Shown here: piece by piece, positions 1-56,108 of the stretch | How positions within the stretch are numbered: the stretch's first letter is position 1 | How the letters are laid out: the number at the start of each line of letters is the position of its first letter | Origin: a virus | Strand: one strand, 5' to 3' | Virus record (IMG/VR): IMGVR_UViG_3300047560_001264 | Location: 1-56,108 of that record | Length of the DNA: 56,108 nucleotides | The notes under the pieces: model-generated | Told to the model about the DNA's origin: nothing | Databases searched by the model: none | The model's input: the letters and a program-made list of their open reading frames with translations, nothing else | Translations under genes and position numbers: made by a program

Positions 1-824
1 CAAACGGTGAAGTTCACATTGGTAACGAGTTTGGTAAAACTGGTGTATTACGTGTTTATGGCACACTATACGCTGATGCTATTCAAACTGATAACAGAAT
101 TACAAGAACACATCCATTAGAATTCAAGGCAACAGTTGATACATCAACATATGGTTTGGGTTTAATTTGGACCGGCACTGGCCCAGAGAAGCAATTAACT
201 TTATTATCTTCTGAAGATGGTGATAAAATCCGTTCAACAGAACACGTTGAGTTGGATTCTGGTAAATCATTCTTTATTGGTGGCAAACAAGTCTTATCAG
301 AAACAAGTATTGGATCATCTGTTGTATCAAGTAGCTTAACCAGCGTTGGTACATTGGAGTCATTAACTGTTTCTGGTACAGCAAGATTTGACGGCGAAGT
401 AATTTTAGATAGCGTTAATGCCAGCTCAGTACGTTTTGGTGATATTACACTAAATGATGCTGGCTTTGGAACAACAAGTTCATTAACACTCACTGCAAAT
501 AATGCTAGAGTAATTTATGCAGACGATACTCAAATTACAATTGGTGACCCAGCTAGAAACGACAAGGGTGTAAAAGTATACGGACCATTAAGCGTTGGTA
601 TCAATAATCCTGATCCAAGCGTTAACTTCTCTGTTAATGGTGATGTTAAGATTGGTGGTAAGAAGTTTACAAATGGTATTTCTGCACCAGCTGCCGGATC
701 TTACGAAGTAGGTGACATTTGCTGGAACATTCGTCCACAGGCAAATAGCTACGTTGGCTGGGTGTGCGTGGTGTCTGGTGATCCTGGTGAATGGCTACCG
801 TTCGGCAGTATTAATACTCAGTAA
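1..824 (+). CDS. Tail-fibre-type structural protein, C-terminal part (5' end outside window)
   Basis: The reading frame is already open at the first complete codon (position 3) and ends with TAA at 822-824, so only the C-terminal ~273 residues are present. The visible part is rich in Gly, Ser, Thr and Asn with short beta-strand-like repeats (for example GEVHIGNEFG, GDVKIGGKKF), which is typical of trimeric phage fibre shafts and tips. The end (GDICWNIRPQ, then W-rich GWVCVVSGDPGEWLPFGS) resembles C-terminal caps of fibre proteins in T4-like phages. It probably belongs to the same fibre family as the genes from 3959 onward. No receptor specificity can be read from the sequence. Confidence 0.7.
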   Translation, partial: NGEVHIGNEFGKTGVLRVYGTLYADAIQTDNRITRTHPLEFKATVDTSTYGLGLIWTGTGPEKQLTLLSSEDGDKIRSTEHVELDSGKSFFIGGKQVLSETSIGSSVVSSSLTSVGTLESLTVSGTARFDGEVILDSVNASSVRFGDITLNDAGFGTTSSLTLTANNARVIYADDTQITIGDPARNDKGVKVYGPLSVGINNPDPSVNFSVNGDVKIGGKKFTNGISAPAAGSYEVGDICWNIRPQANSYVGWVCVVSGDPGEWLPFGSINTQ

Positions 825-854
825 AACTAGTATTATTACTTACTCCCAATAGCT

Positions 855-862
855 TATAAATA
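855..862 (+). promoter_or_regulatory. T4-type late promoter octamer (TATAAATA)
   Basis: Exact match to the T4 late promoter octamer recognised by the gp55 sigma factor, in the 46-base gap after the fibre gene. The expected transcription start lies only a few bases before the ATG at 871, so the transcript would have almost no leader. Confidence 0.6.
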
Positions 863-870
863 ATTTGACT

Positions 871-1209
871 ATGGGACCGATTACAAAAAATCTTTACAAA
901 CAAATTACTGGATGGAGAATCTATTCAGTAATCGCACCTGCTATTTTTTGCGGGGCAGCGGCGTTCCTGTACCTACACTATGGTACACCGTTCCAGTCGA
1001 TTTTTTACTCTGGATTAATTATACTAGCGATTACTTGTATTAGTTGGTGGCATTGGAGCCTATCAACTATGGTTACGATGTTATTAATTATGAAAGATAC
1101 TGACGACCACTTTGATAAACTCAACAAGACATTGGAAGAGTTGCGTAGTCAAACTGCTGGTAAACCGAATTTAACTTTAGTCAAAAAAGTTGACGATACT
1201 AAAAAATAA
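871..1209 (+). CDS. Small membrane protein, two predicted TM helices
   Basis: 112 residues from ATG 871; a TTG two codons upstream (865) is an alternative start. Two hydrophobic segments at about residues 20-36 and 43-70 are followed by a charged, helix-prone tail (DDHFDKLNKTLEELRSQ) that probably lies in the cytoplasm. No family is recognised. There is no clear Shine-Dalgarno sequence, and a perfect T4-type late octamer sits just upstream. The 3' end carries the -35 element of the next promoter (1190-1195). A role in the cell envelope, such as superinfection exclusion or lysis timing, is possible but not supported by any motif. Confidence 0.65.
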   Translation: MGPITKNLYKQITGWRIYSVIAPAIFCGAAAFLYLHYGTPFQSIFYSGLIILAITCISWWHWSLSTMVTMLLIMKDTDDHFDKLNKTLEELRSQTAGKPNLTLVKKVDDTKK

Positions 1210-1217
1210 AGTATAAT
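1190..1217 (+). promoter_or_regulatory. Sigma-70-type early promoter for the queD operon
   Basis: TTGACG (1190-1195), 16-base spacer, TATAAT (1212-1217). It overlaps the end of the preceding membrane-protein gene and points at queD. Expected start of transcription is about 1224, giving a leader of about 96 bases, unusually long for this compact genome. Confidence 0.8.
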
Positions 1218-1223
1218 TACTGG

Positions 1224-1324
1224 ATAAGGCACATTTATTCAGGCATCATATAGGCGAGAGGACTTTAGACGCTCATCCCTCAGTAAATATTCTGCGTGTC
1301 ATCTTATAGGATAAACAAGATGAC
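1224..1324 (+). promoter_or_regulatory. Structured leader of queD with start-codon hairpin
   Basis: GTCATCTT (1298-1305) and AAGATGAC (1317-1324) form a perfect 8-bp stem. The 3' arm contains the queD ATG (1320-1322) and the AGGA ribosome site (1308-1311) lies in the 11-base loop. Directly upstream, GAGG (1258-1261) can pair with CCTC (1278-1281), and ACGC (1269-1272) with GCGT (1294-1297), giving an H-type pseudoknot topology ending one base before the start hairpin. An 11-base motif CATC(A/T)TATAGG occurs twice (1244-1254 and 1300-1310). A regulatory role is inferred; the pseudoknot stems are only 4 bp each. Confidence 0.45.
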
Positions 1325-1871
1325 TTGGATCATTGATAAAACTTTTGAATTCTGTTATGGCCACAGAGTTCATACTCAAACACTTAACGGCGAATATGCC
1401 GCTGACTTAAAATGTGCCTGCCGTCACTTACACGGGCACGAAGGTAAAATGCAAGTGCATTTAACTGGTAACGGATTAGATAATACTGGTATGGTTACAG
1501 ACTTTAGACATTTGGAATGGCTAAAGAAATGGATCAATGAGTTTATTGATCACCAATTTATTATTGATAGAAACGACCCACTTTATGATAAAATTATTGG
1601 AGACCGCGGGCTTGTGCCTGTTTATGTTCCTGGCACTGAGTTCATTGCAGGACATCATTTGGATCTCTCAGGGCTTGAACCAAACAGTCCTGAATATGAA
1701 TACTTTGAAGGCTTTATGGTTGTTGGATTTGTTCCTACTTCAGAGCACCTTAGTTCATGGATGGCAGAGCTCGTTGAAGCAAAAATGACAAAACTTGGAG
1801 TTAAAGTCCACAGCATTGAGTGGTGGGAAACTCCTAAGAGTCGCAGCGTATTTTATAGAGACGGTGTTTAA
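1320..1871 (+). CDS. queD: QueD-like 6-carboxytetrahydropterin synthase / 6-pyruvoyl-tetrahydropterin synthase family
   Basis: 183 residues. ATG 1320 is chosen over GTG 1296 because AGGA lies 8 bases upstream. T-fold signature residues are present: His15, the CxxxHGH motif (Cys34, His38, His40) for zinc binding and catalysis, the G-M-V-T-D-F strand at about 57-62, an Asp-His pair at 77-78, and a C-terminal Trp/Glu-Thr segment. The family converts dihydroneopterin triphosphate to 6-carboxytetrahydropterin, the second step towards preQ0. It is longer than typical ~120-residue bacterial QueD because of an insertion at about residues 85-140. With FolE (54842-55540) and DpdA (50587-52467) it fits a 7-deazaguanine DNA modification pathway. 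It heads an operon behind the promoter at 1190. Confidence 0.85.
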   Translation: MTWIIDKTFEFCYGHRVHTQTLNGEYAADLKCACRHLHGHEGKMQVHLTGNGLDNTGMVTDFRHLEWLKKWINEFIDHQFIIDRNDPLYDKIIGDRGLVPVYVPGTEFIAGHHLDLSGLEPNSPEYEYFEGFMVVGFVPTSEHLSSWMAELVEAKMTKLGVKVHSIEWWETPKSRSVFYRDGV

Positions 1872-2025
1872 AAAGTTTTGGCATTTATGGGCCAAGGCCC
1901 TTGGTGAAAAAGCAGGCAGTTCGGATATTGAAGCAGACCGAATTGCTTGCATACGTACGGCAATCGTGTTAATATATGTCATCACTAACTTTTTTATAGT
2001 GGCAGGTGTTATCCGCCACTGGTAA
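1864..2025 (+). CDS. Small membrane-anchored phage protein
   Basis: 53 residues from GTG 1864, overlapping the last 8 bases of queD in another frame, which suggests translational coupling. An amphipathic, charged N-terminal half (FWHLWAKALGEKAG, DIEADRIACIR) leads into one C-terminal TM helix (about residues 33-50) ending in RHW. The overall pattern is like short membrane proteins common in T4-like phages, but no function is known to me. The frame is open upstream of the GTG inside queD, but that part has no plausible start with a ribosome site. Its stop TAA lies 7 bases before the next start codon. Confidence 0.6.
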   Translation: MFKKFWHLWAKALGEKAGSSDIEADRIACIRTAIVLIYVITNFFIVAGVIRHW

Positions 2026-2032
2026 GGCACAA

Positions 2033-3052
2033 ATGGGCAAGATTGGCTTTGCGTGTAAATGGATTGATTTCCCGCACCAAACAGACGGCATCAAACCAAC
2101 TGATGACTGTAAGAAATACAACACTAATACAACTACTATTACTTGGTTAAATAAACAGAGTAGAGATGTTGCAGAACAAAAACTTTGGGATATTACTGAC
2201 CAAAACCTAGCAGCAGTTTATAACTTAGTAGAGCGTGTAGGGGAACTAGATGAACAACTCCGTATGGTCCGCATTGGAAGTGATATCCTCCCTGCTTACA
2301 CTCATGAGCTTTTTCGCGATTATTATAAGCGAGTGGATGTACTGGCAAAGCTCGAGCAGGGATTTTCGAAAATCGGAGTTTTGGCTCGCAATAAACAAAT
2401 ACGCCTTTCAATGCACCCTGGGCAGTTTTGCGTTCTGGCTTCTGATAATCCTGGTATCGTTGAGCGTTCAATAGAGGAATTTGAATATCATGCGGATATG
2501 GCACGGTTTATGGGATATGGCAAAACATTTCAAGACTTTAAAATCAATGTTCATATCTCAGGAAAGCAAGGCCCAATGGGAGTCATTGCTGCGTTGGATC
2601 GGATGAGCCCCGAGGCTCGAAATTGTATTACTATTGAAAACGAGGAAAACTCACATGGATTGGATGACTGTCTCAGTATTAGCGATACTGTACCTATCGT
2701 GCTCGATATACATCATCACTGGGTTCGCGAAGGTGAGTACATTTTACCAGAAGATGCCCGAGTGCAGAAAGTCATTGATAGTTGGCGGGGCATTCGTCCT
2801 ACTATGCACTATTCCATTAGTCGTGAAGATGTACTTGTGGGTCATGCCACTGATGATCGGCCAGACATGGAGTCTCTGCTATTAGAAGGGCACAAAAAAC
2901 AAAAGTTGCGAGCTCACAGCGACTTTTATTGGAATAAGGAAGTTAATAATTGGGCAATAAGTTTCACAGACCAGTTCGACATAATGTGCGAAAGCAAGGG
3001 CAAGAATTTAGCAAGTATGGAACTGTACAATCAAATGAAGGGAACAGTATGA
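2033..3052 (+). CDS. uvdE: UV damage endonuclease (UvdE/UvsE family)
   Basis: 339 residues from ATG 2033, with GGTAAGG just upstream. UvdE is a TIM-barrel metal-dependent nuclease that nicks DNA 5' to UV photoproducts and starts an alternative excision repair. Family motifs occur in order: KIGFACKW at the N-terminus, LSMHPGQF, INVHISGKQG, TIENEE, VLDIHHHW and the C-terminal HSDFYW, supplying the His, Glu and Asp metal ligands. The length matches family members (about 300-350). It is coupled to the small membrane protein upstream and overlaps the next gene by ATGA. The shared early-type promoter with queD suggests expression soon after infection, when incoming damaged DNA would be repaired. 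A 14-base perfect palindrome lies inside at 2361-2374. Confidence 0.9.
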   Translation: MGKIGFACKWIDFPHQTDGIKPTDDCKKYNTNTTTITWLNKQSRDVAEQKLWDITDQNLAAVYNLVERVGELDEQLRMVRIGSDILPAYTHELFRDYYKRVDVLAKLEQGFSKIGVLARNKQIRLSMHPGQFCVLASDNPGIVERSIEEFEYHADMARFMGYGKTFQDFKINVHISGKQGPMGVIAALDRMSPEARNCITIENEENSHGLDDCLSISDTVPIVLDIHHHWVREGEYILPEDARVQKVIDSWRGIRPTMHYSISREDVLVGHATDDRPDMESLLLEGHKKQKLRAHSDFYWNKEVNNWAISFTDQFDIMCESKGKNLASMELYNQMKGTV

Positions 3053-3243
3053 TGACTAGAGAAAAGTTAATACATCACGTTGAGCATCTCAAAGAGAAGC
3101 ACGAGAAATTAGACAAGCAAATTGATCTAATGGAGCAAACTGGTAACTTCGTAGATAACGAATTAAACAATCTCAAGAAAAAACGTCTGACAATTAAAGA
3201 TGAAATTGAACAGACGAATAAGAAAATAGATCGTATTCAATAA
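3049..3243 (+). CDS. YdcH/DUF465-like small coiled-coil protein
   Basis: 64 residues; ATG 3049 overlaps the uvdE stop as ATGA, and a second in-frame ATG follows at 3052. Almost the whole protein is a charged alpha-helical hairpin (HVEHLKEKHEKLDKQIDLME, then NELNNLKKKRLTIKDEIEQT), closely matching the YdcH/DUF465 pattern of helix, short turn and Lys-rich helix. The biochemical function of this family is unknown. It is the last gene of the queD operon and is followed directly by a bidirectional terminator. Confidence 0.75.
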   Translation: MMTREKLIHHVEHLKEKHEKLDKQIDLMEQTGNFVDNELNNLKKKRLTIKDEIEQTNKKIDRIQ

Positions 3244-3265
3244 AAAAGGGGCTTTTGCCCCTTTT
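3244..3265. terminator. Bidirectional rho-independent terminator
   Basis: AAAAGGGGC, TTTT loop, GCCCCTTTT: a perfect stem with A and T tracts on both sides, between convergent genes ending at 3243 (+) and 3267 (-). Confidence 0.9.
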
Positions 3266-3266
3266 A

Positions 3267-3554
3267 TTATTTTGCAGCTGGTCTAGTTGCTTTTTGAGCC
3301 GTTGCTGCCTTAGGCTTTTGACCGCCTTGTTTCTTAGCGGCTGGCTTCTTAGCGCCTGCAGGCTTCTTGTTGAAGTTTTGCTTCTTTCCAACTGGCTTCT
3401 TAGCTGCTGGTTTTGCTTCAGTAGCTTGCTTAACTTCTGCAACTGGTTGGGCATTAACTGCTTCAACTTTTGCTACAGGTGTTTCAACCTTATATGGTGC
3501 TACTTCTACTTCTGTTGGCTTGATGCCAAAGAAACTCTTTAAAAATTTAATCAT
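3267..3554 (-). CDS. Lys/Ala/Pro-rich basic protein (histone H1-like composition)
   Basis: 95 residues; AAGGAG lies 7 bases before the ATG on the minus strand. A short hydrophobic N-terminus (MIKFLKSFFGI) precedes a Val/Glu/Ala stretch and then a strongly basic low-complexity tail of KPAAKK and KKPAGAKK blocks, reminiscent of histone H1 tails and bacterial H1-like proteins. Such tails usually bind DNA or RNA electrostatically. It may compact or coat nucleic acid, but composition alone supports this. It is transcribed opposite to its neighbours together with the zinc-ribbon gene upstream, and shares the bidirectional terminator. Overlapping plus-strand frames here are shadows. Confidence 0.65.
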   Translation of the reverse strand: MIKFLKSFFGIKPTEVEVAPYKVETPVAKVEAVNAQPVAEVKQATEAKPAAKKPVGKKQNFNKKPAGAKKPAAKKQGGQKPKAATAQKATRPAAK

Positions 3555-3589
3555 AGTGATTACTCCTTGTGGTTTTATTTAGTAATGGA

Positions 3590-3877
3590 TCACAACTGGT
3601 CCAAAGTTTTGAGACTGCTTACTGGCATATCCCAAATTCTTCTTGCTTCAACGCCCTTTTCTTGGGCAAATCGTTTAGCATCGCAATTACCACATACGTG
3701 GTAAAAGTTATTATTTAAACGTTTAGGATCCATTGATCCTTTATCTCGTCTAAAATAACCCCCACACGCATCACACTGGAACACCACCACAGTTTTCTTA
3801 CGAGTATACATGTGCTGTGTACCGTACTTACTCTTGCGGTAATAGTTTTGATGTGCGTATTCTGTGCCAATATACAT
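3590..3877 (-). CDS. Small zinc-ribbon protein
   Basis: 95 residues. Two CxxC pairs (QCDACGG at about residues 54-60 and VCGNCDA at about 81-87) spaced by about 25 residues form a classic zinc ribbon; the N-terminus is Tyr/Lys-rich and the segment between the pairs is basic. It could bind nucleic acid or be a transcription accessory factor, but no specific family is recognised. No clear Shine-Dalgarno sequence precedes the ATG. It is 35 bases upstream of the basic-protein gene on the same strand and probably co-transcribed with it. The divergent gap to 3959 carries a late promoter for the plus strand. Confidence 0.65.
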   Translation of the reverse strand: MYIGTEYAHQNYYRKSKYGTQHMYTRKKTVVVFQCDACGGYFRRDKGSMDPKRLNNNFYHVCGNCDAKRFAQEKGVEARRIWDMPVSSLKTLDQL

Positions 3878-3911
3878 GATTGTATTTACATTAAGTTTCT
3901 AGAAATGGTTC

Positions 3912-3919
3912 GATAAATA
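3912..3919 (+). promoter_or_regulatory. Late promoter octamer (GATAAATA)
   Basis: One mismatch from T4 TATAAATA, 40 bases upstream of the giant fibre gene. It lies in the only gap (3878-3958) between the divergent zinc-ribbon gene and the 24 kb fibre region, so it probably drives the first fibre genes. Confidence 0.6.
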
Positions 3920-3925
3920 ACATGA

Positions 3926-15582
<11,657 letters not shown>

Positions 15583-15583
<1 letters not shown>

Positions 15584-18423
15584 TGGCTAAACAGGTAATT
15601 AATATTGGTCGTTCTGTTAATGATAAAACTGGTGATCCAATTCGTACAGCGTTTGGGAAGGTTAACGATAACTTTACTGAACTATACAATTTAGTAGGAT
15701 CAAGTGGAACATCATATACACTTCCCGTAGCAACTACCCTGGTGCTCGGGGGTGTAAAAATTGACGGTACTAGTATTACTATAAATCCTGAGGGGATTAT
15801 TAGCACTAGTGGTGGTACTGGCATGAAGGGCGATAAAGGTGACACTGGTGCCACGGGACCACAAGGACCGCAAGGTATTCAAGGTCTTCAAGGACTTGCG
15901 GGTGCAACTGGGGCACAAGGCGTACAAGGTGCCCAAGGTCCCGAAGGCCCACAAGGTGTTGCTGGACTTCAAGGCCCAACTGGGCCACAGGGTGATACTG
16001 GACCACAGGGCGTTGCTGGAGCGAAGGGCGATCAAGGTATCACGGGCGCACAGGGCGATGCAGGACCAAAAGGTGATACTGGTGCCCAAGGTATCAGTGT
16101 TACGTTGCAAGGAACAAAGGCAACTATTGCAGATCTTCCAGCAGCACCAGTTGATTGGAATACGTTTGCTGGACATGGCTGGATTGTAACAGCTGGTGAC
16201 GGCATTACACACGCAAATGGCAGTTTATGGTTTTGGAATTTAACTACAGGACAATGGAATGACATTGGTCCAATCGTTGGCCCACAGGGCAACGTGGGTG
16301 CAACAGGACCGCGTGGTTTACAAGGGCCACAAGGTAATGATGGTCTCCAAGGTATCCAAGGGCCAGCAGGCGCAGCAGGCGCTCAAGGACCAGAGGGTGC
16401 TCAAGGACCACGTGGTTTAACTGGCCCACAAGGTGATACTGGACCAACTGGTCCAACTGGTGCTACAGGTCCTGCGGGCGGCAATGCAGACACTGGTAAT
16501 ATTGGATTTGTCACGGACTTTATCTATGATCTTAATGGTGTAACTATTGAGAACGCTGACTTATCACATGGTGCTACAAGTGCTGTAGTTGTTCCAGGCA
16601 ACGGTACCGCAGATGCACTACAGATTAATAACCTTTATGGCCCAGTTAGTATTACAAGTGGTGCCACTAATGTCACCAAATCATGGACGTTTGATAATCT
16701 TGGCAATCTTGTTCCAGGAACAGATAATATACAAGACATTGGTACTCCAACAAATCGTGTTCGCCACATTTATGTTGGTCCAGGTTCTATCTCAGTTGGT
16801 AGCAGTATTATTACAGAATCCACCACTGGTAAACTCGTACTTCCAGGTTTAACTCGTGGTACAGGATACACTGTTGAAGAAGTTGATGATCACGGTAACC
16901 AAACGCAGCAATTTAATAATGCCAACCCAGTCGCTCTTGATGCGGCATTGTATGCAGCCGTTGTTGCACAATCAGATACAAGTTACTTTGCTGACTACAC
17001 AGTAAACCTAGATGATGAAGGTTATATTGACAACATCCAAGTTAATGGTGCGGGAACATATAGCGAAGCAGAATCAGTTGTTGCCAGAAACAATGATATG
17101 TATGTTTATGCTGGTGCAGGTAGTGCTAGTGATCGTCCATTAGTTCCACAAGATTGGATTCAAGTTCCATTCCGTCCTCGCATGAAGGCAGGAGATACTG
17201 AATACGAATTTAGTACAGGTGGAGGCGGTAATCCTCTTACAGTATACAATGTTAACAACGCTAACACGTGGCTTAACGTCACAGAGTTACAGTTTGGCGA
17301 CAACTTAGTAGTAACTGACGTGGGGCAAGAAGGCCAAGGTATTTTAAGAATCGATGCTACAGGCGGCGGTAGTAGCGGTGTTGTACAGCGCAGTGTTAAC
17401 TTCCCTGCCGGAACAGAGGGTGACACAAGAGGAACACTAGCATTAGACCCGGATAACACGTTATATCTATCCACACACAACTACGGTGCAGGTCAGCCAC
17501 TAACTTCTAATGTGTTTACTCCCGAAGACTACAGCACTGGGCAGTCATACAATCAAAGTGTTATCTTTGGTCTAGCAACATCCGCTTTCCCGGACATTGC
17601 TGCTCTTGTTAATACTAACATGCCTGGCGAATGGCAAGTAACAGTTGATGCTGAGGGTTTAAGTGGAACATTTACAGTTACAGAAATTAACTCAGTAACA
17701 TTTAGTTCAGGTGACTACGAAGGACAACAAGGTTATTGGTTCAACATTGGACCGCAGGGCGATTCTTTTGCGTTCCCGGCAGACACTGAATATACGTTGA
17801 TTTACACAGCAAACAGTCCTACTAATATTTGGGAAATGATTCCTGCTATCAACGGCGATGGCAACTTAGTAATAGATGGCAATGTTGTCATTGGTGGCGC
17901 TGGCACTAACAATGAAACACATCTTGTTATCGACGGTGCCAACTATTGGACCAGCATCCAGTGGAAAAACTTCCCAACACAACCAACAACGGCAGCACCA
18001 TTTGAATGTCAGTCACAGTTGTTAAGAGTCTTTAGAGGCGATAACACTATTAATGGACACGAAGAACTAGTTGCGGTTACTGCTAATACAGATAACGGTG
18101 ATGAAAACTGTTTGATGATTACTACAAGTAAAGGTAAGATTCCGGATGCCCCATACAATGACGGAGTTGGAATACAATACAACTGGATCTTTGGAGGGGA
18201 TGGTAAGGTACAGTTCCCAGATGGTACTAAACAAACAACAGCATACGTTCAACAGGCTATCAACTTAGACGGCGGTGGAGCAGGTGTTAAATATGACGCA
18301 CAATATGCTTATGTTGATGGCGGCTTTAGTTCAACACGCTTTGGCACATTAAGCACAGTATATGACGGTGGCAACACACTTACTGAATCAAATCAAACTA
18401 CATTAGACGGCGGTGGAGCATAA
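15583..18423 (+). CDS. Collagen-like tail-fibre protein
   Basis: 946 residues; the ATG overlaps the previous stop (TAATG). The N-terminal ~40 residues (INIGRSVNDKTGDPIRTAFG, NDNFTELYNLVG) match the N-terminus of the giant fibre, so both probably attach to the same tail component. Two Gly-X-Y collagen-like blocks (about 15820-16101 and 16276-16485) flank a small Trp-rich module (GSLWFWNLTTGQWNDIG). The rest is beta-rich with Gly/Asn turns and ends in repeats of LDGGGA. Gly-X-Y blocks form triple helices and act as extended stalks in phage fibres. It lies in the fibre cluster and is probably a receptor-binding fibre. Confidence 0.8.
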
Positions 18424-18426
18424 TCA

Positions 18427-21400
18427 ATGGCAAACAAAATACAACTACGAAGAGACACAACAGCAAACTGGGCTCGTGTTAATCCTATCCTAGACGATGG
18501 CGAACCAGGTCTAGACATCGACCTTAACAAAGTTAAGTACGGTGATGGATCCACACACTGGAACCAACTACCGTTTTCTGGGGCTGCACCTCAAGCAGAA
18601 CCAAATCGTTTGTCAAACAACGGCAGTCATTTAACACTAAACTCTAATGGTAGTGTGCTACTTGAAAGCGGTGTTCTACTCGATAACAACTCTAACATCA
18701 CATTCCCTCAAGGACACGTTATTGGTCCAGGTATGGGAGATTTAACTCTAGCGGGTCAAGGCGGCGTTGCTATTTTAAAAACTTCGGGACAAAGCGTAAC
18801 AGATACAGTATTTGTAGGTGACGGTATTGCGATGACTACTGCTCGCGGTACTGTACAGTTTGGTGCTAACTTAGAAGCTCCAGGCTTACCTACTCATTTC
18901 CATATTAACAAAGCTGGCTCGTTTGATTTGTTCTTAGGTGATGATTCAAACTATGTTAAACTACCGGCACTAAGCGGTGTAGAAGTTCAGGCCAGTGAAG
19001 ATGGTGTAGGTGTCGCTAACTGGACATTTGATGCCCTTGGAAAAATAACGGTCCCACGTGATGGAGTTATTACTAGTGCTAGCGACTTTTCTGACATTGC
19101 TGTAAATATTGCCAACGTTAGTCGCAGCAATCCCGCAGTTGTTACCATAGTCAGTGGAACTTCAGATCTTAATAATGAGATTGCTGTATATGGTTCTAAG
19201 GTACAGATTACCAGTGTAACTGGCAATATGACTGGTGCCCTAAACAACAACTATTACCATATAAAATATTTGAGCGGTGATAGCTATGAGCTGTATGAGG
19301 ACGAGGACTTTGCAGTTCCTGTCGATTCAACCAACTGGGATATCTTTGGTGGATACACTAACAGAACTGTTACCAGCAACGGCGTAACTTATGCCACCGC
19401 CGATCCATTTAGCCCAGGAAGTATAGAATTTACTGGTGGTGCTAAAGGTAATGCTCCTTCAATGACTGTTAAGGATGCAGGACTTAATATCTCCGGCGAC
19501 TTTACACTAGAGTGCTTTTTCTATCCAAGACAAAATAACAACTATAATGGTATTATGGGCGTTGGCAGTGGCGAGTTTGTTCTACACTTTGGTACTGACG
19601 GAGCCTTATGGGGCAAGTTTGGTAACGGCATAGAACAACTTAGCCAACAGGTGTCTCTTAACACTTGGCACCACATTGCTCTAGTAAGAAACATTTCTAG
19701 TGGTCCAAGTCCTGTAGTTACATTATATCTTGACGGTGCAGCCATTACATCACACGAGGTAACAGATTCTGCACTAGGTGATATATTAACTATTGGTGAA
19801 GGCTTGTTGGGTAACCCACAAAACTTCAACGGCTACATGACCAACATTCGTTTAAGTAGTGTTGCTCGTTACGATATTGGCTTGTCATCGCTGACAGTAC
19901 CAACAGCAACATTTACTCCAGACAGCGATACTGTGTTATTGCTAGCCTGCGACAATGATGTTAATCCGTATCTTGACACAAGCCCAAGTCCAAAAATAGT
20001 ACAGGGTTATATGGCCGCTTATGGTACAAGTACAACTACTCCATATAACACTACAGGCATTGACAATCCGGAGACTAAGTTAGACATTCTGAATGCGGCA
20101 TATATTCCTAATATCTATTACATGGGTCAAAGCGATCGCGTGGTAAACCTAGATCAAAACTGGACTGATTACATTAATGTGGTTGAAAACCCAACCAGTG
20201 GAGACACACGTTTTGATCGATTCTTCACTCTTTATGGTACTAGCTCATTCACTAATGGTGAACACTATGCGTTCTACCGTACTACTATATCGCCTCCAGG
20301 TTATAGCACAAGCACACCATTTGATTCAGCTATCGGTAGTATAAGTGTCGGAGGCGGTACTAACTTAACTATTCCTTACAGCGATGACTTCCAGATTGGC
20401 ACTAGAGATTTCTCAGTAGACTTCTGGGTATATCAGAAAGATATGGTTGCATATCCTCGATTATTTGACTTTGGGTCATGGACCGGCGGCGTAGGTGATA
20501 GTGGCGAGCATTTAGGCATTAGTTCAGAGCCTGGTGTTTTATTTGCATGGTTGGCTAGCGATAACTACAGTTTTGGTGTTACTGGCGGCATGATGCTAAA
20601 CACTTGGAACCATCTTGCCATCGCTCGTGTTGACGGCGTTGTATCATTATATGCCAACGGTGTTTGCTACAACACATGGACTCCTGATCCTGCTATCAAC
20701 ATTGATATGATGGGCAGAGACCTAGTTATCGGCACTGGCGGCGACGGTAATAACTACTGGACCGGTTATATCCGTGACTTTAGATTAAATGTTGGAGCAA
20801 GTGCGTTTAACGGTAACTTTGCGTTACCAACTGACGCGGCTCAGGCTACAGGTTCAGAAACTAAAGTATTATTAAACGGCACTGACTCTAACAACTTTGC
20901 TCAAGACTTTAGTAACAGCGTAGTAGTTCCGGGCTCAGGATTTGCCACCCTAATCACTAAGACAGGGGATATCACTGTAGGTACAGCAGTTCCAGCTAAC
21001 GGCGGTGACGCAGGACACTTACACTTGGCCGCAGGCGATCAAGTGTTGTCCATCGCAGGCACTGGCGATGTTACCATGCCAAGAGATGCTGAGATTAAAG
21101 GTTATTATAAAGCAGAATCCGGTACTAGATTTACAACTGTAGTTAATGCTATTAATGATCAAACAATCTACACTCCGGGTTATTTAGACTTGCCTATTAA
21201 CGGCCAGACATATCAAGTAACCGCAGGATGGACAGCAAGAGATACGCACGGTAACGTTGCTACGATTACTAGTATCATTTACGATTGTCCAGATTTGCCT
21301 CCAAGCAACAGAGCAACTTACAGTGGATCATTAACTAACTATCCTATAACATTAAGTAGTCCGGACTACTCAGCAGAAGTTATCAGCGACCTAAAGATTT

Positions 21401-22299
21401 CAACTAATAAGGACCTAGGTGCCAATATAACAGTAGGCGCCAATGGCGTTGTGTCAATTGCCAACTCTATTGAAACTGGCAGTGTTGGTTTCTTGAAGTA
21501 CAGTAGTCTAATAGAACAAGATGAAACTACTGTAACAGAAGGTAGCATAGCACTATCTATTAATGATTGGCAGACTTATGGCAGTGCTGGACAAAACAAT
21601 CCGACTACAACCCCGTCGGGATTTACAACTGACGGTACATGGCAGTATATTCAGTTTGGCGACTGGGACACTACTGCATTGTCGGCAATGCTACGTGGTG
21701 CTCCAGGAATGGCTATTCCAGCAACATGGGCCGACGGTAGCACAGCAAGAACTGGTTATGTATATTTAGAAGTTTTAGATTCTCAGACATTCTGGATAAC
21801 ACCTTGTGATGCTAGCGGCAATAATCCGATAGCAGGTACTTGGTACTTCCCAGCAACTATTGGCGGTACATCAACAGTTATCCCTAATAGCCTAACAGTA
21901 CATATGGGCAGTACAGACTACAAGTTTGGTGTTGATGGCAACTTGAGACTACCTAACGGTACAGTGGCCGCATACAGCGGACAGAAAACTATCATTGTCA
22001 ATGCCACAACAGCAAATCAAGATAACATCATTACTGATGCTGCCAGTGTCTATTTTGTATATCCAGAATACGGATACAATGATACACCTAATCAACTGAT
22101 TGTATTACCAGTAGATGGTCCATTAGGATCTAAGGTTAGTGTTATTAACTGCTATGGCGGAAACTTAGACTTAGTTATTGATCAAAACAACGGATACAAT
22201 ACTGTAACACTCAATACCTACGAAAATAGAGACTATGTACTGATTGAAGAACCCGGCTATGGACGCTACTGGTGGGAAACTAACAGCTACAGCTGGTAA
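18427..22299 (+). CDS. Tail fibre with Mtd-like N-terminus and two LamG-like lectin domains
   Basis: 1290 residues, ATG three bases after the previous stop. The first ~50 residues (KIQLRRDT.ANW, DDGEPGLDID, VKYGDGSTHWNQLPF) resemble the N-terminal attachment domain of the major tropism determinant family and recur in the gene at 23164. Two concanavalin/laminin-G-like domains are visible: FTLECFFYPR ... NTWHHIALVRN ... LYLDG near residues 355-480, and FSVDFWVYQK ... NTWNHLAIARV ... YANG near residues 655-800. Such domains bind glycans, so this is a strong candidate for host-surface recognition. The remainder is beta-rich. Confidence 0.75.
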   Translation: MANKIQLRRDTTANWARVNPILDDGEPGLDIDLNKVKYGDGSTHWNQLPFSGAAPQAEPNRLSNNGSHLTLNSNGSVLLESGVLLDNNSNITFPQGHVIGPGMGDLTLAGQGGVAILKTSGQSVTDTVFVGDGIAMTTARGTVQFGANLEAPGLPTHFHINKAGSFDLFLGDDSNYVKLPALSGVEVQASEDGVGVANWTFDALGKITVPRDGVITSASDFSDIAVNIANVSRSNPAVVTIVSGTSDLNNEIAVYGSKVQITSVTGNMTGALNNNYYHIKYLSGDSYELYEDEDFAVPVDSTNWDIFGGYTNRTVTSNGVTYATADPFSPGSIEFTGGAKGNAPSMTVKDAGLNISGDFTLECFFYPRQNNNYNGIMGVGSGEFVLHFGTDGALWGKFGNGIEQLSQQVSLNTWHHIALVRNISSGPSPVVTLYLDGAAITSHEVTDSALGDILTIGEGLLGNPQNFNGYMTNIRLSSVARYDIGLSSLTVPTATFTPDSDTVLLLACDNDVNPYLDTSPSPKIVQGYMAAYGTSTTTPYNTTGIDNPETKLDILNAAYIPNIYYMGQSDRVVNLDQNWTDYINVVENPTSGDTRFDRFFTLYGTSSFTNGEHYAFYRTTISPPGYSTSTPFDSAIGSISVGGGTNLTIPYSDDFQIGTRDFSVDFWVYQKDMVAYPRLFDFGSWTGGVGDSGEHLGISSEPGVLFAWLASDNYSFGVTGGMMLNTWNHLAIARVDGVVSLYANGVCYNTWTPDPAINIDMMGRDLVIGTGGDGNNYWTGYIRDFRLNVGASAFNGNFALPTDAAQATGSETKVLLNGTDSNNFAQDFSNSVVVPGSGFATLITKTGDITVGTAVPANGGDAGHLHLAAGDQVLSIAGTGDVTMPRDAEIKGYYKAESGTRFTTVVNAINDQTIYTPGYLDLPINGQTYQVTAGWTARDTHGNVATITSIIYDCPDLPPSNRATYSGSLTNYPITLSSPDYSAEVISDLKISTNKDLGANITVGANGVVSIANSIETGSVGFLKYSSLIEQDETTVTEGSIALSINDWQTYGSAGQNNPTTTPSGFTTDGTWQYIQFGDWDTTALSAMLRGAPGMAIPATWADGSTARTGYVYLEVLDSQTFWITPCDASGNNPIAGTWYFPATIGGTSTVIPNSLTVHMGSTDYKFGVDGNLRLPNGTVAAYSGQKTIIVNATTANQDNIITDAASVYFVYPEYGYNDTPNQLIVLPVDGPLGSKVSVINCYGGNLDLVIDQNNGYNTVTLNTYENRDYVLIEEPGYGRYWWETNSYSW

Positions 22300-22307
22300 G
22301 GACTAAT

Positions 22308-23135
22308 ATGATTAATAAAATAGAACTAGACAAAGTAAAGGTAGCAAGTTATCTTAAACTCGATACCTTTACTGAAGAAATCAACAAAAACTTCGAAACA
22401 CTAGCAACTGCTATAGAAGGTGTTAATATAGAAGGTGTTGTTACAATCCCAGGACCACAAGGCGACAAAGGAGAACAAGGTGAAAGAGGATTACGTGGAG
22501 AACAAGGTCCTGCTGGTCAGGACGGCAAAGATGGTAAAGATGGTGTCCACGGACAAGATGGGCTTCCAGGAATCGATGGCAAGGACGGCAAAGACGGACT
22601 TCCAGGAGCACAAGGTCCTAAAGGCGAAACCGGAGCACAAGGAGTTCAAGGCGTTCCAGGTAAAGACGGCCGAGACGGTATCAACGGAGCACCTGGTAAA
22701 GATGGTGCTCAGGGCCCCGCAGGTCCGCAAGGAGTGGCAGGACCCGCTGGTCCCCAAGGTTTAGGACTTCCTGGATATAAAGGAGTTCGCGTAGATGACG
22801 GTGTTGAAGTTACCATAGATACTATTGTTGTAAAGTTAAACACAGCAAGTCCACGCTCATTACAGTTTAAATTAACAACTGGAACTATGAACGTAAACAT
22901 TAGCGGTATTATCTACTGGACTACCAACGGTGTAGGCAACGTAGGATCTAACTACTTTCAAGGTAAAACACTAACCACAACTTGGCAACAGCCGTTTGGT
23001 TGGGATTTTCCCTGGGCTAACGACTACGCACAATATATGCTACAAGATTTAACTAACGGTAGATTCTATAGAATCACCCTAAGTATTGGGCCCGGTTACA
23101 AGGGCAACTTTATCGTCATGGAACGACTAGTATAA
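22308..23135 (+). CDS. Short collagen-like fibre protein
   Basis: 275 residues; AAGGA lies 6-10 bases before the ATG. A helical N-terminus (KIELDKVKVASYLKLDTFTE, then EINKNFETL) is followed by an uninterrupted Gly-X-Y block from about residue 48 to 155, rich in GKDGKDG and GPQG triplets. The C-terminal ~115 residues form a compact, beta-rich, aromatic domain (TTWQQPFGWDFPWANDYAQ) that could be a trimerisation or receptor-binding head. It is probably an accessory fibre alongside its two large neighbours. Reverse-strand and +1 frames here are composition artefacts of the collagen repeat. Confidence 0.75.
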   Translation: MINKIELDKVKVASYLKLDTFTEEINKNFETLATAIEGVNIEGVVTIPGPQGDKGEQGERGLRGEQGPAGQDGKDGKDGVHGQDGLPGIDGKDGKDGLPGAQGPKGETGAQGVQGVPGKDGRDGINGAPGKDGAQGPAGPQGVAGPAGPQGLGLPGYKGVRVDDGVEVTIDTIVVKLNTASPRSLQFKLTTGTMNVNISGIIYWTTNGVGNVGSNYFQGKTLTTTWQQPFGWDFPWANDYAQYMLQDLTNGRFYRITLSIGPGYKGNFIVMERLV

Positions 23136-23137
23136 CA

Positions 23138-23145
23138 AATAAATA
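23138..23145 (+). promoter_or_regulatory. Late promoter octamer (AATAAATA)
   Basis: One mismatch from TATAAATA, 19 bases before the ATG at 23164, with a GGAG ribosome site in between. Confidence 0.5.
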
Positions 23146-23163
23146 AGATATCGGAGATATTAA

Positions 23164-24771
23164 ATGTCAAGCAAAATTCAACTAAGACGCGATACATCAT
23201 CAAACTGGACCGCGACAAATCCTATACTAGCCCAAGGCGAGCCGGGATTAGAAACAAACACAAATAAAGTCAAGTACGGTGACGGCACAACACGCTGGAA
23301 CTTACTGGACTATGCCGCAGGTGGTTCCGCAGCCGCCGGCGACTTTACTACAGGTTTTGAAGACGGTGTAGATGATAAAACTTATCACCTAGTTCGTGTA
23401 CAAGGTAAGAAAGAGTTTGACTTCCGTACAGAAGGTTATATGAAGATTGATATCACTATCACAGAAGCTATGCTTGTTGATATTGGTAACGGCAACTTGA
23501 CATTTAATGCTACAGATACTCCAGAAATCGCTGATGTATGGTTGACAAACACTCGTGGCAATAACATTAACTTCTACATGAAGAGCGACTACGAAACAGG
23601 AAACTACAGCAACTGGTATAACGGATTAACTAATCCAGCCGATGGTATATATGTAACTCCTGCTCCTGTACCGTTTAACGTCGGTGATCAAATCGTTTGT
23701 AAGTACTGGTCGGAAGGTACTACCTATACTGGCAGTTATTATGACAACAACGGTTGGTACTATCCAGATACAACTAGCTCAGGACCTAGCAACGAAGTAA
23801 CTATTAATGTTACATATACTCCTTGGCTAGGCGACGGAAGCCCTGGTACAACACTATATGATTTGGCAGATCCAGCACTACTATCTAAACACAGTTTAGA
23901 TTTCCAATCAACTAGTGATTATGCCAGCAATCTACGCAACATCACTAACATTGTCGATAACAACGATGGAACACTGACATTTACATTTGATGGTGTTCCT
24001 ATCCAAACAAATGCTATTACACTAACTACATTCCAGTTTACCGCAGTTGATACACAAGAAAATAATTGGTACTTGACTATCCCTAATGCGATTTATCCAA
24101 CATTTAACACTGACTGTATGAATCCGTACGATGCTCAATACTATACCAACAATATCGCACAAAGTGGTACAGTAACTATCAACGGTGGTGACCCAATAGT
24201 GTTTTACTGGTATGGCAACAGTGACGGCAACAACGGTAACTTCTGGATTAATAAAGCCGATGGCAGTTGGACTTACAACCAAGGTGACACCATTGTAGTT
24301 AACTTTTACAAACATACTACATTAATCACCATTAATACCTATCGTCCAGATAACGCACAGTATAACTGGAACAACGGTTACAAGTGGTTTGACTGGAAAG
24401 ATGACATTGCTACAGAATATAGCCCAGGTCGTGGCAATGGTATAGCAGGCGGTCAAGGACAGTTGTACATGGTAGGATTCAAGGCACCTGGACAAAATGG
24501 TAACGGTGGCGCTAACACAAGTTTAATAACACAGTTTGGTTGGGCAGGACTAGGTAACTATCAACGCAGCCCATACGATCCTTATACACAAGATAATGCT
24601 GATAACAAAGGTTCTTACGGTTGCTATCCGATGAACAACTTTGATGACAATGGTATTGTATTCTATAACAATAATACTGACAACGATTGGAGTCAAAGTT
24701 GGAAGATCCGTATTGTCTATAGATTTGATCTAATTATTGGCGCTGAAGACAACAGCTGGTTCGATTGCTAA
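23164..24771 (+). CDS. Tail fibre with Mtd-like N-terminal module
   Basis: 535 residues; GGAG precedes the ATG. The first 55 residues (KIQLRRDTSSNWTATNPILA, then NKVKYGDGTTRWNLLDYA) are clearly homologous to those of the 1290-residue fibre at 18427, suggesting interchangeable tips on a common anchor. The rest is Asn/Tyr/Trp-rich (for example YDNNGWYYPDTTS, WNNGYKWFDWKDD), consistent with a carbohydrate-contacting beta domain, but no named fold is recognised. A late-type octamer lies just upstream, so it may be expressed separately from the upstream fibres. It ends one base before the pirin-like gene. Confidence 0.7.
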   Translation: MSSKIQLRRDTSSNWTATNPILAQGEPGLETNTNKVKYGDGTTRWNLLDYAAGGSAAAGDFTTGFEDGVDDKTYHLVRVQGKKEFDFRTEGYMKIDITITEAMLVDIGNGNLTFNATDTPEIADVWLTNTRGNNINFYMKSDYETGNYSNWYNGLTNPADGIYVTPAPVPFNVGDQIVCKYWSEGTTYTGSYYDNNGWYYPDTTSSGPSNEVTINVTYTPWLGDGSPGTTLYDLADPALLSKHSLDFQSTSDYASNLRNITNIVDNNDGTLTFTFDGVPIQTNAITLTTFQFTAVDTQENNWYLTIPNAIYPTFNTDCMNPYDAQYYTNNIAQSGTVTINGGDPIVFYWYGNSDGNNGNFWINKADGSWTYNQGDTIVVNFYKHTTLITINTYRPDNAQYNWNNGYKWFDWKDDIATEYSPGRGNGIAGGQGQLYMVGFKAPGQNGNGGANTSLITQFGWAGLGNYQRSPYDPYTQDNADNKGSYGCYPMNNFDDNGIVFYNNNTDNDWSQSWKIRIVYRFDLIIGAEDNSWFDC

Positions 24772-24772
24772 T

Positions 24773-25441
24773 ATGATCAAAAAACGCCCTGCTAACACTA
24801 GAGGCGTTATTGATAAGAAAGGTTCTATATTAAGTTATAGGACCTTTCATTTTCAAGAGTACTTCAACTTTGACTATATGAACTTTGGAGCATTGGAAAC
24901 CATCAATGACGATCGTGTAGAACCTGGATACCATGTTGGTAGACACAAACACACCAACAGAGAAATCTTTGGTTATGTTGTAGACGGGCCGTGCTATCAC
25001 ATTGATGACACACGGACCATAGAAATACCTTCAGGTGCTGTACAACGTATGAGCTCAGGATCAGGTATGTTTCACAGCGAAGGCAATGCCAGTGATAAAC
25101 CTGTGCGCTACTTACAGCTATGGATTCGCAGTGATGAAAAGGATGCAGCCCCTAACTACGGTTGGCATCAGTTTACTCGTGAAGATAAGTTAAACAAGTT
25201 CTGCGATATCACAGCCGAACTACCTATTAGAGCAGATGCCCGTTTATTAGCTGGTATTTTTACAGAATCATTTAACTACACACTTAATGATGCACGTAGA
25301 TACTATCTTTACGTTGTTAAAGGCACTGGGACAGTTAATGGCGACACTTTCATAGAAGGAGATGGGTATGCGTTTACTAACGAAACTCAGCTGAGTATTA
25401 CTAGCGTAGATAGTGAGATTTTGTTGTTCGATTTGAGATAA
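24773..25441 (+). CDS. Pirin-like cupin protein
   Basis: 222 residues from ATG 24773, immediately after a fibre gene; the frame is open upstream but has no plausible start there. The N-terminal half matches the pirin/quercetinase-type bicupin: YHVGRHKHTNREIFGYVVDG, then CYHIDD, PSGAVQRMSSGSGMFHSEGN and RYLQLWI. The His-x-His and Glu/His positions are the usual cupin metal ligands. Cellular pirins are iron-binding and have varied roles, so the reaction here cannot be told. A pirin inside a tail-fibre operon is unusual; it might modify or chaperone a fibre, or be cargo from the host. A 13-bp hairpin lies inside the gene at 24817-24848. Confidence 0.75.
   Translation: MIKKRPANTRGVIDKKGSILSYRTFHFQEYFNFDYMNFGALETINDDRVEPGYHVGRHKHTNREIFGYVVDGPCYHIDDTRTIEIPSGAVQRMSSGSGMFHSEGNASDKPVRYLQLWIRSDEKDAAPNYGWHQFTREDKLNKFCDITAELPIRADARLLAGIFTESFNYTLNDARRYYLYVVKGTGTVNGDTFIEGDGYAFTNETQLSITSVDSEILLFDLR
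24817..24848. other. Long intragenic hairpin in the pirin-like gene
   Basis: GAAAGGTTCTATA (24817-24829) pairs with TATAGGACCTTTC (24836-24848): 13 base pairs with a single T-G wobble and a 6-base loop. It begins 44 bases after the start codon. No T tract follows, so it does not look like a terminator. Confidence 0.6.
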
Positions 25442-25444
25442 ATA
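25437..25444 (+). promoter_or_regulatory. Late promoter octamer (GATAAATA)
   Basis: One mismatch from TATAAATA, overlapping the stop codon of the pirin-like gene and 18 bases before the ATG at 25463. Confidence 0.55.
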
Positions 25445-25462
25445 CACAAAAGAGATTAAATT

Positions 25463-27769
25463 ATGGCATTAAACGTGTGGACCCAGCCTTCTGGATACTC
25501 ACTGGGCACATTCCCAGAGCGAAATCACATTGATATTCAACTTCCAGTGTTGATGGGCACAGGTGCGTCTTTTAATGTTATTTCAGGTGCATTGCCAAAT
25601 GGGCTTTTCATCATTGGAGAAAGTATCCAAGGAAGTCCATACGTTGACGATAACGTACTGGATTATGAGTTCTGTATCAGAGCATCAAATGTTGATGGGT
25701 TTTCAGATAGAACATTCACTATGCAAATTAGCAATGTTGCTGTTCCTGAATTTATAACCCCAGCTGGGGAGTTACCAGTGGGTGTTCATAAACAATTCTA
25801 TGTTTTAGATGGTAGTTACATGAGCTATCAGATTGAAGCACTGGATATGAACCCAGTTGCAACACAAACATTAAGTTTTTATATAGATAATAATGGTGGA
25901 ACATTACCACCAGGTATTACACTGTCAGAATCAGGATTATTAAATGGTTTTGTGGGACCTGCTCTTGTGGCACCGTTTGGATCTCCACACGTTTTTACAA
26001 TGTCATACGACTTTATAGTCACAGTGACAGATGGTATTAACTTCAATTATAGAACATTTGAAATTTTTGTTGCAGATCCTGATGCATTTAGAGCTGACTC
26101 GACGATGCGTGATGGGTTGGCTGGTAAATTTACATCCGATTCAACATTCTTGCAACAACCAGTATGGTTAACCGACAGCAATTTGGGTACTCATAGAGCA
26201 AATAACTATTTGACTATTCCTGTTGCATTGTATGACAGTCAAAGCACTACTTACCGCCTAGAAGCAACTAATATGGAAATGTATGCATCCACTTTCCAAG
26301 TTGCAAACACTGACAATCACGCAGGTAGCTTATACTTGACCATCACAAATGCATCAACTGCGCCAACTGCTGGACAATATTTTACCTTCCTAAACTATCT
26401 TGACATCAATGATAGCACTGTATACAGAATCTACTCAGTTGAAACTATCACGGATGGATATAGACTGCGTTTAACAACACCATTGTTATATGATATTGAT
26501 AATGGATTTACATTCTACATTGGTTCACTGAGCAGCTTGCCACCAGGCATGAGCTTTGACGTGATTACTAGTGAAGTATATGGTCGAGTTCCATACCAAC
26601 CAGCAATTACAACTGAATATAAGTTTACAATTACAGCTATTAGGGCATACGTACTGAGTAGCGAAACCGCCGTATCATCTAGAACATTTACTATTGACTT
26701 ATTGGGCGATATTACTAGTGAAATTATTTGGAATAGTTCAAGTACACTGGGTCCATTAGATGCTGATTACGTTTCTACTTTAAGTTTAGATGCCACTAGT
26801 TCAATTCCACAGGCAATTGTAATTTATGAACAAGTTGGTGGAACATTGCCACCAGGTTTATCGTTGAGTTACGATGGTGAATTAATCGGATCAGTACCAC
26901 AATACTATAACGACATAACTGGTGAGCTTGGTTTGATTACATTTGATGGTGGTACTACTGTTTTTGATAATAACACAACTACATTTGACAGATCATTTAA
27001 GTTTACAGTATCTGCAACAGACCAATATCAATATAGCGCAAAATCTAAAGAGTTTACTATCTTAATTGATACACCGAATGCAGTACATTACAGTAATATC
27101 TATGCAAAGCCATTCTTGGATGCTAATCAACGAGATTACTGGTCATCGTTTATTACTGACACTAGTATTTTCACACCAAGTAAAATTTACAGAGTCAACG
27201 ACCCCGCTTTTGGTGTGCAAACAAATTTACGCATGATGGTTTTTGGTGGCATTCAAACACAAAGCCTATCAACGTATGCAATTGCGATGGAAAATGGGTT
27301 TAAACGCAAGCAATTCTATTTTGACTCCATTAAGACAGCAGTGGCCGTTGATCCTGAAACTGGTGAATCAGTATACGAGGTCATTTACGCACAATTAAGC
27401 GATCCACTTGAACCAAATGGTACTAAGATAGCATCTAGCAATACTTTCAATGGCCAAACTTACTACACTAACAGCATTTCAAATTGGCGTGAGCACTTGT
27501 TTAATACTGGATTATCAGAAAGAAATTATCTACCATTATGGATGCGTACAATCCAGCCAGGAACAAAAGAAGAAATTGGATTTATTCCAGCAGTGCCACT
27601 TTGTTATTGCAAAGTTGGACACTCAACCGACATAATGTTGAACATCAACAATACTAACTTTGATTTTAGCAACATTGACTTTACAATTGAGAGATTTATC
27701 ATAGATTCCGTAACAGGAAGTGTGGGTGATAAATATCTCGTATTTAGAAACGACAGGACAACACTATGA
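25463..27769 (+). CDS. Tail/baseplate structural protein with putative Ig-like domains
   Basis: 768 residues. The N-terminus (MALNVWTQPSGYSLGTFPER) is of a kind I associate with structural proteins of T4-like aquatic phages. Several segments follow the putative-Ig (He_PIG) pattern: GALPNGLFIIGESIQGSP, GTLPPGITLSESGLLNG, SSLPPGMSFDVITSEVYGRV and GTLPPGLSLSYDGELIGSV, each an ~90-100-residue beta-sandwich unit. Such domains are common on phage surfaces and can bind carbohydrates weakly. The C-terminus (NINNTNFDFSNIDFTIERF) may be an assembly domain. A late octamer precedes the gene, and its stop overlaps the next start as ATGA, so the two products may be partners. Confidence 0.75.
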   Translation: MALNVWTQPSGYSLGTFPERNHIDIQLPVLMGTGASFNVISGALPNGLFIIGESIQGSPYVDDNVLDYEFCIRASNVDGFSDRTFTMQISNVAVPEFITPAGELPVGVHKQFYVLDGSYMSYQIEALDMNPVATQTLSFYIDNNGGTLPPGITLSESGLLNGFVGPALVAPFGSPHVFTMSYDFIVTVTDGINFNYRTFEIFVADPDAFRADSTMRDGLAGKFTSDSTFLQQPVWLTDSNLGTHRANNYLTIPVALYDSQSTTYRLEATNMEMYASTFQVANTDNHAGSLYLTITNASTAPTAGQYFTFLNYLDINDSTVYRIYSVETITDGYRLRLTTPLLYDIDNGFTFYIGSLSSLPPGMSFDVITSEVYGRVPYQPAITTEYKFTITAIRAYVLSSETAVSSRTFTIDLLGDITSEIIWNSSSTLGPLDADYVSTLSLDATSSIPQAIVIYEQVGGTLPPGLSLSYDGELIGSVPQYYNDITGELGLITFDGGTTVFDNNTTTFDRSFKFTVSATDQYQYSAKSKEFTILIDTPNAVHYSNIYAKPFLDANQRDYWSSFITDTSIFTPSKIYRVNDPAFGVQTNLRMMVFGGIQTQSLSTYAIAMENGFKRKQFYFDSIKTAVAVDPETGESVYEVIYAQLSDPLEPNGTKIASSNTFNGQTYYTNSISNWREHLFNTGLSERNYLPLWMRTIQPGTKEEIGFIPAVPLCYCKVGHSTDIMLNINNTNFDFSNIDFTIERFIIDSVTGSVGDKYLVFRNDRTTL

Positions 27770-28359
27770 GCCAAATTGACACAAGCGGAATTGACGCTAC
27801 ATTCCCAGTAGCTGGGCGAGATAACGACAGCCGTGGGTTTAACGATAACTTTAGCGAAATCAAATCCGCATTATCTATCGCAGCTACTGAAATTAGTGAT
27901 ATCCAAGCCAAGGCCGTATTCAAATCAAAGCTAACAGAAAATTCATCATTAGACAATGACATGAATGGAAACTTGATTAAGAATGGTCAGTTTTCACAAC
28001 TTAGTCCTGTTTTTGCAGACCGTGGACAAACAATCACTACATCAACTGATAACCTCGTTGACCTCGATCTTGGCCCAGTACATAAGTTCGTTCTAAATGA
28101 TTCATCAAATGGTTACAATTTTATCTTTGGAAATTGGAGTCAAAATGACAATCAAGTTTCTCAAGTAAGATTAATTCTAGTTGGTGAGTCATCAACTTTG
28201 AGAACAGCAACATTTACAAGAACTGACGGTGGACATAACTATTTTGAAGTTGGCTTCCCATCGCCATTACAGGTATCTAGTACAAAAATGGTGGTCATTG
28301 ATGCTTGGACCGTTGACAAAGGTGATCACGTATACTTTAACGTTGTGGGAACTTACTAA
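27766..28359 (+). CDS. Fibre- or baseplate-associated structural protein
   Basis: 197 residues; start overlaps the previous stop (ATGA). The N-terminal segment (FPVAGRDNDSRGFNDNFSEI) carries the same NDNF-E signature as the N-termini of the fibre proteins at 3959 and 15583, suggesting a common attachment module. The C-terminal ~120 residues are beta-rich (GYNFIFGNWSQNDNQVSQV) and may form a small head domain. It closes the fibre region and is coupled to the next small gene through TAATG. Confidence 0.65.
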   Translation: MSQIDTSGIDATFPVAGRDNDSRGFNDNFSEIKSALSIAATEISDIQAKAVFKSKLTENSSLDNDMNGNLIKNGQFSQLSPVFADRGQTITTSTDNLVDLDLGPVHKFVLNDSSNGYNFIFGNWSQNDNQVSQVRLILVGESSTLRTATFTRTDGGHNYFEVGFPSPLQVSSTKMVVIDAWTVDKGDHVYFNVVGTY

Positions 28360-28589
28360 TGCATCCATTATCTGGTGATTTATCAGTATTCAAGGATTCT
28401 GAATTGGAATCTAAAATACAATACTTGACTAACAAGTACTTTCAAACACATAATATGGAAGTGCGTAATCAAATGGCAGCATTATTAGAAGACTACAATA
28501 CAGAATTGAGCAAACGCAGGCAAGAACAGCTCAAGAAAATGATGGACAGCCGCGATAAATCGCTTGACAAACTCATCAAGGTAGACTAA
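28359..28589 (+). CDS. Small conserved helical protein of unknown function
   Basis: 76 residues, ATG overlapping the previous stop. It is highly charged and predicted to be a helical hairpin (FKDSELESKIQYLTNKYFQT ... EDYNTELSKRRQEQLKKMMD) with heptad-like spacing, so a coiled-coil dimer is likely. It resembles small conserved proteins of T4-like aquatic phages, but I do not know a function. Its overlap with the fibre-associated gene suggests co-translation; the next gene follows after 10 bases. Confidence 0.65.
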   Translation: MHPLSGDLSVFKDSELESKIQYLTNKYFQTHNMEVRNQMAALLEDYNTELSKRRQEQLKKMMDSRDKSLDKLIKVD

Positions 28590-28599
28590 AATATAGGCT

Positions 28600-29100
28600 A
28601 TGCGCCTAGATCCGTTTAGTAATCCTATATTCAACGAACAAGATTTATTTGATGCCATGTACAATGGACATCAGCTAACCAGCGACATGTTTGTCGACAT
28701 TAGCGACAACGTTTCTAAATTAGAAAAGAGTTCCAATTTACAATTTTGGCTACCTCTGGACGAATACGATCTCCCATTACCAGAATATGATGCTGCAATG
28801 CAGGCAGATTGGTTCATGCCTGACGAATATAAGAATATGGACATCGAGGCTTATCTAGTAAGCGTGTGTCCAAAAGAAAACTATGAACGGCTCATAGAAG
28901 AACTCCAAGAATTCCGTAATCGAAATATGTTAGACCTTTTGAGATGGTTAAAGTATTTCGTAGATACTATGCAAAAAGAAGGCATCGTTTGGGGAGTAGG
29001 ACGTGGTAGTAGCGTAGCAAGTTATGTGCTCTTTTTACTTGAAATTCACATGATAGATCCGTTAAAATATAATTTAGACTGGCGGGAATTTTTAAGATAA
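28600..29100 (+). CDS. DnaE-like fragment (DNA polymerase III alpha-type motif)
   Basis: 166 residues. The C-terminal part reads GVGRGSSVASYVLFLLEIHM followed by IDPLKYNLDWREFLR, strikingly like the GRGS-A-SLV-Y-LGIT-IDPL-F-L-FERFL segment of bacterial DnaE polymerases. The rest of DnaE (PHP domain, Asp triad, fingers) is absent, and no flanking frame restores it, so this is a stand-alone short protein rather than a broken polymerase. The N-terminal ~100 residues are acidic and not recognised. Since the phage has its own family B polymerase, this fragment might act as a nucleotide- or polymerase-binding factor; that is inference. It lies 10 bases after the preceding gene. Confidence 0.65.
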   Translation: MRLDPFSNPIFNEQDLFDAMYNGHQLTSDMFVDISDNVSKLEKSSNLQFWLPLDEYDLPLPEYDAAMQADWFMPDEYKNMDIEAYLVSVCPKENYERLIEELQEFRNRNMLDLLRWLKYFVDTMQKEGIVWGVGRGSSVASYVLFLLEIHMIDPLKYNLDWREFLR

Positions 29101-29124
29101 GTATGTATATTAACGGAGAATGCC

Positions 29125-29415
29125 ATGGCATCTAAATTACCTCAATCAGTATATCGTACAGCAAAGGGCGTACACATTGATATGCTAAAACTTATCAACC
29201 AAAATGAAATGACTATTGCCGTGGGCAATATGGGTGTTAACGCCCGTGGTGATAAGATTGGACCAGGTGGTCAAATTATTAGCAAGCGTGAAGAAATCGT
29301 AGGAACTGGTATTCCAAACCAAGTTGAAACAAAACCAGTTATTGCAGAAACACCTGTAGTAAAACAGGCATCTAAGAAAGATGTAAAAGATATGGACCCA
29401 GAAGGCAACGAATGA
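29125..29415 (+). CDS. Conserved phage protein of unknown function
   Basis: 96 residues; GGAG precedes the ATG. A recognisable core (YRTAKGVHIDMLKLINQNE, then AVGNMGVNARGDKIGPGGQI) is followed by a Pro/Val/Lys-rich flexible tail. The NARGD-x-GPGG pattern recurs in small proteins of aquatic T4-like phages as far as I remember, but no function is established. The stop overlaps the start of the co-chaperonin gene (ATGA), so its product may be made in step with it, for example a capsid or neck component needing folding help; this is speculative. Confidence 0.6.
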   Translation: MASKLPQSVYRTAKGVHIDMLKLINQNEMTIAVGNMGVNARGDKIGPGGQIISKREEIVGTGIPNQVETKPVIAETPVVKQASKKDVKDMDPEGNE

Positions 29416-29819
29416 CAGTAGTTAAAGGTAAACTCGTACCAATCCGTAACAATATTTTAATTACGGAAATGGAATTTGGTGAGCGCAAAATCGGTAGCAT
29501 CATCGTACAAAGTGATGATGGCAAAAGCGAGGGTGTGCGCCATCGTTGGGGCAAAGTTTGGGCAATCGGACCTGAACAAACTGACGTAAAAGTTGGTGAG
29601 TGGATCCTACTTGAGCACGGCCGATGGAGCCGCGGTGCAACGATTGAACTTGAAGATGGTTCTGAGCTTGTAGTTAGACGTGCTGACCCAAATGGTATTT
29701 TGATGGTCAGTGACGACAAGCCTGATGATAAGATTCTACAAACGTTTGGTCAACATGGCAAAGTGGACCACCAAACATTTGATCCGTCAACATTCGCTCG
29801 CCCATCATTTGAACAGTAA
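29412..29819 (+). CDS. GroES-like co-chaperonin (T4 gp31 analogue)
   Basis: 135 residues, ATGA-coupled to the previous gene. The beta-barrel GroES pattern is visible: PIRNNILITEMEFGERKIGS (first strands and the start of the mobile loop), IIVQSDDGKSEG (loop that would contact GroEL), WGKVWAIGPEQTDVKVGEWI (G-x-V-x-A-I-G plus V-x-x-G-D/E) and GILMVSDD at the core end. A C-terminal extension of about 30 residues is unlike host GroES. T4 gp31 replaces GroES so that host GroEL can fold the large capsid protein; the same role is inferred here. Confidence 0.75.
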   Translation: MTVVKGKLVPIRNNILITEMEFGERKIGSIIVQSDDGKSEGVRHRWGKVWAIGPEQTDVKVGEWILLEHGRWSRGATIELEDGSELVVRRADPNGILMVSDDKPDDKILQTFGQHGKVDHQTFDPSTFARPSFEQ

Positions 29820-29827
29820 GGAACTAT

Positions 29828-30022
29828 ATGGAAATTCAACCAAAAGACACTAGCAAAGGCCACTTTTATGTTAGCCTTGTAAAAAGTTTTCTCCGCATTG
29901 TTGCCGGGGTTAGCTTGATTGTGAGTGCAGTTGAACCCTTTAACTTTGAGCAATATACTATCCTAGCAGGGGCATTGCTTATTGCGGCAGAGTGTTTAGG
30001 CATTATAGAAGAACTAGTATGA
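29828..30022 (+). CDS. Small membrane protein, two TM helices
   Basis: 64 residues; AAGGA precedes the ATG by 7 bases. Two hydrophobic helices (about residues 17-36 and 42-58) are joined by a short loop with EPFNFEQY, giving a hairpin in the inner membrane with short ends. No family is recognised. The stop overlaps the next start (ATGA), so it is translationally coupled with the following gene. Position between the co-chaperonin and the clamp loader gives no clear hint of function. Confidence 0.6.
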   Translation: MEIQPKDTSKGHFYVSLVKSFLRIVAGVSLIVSAVEPFNFEQYTILAGALLIAAECLGIIEELV

Positions 30023-30258
30023 GAAATCTTAAATTGGTTGATGCAGTTATTGCGTTACATGAAGTCGCCCGCACAGTTGAAGAAGAAATCGGTCCAGGCA
30101 AACTTTCTGAACGCATTAGAAAAAATGCGAACACTTTGCACGAATTATCGCTCAAAGATGCTCGCAATTCAGAAGTAACTAATAGTATAATTAAAGAAAT
30201 TAAGTCAGAACTAGGCTACAGCCGTATAGGCGCAGACGCATTTAAAAGAGGCAAATAA
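30019..30258 (+). CDS. Small helical protein upstream of the clamp loader
   Basis: 79 residues from ATG 30019 (ATGA overlap with the previous gene); the frame is open 9 codons further upstream but without a better start. It is charged and predicted all-helical (DAVIALHEVARTVEEEIGPG, then KLSERIRKNANTLHELSLKD) with a basic C-terminus (AFKRGK). No family is recognised. Its stop overlaps the clamp loader start as TAATG. It could be a regulator or partner of the replication complex, but nothing in the sequence proves this. Confidence 0.6.
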   Translation: MRNLKLVDAVIALHEVARTVEEEIGPGKLSERIRKNANTLHELSLKDARNSEVTNSIIKEIKSELGYSRIGADAFKRGK

Positions 30259-31172
30259 TGAAAGAACTATGGGTAGACAAATATCGTCCTAAAACATTGG
30301 ACGGCTATGTCTTTAAAGATGAGCATCAAAAGAATACAATTTTAAGTTGGGTTAAGGATGGTAGTATTCCACACTTACTACTAAGTGGTAGCCCAGGTAT
30401 TGGTAAAACAACTCTAGCAAAAGTACTACTACACGAATTGGAAATTCCAGACTATGATGTTATGGAAATCAACGCCAGCCGTGAGCGTGGTATTGATGCT
30501 GTACGTGAACGCATTACTAATTTTATTAGTATGATTCCGTTTGGTCCGTTTAAGGTTGTATTACTTGACGAGGGTGATCGTTTAACACCTGAAGCACAGG
30601 ATGCTATGAAGGGTGTTATTGAGGAATACTCAGCCCATGCTAGATTTATTTTTACTTGCAATAGTCCTAACAAGATTATTCCTGCGTTACATAGTCGTTT
30701 CCAACAGATGCATTTTAGCAGTGTTGACCAAACTGAATTTACAGCCCGTGCAGCAACTATCTTAGTTGAAGAAGGCATTGAATTTGACTTGGATACATTG
30801 GATACGTATGTTAAAGTTACGTACCCAGACTTGCGTAAATGTACAAACTTGTTGCAACAACATTGCATCAATGGTAAATTACTAAAGCCATCTGCGGATG
30901 ATAGCGGTTTGGCAGACTACCGTGTTGAGATGGTTGAACTCTTTAAGAAGGGTAAAATCCAAGAAGCACGTAAGTTAGTTTGCGGTAAAGCCCGTCCAGA
31001 TGAGATGGGTGAAATTTTTACATGGCTATATCAGAACGTCAGCTTGTTTGGTGACGACGCAAAACAGGATAAAGCTATCCTAATTATCAAACAAGGACTT
31101 GTGGATCACGCATTGATTATTGATCCAGAAATTAACCTTGCAGCAACCTTAATTAGATTGGCAGCTCTGTGA
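30258..31172 (+). CDS. 44: Sliding-clamp loader large subunit (gp44-like AAA+ ATPase)
   Basis: 304 residues. The RFC/gp44 pattern is clear: N-terminal LWVDKYRPKTLDGYV, Walker A GSPGIGKT (residues 44-51), Walker B VVLLDEGD (near residue 99), sensor-1 FTCNSP and the arginine-finger motif HSRFQ in place of SRC. A C-terminal helical collar follows. In T4 four copies of gp44 and one gp62 use ATP to load the gp45 clamp. T4 gp44 is 319 residues, so this is complete. No gp62-like gene is seen in the window, and the gene sits far from the polymerase and clamp genes (46758-50235), unlike T4. The stop overlaps the GTG start of the deaminase gene. Confidence 0.9.
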   Translation: MKELWVDKYRPKTLDGYVFKDEHQKNTILSWVKDGSIPHLLLSGSPGIGKTTLAKVLLHELEIPDYDVMEINASRERGIDAVRERITNFISMIPFGPFKVVLLDEGDRLTPEAQDAMKGVIEEYSAHARFIFTCNSPNKIIPALHSRFQQMHFSSVDQTEFTARAATILVEEGIEFDLDTLDTYVKVTYPDLRKCTNLLQQHCINGKLLKPSADDSGLADYRVEMVELFKKGKIQEARKLVCGKARPDEMGEIFTWLYQNVSLFGDDAKQDKAILIIKQGLVDHALIIDPEINLAATLIRLAAL

Positions 31173-31642
31173 AACTAAAGTTAAAAGAAGCGTACATGCA
31201 AACCGCGGAGACATTCGCGGAACTAAGCTACGCACGTAGATTACACGTTGGCGCCATCATTGTAAAAGATGATAGGATTATTTCAATCGGTTATAACGGC
31301 ATGCCTGCGGGCTGGGATAACAACTGTGAGTACGAAGAAGTTTATTCACGTCAACTGGCACCAGGTGACGATTACGAAACTGTACACACAGGTAACCTAA
31401 AAACAAGACCGGAGGTCTTACATGCTGAAACAAATGCTATCGCAAAACTGGCTAAAAGTACTGAGTCTGGTCTCAATGCTAGTATCTTTATTACTCATAG
31501 CCCTTGCTTGGATTGTGCCAAGCTCATTTATCAAAGCGGGATTAATTCTGTCTATTACCGTAACGCTTACCGCAGCGAAGATGGAATACATTTCCTCAAA
31601 CAGTCGGGAATAAAAGTGGAACAGATAGAAAAGGGGCTCTAA
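31169..31642 (+). CDS. cd: dCMP deaminase
   Basis: 157 residues from GTG 31169 overlapping the clamp loader stop (GTGA); an ATG at 31196 is a possible alternative. The zinc site is intact: HAE (85-87) with the catalytic Glu, and PCLDC (112-116) with two Cys ligands. The N-terminal AELSYARRLHVGAIIVKDDR and GYNGMPAG motifs are typical of phage dCMP deaminases. It makes dUMP from dCMP and so feeds dTMP synthesis during phage replication. The ~25 residues between GYNGMPAG and HAE form the usual regulatory/zinc-adjacent insertion. Last gene of the operon, ending in a bidirectional terminator. Confidence 0.9.
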   Translation: MKLKLKEAYMQTAETFAELSYARRLHVGAIIVKDDRIISIGYNGMPAGWDNNCEYEEVYSRQLAPGDDYETVHTGNLKTRPEVLHAETNAIAKLAKSTESGLNASIFITHSPCLDCAKLIYQSGINSVYYRNAYRSEDGIHFLKQSGIKVEQIEKGL

Positions 31643-31651
31643 GCCCCTTTT
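31629..31651. terminator. Bidirectional rho-independent terminator
   Basis: AAAAGGGGCT, CTA loop, AGCCCCTTTT: a perfect 10-bp stem between the convergent deaminase (ending 31642, +) and phoH (ending 31652, -). Confidence 0.9.
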
Positions 31652-32368
31652 TTATGAATCACCGTAGATCGATAATATCTCCTTAACTGCATTGTGACGT
31701 TCAATATCTCTATGATCAAACTCCACAATGTCAATATATTTTAATTGCTTTCCGGCAAGTAGGTTACAGAAATCAATCAATCCATTGTCATTTAATCTGT
31801 CAGCCTGAGCCAAGTCACCTGTTACTACCATTTTGGATCCTTCGCCAAGTCGTGTCAGTAACATCTTCATCTGATTAACTGTTGTATTTTGACATTCGTC
31901 CGCAATAATGTATGCGTTCTTGAATGTGCGTCCACGCATATATGCCAATGGACTAATTTCAATTACTCCTTCTTCCAACATCTTGGTGATGTCTTTTTGT
32001 TGATAATACTCTAAAAATACGTCAAAAATAGGGCGTGTCCATGGTGCCATCTTTTCATTTAAGTCACCTGGTAAAAATCCTAAATCTTCGTCTACGGAAA
32101 CGGCGGGTCTTGTAACAACTATTTTATCAACAATACCTTCCTGAAATAACTTAATACCGTGCTGAACAGCTAACATCGTTTTACCCGTACCGGCTGGGCC
32201 GATAGCAAATACAATATTAGTATCCTCATCTTGTAGTTTTTGTAAGTATATTTTTTGGTTAGCATTTCGTGCGTGTAACGACACACGTTGCTTTTTTTGT
32301 GGCAGGTATGGTTGAAAATCAATTACCTTAACGTCTGATGTAAAGCGTTTCTTCACTCTTTTTGTCAT
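31652..32368 (-). CDS. phoH: PhoH-like P-loop ATPase
   Basis: 238 residues on the minus strand, ATG at 32368 with AGGAG 10 bases upstream. Walker A GPAGTGKT (residues 57-64), the PhoH signature VVTRPAVSVDEDLGFLPGDL, Walker B IADECQN and the MLLTRLGEGSKMVVTGD segment are intact. PhoH-family ATPases are widespread in aquatic phages; RNA helicase or RNase-associated roles have been proposed and a phosphate-starvation link is uncertain. It is one of three minus-strand genes in the window, flanked by convergent and divergent neighbours, so it is its own transcription unit. Its leader has overlapping hairpins (32379-32438). Confidence 0.92.
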   Translation of the reverse strand: MTKRVKKRFTSDVKVIDFQPYLPQKKQRVSLHARNANQKIYLQKLQDEDTNIVFAIGPAGTGKTMLAVQHGIKLFQEGIVDKIVVTRPAVSVDEDLGFLPGDLNEKMAPWTRPIFDVFLEYYQQKDITKMLEEGVIEISPLAYMRGRTFKNAYIIADECQNTTVNQMKMLLTRLGEGSKMVVTGDLAQADRLNDNGLIDFCNLLAGKQLKYIDIVEFDHRDIERHNAVKEILSIYGDS

Positions 32369-32378
32369 CTAGTTGTTT

Positions 32379-32438
32379 CTCCTACTTTATGGAAAGTAGG
32401 ACATGTAGCGACCGCCTCGATTACTACAGAGGTCCTAC
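32379..32438 (-). promoter_or_regulatory. phoH leader with mutually exclusive hairpins over the ribosome site
   Basis: On the minus strand GTAGGAC (32438-32432) can pair with GTCCTAC (32402-32396), while CCTACTTT (32400-32393) can pair with AAAGTAGG (32388-32381) through a 4-base loop. The two stems share CCTAC, so only one can form. The second stem includes the AGG of the AGGAG ribosome site (32383-32379). A late-like AGTAAATA (32451-32444) would start the transcript close to the first stem. Regulation is inferred. Confidence 0.45.
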
Positions 32439-32494
32439 ACATTTATTTACTGTTTTCCCCAAATTATAAAGCTATACGTTATGAATCGAACCCA

Positions 32495-32502
32495 GCTAAA
32501 TA
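32495..32502 (+). promoter_or_regulatory. Possible late promoter octamer (GCTAAATA)
   Basis: Two mismatches from TATAAATA, 25 bases before the ATG at 32528, in the divergent gap between phoH and the structural/lysis genes. The rest of that gap (32369-32527) holds only the phoH leader. Confidence 0.35.
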
Positions 32503-32527
32503 AGTATATAAGTTTCTGGGACAAATC

Positions 32528-33097
32528 ATGCATCACGATATCATAGATGTTATACGAAATATACAAGATCTATACGAAAACAATAGCAGTCTAGCTATTC
32601 TAAAGGACTTCGAACGAGTTCTTGACGAGATGGACGTATATGTATACGAAAACTGGGAAGATGGCGAATTAGCGTACGGTCCCAAAGTGGATCGCCATTG
32701 GATCAAAGTTGGATTCATGTGGCCTGAGGCAAAGATGCCCAACCCTATTGCTGGTAAACGATTAACAGAATTAGGCTGTAAAGTTACGTACCAAAAATCA
32801 CACTTGGTTGAACCAAGAAAGATTAAGACACAGGAAGATATTCGTCCTGGTACTAAGAAGGGTAGATTAGATCGTAGCCCTATCTGGATTGTTGAAGTAC
32901 AGATGCCTAAGAAAATTGCTTTTGATATCTACAAAGGATACATGAGCAAGATGAAGACTGATTATACACATACTAAGCCAAATAACGAAGGTGCGGAAAC
33001 TCCAGCACCGGCAGCGGCTCCAGCAGCACCGGCAGCACCTGCGGCTCCAGCAGCACCAGCTGGTGGCGGTGGTGGCGCAACTCCAACAGGAATGTAA
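32528..33097 (+). CDS. Conserved phage protein with Ala/Pro-rich tail
   Basis: 189 residues. The globular first ~145 residues (DIIDVIRNIQDLYENNSSLA, YVYENWEDGELAYGP, HWIKVGFMWPE, RSPIWIVEVQMPKKIA) look like an alpha/beta domain that I have seen in T4-like aquatic phages without a named function. The last ~40 residues are a low-complexity run of Ala-Pro repeats ending in poly-Gly, probably a flexible linker or tail. The next gene starts one base after the stop, and the two look like a conserved pair; they may be virion or head-vertex components, but this is inference. Confidence 0.6.
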   Translation: MHHDIIDVIRNIQDLYENNSSLAILKDFERVLDEMDVYVYENWEDGELAYGPKVDRHWIKVGFMWPEAKMPNPIAGKRLTELGCKVTYQKSHLVEPRKIKTQEDIRPGTKKGRLDRSPIWIVEVQMPKKIAFDIYKGYMSKMKTDYTHTKPNNEGAETPAPAAAPAAPAAPAAPAAPAGGGGGATPTGM

Positions 33098-33098
33098 A

Positions 33099-33818
33099 AT
33101 GCCATTAAGAGCTGATGATTTAGAATACATGGTAAAGAAAGTTTTTGAAATTGATAGTTTCAAAAGCAAAATTGGTACTGACGAAGATATCTGCACATTG
33201 AGCTTCACAGTTGACGAAGCAGAACCTGCAAAAGACCTAGTTCACTTTATTGAGATGGGTTTTAGTTTTGTACTTGATGCAGATGCAAGTGCTGGTGAAA
33301 TGGATGATGGCAAATATCGAGTATACGTTGAAATTGAGCGTACACGACATATTGGTGAACAAGTTATGGAAATCATTGAGGGTGTTAAGAAATTAGCAGC
33401 ACTTGATGAAATGCGTTTCCGTTACTTCAAAAGTTTTAAGAGCGAACTAGCAACAGTTTCAAACCTAAGTGCTGCTATTCCAAAGAATAAAGAAGCATAT
33501 AGAATTGCAACTAAAGAACGTGAGATGGATAACGTTGATAACTTCTTTAGTACTAGTTTGGCATCAGATATTAATGTAGTTGATGAGTCAATTACATTTA
33601 AAAAGACATACAGTGGTCCAATCACATTCAATATTATTGATAGTGGTTTACGCAGTAATGTCTATGAGCGAGTTACAGGACCAATTATGATGGAAAGTAG
33701 CAGCATGGCTGAAGTCATGTTCCTCACCAAAGTGATTGGTAACTATAACATAAACAAGATTGGCAACTCATTTGTATTTGAGAATAACGGGTGGGCGGTC
33801 ACATTACAGAGGAAATAA
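33099..33818 (+). CDS. Conserved phage protein, partner of the preceding gene
   Basis: 239 residues from ATG 33099, one base after the previous stop; the frame continues upstream only as a shadow of the Ala-Pro repeat. The sequence is an ordinary globular alpha/beta mix with acidic helices (LRADDLEYMVKKVFEIDSF, HIGEQVMEIIEGVKKLAALD) and a beta-rich C-terminal half (VDESITFKKTYSGPITFNI). No motif or family is recognised. It is followed by the endolysin with AGAGGAAAT between them, so it probably shares a late transcript with the lysis genes. Confidence 0.6.
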   Translation: MPLRADDLEYMVKKVFEIDSFKSKIGTDEDICTLSFTVDEAEPAKDLVHFIEMGFSFVLDADASAGEMDDGKYRVYVEIERTRHIGEQVMEIIEGVKKLAALDEMRFRYFKSFKSELATVSNLSAAIPKNKEAYRIATKEREMDNVDNFFSTSLASDINVVDESITFKKTYSGPITFNIIDSGLRSNVYERVTGPIMMESSSMAEVMFLTKVIGNYNINKIGNSFVFENNGWAVTLQRK

Positions 33819-33820
33819 AA

Positions 33821-34453
33821 ATGGCGGGCGAATTTAAATTTAATTTTACACAAGACATGTTTACAGCGATTATTGGAAAGAATCCATACGCTGATCATTG
33901 GTTTGAAGCACTATGCGAGATTTTGCCAGACTATGATATTGACACACCACACCGTGTTGCAGCATTCTTGGCGCAAACAGCACACGAGAGTGGTGGTTAC
34001 AGAGCGATTAAAGAGAATTTAAATTATCGCGCAGTCACACTACGCAAGATTTTCCCAAAGTATTTCCCAGATGACGCAACAGCAAATATGTACGCTGGAC
34101 ACCCAGAACAAATTGCTAACCGTGTTTATGGTGGTCGTATGGGCAATGGTCCAGAGTCATCAGGTGACGGTTTCAAATATTGTGGTCGTGGTTTAATCCA
34201 ATTAACTGGTAAAGACAACTACACACGTTATGCACAAAGTTTGGAAATTAGCGAAGAAGAAGCTGCTGAACATTTAACAACATTTGAAGGTTGCGTACAA
34301 TCAGCTGCTTGGTTCTGGGAAGCTAACAACCTAAACCAATACGCAGATAACGGCGACATTCTAACAATGACAAAACGTATCAACGGTGGTACAATTGGTC
34401 TAGAAGATCGCAAGAAACATTACGAACATGCATTGCATGTATTAGGCGCTTAA
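33821..34453 (+). CDS. Endolysin, glycoside hydrolase family 19 type
   Basis: 210 residues from ATG 33821; AGAGGAA lies about 10 bases upstream. GH19 chitinase/lysozyme-like features are clear: FLAQTAHESGGYRAIKENLN with catalytic Glu56 and second acid Glu65, the SSGDGFKYCGRGLIQLTGKD loop, and AAWFWEANNLN near the C-terminus. In phages this fold cleaves the peptidoglycan glycan strand. There is no signal peptide, so it needs the holin (35960-36487) for release. It lies directly upstream of the spanin pair. A second, divergent GH19 protein is encoded at 35149. Confidence 0.9.
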   Translation: MAGEFKFNFTQDMFTAIIGKNPYADHWFEALCEILPDYDIDTPHRVAAFLAQTAHESGGYRAIKENLNYRAVTLRKIFPKYFPDDATANMYAGHPEQIANRVYGGRMGNGPESSGDGFKYCGRGLIQLTGKDNYTRYAQSLEISEEEAAEHLTTFEGCVQSAAWFWEANNLNQYADNGDILTMTKRINGGTIGLEDRKKHYEHALHVLGA

Positions 34454-34454
34454 T

Positions 34455-34901
34455 ATGTGGCAAATAATGTGGATGCTAAGTTTATTGCCAGATTTTTTCT
34501 GGCATTTATTAACACTAACTGGTGTTGCAGCAGTATTCGCAGCATTTGTATTAGGTAAGATTCCGTTTGTACAAACATACAAGATCCCATTAAAGTACGG
34601 TGGCATTGCTGCCGTATTATTTGGTATTTGGATGGAAGGTGGTATTGCTAACGAAGCAAAGTGGCAAGCTAGGGTTGCAGAAATGGAAGCCAAAGTTGCA
34701 CAAGCAGAACAAGAATCCAAAGATGCTAACGACAAATTAGATAAAAAGTCAAAGGAAAAAGTAAAAGTTATTCGTGAAAAAGGTCTTGTTATTAAACAAT
34801 ACGTTGATCGTGAAGTTACAAAGTATGATGACTCTTGCAAGATTCCTGCACCAGTAGTTAAGGCACTTAACTCAGCAGCAAAGAATGAGGAACTAAAATG
34901 A
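34455..34901 (+). CDS. Inner-membrane spanin (Rz-like)
   Basis: 148 residues, ATG one base after the endolysin stop. Two N-terminal hydrophobic segments (about residues 8-33 and 46-61) anchor it in the inner membrane, followed by a long periplasmic coiled coil (EMEAKVAQAEQESKDANDKL and on) and a C-terminal CKIPAPVVKALNSA motif like that of Rz proteins. Together with the lipoprotein encoded next it would span the periplasm and fuse the inner and outer membranes at lysis. Two TM segments instead of one is a small deviation from lambda Rz. The stop overlaps the o-spanin start. Confidence 0.8.
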   Translation: MWQIMWMLSLLPDFFWHLLTLTGVAAVFAAFVLGKIPFVQTYKIPLKYGGIAAVLFGIWMEGGIANEAKWQARVAEMEAKVAQAEQESKDANDKLDKKSKEKVKVIREKGLVIKQYVDREVTKYDDSCKIPAPVVKALNSAAKNEELK

Positions 34902-35152
34902 GATACTTATTAGTTGTATTATTACTTGCTGGTTGTAGTACCGTAGTTCCAGTTACAGCCAAATTTCCTGCAAAGCCTGCAAATGTTGAAACATGTCCAC
35001 AATTAAGCACAGTCCAAGACGACGTTAAGTTAAGCGAGTTAACAAACACAGTTGCAAAAAACTACGGTGCATATTACGAATGCACTGTTAAGGTTGACAC
35101 TTGGAATGAGTGGTACGAAACACAAAAGAAAATCTTTGAAAACATTAAATGA
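34898..35152 (+). CDS. Outer-membrane spanin lipoprotein (Rz1-like)
   Basis: 84 residues, ATGA overlap with the i-spanin gene. A lipoprotein signal peptide ends in the lipobox LLAGC (Cys13 would be lipidated). The mature part (~70 residues) is longer and less Pro-rich than lambda Rz1, with two further Cys residues (TCPQL, YECTV) and a short C-terminal helix rich in Trp and Lys. Position and lipobox make it the o-spanin partner of the preceding gene. The stop overlaps the next start, so endolysin, both spanins and the second GH19 protein form one translationally coupled block. Confidence 0.8.
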   Translation: MRYLLVVLLLAGCSTVVPVTAKFPAKPANVETCPQLSTVQDDVKLSELTNTVAKNYGAYYECTVKVDTWNEWYETQKKIFENIK

Positions 35153-35931
35153 AAGTTCTAGAAGTTTTAGCAGAAGCAAAATTTGATCCAAATGTAGTCG
35201 GATCTGGAATTGTGGTAGCACCACAGATTCCTCCTGCTCCAGCAAAACCAGTTGCAGCACCTAAACCAGCAGCACCTGTTGCACCAGCACCAGTTGCGGC
35301 GCCTGTTAAACAAGCTGTTACAGAACCTACACCGTTTGATCCAAGTACACACAAACCAACATTAATCAGTATTGCAAAAAAGATGGGTATTACTGCAACT
35401 AATGATTTGGCAAACCTACTTGGGCAAGCACAGGTTGAAACCGCAAGTTGGACTAAGGCAGCTGAAAACTTTAACTATACTGACCCAACTAGAATTTACA
35501 AAGTTTTTACAAGTAATTTCCCAACACCGCAACACGCTGCACCATATGTTGGAAACCCCGTAGCTTTGGCTAATAGAGCATTGGCTAACAAGAACGGAAA
35601 CGGTGATGAAGCAAGTGGTGATGGATGGAAATATCGCGGTCGTGGATTTTTACACATTACTGGAAAAGAGCTTTATGCAAAAGCGGGGGCAGCAGTGCAT
35701 CCTGAGAATCCAGGAATTTATGTAACAAACCCATCATTGCTTTCATCAAACCCAGTGGAGGCAGCAAAGGCAGCTATTTGGTACTTCAAATCTAAAGTAG
35801 GCAAAGGTAAGACATCGAAGCAAGCAACAAAGGTAGTAAATCCAGCAGGGTTGAAAACTAAAGAACGTGCTAAAGCGTCTGCACAAATACAAGCGCAACT
35901 AGCACCGCAGAAGAAAACACGAAGAAGTTAA
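35149..35931 (+). CDS. Second GH19-type hydrolase with head-protein-like N-terminal tag
   Basis: 260 residues. The N-terminus MKVLEVLAEAKF resembles the capsid-targeting peptide of T4 internal head proteins (as in MKTYQEFIAEA), followed by a Pro/Ala-rich linker (residues ~25-60) and a GH19-like domain: GQAQVETASWTKAAENFNYT with probable catalytic Glu97 and Glu106, and ASGDGWKYRGRGFLHITGKE. A basic C-terminal tail follows. It differs clearly from the endolysin at 33821. A tag plus hydrolase suggests a virion-packaged muralytic enzyme used during entry, but it could also be a lysis accessory because it is ATGA-coupled to the o-spanin gene. Confidence 0.75.
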   Translation: MKVLEVLAEAKFDPNVVGSGIVVAPQIPPAPAKPVAAPKPAAPVAPAPVAAPVKQAVTEPTPFDPSTHKPTLISIAKKMGITATNDLANLLGQAQVETASWTKAAENFNYTDPTRIYKVFTSNFPTPQHAAPYVGNPVALANRALANKNGNGDEASGDGWKYRGRGFLHITGKELYAKAGAAVHPENPGIYVTNPSLLSSNPVEAAKAAIWYFKSKVGKGKTSKQATKVVNPAGLKTKERAKASAQIQAQLAPQKKTRRS

Positions 35932-35937
35932 TAAATA
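35930..35937 (+). promoter_or_regulatory. Late promoter octamer (AATAAATA)
   Basis: One mismatch from TATAAATA; begins on the last base of the preceding stop region and lies 23 bases before the holin start at 35960. Confidence 0.55.
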
Positions 35938-35959
35938 CATACATAATTAGGAGCGAATT

Positions 35960-36487
35960 ATGGCAGAAGAAGTCAAAGAAATGAGTGAGAGTGAAAAGAA
36001 GAAAGAAGACTGGATGAATAGTAAATGGCGTCCAGCAATGGGTTGGATGTATATGCTAACCTGTATGACTGACTTTGTTTTATTCCCAATCTTATGGAGT
36101 TTGTTACAAGCAGTAATGCACGTACCACAAATCACACAATGGCAACCATTAACATTACAAGGTGCTGGTTTATTCCACATCGCAATGGGTGCTGTTCTAG
36201 GTATTGCTGCAATGGGCCGTACACAAGAGAAACTAGCGGGCGCAAACAACGGTGGAGCAGGTGGTTCAACACCAGCACCAGGTGGGTTCAGCGCACCAGC
36301 AGGTGGATTTAGTGCGCCATCGTTTGGTAGCCCAGCACCAGTAGCACCATCAGCACCAAGCTTCGGCGGTGGTTTTGGTAGCCCAGCACCATCAGCACCA
36401 AGCTTCGGCGGTGGTTTTGGTGGCGGTATTGCAACAACAGCAAGTGGTAAGAAGATTGTTCCACAAGAAGATCAACCATTACAATAA
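35960..36487 (+). CDS. Holin-like membrane protein (3-TM holin type)
   Basis: 175 residues; AGGAG precedes the ATG. The N-terminal ~95 residues match the 3-TM holin pattern: acidic/basic start, KWRPAMGWMYMLTCMTDFVL, a second hydrophobic segment at ~43-52, and AGLFHIAMGAVLGIAAMGRT followed by QEK. The remaining ~80 residues are an unusual Gly/Ser/Ala/Pro/Phe-rich tail made of GGFSAPSFGSPAPVAPSAPS repeats. The holin would permeabilise the inner membrane and release the endolysin encoded 2 kb upstream. The tail may tune lysis timing or be a flexible cytoplasmic domain; this is inference. Confidence 0.75.
   Translation: MAEEVKEMSESEKKKEDWMNSKWRPAMGWMYMLTCMTDFVLFPILWSLLQAVMHVPQITQWQPLTLQGAGLFHIAMGAVLGIAAMGRTQEKLAGANNGGAGGSTPAPGGFSAPAGGFSAPSFGSPAPVAPSAPSFGGGFGSPAPSAPSFGGGFGGGIATTASGKKIVPQEDQPLQ
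36343..36421 (+). repeat. Tandem 42-base repeat in the holin tail
   Basis: A 37-base block starting AGCACCATCAGCACCAAGCT occurs at 36343-36379 and again at 36385-36421, identical, with a 42-base period (14 codons). Perfect DNA identity indicates a recent duplication or ongoing slippage. Confidence 0.85.
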
Positions 36488-36497
36488 GGAAACAAAG

Positions 36498-36695
36498 ATG
36501 AAAAAACTATTAGCACTTTTAGCATTATGCGTTGCTACTACAGCATTCGCAGGCGGTGAGAAGAAAGAAGTTTGCACAGATGTTAAGGATAAGGCAGGCA
36601 ATGTTGTAAAAGACAAAGCAGGCAAACCAAAGCAATCTTGCAAAACTATCAAAGTTCATAAGAAGGTCGAAGGCGAGAAAGTCCCAACCAAATAA
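36498..36695 (+). CDS. Small secreted (periplasmic) protein
   Basis: 65 residues from ATG 36498; AAGGAAA lies about 5 bases upstream. A clear Sec signal peptide (MKKLLALLALCVATTAFA, cleavage after AFA) leaves a ~47-residue Lys-rich mature protein with two Cys residues (EVCTDVKDK, QSCKTIKVH) and an internal duplication KDKAGN/KDKAGK. It would sit in the periplasm and may be disulfide-bonded. Function is unknown. Its place after the holin suggests a late role at the envelope, such as lysis modulation. Confidence 0.65.
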   Translation: MKKLLALLALCVATTAFAGGEKKEVCTDVKDKAGNVVKDKAGKPKQSCKTIKVHKKVEGEKVPTK

Positions 36696-36705
36696 TTTGA
36701 ACTAC

Positions 36706-36734
36706 TTGACAGGTCAACGTAAATAAAGTACAAT
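36706..36734 (+). promoter_or_regulatory. Sigma-70-type promoter for dnaJ
   Basis: TTGACA (36706-36711), 17-base spacer, TACAAT (36729-36734). The -35 box is part of an inverted repeat TTGAC-AG-GTCAA (36706-36717), and TTGACCTGT recurs downstream at 36746-36754. Expected start about 36741. Confidence 0.8.
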
Positions 36735-36764
36735 ACTTGTTTACTTTGACCTGTTTCTACGACT

Positions 36765-37622
36765 ATGACTGATTACTATTCTATTTTAGGTGTTAGCGAA
36801 AATGCTAGCCCAGACGAAATTAAAAAGGCTTACCGAAAGTTAGCCAATCAGCATCATCCTGACAAGGGCGGCGACCAAGCCAAATTCAAGGATATCAGCG
36901 TTGCATATGATACGTTGGGTGATGCAAATAAGAAAGCTGAGTACGATCAACAGCGCATGTTTGGTGGACGCCAGCATCACTTCCACACTGGCAATGGTGG
37001 ATTCCAAGACTTTAATGATATATTTGGTGGAGGCTTTGATCCATTTGGACATAGATCAAATCCGTTTGCGGATATTTTTGGCCGCCAACTTCGTAAAAAT
37101 CGCGATTTGAATATCCAATGCCAAATCAGCTTATTGGATTCATTTATTGGAAAACAGCTGGAAGCAAACTTCCAACTACCAAGCGGAAAGTCACAAACTG
37201 TGGCAATTACTGTACCAGCTGGTGTTATCCATGGTGATACAATCCGCTACGCAGGGCTGGGGGATGACACAGTTCCACAACTACCACGTGGCAACTTGAA
37301 TGTTACAATCCTAGTAATGCCAGATCCAAACTTTGAACGTAGGGGTGATGACCTTTACACAACTTTGGACATCAATCCCATTGAGTCAATGATTGGCTGT
37401 AGAAAGACAGTAAAAACGATTACTGGATCAACAATGGATTTGGAAATTCGACCAGGTGTTGAGTCTGGGGTTGAGTTTGCAAGCTCAGGCGGTGGATTTA
37501 CTAATATGAATACCAAACAAAAGGGCCGTTTTGTTACAGTGGTGAGAATTAGAGGTAATGCAATCACTGATCCGACCATCGTTGCCCAACTCAAAACTAT
37601 AAACGAAACCATTAACAAATAA
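36765..37622 (+). CDS. dnaJ: DnaJ/CbpA-like co-chaperone
   Basis: 285 residues. The N-terminal J domain is complete with the HPD motif (residues 31-33) needed to stimulate DnaK ATPase, followed by a Gly/Phe-rich linker (FNDIFGGGFDPFGHRSNPFA) and the two beta-sandwich substrate-binding domains typical of DnaJ C-termini. The Cys-rich zinc finger is missing, so it is a class B (CbpA-like) protein. It should recruit host DnaK to phage-chosen substrates. No Shine-Dalgarno sequence is visible before ATG 36765. It has its own strong sigma-70-type promoter and is followed by clpA with another. Confidence 0.9.
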   Translation: MTDYYSILGVSENASPDEIKKAYRKLANQHHPDKGGDQAKFKDISVAYDTLGDANKKAEYDQQRMFGGRQHHFHTGNGGFQDFNDIFGGGFDPFGHRSNPFADIFGRQLRKNRDLNIQCQISLLDSFIGKQLEANFQLPSGKSQTVAITVPAGVIHGDTIRYAGLGDDTVPQLPRGNLNVTILVMPDPNFERRGDDLYTTLDINPIESMIGCRKTVKTITGSTMDLEIRPGVESGVEFASSGGGFTNMNTKQKGRFVTVVRIRGNAITDPTIVAQLKTINETINK

Positions 37623-37623
37623 T

Positions 37624-37651
37624 TTGACATTTACATTCTTTAATGTATAAT
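37624..37651 (+). promoter_or_regulatory. Sigma-70-type promoter for clpA
   Basis: TTGACA (37624-37629), 16-base spacer, TATAAT (37646-37651), immediately after the dnaJ stop. A perfect dyad TACATT-CTTT-AATGTA (37632-37647) fills the spacer. Confidence 0.85.
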
Positions 37652-37687
37652 GATTAAACAAACCCATATTAAACAGAAGGATATCTA

Positions 37688-39943
37688 ATGGTTGAACCTA
37701 GTGATAATTTACAAGTAGTGTTTGAAAAAGCAATTGATACTGCTAAAAAACTGCACCACGAATACTTAACTATTGAGCATTTGCTATTTGCTATGCTCTT
37801 AGAAGATACATTTACTAATACCGTTCAAGGTTATGGTGCAAATGTGTCAAAGTTAAAAGATAATCTTATGGATTACCTCCAGAATAAGTGTAATGAGATC
37901 ACTATCTCTGACGTAGTAGTCAAACCCAAGAAGACACAAAGCGTTGAGCGTGTTCTTAATCGCGCCTTCACACAAGTCTTGTTTAACGGACGCCAACGTA
38001 TTGAGCCAACGGATGTTTTCCTCGCCATGATGGGTGAGAAGCGTAGCTGGGCGCACTACTACATTGCACAAGCAGAAATCGACAAAGATAAATTTGCAGA
38101 CTACCTCAACACTGGTACAGATGGTGAGGAAGAAGGTATTAAAGCACCTGCTGATGCAAGTGATAAAGCACTCAAGTCATTCACAACTGACTTGAATGAT
38201 GCTGTTAAGAAGAATAAAATTGATCCAGTTATTGGCCGTGTAGATGAGTTGGAAAACATTGCATTGAGCTTGGGTCGCAGAAGTAAAAACAACGTAATCC
38301 TTGTTGGTGATCCTGGTGTAGGTAAGACTGCTATAGCAGAAGGACTTGCCTATAATATCGTTAAGGGTGCAGTTCCAGAATTCCTCAAGGATTACACAGT
38401 TTATAACTTGGATATCAGTGCTATGCTTGCTGGGTCTAAGTACCGCGGTGACTTTGAAGAGCGTTTCAAACAAGTTCTCAAAGCACTGAGCAAGAAGGGT
38501 AAGACTGTATTGTTCATCGACGAAGCACACATGATTAGCGGTGCTGGTTCAGCTAACAATAGTGCCAACGACTTGGCTAACATGATGAAACCTGCGTTGT
38601 CCAAGGGCAATATTAAGGTTATTGCAAGCACTACATGGGAAGAATACCGTAAACACTTTGAGAAGGACCGTGCTTTAATGCGCCGCTTCCAACGTATTAC
38701 AGTTGACGAGCCATCACAAGAGATGACTTTGCAGATCCTTAAAGGAATCAAGAAGTATTACGAGAGTCACCATGATGTTAAAATCAAGGACGATGCATTA
38801 CAAGCAGCAATTAAGCTATCTGTCAAATACCAAGCTGATAAGAAGCTTCCAGATAAAGCAATTGACTTGATTGACTTGGCATGTTCACGTTTTAACTTGA
38901 AACTTGCTGATACTCGTGTTGTTTCTGAAGCAGAAATTCAGTATGAACTTGCCAAGGTTGTTAACCTTCCACAGGAACAAGTTGCAGAAACTGAAAGTCA
39001 TAACCTCTCAACACTGCAAGATAAGTTGCAAACTGAAGTTTATGGACAATCAACTGCTCTTACTGAGATTATTGATAAGATCCTAGTAGCACAAGCTGGT
39101 TTGAAACCAGAAAACAAGCCAATTGGTAGCTTTGTATTCATGGGACCAACTGGTACAGGTAAGACTGAGACTGCGAAAGCACTTGCAAAACACTTGGGCA
39201 CTAAGCTCTTGCGTTTTGATATGTCAGAATATCAGGAAAAACACAGCATTTCCAAACTTATTGGTAGCCCACCTGGCTATGTTGGGTTTGAAGATAACGC
39301 TGGTTTGTTGATTACGCAGATCCAAGAATGCCCAAATGCAGTACTATTGTTTGACGAGATTGAAAAGTCACACCCTGATGTTGCAACAGTGTTGCTACAG
39401 ATGATGGATAACGGCTTTATCACTGGTTCAAATGGTAAGCAAGCAGATTGCCGCAACCTAATCCTCATTCTTACTACTAACGCTGGCGCACAATCAGCTG
39501 AGAAGAACAAGATTGGCTTTGGTGAGCAAGAGAAAGAGTATAGCGATGCTGACTTGAAGAAGTTCTTAACTCCAGAATTCCGTAACCGCTTGGATGGTAT
39601 CATTACCTTTAACAAGTTGGGCAAGGAAACAATGGTTAAGATTGTTAACAAGTTCATCGATGAGCTCAAGGAACAAGTCAAAGAGAAGAGTATCCGTATC
39701 AAGATCAATAAGGAAGCAATTGACTGGCTTATTGAGAAGGGCTTTGATGCCAAGATGGGTGCTCGTCCGCTACAACGTGTTATTGACAAGGAAATTAAAC
39801 GTGACCTTGCTAAGATGATGTTGTTTGGTGACTTAAAGAATGGTGGTTGGGCCACTATTACAGTAGATGATGATAAGATCGCTATTGTAGCCAAAAGCAA
39901 GGAACCCAAAGTTCCATTGCTAGCTACTGAAAATGCAGCTTAA
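37688..39943 (+). CDS. clpA: ClpA-type AAA+ unfoldase
   Basis: 751 residues; AAGGA precedes the ATG. Order of domains: Clp N-domain (residues ~5-145, EYLTIEHLLFAMLLED), first AAA+ ring (GDPGVGKT, LFIDEAH), second AAA+ ring (GPTGTGKT, VLLFDEIEK) and D2 C-terminal domain (GARPLQRVIDKEIK). The ClpB middle coiled coil is absent, and length matches E. coli ClpA (758). An IGF tripeptide at residues 609-611, in the position of the ClpA IGL loop, should dock on host ClpP. It may direct host or phage proteins to degradation. Encoded just after dnaJ behind its own promoter; its end overlaps the next gene by 11 bases. Confidence 0.92.
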   Translation: MVEPSDNLQVVFEKAIDTAKKLHHEYLTIEHLLFAMLLEDTFTNTVQGYGANVSKLKDNLMDYLQNKCNEITISDVVVKPKKTQSVERVLNRAFTQVLFNGRQRIEPTDVFLAMMGEKRSWAHYYIAQAEIDKDKFADYLNTGTDGEEEGIKAPADASDKALKSFTTDLNDAVKKNKIDPVIGRVDELENIALSLGRRSKNNVILVGDPGVGKTAIAEGLAYNIVKGAVPEFLKDYTVYNLDISAMLAGSKYRGDFEERFKQVLKALSKKGKTVLFIDEAHMISGAGSANNSANDLANMMKPALSKGNIKVIASTTWEEYRKHFEKDRALMRRFQRITVDEPSQEMTLQILKGIKKYYESHHDVKIKDDALQAAIKLSVKYQADKKLPDKAIDLIDLACSRFNLKLADTRVVSEAEIQYELAKVVNLPQEQVAETESHNLSTLQDKLQTEVYGQSTALTEIIDKILVAQAGLKPENKPIGSFVFMGPTGTGKTETAKALAKHLGTKLLRFDMSEYQEKHSISKLIGSPPGYVGFEDNAGLLITQIQECPNAVLLFDEIEKSHPDVATVLLQMMDNGFITGSNGKQADCRNLILILTTNAGAQSAEKNKIGFGEQEKEYSDADLKKFLTPEFRNRLDGIITFNKLGKETMVKIVNKFIDELKEQVKEKSIRIKINKEAIDWLIEKGFDAKMGARPLQRVIDKEIKRDLAKMMLFGDLKNGGWATITVDDDKIAIVAKSKEPKVPLLATENAA

Positions 39944-40571
39944 AGAAACTACTAGACTGTTCAGAGGGAAATATCAGCACAAGGTTGTGCTGATATGTAG
40001 TGGGGCATCCGTATTCAGAGGTTCTGATATGGATGTCGCCATTAGTAAACTTGACAAAGTTGATTTAACTGCGAACAATGTCAATCAAAAGTACAGAGTA
40101 GCGTATATTAGGACTAAAGAAGAGCTAAAATACGCATACGATTTAGCATTTGCACTCAAAAGAATGGGCGATCTTGTTGAAGTTCGTGTTGAATCACCAT
40201 GGGTCACAGTGTACACTAATGATAAGAAAGTTGTAAACACCCTAGTTAAACTGGACGAAAACAACGTAAAATACGTAAGTAGCCCAGCAAAAGGGGTGAC
40301 TTTGAGTGCTGGCATAGTGGTCATGAGCAAACGTGACTATGAATACAAGGTAACAATGGGTTCAACTCTATCTGAGAACAGTAGTTTCGTAGATTGGGCA
40401 GAAGCACACGCAGGTAAGGTACTTTTAACTAAGAGTTGTAAGCGTGACATGCTCAAACCCAAGAGCTATGGTGGATCACACTTTTATCTTACAGGAGACA
40501 ACGTTCTCCTTGTGGCGAAAATGCATTTAGGCAGTACTATTGCCAAAGTAGAGCGCATCACTAAGAAATAG
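39933..40571 (+). CDS. Conserved phage protein of unknown function
   Basis: 212 residues, starting 11 bases before the clpA stop, so translation is probably coupled. The sequence is a well-ordered alpha/beta protein (TRLFRGKYQHKVVLICSGAS, LFRG..., VESPWVTVYTNDKKVV, LTKSCKRDMLKPKSYGGSHF, ending VAKMHLGSTIAKVERI). It resembles a conserved family of T4-like aquatic phages that I recall only as hypothetical. Coupling with clpA might mean an adaptor or substrate of the unfoldase, which is inference. The first 65 bases contain a perfect 10-bp hairpin. Confidence 0.65.
   Translation: MQLKETTRLFRGKYQHKVVLICSGASVFRGSDMDVAISKLDKVDLTANNVNQKYRVAYIRTKEELKYAYDLAFALKRMGDLVEVRVESPWVTVYTNDKKVVNTLVKLDENNVKYVSSPAKGVTLSAGIVVMSKRDYEYKVTMGSTLSENSSFVDWAEAHAGKVLLTKSCKRDMLKPKSYGGSHFYLTGDNVLLVAKMHLGSTIAKVERITKK
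39971..39996. other. Perfect intragenic hairpin near a gene start
   Basis: ATATCAGCAC (39971-39980), AAGGTT loop, GTGCTGATAT (39987-39996): 10 bp with no mismatch, beginning 38 bases after the start codon of the gene at 39933. No T tract follows. Confidence 0.7.
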
Positions 40572-40586
40572 CTATAGCCTTCGAAC

Positions 40587-40594
40587 GATAAATA
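40587..40594 (+). promoter_or_regulatory. Late promoter octamer (GATAAATA)
   Basis: One mismatch from TATAAATA, 25 bases before the ATG at 40619; it precedes the run of internal-head-like genes. Confidence 0.55.
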
Positions 40595-40618
40595 CCATAT
40601 TATAACTCGGGTTAATAT

Positions 40619-40990
40619 ATGCGTATTCGTGAACTATTTGAAGGCAGATTCTTTAAAGATGAAGACTTCGTGACCAAAACAGAAGAGGGTCGCGAGATTA
40701 ACTATGACTTGGCTGAAGACCTAATTCATTTCCTAAATCATGACGACAACATCTATCGTCGTCACACATTCCCAGGCATTGCTAAGTGTATTGAAATCGC
40801 TGAGCGCAAAAAGAAGCCGGCAGCTAAAATCTTCAAATCAGCTGTTGAAGAAGGATACAAAAAATACATTAAAGAGTTCCCTATTCGTGAACTCCCTGAT
40901 GCATTGGATGAAAAGACTCTTGAGGAAGTATGTAATAAACTTCGTGAAGTAGTATGCCAAGATATTAAAGATGGCAAGTACAAGGACTAA
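40619..40990 (+). CDS. Possible internal head protein with capsid-targeting-like tag
   Basis: 123 residues. The N-terminus MRIRELFEGRF fits the short amphipathic pattern M-K/R-x-x-E-hydrophobic-hydrophobic-x-E seen in T4 internal proteins and repeated in neighbouring genes. The body is charged and helical (DLAEDLIHFLNHDDNIYRRH, PAAKIFKSAVEEGYKKYIKE) with no recognised domain. There is no strong ribosome site. First gene after the late octamer at 40587, followed after 2 bases by another tagged gene. Packaging in the head with cleavage by the prohead protease is inferred. Confidence 0.6.
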   Translation: MRIRELFEGRFFKDEDFVTKTEEGREINYDLAEDLIHFLNHDDNIYRRHTFPGIAKCIEIAERKKKPAAKIFKSAVEEGYKKYIKEFPIRELPDALDEKTLEEVCNKLREVVCQDIKDGKYKD

Positions 40991-40992
40991 TC

Positions 40993-41379
40993 ATGAGAGC
41001 AAGAGAATTCATATCCGAAGCCAAGCCTAAAGAAAAACAAATCCCAGCAGGTGCAATTACTGCTGGCCAGGGTGCAATTATCTCCCGAGACGTTGGCGGA
41101 TATGATAGAACATATCACCTAAATCGAATCATGATGGCAACAGCAATGGCCGACGGAAGAAGCAACAAGCCAGTTGACATGGATTCAGAAAGTTGGGTTG
41201 AAAAATATAATGTTGCATTTCCATACACTGATCTAGAACATGCAATGATGATGCAAGCATTTGCAACTATCCCAACAGATGGTGCAGAATTAAGCAAACG
41301 TGGTAAGAGCGAAGAACCAACTGATACAAATAAAGTTAGCCCAGTAGCTAAACCAAAGCGTAACAAGTACGGCGTATGA
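40993..41379 (+). CDS. Possible internal head protein with capsid-targeting-like tag
   Basis: 128 residues; AAGGA lies 7 bases before the ATG. MRAREFISEAKPKE is the clearest match in the window to the T4 internal protein leader (as in MKTYQEFIAEA), with a likely prohead-protease site after I-S-E. The mature part has an ordered core (DRTYHLNRIMMATAMADGRS, WVEKYNVAFPYTDLEHAMMM) and a basic, flexible tail ending KPKRNKYGV. No enzymatic motif is seen. The stop overlaps the next start (ATGA). Confidence 0.65.
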   Translation: MRAREFISEAKPKEKQIPAGAITAGQGAIISRDVGGYDRTYHLNRIMMATAMADGRSNKPVDMDSESWVEKYNVAFPYTDLEHAMMMQAFATIPTDGAELSKRGKSEEPTDTNKVSPVAKPKRNKYGV

Positions 41380-41636
41380 GACAAGTTAGAATCACTTCTG
41401 CTGATATCAATCCGCAATCAAATGATGATTGCTATTTGGCACCAGATGATCCAATGTGGAAAATGTTACCAGCTAGTCAAATGGGCGGGCTGGGTAGTGA
41501 AGCAGTATTGGCAGAATACCTCAATTCTACATTGCCAAAAATTGAAACAAACGATAAGGGCCGAATCGCCCGAGAACAAAATATTCAACCAGGAACCCAG
41601 GAATGGTTTAAACACTGGTTTGGAGACAAACGATGA
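41376..41636 (+). CDS. Small conserved protein in the head-gene cluster
   Basis: 86 residues, ATGA-coupled on both sides. It lacks the N-terminal tag of its neighbours (MRQVRITSADINPQSNDDCY). The middle (PDDPMWKMLPASQMGGLGSE) and the end (GTQEWFKHWFGDKR) are Trp/Met-rich and look like a small folded domain. No family is recognised. Tight coupling suggests a complex with the tagged proteins beside it, possibly a head-vertex or core component. Confidence 0.6.
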   Translation: MRQVRITSADINPQSNDDCYLAPDDPMWKMLPASQMGGLGSEAVLAEYLNSTLPKIETNDKGRIAREQNIQPGTQEWFKHWFGDKR

Positions 41637-41902
41637 AAATTTCAGAAATTTTAGACGAGAGTGCAACACCAGGTGCAACAGCAGCAGTTAATATTGGTAC
41701 TGTTGAAAACCCAAAACTTAGCCCAGGAAAAGCAAGAGGCAAAAAGAGCTATCTTGGTGATCCATGGGGTGGAAAATCGGGCACAAAAGCGCCACCTCAG
41801 CCTAAAGTCGTACAACCGAAAAACCCAGACGGTACTGCAAAAAACGGGTTGGACATGAAAGGCGCCAATTTATTCGGCGGCGGAACTGTCAAAAGAAGCT
41901 AA
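41633..41902 (+). CDS. Small basic protein with capsid-targeting-like tag
   Basis: 89 residues, start overlapping the previous stop. MKISEILDESATPG carries the tag pattern, with a possible prohead-protease site at I-L-D-E or just after. The remainder is Gly/Pro/Lys-rich and apparently disordered (KARGKKSYLGDPWGGKSGTK), of the sort that could neutralise packaged DNA, comparable in size to T4 internal proteins. A late-like octamer overlaps its stop codon and precedes the next gene. Confidence 0.6.
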   Translation: MKISEILDESATPGATAAVNIGTVENPKLSPGKARGKKSYLGDPWGGKSGTKAPPQPKVVQPKNPDGTAKNGLDMKGANLFGGGTVKRS

Positions 41903-41905
41903 ATA
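41898..41905 (+). promoter_or_regulatory. Possible late promoter octamer (GCTAAATA)
   Basis: Two mismatches from TATAAATA; 21 bases before the ATG at 41927, with a GGAG ribosome site in between. Confidence 0.4.
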
Positions 41906-41926
41906 TAAAGAATACGGAGTTTAAAC

Positions 41927-43456
41927 ATGACCACTCAGAAGAGAAAACTATCAGAATTTGCAGAACCAGGAATGGAAGGACCAGAGATGGGCGTTCCAGC
42001 AGCTGGTGCTCCAGAAGTCGTCGGTGCCCACGAAGGTGGCATTGATCGCGAAGGCGCAATGGCAAAAGCTGATCTAATGAAACTAGCTAGTTACGCATCT
42101 AAGCTAGGTGACAAGATTCAAGATGACACCCAACTAGAAGCATGGGTACAAGCTAAAATCACTAAAGCTGCTGACTACATTGCTAGCGTTTACCATTTCT
42201 TAGAATACGAAATGAAGTTTAGCGAGTACGGTCATCACTTAGATAACAGCGACACATTAAGCGAAAGCCAAAAGAAAGTTCTTAAAGCTCGTTTAAATGA
42301 AGCTAAGGAAAAAGTAAGAGCACTTAAAGTTGCACAAGCTGAAAAAGTATCTATCGAAGAAGGTGTACTTTCAGGTGGTGATGAGCCATGTGCAGAATGC
42401 GGTGGTACAGGTGTTGTACACAATCCAGGTGCAATGGTTCCTGACCATGTTAAGAGCAAGGTTGCAAAATACAACCGTCAAGCTAAAGCGTTCCACGCAG
42501 CTAGTAAGCGTCTTGACAAGAACAACAATGGTATCCCTGATGATGAAGAAATGGAAGAAGGTTTCGACAAAGACTCTAAAGAAGGTGATACATTCAAAAC
42601 TCATACAGGCGGAACTGCTACAAAAACTAAGACTGGTGTAAAGCACACAGCTGGTAAGAATTACAGTGGCAAGGGCGCAGCAGATGATGCGAAGAAAGAA
42701 AAGAAGTCAGATGATTTAGAAGAAGGTTTCGACAAAGACTCTAAAGAAGGTGATACATTCAAAACAGCAACTGGTGGTACAGCTACTAAGACTAAGACTG
42801 GTGTAAAGCACACAGCTGGTAAGAACTATAGCGGTAAAGGTGCTGAGAAAGAAAGCAAGGCCAAAGAAAAAGAGTTGGACGAAGCTACAAAGACTCCAAC
42901 AACTTGGACTGACAAGTCAGGCAAGAAACACCCAGCTACATCTGTCAAAGGTGACAAGTACACTGGTAAAGAAGCAGAGAAAGAAGCTAAAGAAAAGAAA
43001 GTTGACGAATCTAAGCCAAGTGCTGGTTTAAGCAAGGCAAAGAAATCTGCTGTTGTTAAGAAAGCTAAAGCAGGTGGCGACATTGGTAAACCAGGTAAGT
43101 CATTTGGTGACGTAGCCAAGTCTGCAGGTGGTGGTAAGAAAGGTAAAGCAATTGCCGCAGCCGCTATGTGGAAGAACATCAAAGAAACTACAGCATACGT
43201 AATGGAAAAATCAGCAGCAGCCAAGAAGGCTGACAAAGATTACGACCATGATGGTAAAATTGAATCAGGCAAAGATGAACACGCTGGTTCAGTAGACAAT
43301 GCAATCAAGGCTTCTAAGAAGACAGTTAAAGAGTCTACAGATTTTAGCCGTATGCAAGATCAATTGGCACGTTTAAATCGTAGTGAGTCACATGTTTTAA
43401 AAGAAAGCAGTGAAGCTGACCAAATCCGTGCGTTAACAAAGCGTCTATTGGGGTAA
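41927..43456 (+). CDS. Lys-rich virion/prohead-type protein with internal duplication and EF-hand-like loops
   Basis: 509 residues; GGAG precedes the ATG. Residues ~45-110 form a helical domain (KLGDKIQDDTQLEAWVQAKI, TKAADYIASVYHFLEYE) like one I recall in structural proteins of aquatic T4-like phages. A half zinc-knuckle CAECGGTG follows near residue 149. Then comes a duplicated ~42-residue unit (GFDKDSKEGDTFKT, GVKHTAGKNYSGKG) and long Lys/Ala/Gly disorder. Two Asp-rich loops (DKNNNGIPDDEE and DYDHDGKIESGKDE) resemble EF-hand/dockerin calcium sites. Many L-x-E/I-x-E sites suit prohead protease. A head-core or packaged DNA-binding role is inferred. Confidence 0.65.
   Translation: MTTQKRKLSEFAEPGMEGPEMGVPAAGAPEVVGAHEGGIDREGAMAKADLMKLASYASKLGDKIQDDTQLEAWVQAKITKAADYIASVYHFLEYEMKFSEYGHHLDNSDTLSESQKKVLKARLNEAKEKVRALKVAQAEKVSIEEGVLSGGDEPCAECGGTGVVHNPGAMVPDHVKSKVAKYNRQAKAFHAASKRLDKNNNGIPDDEEMEEGFDKDSKEGDTFKTHTGGTATKTKTGVKHTAGKNYSGKGAADDAKKEKKSDDLEEGFDKDSKEGDTFKTATGGTATKTKTGVKHTAGKNYSGKGAEKESKAKEKELDEATKTPTTWTDKSGKKHPATSVKGDKYTGKEAEKEAKEKKVDESKPSAGLSKAKKSAVVKKAKAGGDIGKPGKSFGDVAKSAGGGKKGKAIAAAAMWKNIKETTAYVMEKSAAAKKADKDYDHDGKIESGKDEHAGSVDNAIKASKKTVKESTDFSRMQDQLARLNRSESHVLKESSEADQIRALTKRLLG
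42554..42845 (+). repeat. Direct repeat inside the Lys-rich head protein
   Basis: Copies at about 42554-42680 and 42719-42845 (offset 165 bases) share their first 47 bases exactly, beginning GAAGAAGGTTTCGACAAAGA, and diverge modestly afterwards; both encode GFDKDSKEGDTFKT and GVKHTAGKNYSGKG. Confidence 0.85.
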
Positions 43457-43460
43457 TCCA

Positions 43461-44447
43461 ATGGATATGAAGCGTATTCTACAGGCATTAGATGGCGCCG
43501 CTGCAAAGCCTGTAGAAGGCGCATCTGACATGGCTAAATTCATGTCAGTTGTTAACAGTGCTAACAAACCCGAGACACTTACTGAGGGTGCAAATCCTCA
43601 TAAAGTGTCTTTACCAGTGCAGATGGCAATGCAACATTACCAAAAGCCTGCACCGGTAAAGAAATCGAGACCAGCATTAATTGACAAGTACTTTGCACAA
43701 GTACAAGAAGAGCAATTACAAGAAAAGAAACATAAGAAACAACTCATCAATCAATACGCACGTACTATCGCTGAACGTGTAATGATGAGAGAAGGTAAAG
43801 AAGAGTGGCATACTAGCCCAAGTGGTGCTAGGACAAACATGTCACCAGCTGATGATGATTATGAAATTAATTACGGTGCAGATGGTGCTGCGGCAAGCAT
43901 GGACCATGAAGACACTGTTACTTTAGATATCCCATTGTTAATCCGTTTACTTGAGTATGCAAGAGAAGATGCAAAAACTGATATGGATTTGCATAATGTA
44001 GCTGAAAAGTTAATTGACTTAGGTAACGATGGTAAAACATTATCAATGGACGACTACAACAGTATTGTAGGCTCTGAAGAATTATCAGAAAATGCTGATG
44101 AATTAGACAATTATGATGTTGATGGCTTGCAAAGCTATTATTCAGATTTCCATAAAGACTTACACGGATTCCGACCACGCCACCATAGTGAAGAAGAATG
44201 GAACGATCCAGAAGTATTAAAAGATGCTATTCGCAAACTTCACAAGTATATGGATATGCTAAAGTCTTCACCAGAAGGTCGCGCTCAATTAAAAGCAGAT
44301 GGCTGGCATATTGACGAAGGCAAAAAGATCAAACCAAAAAAATCATCTAGTAAGTGTTATGCTAACCAAACACAGGTTGGTGTCCAAACAAAGGATGGCA
44401 ATGTAGTTTCAAAGTGTTCACGTAAACAAGCACACAAACAATCATAA
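43461..44447 (+). CDS. Putative internal head / structural protein
   Basis: 328 residues, ATG four bases after the previous stop. The N-terminus MDMKRILQALDGAAAKP is a weaker version of the tag of its neighbours. Helical, charged regions (DKYFAQVQEEQLQEKKHKKQ) are followed by an acidic central domain (TVTLDIPLLIRLLEYAREDA, KTLSMDDYNSIVGSEELSEN) and a small C-terminal basic segment with two Cys residues (KCYANQTQ, SKCSRKQAHKQS). L-T-E-G and similar sites could be cut by the prohead protease. No enzyme motif is recognised. Its cluster position suggests packaging in the capsid. Confidence 0.6.
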   Translation: MDMKRILQALDGAAAKPVEGASDMAKFMSVVNSANKPETLTEGANPHKVSLPVQMAMQHYQKPAPVKKSRPALIDKYFAQVQEEQLQEKKHKKQLINQYARTIAERVMMREGKEEWHTSPSGARTNMSPADDDYEINYGADGAAASMDHEDTVTLDIPLLIRLLEYAREDAKTDMDLHNVAEKLIDLGNDGKTLSMDDYNSIVGSEELSENADELDNYDVDGLQSYYSDFHKDLHGFRPRHHSEEEWNDPEVLKDAIRKLHKYMDMLKSSPEGRAQLKADGWHIDEGKKIKPKKSSSKCYANQTQVGVQTKDGNVVSKCSRKQAHKQS

Positions 44448-44467
44448 GATGTATTCAGGGAAATAAT

Positions 44468-46303
44468 ATGAACTTTAGAGAACTTTTAAACAAGATTGAC
44501 GAAGCTGATGCAGTTGCTCCAGCGGCATCTAATGCAGATGCGTTGGCAGCAGTTAATGCAGGCGGTTCCGCACCTACTCCAACAGACCCAAGCAAAGTAT
44601 ATGCTTACCGCAGAGCACAAGCTGCAATGGCACGTTTGGAAAAGGCTGCACAATACACTGGTACTGACGAAATCGTCCGCCAAAGAGCAGGTTTACCACC
44701 ACCATTGCCACCAATTGAGCAATGGGATGGCAAAATGCCAGCGCCAGTTGGTAAGCCAGATTGGATCAATCGTGTATTAGGTACTGGCGGTGGTGCTTCA
44801 GGCAATACTGTAACAGACCAATCATCAGCTAGTGCAGAAAACGATGCATTTGCAGCTGGTCATGAAACAGCAATGGGCCAATTAAAGCAATTAGCTGATT
44901 TAGTTGCTAAATTAAAACCAGCAGCACCAGTTAAAGAGAGTTCTATTGCTGATGCATTGTTAGAGAGTTTTGGTTATCAATTAAATGAATTCAGTGTTAG
45001 CGATGCAGCAAAGGGCGTTGCAAGCGCAGCCAAATCTGCAACAGGTACATTAGGTAAAATTGGTAGTAAAGCACTACCAGGCGTTGGTGCAGCATTCGGT
45101 GCAGTTGATGCATACGATCGTGCCAAGAAGGGCGACTATTTCGGTGCAGGTATTGCAGGATTATCAGGCGCATTGAGCTTGGTGCCAGGTATTGGTTGGA
45201 TGCCAGCAGTTGCATTAGATATGTTCAACTTAGGCCGTGATTTACGTGGCCCAACTGCGTCACCAGCACAGGCAGAACAGCACCCAGTTGCAACTGGTTC
45301 AATTGCACAGTTACAGAAGCTCATCGGTACAGAACCAGATGGTATTTTTGGTCCTAAATCACAAGCTGCATTAAAAGTGTGGCAACAAAAGAATGGTTTA
45401 CAAGCGGACGGTATTCCTGGTCCCAAGACATTTGCAGCAGCTAAAATTGCAGCACCTGGTGCATCTAAGACAGTTGCTGAACAAATTAGCAGTTTACAAG
45501 CAAAGATTTACGAAGCACAGAACCCATCATCATTATATTTCATCCTTGAAGATGGTAACCTATACGAGTTAACACCTGAGAACGAATTCTATGTTCTTGA
45601 CGAAGGTTTGGCTGGTGATGCAATCAGTGGATTGGCAAAATACGGCGGTAAGGCATGGGACGCAATCAAAGGGTTAGGTAAAGGTGTAGCGCACGGTGTC
45701 AAGAATCCAGCGGATGCTAAACTAATTAAGGGCGCAAAACCAGGTGCAGACATTGGTACTAAAGCTGGTGTAGCCGGTGCCAAAGCAGGTGGTATTTTAG
45801 CAAGAAACCCAGTTAAAACAGCATTAGGTGCTGGTGCATTAGGTTACGCTATGGGCAATAACTCTGGAACATCTCCAACAACAGGCCCAACAACTGGTCC
45901 TAGTACTGGTCCAGTAAAAACTCCTGGTGGCCAAGATCCTGCGCCAGTTGGAACTACTACTGATGTTGATCCAGCCGTTATTGATCAAATTGAACAATTA
46001 ATGTCTAACTTGGCACAAAGCCAAGACGAAGAAGTTATTGCACAATTGGACGTAATCAGAAAACAAATTAATCAAATTACTGGTGGCAAGCCTTTAGATT
46101 CATTAAAGACACAAGCAGCAGTAGATGCCACAAAACCTGATCCAGCATGGGAAGGGATGATTCAAAAGATAGGGCAAGCAACTGGTATGCCAGTTGATGC
46201 TATCAAAGATCAAGTTGGTCTAATTAGATCCCAGAAAGGTGACATTACCCCAGAACAGGCATTTAAACAAGTTACTGATTTTATAAACAAAACAGCACAG
46301 TAA
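44468..46303 (+). CDS. Tagged head/ejection-type protein with peptidoglycan-binding domain
   Basis: 611 residues. N-terminal tag MNFRELLNKIDEADAVAPAA resembles T4 capsid-targeting peptides. A Gly/Ala-rich hydrophobic segment (residues ~180-255, GVGAAFGAVDAYDRAKKGDY, FGAGIAGLSGALSLVPGIGW) could insert in membranes. Residues ~275-330 match the peptidoglycan-binding fold PG_binding_1: QLQKLIGTEPDGIFGPKSQA and LKVWQQKNGLQADGIPGPKT. Another Gly-rich hydrophobic stretch lies near residue 450. The combination suggests an internal virion protein released into the envelope at infection. The gene ends the cluster at a strong terminator. Confidence 0.7.
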   Translation: MNFRELLNKIDEADAVAPAASNADALAAVNAGGSAPTPTDPSKVYAYRRAQAAMARLEKAAQYTGTDEIVRQRAGLPPPLPPIEQWDGKMPAPVGKPDWINRVLGTGGGASGNTVTDQSSASAENDAFAAGHETAMGQLKQLADLVAKLKPAAPVKESSIADALLESFGYQLNEFSVSDAAKGVASAAKSATGTLGKIGSKALPGVGAAFGAVDAYDRAKKGDYFGAGIAGLSGALSLVPGIGWMPAVALDMFNLGRDLRGPTASPAQAEQHPVATGSIAQLQKLIGTEPDGIFGPKSQAALKVWQQKNGLQADGIPGPKTFAAAKIAAPGASKTVAEQISSLQAKIYEAQNPSSLYFILEDGNLYELTPENEFYVLDEGLAGDAISGLAKYGGKAWDAIKGLGKGVAHGVKNPADAKLIKGAKPGADIGTKAGVAGAKAGGILARNPVKTALGAGALGYAMGNNSGTSPTTGPTTGPSTGPVKTPGGQDPAPVGTTTDVDPAVIDQIEQLMSNLAQSQDEEVIAQLDVIRKQINQITGGKPLDSLKTQAAVDATKPDPAWEGMIQKIGQATGMPVDAIKDQVGLIRSQKGDITPEQAFKQVTDFINKTAQ

Positions 46304-46310
46304 TTAACAC

Positions 46311-46337
46311 AAAACGGCACCTTCGGGTGCCGTTTTT
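46311..46337 (+). terminator. Rho-independent terminator
   Basis: AAAACGGCACC, TTCG tetraloop, GGTGCCGTTTTT: an 11-bp stem with a very stable loop and T tract, 8 bases after the stop at 46303. Confidence 0.95.
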
Positions 46338-46360
46338 CTACCTTAAAAATATCAAAGGCA

Positions 46361-46389
46361 TTGACGATTAATACTAAGTACTTTAGAAT
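46361..46389 (+). promoter_or_regulatory. Sigma-70-type promoter for dsbA and gene 43
   Basis: TTGACG (46361-46366), 17-base spacer, TAGAAT (46384-46389), between the terminator and the gene at 46413. Expected start about 46396. The spacer contains the palindrome AAGTACTT (46376-46383). Confidence 0.75.
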
Positions 46390-46412
46390 AGGCAAATATA
46401 TAGGAGACTAAC

Positions 46413-46670
46413 ATGTCAGGAAGAGCATACGGCCCAGAAGAAAAGAAGAAACTAGAACAACTCATTAGCGAAGGTTCAACAGTATTACGTGAAGTTGAAG
46501 ATTTGCAAGAAGGCTTAAAAGAAACTGTTAAAGCAGTAGCAGAAGAACTACAAATCAAACCAGCAGTTATCAATAGAGCAATTAAAATCGCTCACAAAGG
46601 TAACTGGTCAGAGTTCAACGAAGATTGGGCTGAAGTTGAAGCAATTTTGGATATCACTAAACGTATCTAA
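46413..46670 (+). CDS. dsbA: DsbA-like double-stranded DNA-binding protein
   Basis: 85 residues; AGGAG lies 8 bases before the ATG. The protein is helical and highly charged (YGPEEKKKLEQLISEGSTVL, EDLQEGLKETVKAVAEELQI). The second half, VAEELQIKPAVINRAIKIAH followed by KGNWSEFNEDWAEVE, follows the pattern of the T4 DsbA C-terminus (helix, K-x-x-N/R-x-x-x-x-x-H-K, acidic helix). T4 DsbA binds DNA near late promoters and has been linked to late transcription. Its place just before gene 43, behind an early-type promoter, supports a role in replication or transcription control. Identification rests on pattern only. Confidence 0.55.
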   Translation: MSGRAYGPEEKKKLEQLISEGSTVLREVEDLQEGLKETVKAVAEELQIKPAVINRAIKIAHKGNWSEFNEDWAEVEAILDITKRI

Positions 46671-46676
46671 TAAATA
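46669..46676 (+). promoter_or_regulatory. Late-type octamer before gene 43 (AATAAATA)
   Basis: One mismatch from TATAAATA, overlapping the dsbA stop. A transcript starting here would begin near 46683, just before the tandem hairpins of the gene 43 leader. A late-type signal before a replication gene is odd, so it may be incidental. Confidence 0.35.
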
Positions 46677-46692
46677 TTGCTGTATAAGGTAA

Positions 46693-46746
46693 GGCGGGCC
46701 ATAATCCGCCAATTAGGTGTTTTGCGAGCCGGAAGTCGCAATGGAG
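46693..46746 (+). promoter_or_regulatory. Tandem hairpins before gene 43 (possible gp43 translational operator)
   Basis: Two hairpins, each with an 8-base loop starting GCC: GGCGG-[GCCATAAT]-CCGCC (46693-46710) and TTGCGA-[GCCGGAAG]-TCGCAA (46722-46741). The second abuts the GGAG ribosome site (46743-46746) of gene 43. In T4, gp43 represses its own translation by binding a hairpin with an 8-nucleotide loop at the same place. The analogy is inferred. Confidence 0.55.
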
Positions 46747-46757
46747 AATATTACAAT

Positions 46758-49424
46758 ATGAGCTACGTAGACGCATGGTATGATCGTGAGAACGATTTTA
46801 TCAAAGTCGTAGAACGTAATACAAAAGGTGAAAGGGAATTTAGAGACTACCCCATTCGTCATACGTTCTATGTTAAAGACCCCAAGGGCAAATTTACATC
46901 AATTTACGGTGAACAACTATCACGAATTGTTTGTAAAAGTACAAAAGAACTTCGTAAAGAACAATCCATTAATAGTGGACGGGCAATGTATGAAGCAGAC
47001 TTTAATCCAATTTTCGTTACTCTAAGCGAAAACTACAATAACCAAGACGCACCAAAACTCAATACCGCATTTTTCGATATTGAGGTAGACTTCGATCCAG
47101 AACGTGGCTATGCGGCACCAGACGATGCCTTTATGCCAATCACTGCTATCGCTGTCTACCTACAATGGATGGAAACTATGGTTTGTTTGGCTGTACCTCC
47201 AAAGACTATGACTATGGAGCAAGCCAAGGAAGCCGTAAAAGAGTTCCCAAATACATTACTGTTTGAAACAGAAGCAGAAATGTTGGATACATTCCTTGAT
47301 GTTATCCAAGATGCAGATATTTTGAGTGGTTGGAACAGTGAAGGTTTCGATATTCCATATACCGTTAACCGTGTTATCAAAGCGTTAAGCAAGGAAGATA
47401 CAAGACGTCTGTGCTTGTTTAACCAATTTCCTAAACGTAGAGAATACGAGAAATATGGTAAGGACGCAGTAACATATGATTTGATTGGCCGTGTACACAT
47501 GGACTATCTCGAATTGTATCGCAAGTACACATATGAAGAACGCCATAGCTATCGCTTGGATGCGATTGCAGAATATGAGCTTGGCGAACGTAAGACACAG
47601 TACGAAGGCACTTTAGACCAGTTATACAATAATGACTTTAAGACATTCATTGAATATAACAGACAAGACTGTGCGCTTCTTGATCGTCTTGACAAGAAGC
47701 TAAAATTCCTCGACCTTGCTAACACACTTGCCCATGAAAACACAGTATTGCTACAAACTACAATGGGTGCTGTAGCTGTAACTGAACAGGCTATTATTAA
47801 CGAAGCACATCGCAGAGGTTTCCAAGTTCCAAATCGCATTAAGATGGATGAACGTGATGAAGGTCAAGCTGCTGGTGCGTATGTTGCGTATCCGAAGGAA
47901 GGATTGCAAGATTGGGTCGGTTCATTAGATATTAACTCACTTTATCCTTCAGCCATTCGTGCATTAAACATGGGACCAGAAACAATTATCGGTCAGTTAC
48001 GCACAAATGGTACAGACGCAGCTATTGAAGCGTTAATGGCTAAGGGCAAGAGCTTTAGTGCAGCATGGGAAGGTATGTTTGGTACGATTGAGTACGAAGC
48101 AGTTATGGCACAAGAGATTGGTACCGACATTACCATTGACTGGGAAAACGGTGAAAGTGATGTTGTTAGTGCCGCTGAAGTTTACAGATTAATTTTTGAA
48201 AGTAATCAGCCTTGGATGTTAAGTGCTAACGGAACTATCTTCACTTATGAGAAAGAAGGTATTATCCCTGGATTGCTAAAGCGTTGGTATGCAGAACGTA
48301 AAGAAATGCAGGCTAAACTTAAAGAAGCAATCAAAGCAGGTAACAAGATTGAAGAAGAATACTGGGACAAACGTCAGTTGGTTAAGAAGATTAACTTGAA
48401 CAGTTTGTATGGTGCTATTCTTAACTCTGGATGCCGCTTCTTCGATAAACGAATTGGGCAGTCTACTACACTCACTGGCCGCCAAATCGTTAGACACATG
48501 GCTGGTAAAGTTAATGAGATTATCACTGGTGATTATGACTATCGTGGTAAAGCAATTATCTATGGTGATACTGACTCATGTTACTTCTCAGCATATAAGA
48601 CACTTCAAAAGGACATTGACAAGGGAGTTATTCCTTGGACAAAGGACTCAGTAGTTGCATTGTATGACCAAATCGGTGAAGAAGTTAACAGCACGTTCCC
48701 GCAATTCATGTTGGATTCATTCCATTGTCCGAAGTCACGCGGTGAAGTTATCAAAGCAGGACGTGAAATTGTTGGTTCAAAAGCATTGTTCATTACTAAG
48801 AAACGTTATGCTGTTCTTTACTACGATAAAGAAGGCAAGCGCAGTGATGTGGACGGTAAGCCAGGTAAGATTAAAGCTATGGGATTGGATCTCAAGCGTT
48901 CAGATACACCTGACTTTATTCAAGACTTCTTAAGTGATGTTTTGGAAATGGTTTTAATGGGTAAACTTGAATCCGAGGTTTTAGATTTCATTAGTGAATT
49001 TAGAACAAAGTTCAAATCTAGACCAGGTTGGGAGAAAGGATCTCCTAGACGTGCAAATAACATTACTGAGTATCAAGCTAAAGAAGCTAAACAAGGTAAA
49101 GCTAACATGCCAGGGCACGTTAGAGCAAGTATTAACTGGAATACACTGAAGAGAATGTTCGATGACAAGTACTCAATGGGCATTACTGACGGTGCAAAGG
49201 TTATTGTGTGTAAATTGAAAACAAATCCACTGGAATACAGCTCAGTTGCATATCCAGTTGACGAACTTCGTTTGCCACAGTGGTTTAAGGATTTACCTTT
49301 TGACCACAATGAAATGGAAGCTGTACTCATCGATAAAAAGTTGGATAACTTAATTGGTGTATTAAAGTGGAACATTCAAAACACAAGTGAACGTAATACA
49401 TTTAATAGTCTATTCGACTTTTGA
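46758..49424 (+). CDS. 43: DNA polymerase, family B (gp43-like)
   Basis: 888 residues from ATG 46758 with GGAG 11 bases upstream; a TTG at 46677 is in frame but lies in the leader. All proofreading motifs are present (FFDIEVDF near residue 107, GWNSEGFDIPY, YNRQDCALLD) and all polymerase motifs (SLDINSLYPSAIRALNMG near 391, KKINLNSLYGAILN, IYGDTDSCYF near 603, KKRYAVL near 680). The length matches T4 gp43 (898). The C-terminus ends NTFNSLFDF, like the clamp-binding tail of T4-type polymerases. It replicates the phage genome with the clamp-like protein encoded next and the loader at 30258. The leader carries tandem hairpins. Confidence 0.97.
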   Translation: MSYVDAWYDRENDFIKVVERNTKGEREFRDYPIRHTFYVKDPKGKFTSIYGEQLSRIVCKSTKELRKEQSINSGRAMYEADFNPIFVTLSENYNNQDAPKLNTAFFDIEVDFDPERGYAAPDDAFMPITAIAVYLQWMETMVCLAVPPKTMTMEQAKEAVKEFPNTLLFETEAEMLDTFLDVIQDADILSGWNSEGFDIPYTVNRVIKALSKEDTRRLCLFNQFPKRREYEKYGKDAVTYDLIGRVHMDYLELYRKYTYEERHSYRLDAIAEYELGERKTQYEGTLDQLYNNDFKTFIEYNRQDCALLDRLDKKLKFLDLANTLAHENTVLLQTTMGAVAVTEQAIINEAHRRGFQVPNRIKMDERDEGQAAGAYVAYPKEGLQDWVGSLDINSLYPSAIRALNMGPETIIGQLRTNGTDAAIEALMAKGKSFSAAWEGMFGTIEYEAVMAQEIGTDITIDWENGESDVVSAAEVYRLIFESNQPWMLSANGTIFTYEKEGIIPGLLKRWYAERKEMQAKLKEAIKAGNKIEEEYWDKRQLVKKINLNSLYGAILNSGCRFFDKRIGQSTTLTGRQIVRHMAGKVNEIITGDYDYRGKAIIYGDTDSCYFSAYKTLQKDIDKGVIPWTKDSVVALYDQIGEEVNSTFPQFMLDSFHCPKSRGEVIKAGREIVGSKALFITKKRYAVLYYDKEGKRSDVDGKPGKIKAMGLDLKRSDTPDFIQDFLSDVLEMVLMGKLESEVLDFISEFRTKFKSRPGWEKGSPRRANNITEYQAKEAKQGKANMPGHVRASINWNTLKRMFDDKYSMGITDGAKVIVCKLKTNPLEYSSVAYPVDELRLPQWFKDLPFDHNEMEAVLIDKKLDNLIGVLKWNIQNTSERNTFNSLFDF

Positions 49425-49455
49425 TACATTTACCTTCAAAATTAAAACAAAAATG

Positions 49456-49483
49456 TTGACTTTATTGTCAACTGTAGTAAAAT
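49456..49483 (+). promoter_or_regulatory. Sigma-70-type promoter for the clamp/DpdA operon
   Basis: TTGACT (49456-49461), 16-base spacer, TAAAAT (49478-49483). The -35 box is the left arm of a perfect dyad GTTGAC-TTTATT-GTCAAC (49455-49472). Expected start about 49490, just before the GGAG of the gene at 49504. Confidence 0.7.
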
Positions 49484-49503
49484 AACAACATACGGAGATT
49501 TTT

Positions 49504-50235
49504 ATGAAAGATTTTTTACAAGACTTAGTAGCACACGTACACTCACTAGGATTCTTACCACTAGCTAAAGTTAGCGCATCAACAACAGCAACAGAAGTTG
49601 AATCAATGTCCGATGACCGTTCAGTCATCCTTAAAGGTACAACAAAGAGCCCAGTTGGCGATTTGGAAGGTACTTTTGGTATGCCAAACTTAAACAAGTT
49701 GGACTTACACTTAAAGTGTCCAGAGTACAAGGATGGTGCAGTTATTAACGTTGTAAAGGAAACACGCAACAATGTTGAACTGCCAACTGGTATTCACTTT
49801 AAAAACGCAGCAGGCGACTTTAAGAACGATTATCGCTTCATGAACGAGGCAATTATCAACGAAAAGTTGAAGACAGTTAAGTTCCGTGGCGCAAGCTGGG
49901 ACATTGAAGTAACTCCAACTGTATCTGCTATCCAACGTTTGAAGTTCCAAGCAGCAGCACACAGTGAAGAAACTGTTTTCCAAGTATCAACTAAGGACAA
50001 CAACTTAGTATTCAGCTTTGGTGATGCAAGTACACACGAAGGTAGCTTTGTGTTTGCACCAAACGTTACTGGTAAACTAAAGCAAACTTGGGCATGGCCA
50101 GTTAGCCAAGTACAAGCTATCTTAAACCTAAGTGGTGATATCACTTTGAAGATTTCAGACGCAGGTGCTATGCAAATTAGTGTTGATAGCGGTATTGCAG
50201 TTTACGACTACATCTTACCAGCACAGACCAAGTAA
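49504..50235 (+). CDS. 45: Probable sliding clamp (gp45-like)
   Basis: 243 residues; CGGAG precedes the ATG. Similarity to T4 gp45 (228 residues) is distant: size, alternating strand/helix layout, a G-x-x-N-LNKL-x-L segment (GMPNLNKLDLHLKCPEYKDG) in the place of the T4 DLNGFLGIL motif, and the C-terminal strand SGIAVYDYILPAQ. Position directly after gene 43 is as expected for clamp and polymerase genes, though no gp62 or regA intervenes. The clamp encircles DNA, tethers the polymerase and, in T4, couples late transcription to replication. It could instead be an unrelated conserved protein, but size and context favour the clamp. Confidence 0.6.
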   Translation: MKDFLQDLVAHVHSLGFLPLAKVSASTTATEVESMSDDRSVILKGTTKSPVGDLEGTFGMPNLNKLDLHLKCPEYKDGAVINVVKETRNNVELPTGIHFKNAAGDFKNDYRFMNEAIINEKLKTVKFRGASWDIEVTPTVSAIQRLKFQAAAHSEETVFQVSTKDNNLVFSFGDASTHEGSFVFAPNVTGKLKQTWAWPVSQVQAILNLSGDITLKISDAGAMQISVDSGIAVYDYILPAQTK

Positions 50236-50585
50236 TGAGCTTTGATCAACTTACACTAGGAACCTTGGCGTTCCTAGTTATAGGATACTTCACTTATAGA
50301 GGTTGCGGGTGGGAAAATATTCGCAACTGCTATAAGATGTGGTTTGAAAAAGGTTACTGGACTAGTTACAATATTGTTGAAGCAATTAGTTGGGCCGCAA
50401 AGGCCGCCATTATTATTCCTGGTTTAATATTTGGAATACAAGTATGGCAACTATATTGGGTAGCATTAATAACTAGTTTTGGTCTAATTTGGGCTAGTCA
50501 CAAAAAAGCACTTCCCAGCCTAGTTGCATTTAACACAATATGGGCATGGATTAGTTGTATGGTATTAGCACAGCATTTAATTTAA
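50235..50585 (+). CDS. Small membrane protein, three to four TM segments
   Basis: 116 residues; start overlaps the preceding stop (TAATG). Hydrophobic segments at about residues 6-20, 48-66, 70-86 and 95-113 suggest a compact inner-membrane protein; short loops carry RGCGWENIRNCYKMWFEKGY. No family is recognised. It is co-transcribed with the clamp-like gene and DpdA, whose start follows after one base. Some nicotinamide-riboside-type or queuosine-precursor transporters have small Trp-rich membrane domains, but this protein is too short to claim such a role. Confidence 0.6.
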   Translation: MSFDQLTLGTLAFLVIGYFTYRGCGWENIRNCYKMWFEKGYWTSYNIVEAISWAAKAAIIIPGLIFGIQVWQLYWVALITSFGLIWASHKKALPSLVAFNTIWAWISCMVLAQHLI

Positions 50586-50586
50586 T

Positions 50587-52467
50587 ATGGCAAAAGATAA
50601 CTTAACAAATAAACAAAAAGATTACGCATTGTTTTTACCAGCACTTAGTGGCTTCTACGCCACATTTATTGGTAAACAACGTGTAAACAACGACTACGTT
50701 GACCCAGCAAGGCTCCCTGATGGTATTAAAGATATGGAAGAGCTAAACTGGTTAAATCCTGACAAAGGATTGTTCCCTTACAAGTGGAGTTTGTACTCTG
50801 CAGGTCACGCAAACTTGGACCTAACTATACCTGATCCAGGTGAAGATATGGTCCGCGATCGTGATCCTAGCGCAATCATTCTAGGTGACTCTGGAGGATT
50901 CCAGATTGCCAAGGGACAATGGCCAGGTAACTGGAAAGATCCAGACAGTGCAGAAGTTGCCGCTGAATTAGTTAGTGCAACTGCACGTGGCACTGAAGTA
51001 CGCACTATTGTTGACCCAGTAACTAAGAAGTCTAAAACTATCACAGTTGACTTAGTGAAAGAACACCACAAACTTCTTGCAGATGCACAGAAGAAGCGTG
51101 ATGGCGTTTTAAAGTGGCTCGATGGTGTTTCTAATTACGGCATGGTACTTGATATCCCAGCATGGGTTGCAAATACTCCTGAAAGAGATGTCTGCGGTGT
51201 TCGTACATATGACGAAGCTGTTGCCGCTACACAATACAATAACGAATACTTCATCAAACACCGCAAAGGTGTAAATGATGGTGGTACAAAGTTCTTGAAC
51301 GTTATGCAAGGTAGCAATCACGCACAAGCAAATGATTGGTATGGCAAGATGAAAAAGTATTGCGACCCAAATCAATATCCAGATAAGCACTTTAATGGCT
51401 GGGCGTTTGGTGGTCAAACTAAAACTGACGTACACTTGATGTTAAAACGTCTTGTTGAAATCCGCTTTGACGGTTTGATGCAACAAGGTAAGCAGGATTG
51501 GTTGCACGTACTTGGTACAAGTAAATTAGAATTTGCATTGTTATTGACTGACGTCCAACGAGCAATTCGTAAGCACGTTAATCCTGATTTTACAATTAGC
51601 TTTGACTGTGCAAGTCCATTCTTGGCAACTGCTAACGGTCAAATTTACTATCAATCAAGAGTTGGTAAGAATCCAAATAGTGTTCCCACAAACTTGAACT
51701 TAACTACTGATCTCTTTGATTATAACGATGAAGACTTGTACTCAGACCACAAGGCTTGGAGTTATAGAATGATCAAGAGCTTGGACGATAAAAAGTACGC
51801 TATTGACCATCGTTCATTCCGTGATGCAGCAATGCAAGACTTTCCAAAGCGTTTCCCTAACTTTGAAGACAGTCCAATTACTGAGCTATGCGAAGTAAAT
51901 GATATTTGCTTCTACAAAGATGGTGTTCGTAAAACTGATGCTGAGATTGCTGCTGAAGAAGGCATTGCAATCGATAAAGTTCAGTTTGACTTTAAGAAGA
52001 AAGAACACTATCATGTAATACCAGACCTAAATAAGATCGATAAAATTGGTCGTACAAGCTGGGATAGTTTTAGTTATGCCCTACAAATGGGTCATAATGT
52101 TTATTTGCATATCTTTGCAGTACAAGAAGCAAACAGACAGTATGATGCAGGTAGTTTCCCACAAATGATGGAATACCAAGGTAGTCCAAAGAAGGATAAG
52201 TTTAGAGATGTTGTTGATGCAATCTTTGCAGCACCTACTAAAGATGATGCGCTTGCAATTATTGATCATTACAATTTGTACTGGATGGAAATCTTGGGCA
52301 ACCACGGATACATTGGTAAGAAAGTAATGAACGCAACAACACATTACGAAAATATGAAGGCAAACGGGATTATTGAAGAAATCGACTTGTCAGAAGGTAT
52401 GGCAATGGACCAAGCTGAAGACGAAGCACGTGAAACCGTAAGCAAAGACTTTAACCCTGATTTATAA
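50587..52467 (+). CDS. dpdA: DpdA-like DNA guanine transglycosylase (TGT family)
   Basis: 626 residues. TGT-fold signatures: ILGDSGGFQIAKG with the first catalytic Asp (Asp101), NVMQGSNHAQANDWY, the GWAFGG substrate-binding loop, LHVLGTSKLEFALLLTDVQR and SFDCASPF with the probable nucleophile Asp340. The TGT zinc-site Cys cluster typical of tRNA enzymes is not apparent. Size and divergence match the DpdA group, which replaces guanine in DNA with a 7-deazaguanine; phage DpdA proteins are known to protect DNA from restriction. FolE (54842) and QueD (1320) supply early steps of the base. It lies in the clamp operon, so modification may be coupled to replication. Confidence 0.85.
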   Translation: MAKDNLTNKQKDYALFLPALSGFYATFIGKQRVNNDYVDPARLPDGIKDMEELNWLNPDKGLFPYKWSLYSAGHANLDLTIPDPGEDMVRDRDPSAIILGDSGGFQIAKGQWPGNWKDPDSAEVAAELVSATARGTEVRTIVDPVTKKSKTITVDLVKEHHKLLADAQKKRDGVLKWLDGVSNYGMVLDIPAWVANTPERDVCGVRTYDEAVAATQYNNEYFIKHRKGVNDGGTKFLNVMQGSNHAQANDWYGKMKKYCDPNQYPDKHFNGWAFGGQTKTDVHLMLKRLVEIRFDGLMQQGKQDWLHVLGTSKLEFALLLTDVQRAIRKHVNPDFTISFDCASPFLATANGQIYYQSRVGKNPNSVPTNLNLTTDLFDYNDEDLYSDHKAWSYRMIKSLDDKKYAIDHRSFRDAAMQDFPKRFPNFEDSPITELCEVNDICFYKDGVRKTDAEIAAEEGIAIDKVQFDFKKKEHYHVIPDLNKIDKIGRTSWDSFSYALQMGHNVYLHIFAVQEANRQYDAGSFPQMMEYQGSPKKDKFRDVVDAIFAAPTKDDALAIIDHYNLYWMEILGNHGYIGKKVMNATTHYENMKANGIIEEIDLSEGMAMDQAEDEARETVSKDFNPDL

Positions 52468-52471
52468 TTTT

Positions 52472-53044
52472 ATGCAGCACAATAGTATTGAATCTAAATT
52501 AATCGGCAAAATCCTACCACCCACCTTTGCTGGTGAAAGTGGTAGGGGTTTGGAAGATCTTCTAGAGTCCATTGGTATCCCAATTAACCGCGGATCTGGT
52601 GTCGATTGTTTAATTTTTGATTTTGAAGTTAAATCACGCGACATTGACGCAATTAGTCCACAAACTGTTTGCACAATGACGTTTAATGACATCATCGCAA
52701 CTCCATACGCCAACTCCCGTGTTCGAGAAAAATTCCAACGACAATTTAGAGTAAAAACTAAACACAATGTCATTATATCCGCAGAAATGTATGACTTCTC
52801 ACATCGATTGATTCAAAATCTAATCGAAGAAGCTTATGAGACAGCGAGAGCATCACTAGCTGCATCACAAACAAATGGTGCTTGCCACGGAAAATGGATG
52901 CCAGCGTATGTTCCGGGTACCAAGTGGGGCTATTTGGAAAACGTTAACACTGCCACAAATTCATACCACTTTAGGATTTCCCACGGTGCCATGGACGATT
53001 TTGAAGCCATGTCACACTCAACACTAAGTAAACTTTTCGAATAA
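52472..53044 (+). CDS. Putative PD-(D/E)XK endonuclease next to dpdA
   Basis: 190 residues, four bases after dpdA. The segment GSGVDCLIFDFEVKSRDIDA gives Asp45 followed by Glu52-x-Lys54, the D...ExK metal site of PD-(D/E)XK nucleases, preceded by a helix with Glu22/Glu28 (GESGRGLEDLLESIGI) as in MutH/Sau3AI-like enzymes. The C-terminal half ends YHFRISHGAMDDFEAMSHST, like conserved proteins of aquatic T4-like phages. Adjacent to a DNA base-modifying enzyme it could be a modification-sensitive nuclease that attacks unmodified host or competitor DNA; this is inference. A strong hairpin lies at 52513-52546. Confidence 0.6.
   Translation: MQHNSIESKLIGKILPPTFAGESGRGLEDLLESIGIPINRGSGVDCLIFDFEVKSRDIDAISPQTVCTMTFNDIIATPYANSRVREKFQRQFRVKTKHNVIISAEMYDFSHRLIQNLIEEAYETARASLAASQTNGACHGKWMPAYVPGTKWGYLENVNTATNSYHFRISHGAMDDFEAMSHSTLSKLFE
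52513..52546. other. Strong hairpin near the start of the nuclease gene
   Basis: CCTACCAC (52513-52520) pairs with GTGGTAGG (52539-52546), and inside it CACC (52522-52525) with GGTG (52532-52535) around a TTTGCT loop. It begins 41 bases into the gene and has no T tract. Confidence 0.6.
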
Positions 53045-53445
53045 TGAACACAACTATTAGACAAAACATTCGCCCACTTAAGATGATTTGGGTTACCTTT
53101 CAAAAGGAAGGTATCCACAAGTATCCAGCGGCTTTAACTGATCCAGCACTTGCAACAGGAGATGAATATGATGTATCGTTTTTGGGTCATCCCCATCGTC
53201 ATATTTTCCATTTCCGGGTGTGGATCAATGTGCAACATAATGACAGAGACATCGAATTCATCCAGTTCAAACGCTGGCTCGAGTCGCTGTATAATGGTCA
53301 AGGTGCCACTATAAGCCTTGACTATAAAAGTTGTGAGATGATGTCAGATGAATTACATGACATTATCACGCAAAAGTATCCAGGTCGCGAGATTTGGATT
53401 GAGGTCTCCGAAGACGGAGAAAATGGTTCTTTTATTCAATATTAA
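53044..53445 (+). CDS. Conserved phage protein, possibly a divergent T-fold (QueD-like) protein
   Basis: 133 residues, start overlapping the previous stop (TAATG). The layout resembles 6-pyruvoyl-tetrahydropterin synthase/QueD proteins: HPHRHIFHFRVWINV (compare CxxxHGH-x-Y strand), IEFIQFKRWL (compare V-x-DF-x-x-LK), ISLDYKSCEMMSDELHDII (compare LDH ... PTxE-x-x-A) and IWIEVSEDGENGSF (compare V-x-V-x-ET). The catalytic Cys and HGH are altered, so it is not an ordinary QueD. It may be a repurposed T-fold protein in 7-deazaguanine metabolism, or an unrelated protein with similar strands. The context between DpdA and FolE supports the first idea. Confidence 0.5.
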   Translation: MNTTIRQNIRPLKMIWVTFQKEGIHKYPAALTDPALATGDEYDVSFLGHPHRHIFHFRVWINVQHNDRDIEFIQFKRWLESLYNGQGATISLDYKSCEMMSDELHDIITQKYPGREIWIEVSEDGENGSFIQY

Positions 53446-53466
53446 ACAAAACAAAGGAAAGCTATT

Positions 53467-53730
53467 ATGGCTAAAAACTACAAAGACTATTCTTATTTCG
53501 AAAACCGTCCTGACATCGTTAAGATTTTTGACGATTTGGAAGCATTTAAGGATTTCTGTAGAATCGAAATGCACCCGTTCAACGAAGCGGATCTTTACAA
53601 TCGCGATAGTTGGGTATGGCGCAACTTTGACAAGAGCCGTCGCCCTAAAAAGGCATGGAATGGTGAACGTAAGCCTTACCAAGGCAAGAACCCACGCCCA
53701 CAATACAATAACAGATACGAGACAAACTAA
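53467..53730 (+). CDS. Small conserved basic protein of unknown function
   Basis: 87 residues; AAAGGAAAG precedes the ATG. The first half is aromatic and acidic (DYSYFENRPDIVKIFDDLEA, FKDFCRIEMHPFNEADLY) and the end is basic and probably disordered (SRRPKKAWNGERKPYQGKNP). It resembles small conserved proteins of T4-like aquatic phages, function unknown to me. The stop overlaps the glycosyltransferase start (TAATG), so it may assist that enzyme or bind the DNA substrate. Confidence 0.6.
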   Translation: MAKNYKDYSYFENRPDIVKIFDDLEAFKDFCRIEMHPFNEADLYNRDSWVWRNFDKSRRPKKAWNGERKPYQGKNPRPQYNNRYETN

Positions 53731-54806
53731 TGAAAAAACCTAACATTTGGATCTTTAGTCTAGAGCCTTTGGACTCTAGATATACTAAACAGTGGCATAC
53801 TAATATCCCCGAGATTTTGGCGGCCGCTGCTGGTGACAGATTCAATGTTAGGCAAGTTGATGGCGTTCAACGAACTGCAAAAGTTACTAACGGTGCATTT
53901 CTAAATTTTAGTGATACTAATTATTGGAAAAGCACTCAACTTGCAAATTTCGTTGAACTTCTCGATGCAGGTGAAACTACGCCCAATGATAAAATTTTAA
54001 TCACTGATGCGTGGAATCCTTGCATTACTCAACTTGCATACATGCGTGATTTGTTAGACCAGAAATGGGAACTACACGGTATTTGGCATGCCGGTGCATA
54101 TGATCCAAGTGATATTCTTGGATACAAGATGCAAAAACCTTGGCCATGGGAAGCAGAAAGAAGCTGGTTTTACAGTCTAGACTTTAACTACTATGCTAGT
54201 AACTTCCATAAAGATATGTTCTTAAAGAACTTGGATATTAAACCTGAGTTCCATCATAGAGCAGTACGTAGCGGACAACCACACGGTGAGATTATTACAT
54301 CAATGAAACCGTATATGAATGTTCGCAAGTCAAGTGATAACCTTATCATGTGGCCACATCGCTTTAATGCAGACAAGCAGCCTGAAATTGCTGTAGACTT
54401 AGGCAACGATTTCAACATGGTTATTACACAAAAGCTATCACTTTCTAAAGACGAATACTACGCAAAATTGTCTGAAAGTAAAGTTATGTTTAGCTGTGCA
54501 TTACATGAAAACCTCGGTATTAGTGTAATGGAAGGTGTATTAGCTGGGGTAATTCCAGTATTACCTGATCGTTGCAGCTATAAAGAAATGTATTTGCCAC
54601 AATTCAAGTACCCAAGTGAATGGACTGCTAATTTTGAATCATATCAAAAGCACAAGGCAGAGTTAGTTGATTTCATCAACCATCGAATTCATAATCGTGA
54701 TCAATACATGCATTTGTTGCAAGATCAACTCAACATACTGAGACAGGAATATTTGACTGCTAATGTAATGGTTGAAAAAATCACTAGACTTGACTCTACG
54801 ACCTAA
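53730..54806 (+). CDS. GT-B type glycosyltransferase
   Basis: 358 residues, start overlapping the previous stop. The C-terminal domain contains the nucleotide-sugar motif region FSCALHENLGISVMEGVLAG followed by VIPVLPDRCSYKEMY, typical of GT-B (GT4-like) enzymes with the E-x-x-G-x-x-x-x-E pattern. The N-terminal half is a plausible acceptor domain (WIFSLEPLDSRYTKQWHTNI ... HGIWHAGAYDPSDILGY). There is no TM segment or signal peptide, so it acts in the cytoplasm. In this operon the acceptor could be a modified DNA base, as with T4 glucosyltransferases, but a protein or metabolite acceptor is equally possible. Confidence 0.7.
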   Translation: MKKPNIWIFSLEPLDSRYTKQWHTNIPEILAAAAGDRFNVRQVDGVQRTAKVTNGAFLNFSDTNYWKSTQLANFVELLDAGETTPNDKILITDAWNPCITQLAYMRDLLDQKWELHGIWHAGAYDPSDILGYKMQKPWPWEAERSWFYSLDFNYYASNFHKDMFLKNLDIKPEFHHRAVRSGQPHGEIITSMKPYMNVRKSSDNLIMWPHRFNADKQPEIAVDLGNDFNMVITQKLSLSKDEYYAKLSESKVMFSCALHENLGISVMEGVLAGVIPVLPDRCSYKEMYLPQFKYPSEWTANFESYQKHKAELVDFINHRIHNRDQYMHLLQDQLNILRQEYLTANVMVEKITRLDSTT

Positions 54807-54809
54807 ATA
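54802..54809 (+). promoter_or_regulatory. Possible late promoter octamer (CCTAAATA)
   Basis: Two mismatches from TATAAATA; overlaps the glycosyltransferase stop and lies 32 bases before the folE start. Weak. Confidence 0.3.
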
Positions 54810-54841
54810 CATTACACTTTAATATTACATAGGATTTTTAC

Positions 54842-55540
54842 ATGAGTGAAGGGAAAAATTTAAGTCAAGTAATCAGAGATCAAATGAAGGCCCAAGGCAA
54901 ACGCTTCTGGGCAGGTGATAACATCAGTGATTACATTGACGAGGAACAAAAAGCGGCTCTAATTGGAGAAGCGACAGTAGCATTTGAAGGTGTCCTCGAT
55001 GCATTACTAATTGATCGTGAAAACGACCCAAACTCGCATGGTACTGCGAAGCGTTTAGCTAAGATGTACTTTAACGAAATTATGGCAGGAAGATATGAAC
55101 CAGCACCAGACGCAACTGCATTTCCAAACGATTCGCAAGACCGTTATGAAGGTATGCTTGTTGTTCGCTCTGAGCTTAGGAGCATGTGCAGTCATCATCA
55201 CCAACCTGTTTCCGGCGTTGCTTATATTGGTATTATTGCTGCTCAGAAACTTATTGGGCTCAGCAAGTATACAAGAATCGCACAGTGGTGTGCAAGACGA
55301 GGTACTCTCCAGGAGGAACTTTGTAATGACATTGCCCGCGAGATTAGCAAAGCAACTGGTTCAGAAAACGTAGCTGTGTATATTCAAGCGACTCACGGAT
55401 GTTGTGAAAACCGTGGCATTATGGCACATAGTAGTCTTACACAAACTACAGTTCTGCGTGGTGCTTTCCACGACGACGCTGGTACAAAGAAGGAATTCTT
55501 TGATAACATTAAGCTGCAACAGGAATTTGCACCACGATGA
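54842..55540 (+). CDS. folE: GTP cyclohydrolase I (FolE type)
   Basis: 232 residues; AGGA lies 7 bases before the ATG. Family motifs are intact: RSMCSHHHQPVSGVAYIGII with zinc Cys116 and the His pair 118-119, LIGLSKYTRIAQWCARRGTL, LQEEL, and ATHGCCENRG with the second zinc Cys187; E. coli FolE (222 residues) has the same spacing. The enzyme opens GTP to dihydroneopterin triphosphate, the shared precursor of folate and 7-deazaguanines. In phages with QueD and DpdA it boosts flux into base modification. The DpdA-to-FolE arrangement supports that use here over folate synthesis. The stop overlaps the next small gene. Confidence 0.93.
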   Translation: MSEGKNLSQVIRDQMKAQGKRFWAGDNISDYIDEEQKAALIGEATVAFEGVLDALLIDRENDPNSHGTAKRLAKMYFNEIMAGRYEPAPDATAFPNDSQDRYEGMLVVRSELRSMCSHHHQPVSGVAYIGIIAAQKLIGLSKYTRIAQWCARRGTLQEELCNDIAREISKATGSENVAVYIQATHGCCENRGIMAHSSLTQTTVLRGAFHDDAGTKKEFFDNIKLQQEFAPR

Positions 55541-55653
55541 TATTCATAACCAATAAGTTCGATTCAATAAGAGTACCTTACGATGAGGACTTATTGTTAT
55601 GGTTGCAGGAACAGTATCCCCGTTCCCAATATCGAGTGGTAGAGATATTATGA
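55537..55653 (+). CDS. Very small conserved-type protein (38 aa)
   Basis: 38 residues; ATG overlaps the folE stop (ATGA) and its own stop TGA at 55651-55653 ends one base before the next ATG. The sequence starts MIFITNKFDSIRVPYDEDLL and ends QYPRSQYRVVEIL, with a balanced strand-helix-strand pattern that looks like a real small domain. It continues the chain of overlapping genes seen throughout this operon. No function is known. Confidence 0.5.
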   Translation: MIFITNKFDSIRVPYDEDLLLWLQEQYPRSQYRVVEIL

Positions 55654-55654
55654 G

Positions 55655-56108
55655 ATGGCCGTCACTTCATCAACTAGCTACATAACATACCCATATACAA
55701 CAGGCGGTAGTATTTCTGGCGCAACCCTTACATCAACAGGGTCCAGTTACACACTGAACACTGGTGCAGGCATTGCTGGTAGCAGTGGTATTTTAAATAC
55801 GTCATCCGCAACTTGGGCAAATCCAAACATAAACTTCACTAGTTCAAATGGGAACACTTTAATGTCTATTCCGCATGGTGAAGATAAGATTGTTTTGGAA
55901 GAAAAGGCAGCATTAGAAGTTAAAGGTAATGTTGTTATAAATGGAGTTGACTTGGAAGAACGGTTGAATACAATCGAAAAAGTATTGCAAATTCCCACAA
56001 GAGATGTTACAATGGAAGAAAAGCATCCAAAACTAGCAGAGTTATACAAACAATACATGCATGAATTGGAAAAATACAGAACGTGGGATCGCATTAAAGG
56101 AGATGAAG
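55655..56108 (+). CDS. Conserved structural-type protein, 5' part (runs off the window)
   Basis: ATG 55655 opens a frame that stays open to the window edge (151 complete codons). The first ~65 residues are Ser/Thr/Gly-rich (SYITYPYTTGGSISGATLTS, then NTGAGIAGSSGILN), followed by a short beta unit (LEVKGNVVINGVDLEERLNT) and a charged helix (EEKHPKLAELYKQYMHELEK, YRTWDRIKG). The beta unit and helix are a common end module in small phage virion proteins as far as I recall. It may be a structural or decoration protein. The ribosome site is probably GAGAT within the preceding gene. Confidence 0.6.
   Translation, partial: MAVTSSTSYITYPYTTGGSISGATLTSTGSSYTLNTGAGIAGSSGILNTSSATWANPNINFTSSNGNTLMSIPHGEDKIVLEEKAALEVKGNVVINGVDLEERLNTIEKVLQIPTRDVTMEEKHPKLAELYKQYMHELEKYRTWDRIKGDE

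Follow-up and report, generated by a model that had tools for sequence, protein, structure and literature searches.

A stretch of virus DNA, IMGVR_UViG_3300047560_001264 (56,108 nt, here called the window), carries at positions 50,587-55,540 an operon that very likely serves to place a 7-deazaguanine in DNA, by a route that would probably start from 7-carboxy-7-deazaguanine (CDG) and dispense with QueC. The predicted pathway as a whole, in which this base is probably also glycosylated and the transglycosylase DpdA is held by the sliding clamp in most relatives, is given slightly better than even credence.

Operon layout and conservation

The genes concerned are all encoded on the same strand:

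1320..1871, + strand, QueD (6-carboxytetrahydropterin synthase; PF01242 1.5e-27, phrog_2389 5e-33)
46677..49424, + strand, family-B DNA polymerase (gp43-like; 52% to the PA5oct polymerase)
49504..50235, + strand, sliding-clamp-like protein (gp45 position; phrog_12062 6e-36, no function named there)
50235..50585, + strand, small putative membrane protein (hydrophobic sequence)
50587..52467, + strand, DpdA of the clamp-adjacent type, putative DNA guanine transglycosylase (TGT motif order, hhalign to DpdA2)
52472..53044, + strand, putative PD-(D/E)XK nuclease, MutH-like (conserved motif, weak MutH matches)
53044..53445, + strand, predicted T-fold protein, phrog_17812, putative divergent QueD paralogue (PHROG match, model, Foldseek, residue comparison, distribution)
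53467..53730, + strand, conserved small basic protein, pI 9.2
53730..54806, + strand, GT4-like glycosyltransferase (GT), module-specific (PHROG match, PF00534 in relatives, E-x7-E)
54842..55540, + strand, FolE, GTP cyclohydrolase I (PF01227 5e-39, phrog_2197 8.5e-45)

The original prediction of a DpdA-based 7-deazaguanine operon beside a clamp-like gene was borne out by open reading frames at these coordinates, in the order clamp, small membrane protein, DpdA, nuclease, T-fold, small basic protein, GT and FolE, with starts and stops that overlap or nearly touch (gaps from clamp through FolE of -1, 1, 4, -1, 21, -1 and 35 nt). The product of 49504..50235 is taken for a clamp from its position and the gene order. 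QueD sits apart from the operon, elsewhere in the window; its predicted start at 1320 is indeed an ATG, within a listed reading frame of 1296-1871, and the profile matches uphold both QueD and FolE.

Searching IMG/VR for the module's DpdA family, T-fold or GT shows that it recurs in at least hundreds of contigs, and a gene set found in so many contigs places the operon far beyond chance. Among the matches listed, many of which share kinship so that locus counts are not independent events, the order clamp, DpdA, T-fold, GT, FolE was found in 74 of the 75 environmental loci bearing all five markers, confirming the conservation of gene order that had been proposed as a check. The clamp gene lies upstream of DpdA in 147/147 listed loci with both, and the small basic protein is the next recognised gene 3' of the T-fold in 128, while the small putative membrane protein is patchy (12/164 listed loci). 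The nuclease, T-fold and GT had been described as extra partners. Unusual they are, but the T-fold and GT belong to the conserved core of the module and are more than extras, and of the three the nuclease alone is patchy, occurring in 20 listed loci versus 138 with both DpdA and T-fold. Cultured carriers are BUCT-ZZ01, Phosso, the PA5oct group and ACP17.

The T-fold protein and the glycosyltransferase

The AlphaFold model of the T-fold protein (pLDDT 90) has QueD/PTPS structures as its best PDB matches at E about 1e-5 (2dj6 and 4ntk by Foldseek, E 1.4e-5 to 1.9e-5, TM 0.63-0.72), in keeping with the T-fold-like assignment made earlier. Compared with E. coli QueD, the protein keeps the zinc histidines H16, H31 and H33 plus two Glu residues; C27 and D70-H71 of E. 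coli QueD, the catalytic Cys and the catalytic Asp-His dyad, have no counterpart in five aligned T-fold proteins. Judged by its model, the protein is a QueD-fold paralogue devoid of the QueD catalytic Cys and Asp-His. Direct hhalign comparison with QueD profiles was weak (8.5%). Its Pfam matches were unconvincing and scattered over many unrelated families, and 2hfq, a PDB sequence match at 0.019, was dropped after the fold search. That the T-fold acts on CDG is fairly probable, and that it does so as a CDG decarboxylase falls only a little short of an even chance.

The GT-B assignment of the neighbouring glycosyltransferase also stood. The window protein has a PHROG glycosyltransferase match at 1.1e-4, PF00534 is matched at up to 8e-12 in relatives and at 0.023 in the window, and the E-x7-E motif of the GT-B C-terminal domain is present in 34 of 36 family members; a search of PDB sequences with the GT profile gave nothing useful. 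Both GT types are practically confined to T-fold genomes, with strong matches nowhere else among 50,697 phage records. Environmental loci seeded by the GT only held FolE, T-fold or DpdA in 80/80 cases among the matches listed (T-fold 73, DpdA 67, FolE 63), with the order altered in some. Between GT and FolE, relatives carry genes for GDP-mannose dehydratase, UDP-glucose dehydrogenase, an epimerase and DegT. Whether the GT acts on a DNA base is an evenly balanced question.

Cui et al. are said to have described in 2023 DpdL, a CDG decarboxylase, and dDG/dCDG phages with a QueC-free, CDG-derived base, of which we take phiST to be one; we know of no glycosyltransferase step described for them. 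The T-fold, whose family phiST carries, may be DpdL itself. The window could then specify a known dDG/dCDG-type modification, with the T-fold as decarboxylase, DpdA inserting the base and the GT directed at a non-DNA target, for example the cell surface or some protein. Such an arrangement fits phiST and ACP17, where the T-fold family stands beside FolE, QueD and QueE with no QueC, and the T-fold is present with no GT detected in phiST-type phages, as also in phages with DpdA3-like proteins. It is nonetheless unlikely, as the GT is near-exclusive to the module in isolates and environmental contigs alike and remains linked to it after rearrangements.

Precursor genes and the QueC contrast

QueE was expected to lie outside the window, and none was found within it; many relatives encode it, such as L006 (phrog_2076 4.1e-42). 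QueF is absent from the window. The QueC profile was searched in the relatives only. Full QueC was present in none of 11 distinct T-fold isolate phages, complete genomes included, D479 giving one partial match, and QueC was absent from 15/15 environmental T-fold contigs of 89-245 kb; one further match among T-fold genomes fell below the cut-off. Canonical QueC was carried by 5/5 T-fold-less DpdA phages examined, a contrast (Fisher p 0.0002, or 0.0014 with the D479 partial counted as QueC) that draws on only five T-fold-less phages, some of them kin to each other (nt-1, KVP40). The same exchange appears within one DpdA type, where Vibrio phage 2.275.O has QueC and QueF with no T-fold or GT match, whereas T-fold and GT are both present in the window, in PA5oct and in Phosso.

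The preQ0 route originally assigned to the operon finds no support in these observations. In its standard form, phage FolE, QueD and QueE would be joined by host QueC, DpdA would insert preQ0 or a derivative, and T-fold and GT would be unrelated to the base. Host QueC is common, exceeding the cut-off in 11 of 14 control genomes, and the host may participate in phage DNA modification (PMC6884629). However, the T-fold, found with three DpdA types, tracks the absence of full QueC across several of them, and the GT is restricted to T-fold genomes, which makes this explanation decidedly improbable. Taken together, the absence of QueC alongside the T-fold, the QueD-like character of that protein, the confinement of the GT, the sugar genes and the DpdA peptide described below indicate that the preQ0 route is probably wrong.

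DpdA, the nuclease and the sliding clamp

DpdA has both predicted catalytic residues, Asp101 (DSGGFQ) and Asp340 (SFDCASP), and neither varies among 53 homologues. By hhalign the family matches DpdA2 at 88.8% (E 2.5e-6) and TGT at 4.8e-4, with unrelated families at 0.049 or worse; from these motifs and profile comparisons, the protein is assigned to the TGT superfamily with phage DpdA2 as its nearest kin, and by this nearness and its lack of the CxCxxC zinc motif it sides with DpdA over tRNA-acting TGTs, as anticipated. Searches of Pfam, PHROGs and NCBIfam gave no match, nor did DpdA profile searches of PDB sequences or of the CP220, 9g and nt-1 records, and Foldseek of the model against the PDB returned weak TIM barrels only, with no TGT in the best 50. 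A queuosine-type modification of tRNA by a divergent TGT, for which membership of a common superfamily speaks, is very improbable given the CxCxxC zinc motif in 14/14 bacterial tRNA TGTs versus 0/56 clamp-type DpdAs, the greater nearness of DpdA2, the PF01702 (TGT) profile, which even with E values as high as 10 allowed found nothing in the window and was positive in 14/14 control genomes, and a setting of replication genes and clamp peptide.

The reference for that peptide was the C-terminus of the window polymerase, ...NTFNSLFDF, presumed to be clamp-binding, and polymerase C-termini of 145 relatives were compared. A strict cut-off, too severe in that 10/149 DpdAs passed, was replaced by a fixed pattern with shuffles; this pattern, chosen after the DpdA tails had been inspected, occurs in 101 of 139 unique tails (shuffle mean 7.2, maximum 18, 500 shuffles). 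Polymerase and DpdA endings are closely alike in ACP17 (SLDDLFE/TLDELFE), X1 (SLESLFG/SLEELFG) and 2.275.O (NNTDLFDW/NNNDLFGW). Tethering of DpdA to the sliding clamp is thus likely for the family as judged from these tails; in the window phage, with its degenerate DpdA tail THYENMKANG, it is somewhat doubtful. The GT of the window lacks such a peptide.

The nuclease conserves E28, D45 and E52-x-K54 across 17 aligned proteins (the window and 16 homologues; D-x-K in one), and the shared D45-E52-x-K54, along with weak matches to the MutH profile PF02976 in 4/17 (best 0.0023), supports the PD-(D/E)XK assignment proposed before. Its profile found nothing useful among PDB sequences. Its C-terminus, ...STLSKLFE, resembles the clamp peptide, with a score that ranks after the polymerase only among the window ORF tails.

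Proposed pathway and known systems

In the favoured pathway, FolE, QueD and a QueE presumably encoded elsewhere in the window phage would convert GTP to CDG. The T-fold would act on CDG in place of QueC and QueF, most plausibly by decarboxylation to 7-deazaguanine, and DpdA, clamp-held by its polymerase-like peptide in most relatives, would swap DNA guanine for that base behind the replication fork. The GT may then put a sugar on the modified base in DNA, from donors that, in relatives, could be supplied by the variable genes beside it. The nuclease, with its clamp-like peptide, might conceivably cut DNA bearing no mark or the wrong one. Literature searches found no mass spectrometry of the window virus or any close relative, and nothing on the DNA chemistry of the PA5oct group.

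The DpdA2 system of Vibrio phage nt-1 is similar in its FolE, its QueD and a TGT-like DpdA without the zinc motif of tRNA TGTs, but has QueC and no T-fold or GT match; nt-1 also has ArcS (PMC6884629). Acidovorax ACP17, Xanthomonas X1 and Synechococcus BUCT-ZZ01 bear FolE, T-fold and GT near DpdA, with QueE nearby and no full QueC, although their DpdA is of DpdA2 type and their GT is diverged or of the second type. The jumbo phages of the Pseudomonas PA5oct group and Sinorhizobium Phosso have the window's DpdA type, T-fold and GT, with annotated QueE and no QueC, but unlike the window give no match to the MutH-like nuclease; in PA5oct a clamp homologue lies upstream of DpdA as in the window, whereas in Phosso the annotated clamp, the T-fold and the GT stand apart from DpdA. 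The GTs of T4 glucosylate hydroxymethylcytosine; the step proposed here would likewise have a phage enzyme decorate a base already in DNA, but with another base and another GT family. A sugar-bearing 7-deazaguanine would, to our knowledge, be a class of base with no previous report.

Significance

It is suggested, tentatively and at rather less than even confidence, that these genes represent a very common environmental system for a glycosylated, QueC-independent 7-deazaguanine in which DpdA and the MutH-like nuclease are both tethered to the clamp, such that replacement and checking follow the fork. Clamp tethering, if true, would account for the access of a post-replicative base exchanger to newly made DNA. 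The module, widespread and little described, may rank among the commoner DNA-modification modules of environmental phages, and may explain how many of these phages shield their DNA from bacterial defences.

Genes of the window and identity of DpdA

The source record is an IMG/VR virus of 56,108 bases, in which all genes of the originally predicted operon are found, with neighbours that almost touch, and in which queD starts at 1320 as had been proposed. FolE and QueD of the window give clear family matches; no family of Pfam, PHROGs or NCBIfam matches its DpdA. Elsewhere in the window, the following genes were observed:

2006-3052, a UvdE-type UV endonuclease (PF03851, 1.6e-36)
3959-15583, an ORF of 3,874 aa within a series of probable tail or fibre genes
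24737-25441, a cupin protein, Pirin-like
36765-39943, a gene for a DnaJ-like protein, then one for a Clp-type AAA+ ATPase

The window protein is read as a DpdA from the order of its motifs and from profile similarity. It is matched by 13 phage records in tblastn, each at <60% identity and 11 of them from Pseudomonas, and D101 and D340 are kept in the aligned homologues. In hhalign comparisons, the clamp-type DpdA to which the window protein belongs is nearest to DpdA2 (88.8%, E 2.5e-6), followed by the DpdA3-like proteins (E 3.6e-4) and tRNA TGT (E 4.8e-4). No unrelated family compared scored better than 0.049, and DpdA1 of the 9g type was not recovered (0.19). The label "DpdA3-like" was chosen here for the phiST-type proteins; DpdA3 and DpdL are reportedly subfamily names of Cui et al. 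2023. The zinc motif of the tRNA TGTs is present in 14/14 of these enzymes versus 0/56 clamp-type DpdAs, and Foldseek with the AlphaFold model of the window DpdA (pLDDT 86) did not retrieve TGT among the best 50 matches.

Conservation of the module

Loci of relatives were collected by scans with DpdA, the T-fold protein (a QueD-fold paralogue) and the glycosyltransferase (GT), and the resulting counts, among the matches listed, are lower bounds on loci that are related to each other rather than independent events. Of at least 164 loci picked up with DpdA or T-fold, 147 have both the clamp gene and DpdA, and in every one of these the clamp gene lies upstream. Where all five genes are present, they run clamp, DpdA, T-fold, GT, FolE in 74 of 75 loci. 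Loci found by GT alone encode the T-fold protein (73/80), DpdA (67/80) and FolE (63/80), again among the matches listed; a part of these loci differs in gene order, and the linkage therefore survives rearrangement. Phosphoribosyltransferase genes lie inside the module of some relatives (locus L167, 5149-5667; the BUCT-ZZ01 locus L216, 3447-3908). The guanine released by DpdA might be salvaged by such enzymes.

The T-fold protein and the QueC contrast

The predicted structure of the 133-aa T-fold protein (pLDDT 90) finds its best PDB matches in QueD/PTPS. Set against E. coli QueD, it retains the three histidines that hold the zinc and two glutamates that bind the ring, and lacks counterparts of C27 and D70-H71. 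The protein accompanies clamp-type DpdA in the window, PA5oct and Phosso; DpdA2 in ACP17, X1 and BUCT-ZZ01; and DpdA3-like proteins in phiST, MA9V-3, D479, Ahp1 and RHph_I1_18. Longer ORFs with a C-terminal T-fold domain occur in phages Bakedbeans and MA9V-3 (L217, 5212-6363; L219, 7431-8312).

A full canonical QueC, an enzyme of the canonical preQ0 route, was found in 0/11 distinct T-fold isolates, with one partial match in D479 and one below the cut-off in X1, and in 0/15 long environmental contigs, whereas QueC is present in 5/5 DpdA phages that lack the T-fold gene. Vibrio phage 2.275.O, the only phage in which QueF was seen, shares the DpdA type of the window but, unlike the window with its T-fold and GT genes, carries QueC and gives no T-fold or GT match.

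The glycosyltransferase

Strong matches to the window-type GT are confined to PA5oct-group, Phosso, ACP17 and X1 records, all of them T-fold genomes; four further records give weak matches of 22%, and the one inspected sits in another context. A second GT type is matched in BUCT-ZZ01 and ACP17 only. Between GT and FolE, relatives encode, among others, GDP-mannose dehydratase, UDP-glucose/GDP-mannose dehydrogenase, epimerase and DegT proteins, and these sugar-nucleotide-type genes support a real sugar transfer, for which DNA would be the acceptor. In BUCT-ZZ01, a second GT4-like protein adjoining DpdA2 (L216, 5364-6707) ends in SLEDFFND, which resembles a clamp peptide.

Putative clamp peptides and the nuclease

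Polymerases of the T4 type bind the clamp through a C-terminal peptide, and the TFNSLFEF-like ends of the polymerases of relatives are presumably of this kind. The pattern [FL][NDSTQEAGK]x[LF]F, chosen after similar DpdA tails had been noticed, occurs in 101/139 unique DpdA tails of 80 residues versus a shuffle mean of 7.2 (maximum 18 in 500 shuffles). Among 15-residue tails, it occurs in 72/74 polymerases and 4/17 nucleases (versus 0.18), and in none of the T-fold, basic protein, GT, FolE or clamp tails. Within each of ACP17, X1 and 2.275.O, the polymerase ending resembles that of DpdA; the copy in the window DpdA is degenerate. The MutH-like nuclease (52472-53044) is patchy in the module and has homologues with clamp-peptide-like ends. 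Among the window ORF tails scored, its peptide score is second, after the polymerase.

Interpretation

The identities of the enzymes and the QueC contrast follow from homology and distribution; the chemistry of the T-fold protein, the acceptor of the GT and the role of the nuclease are inferred. To our knowledge, there is no published case of a glycosylated 7-deazaguanine in phage DNA. The genes of the window are best read as a QueC-free module for a 7-deazaguanine derived from 7-carboxy-7-deazaguanine (CDG), probably with addition of a sugar and insertion coupled to the clamp.
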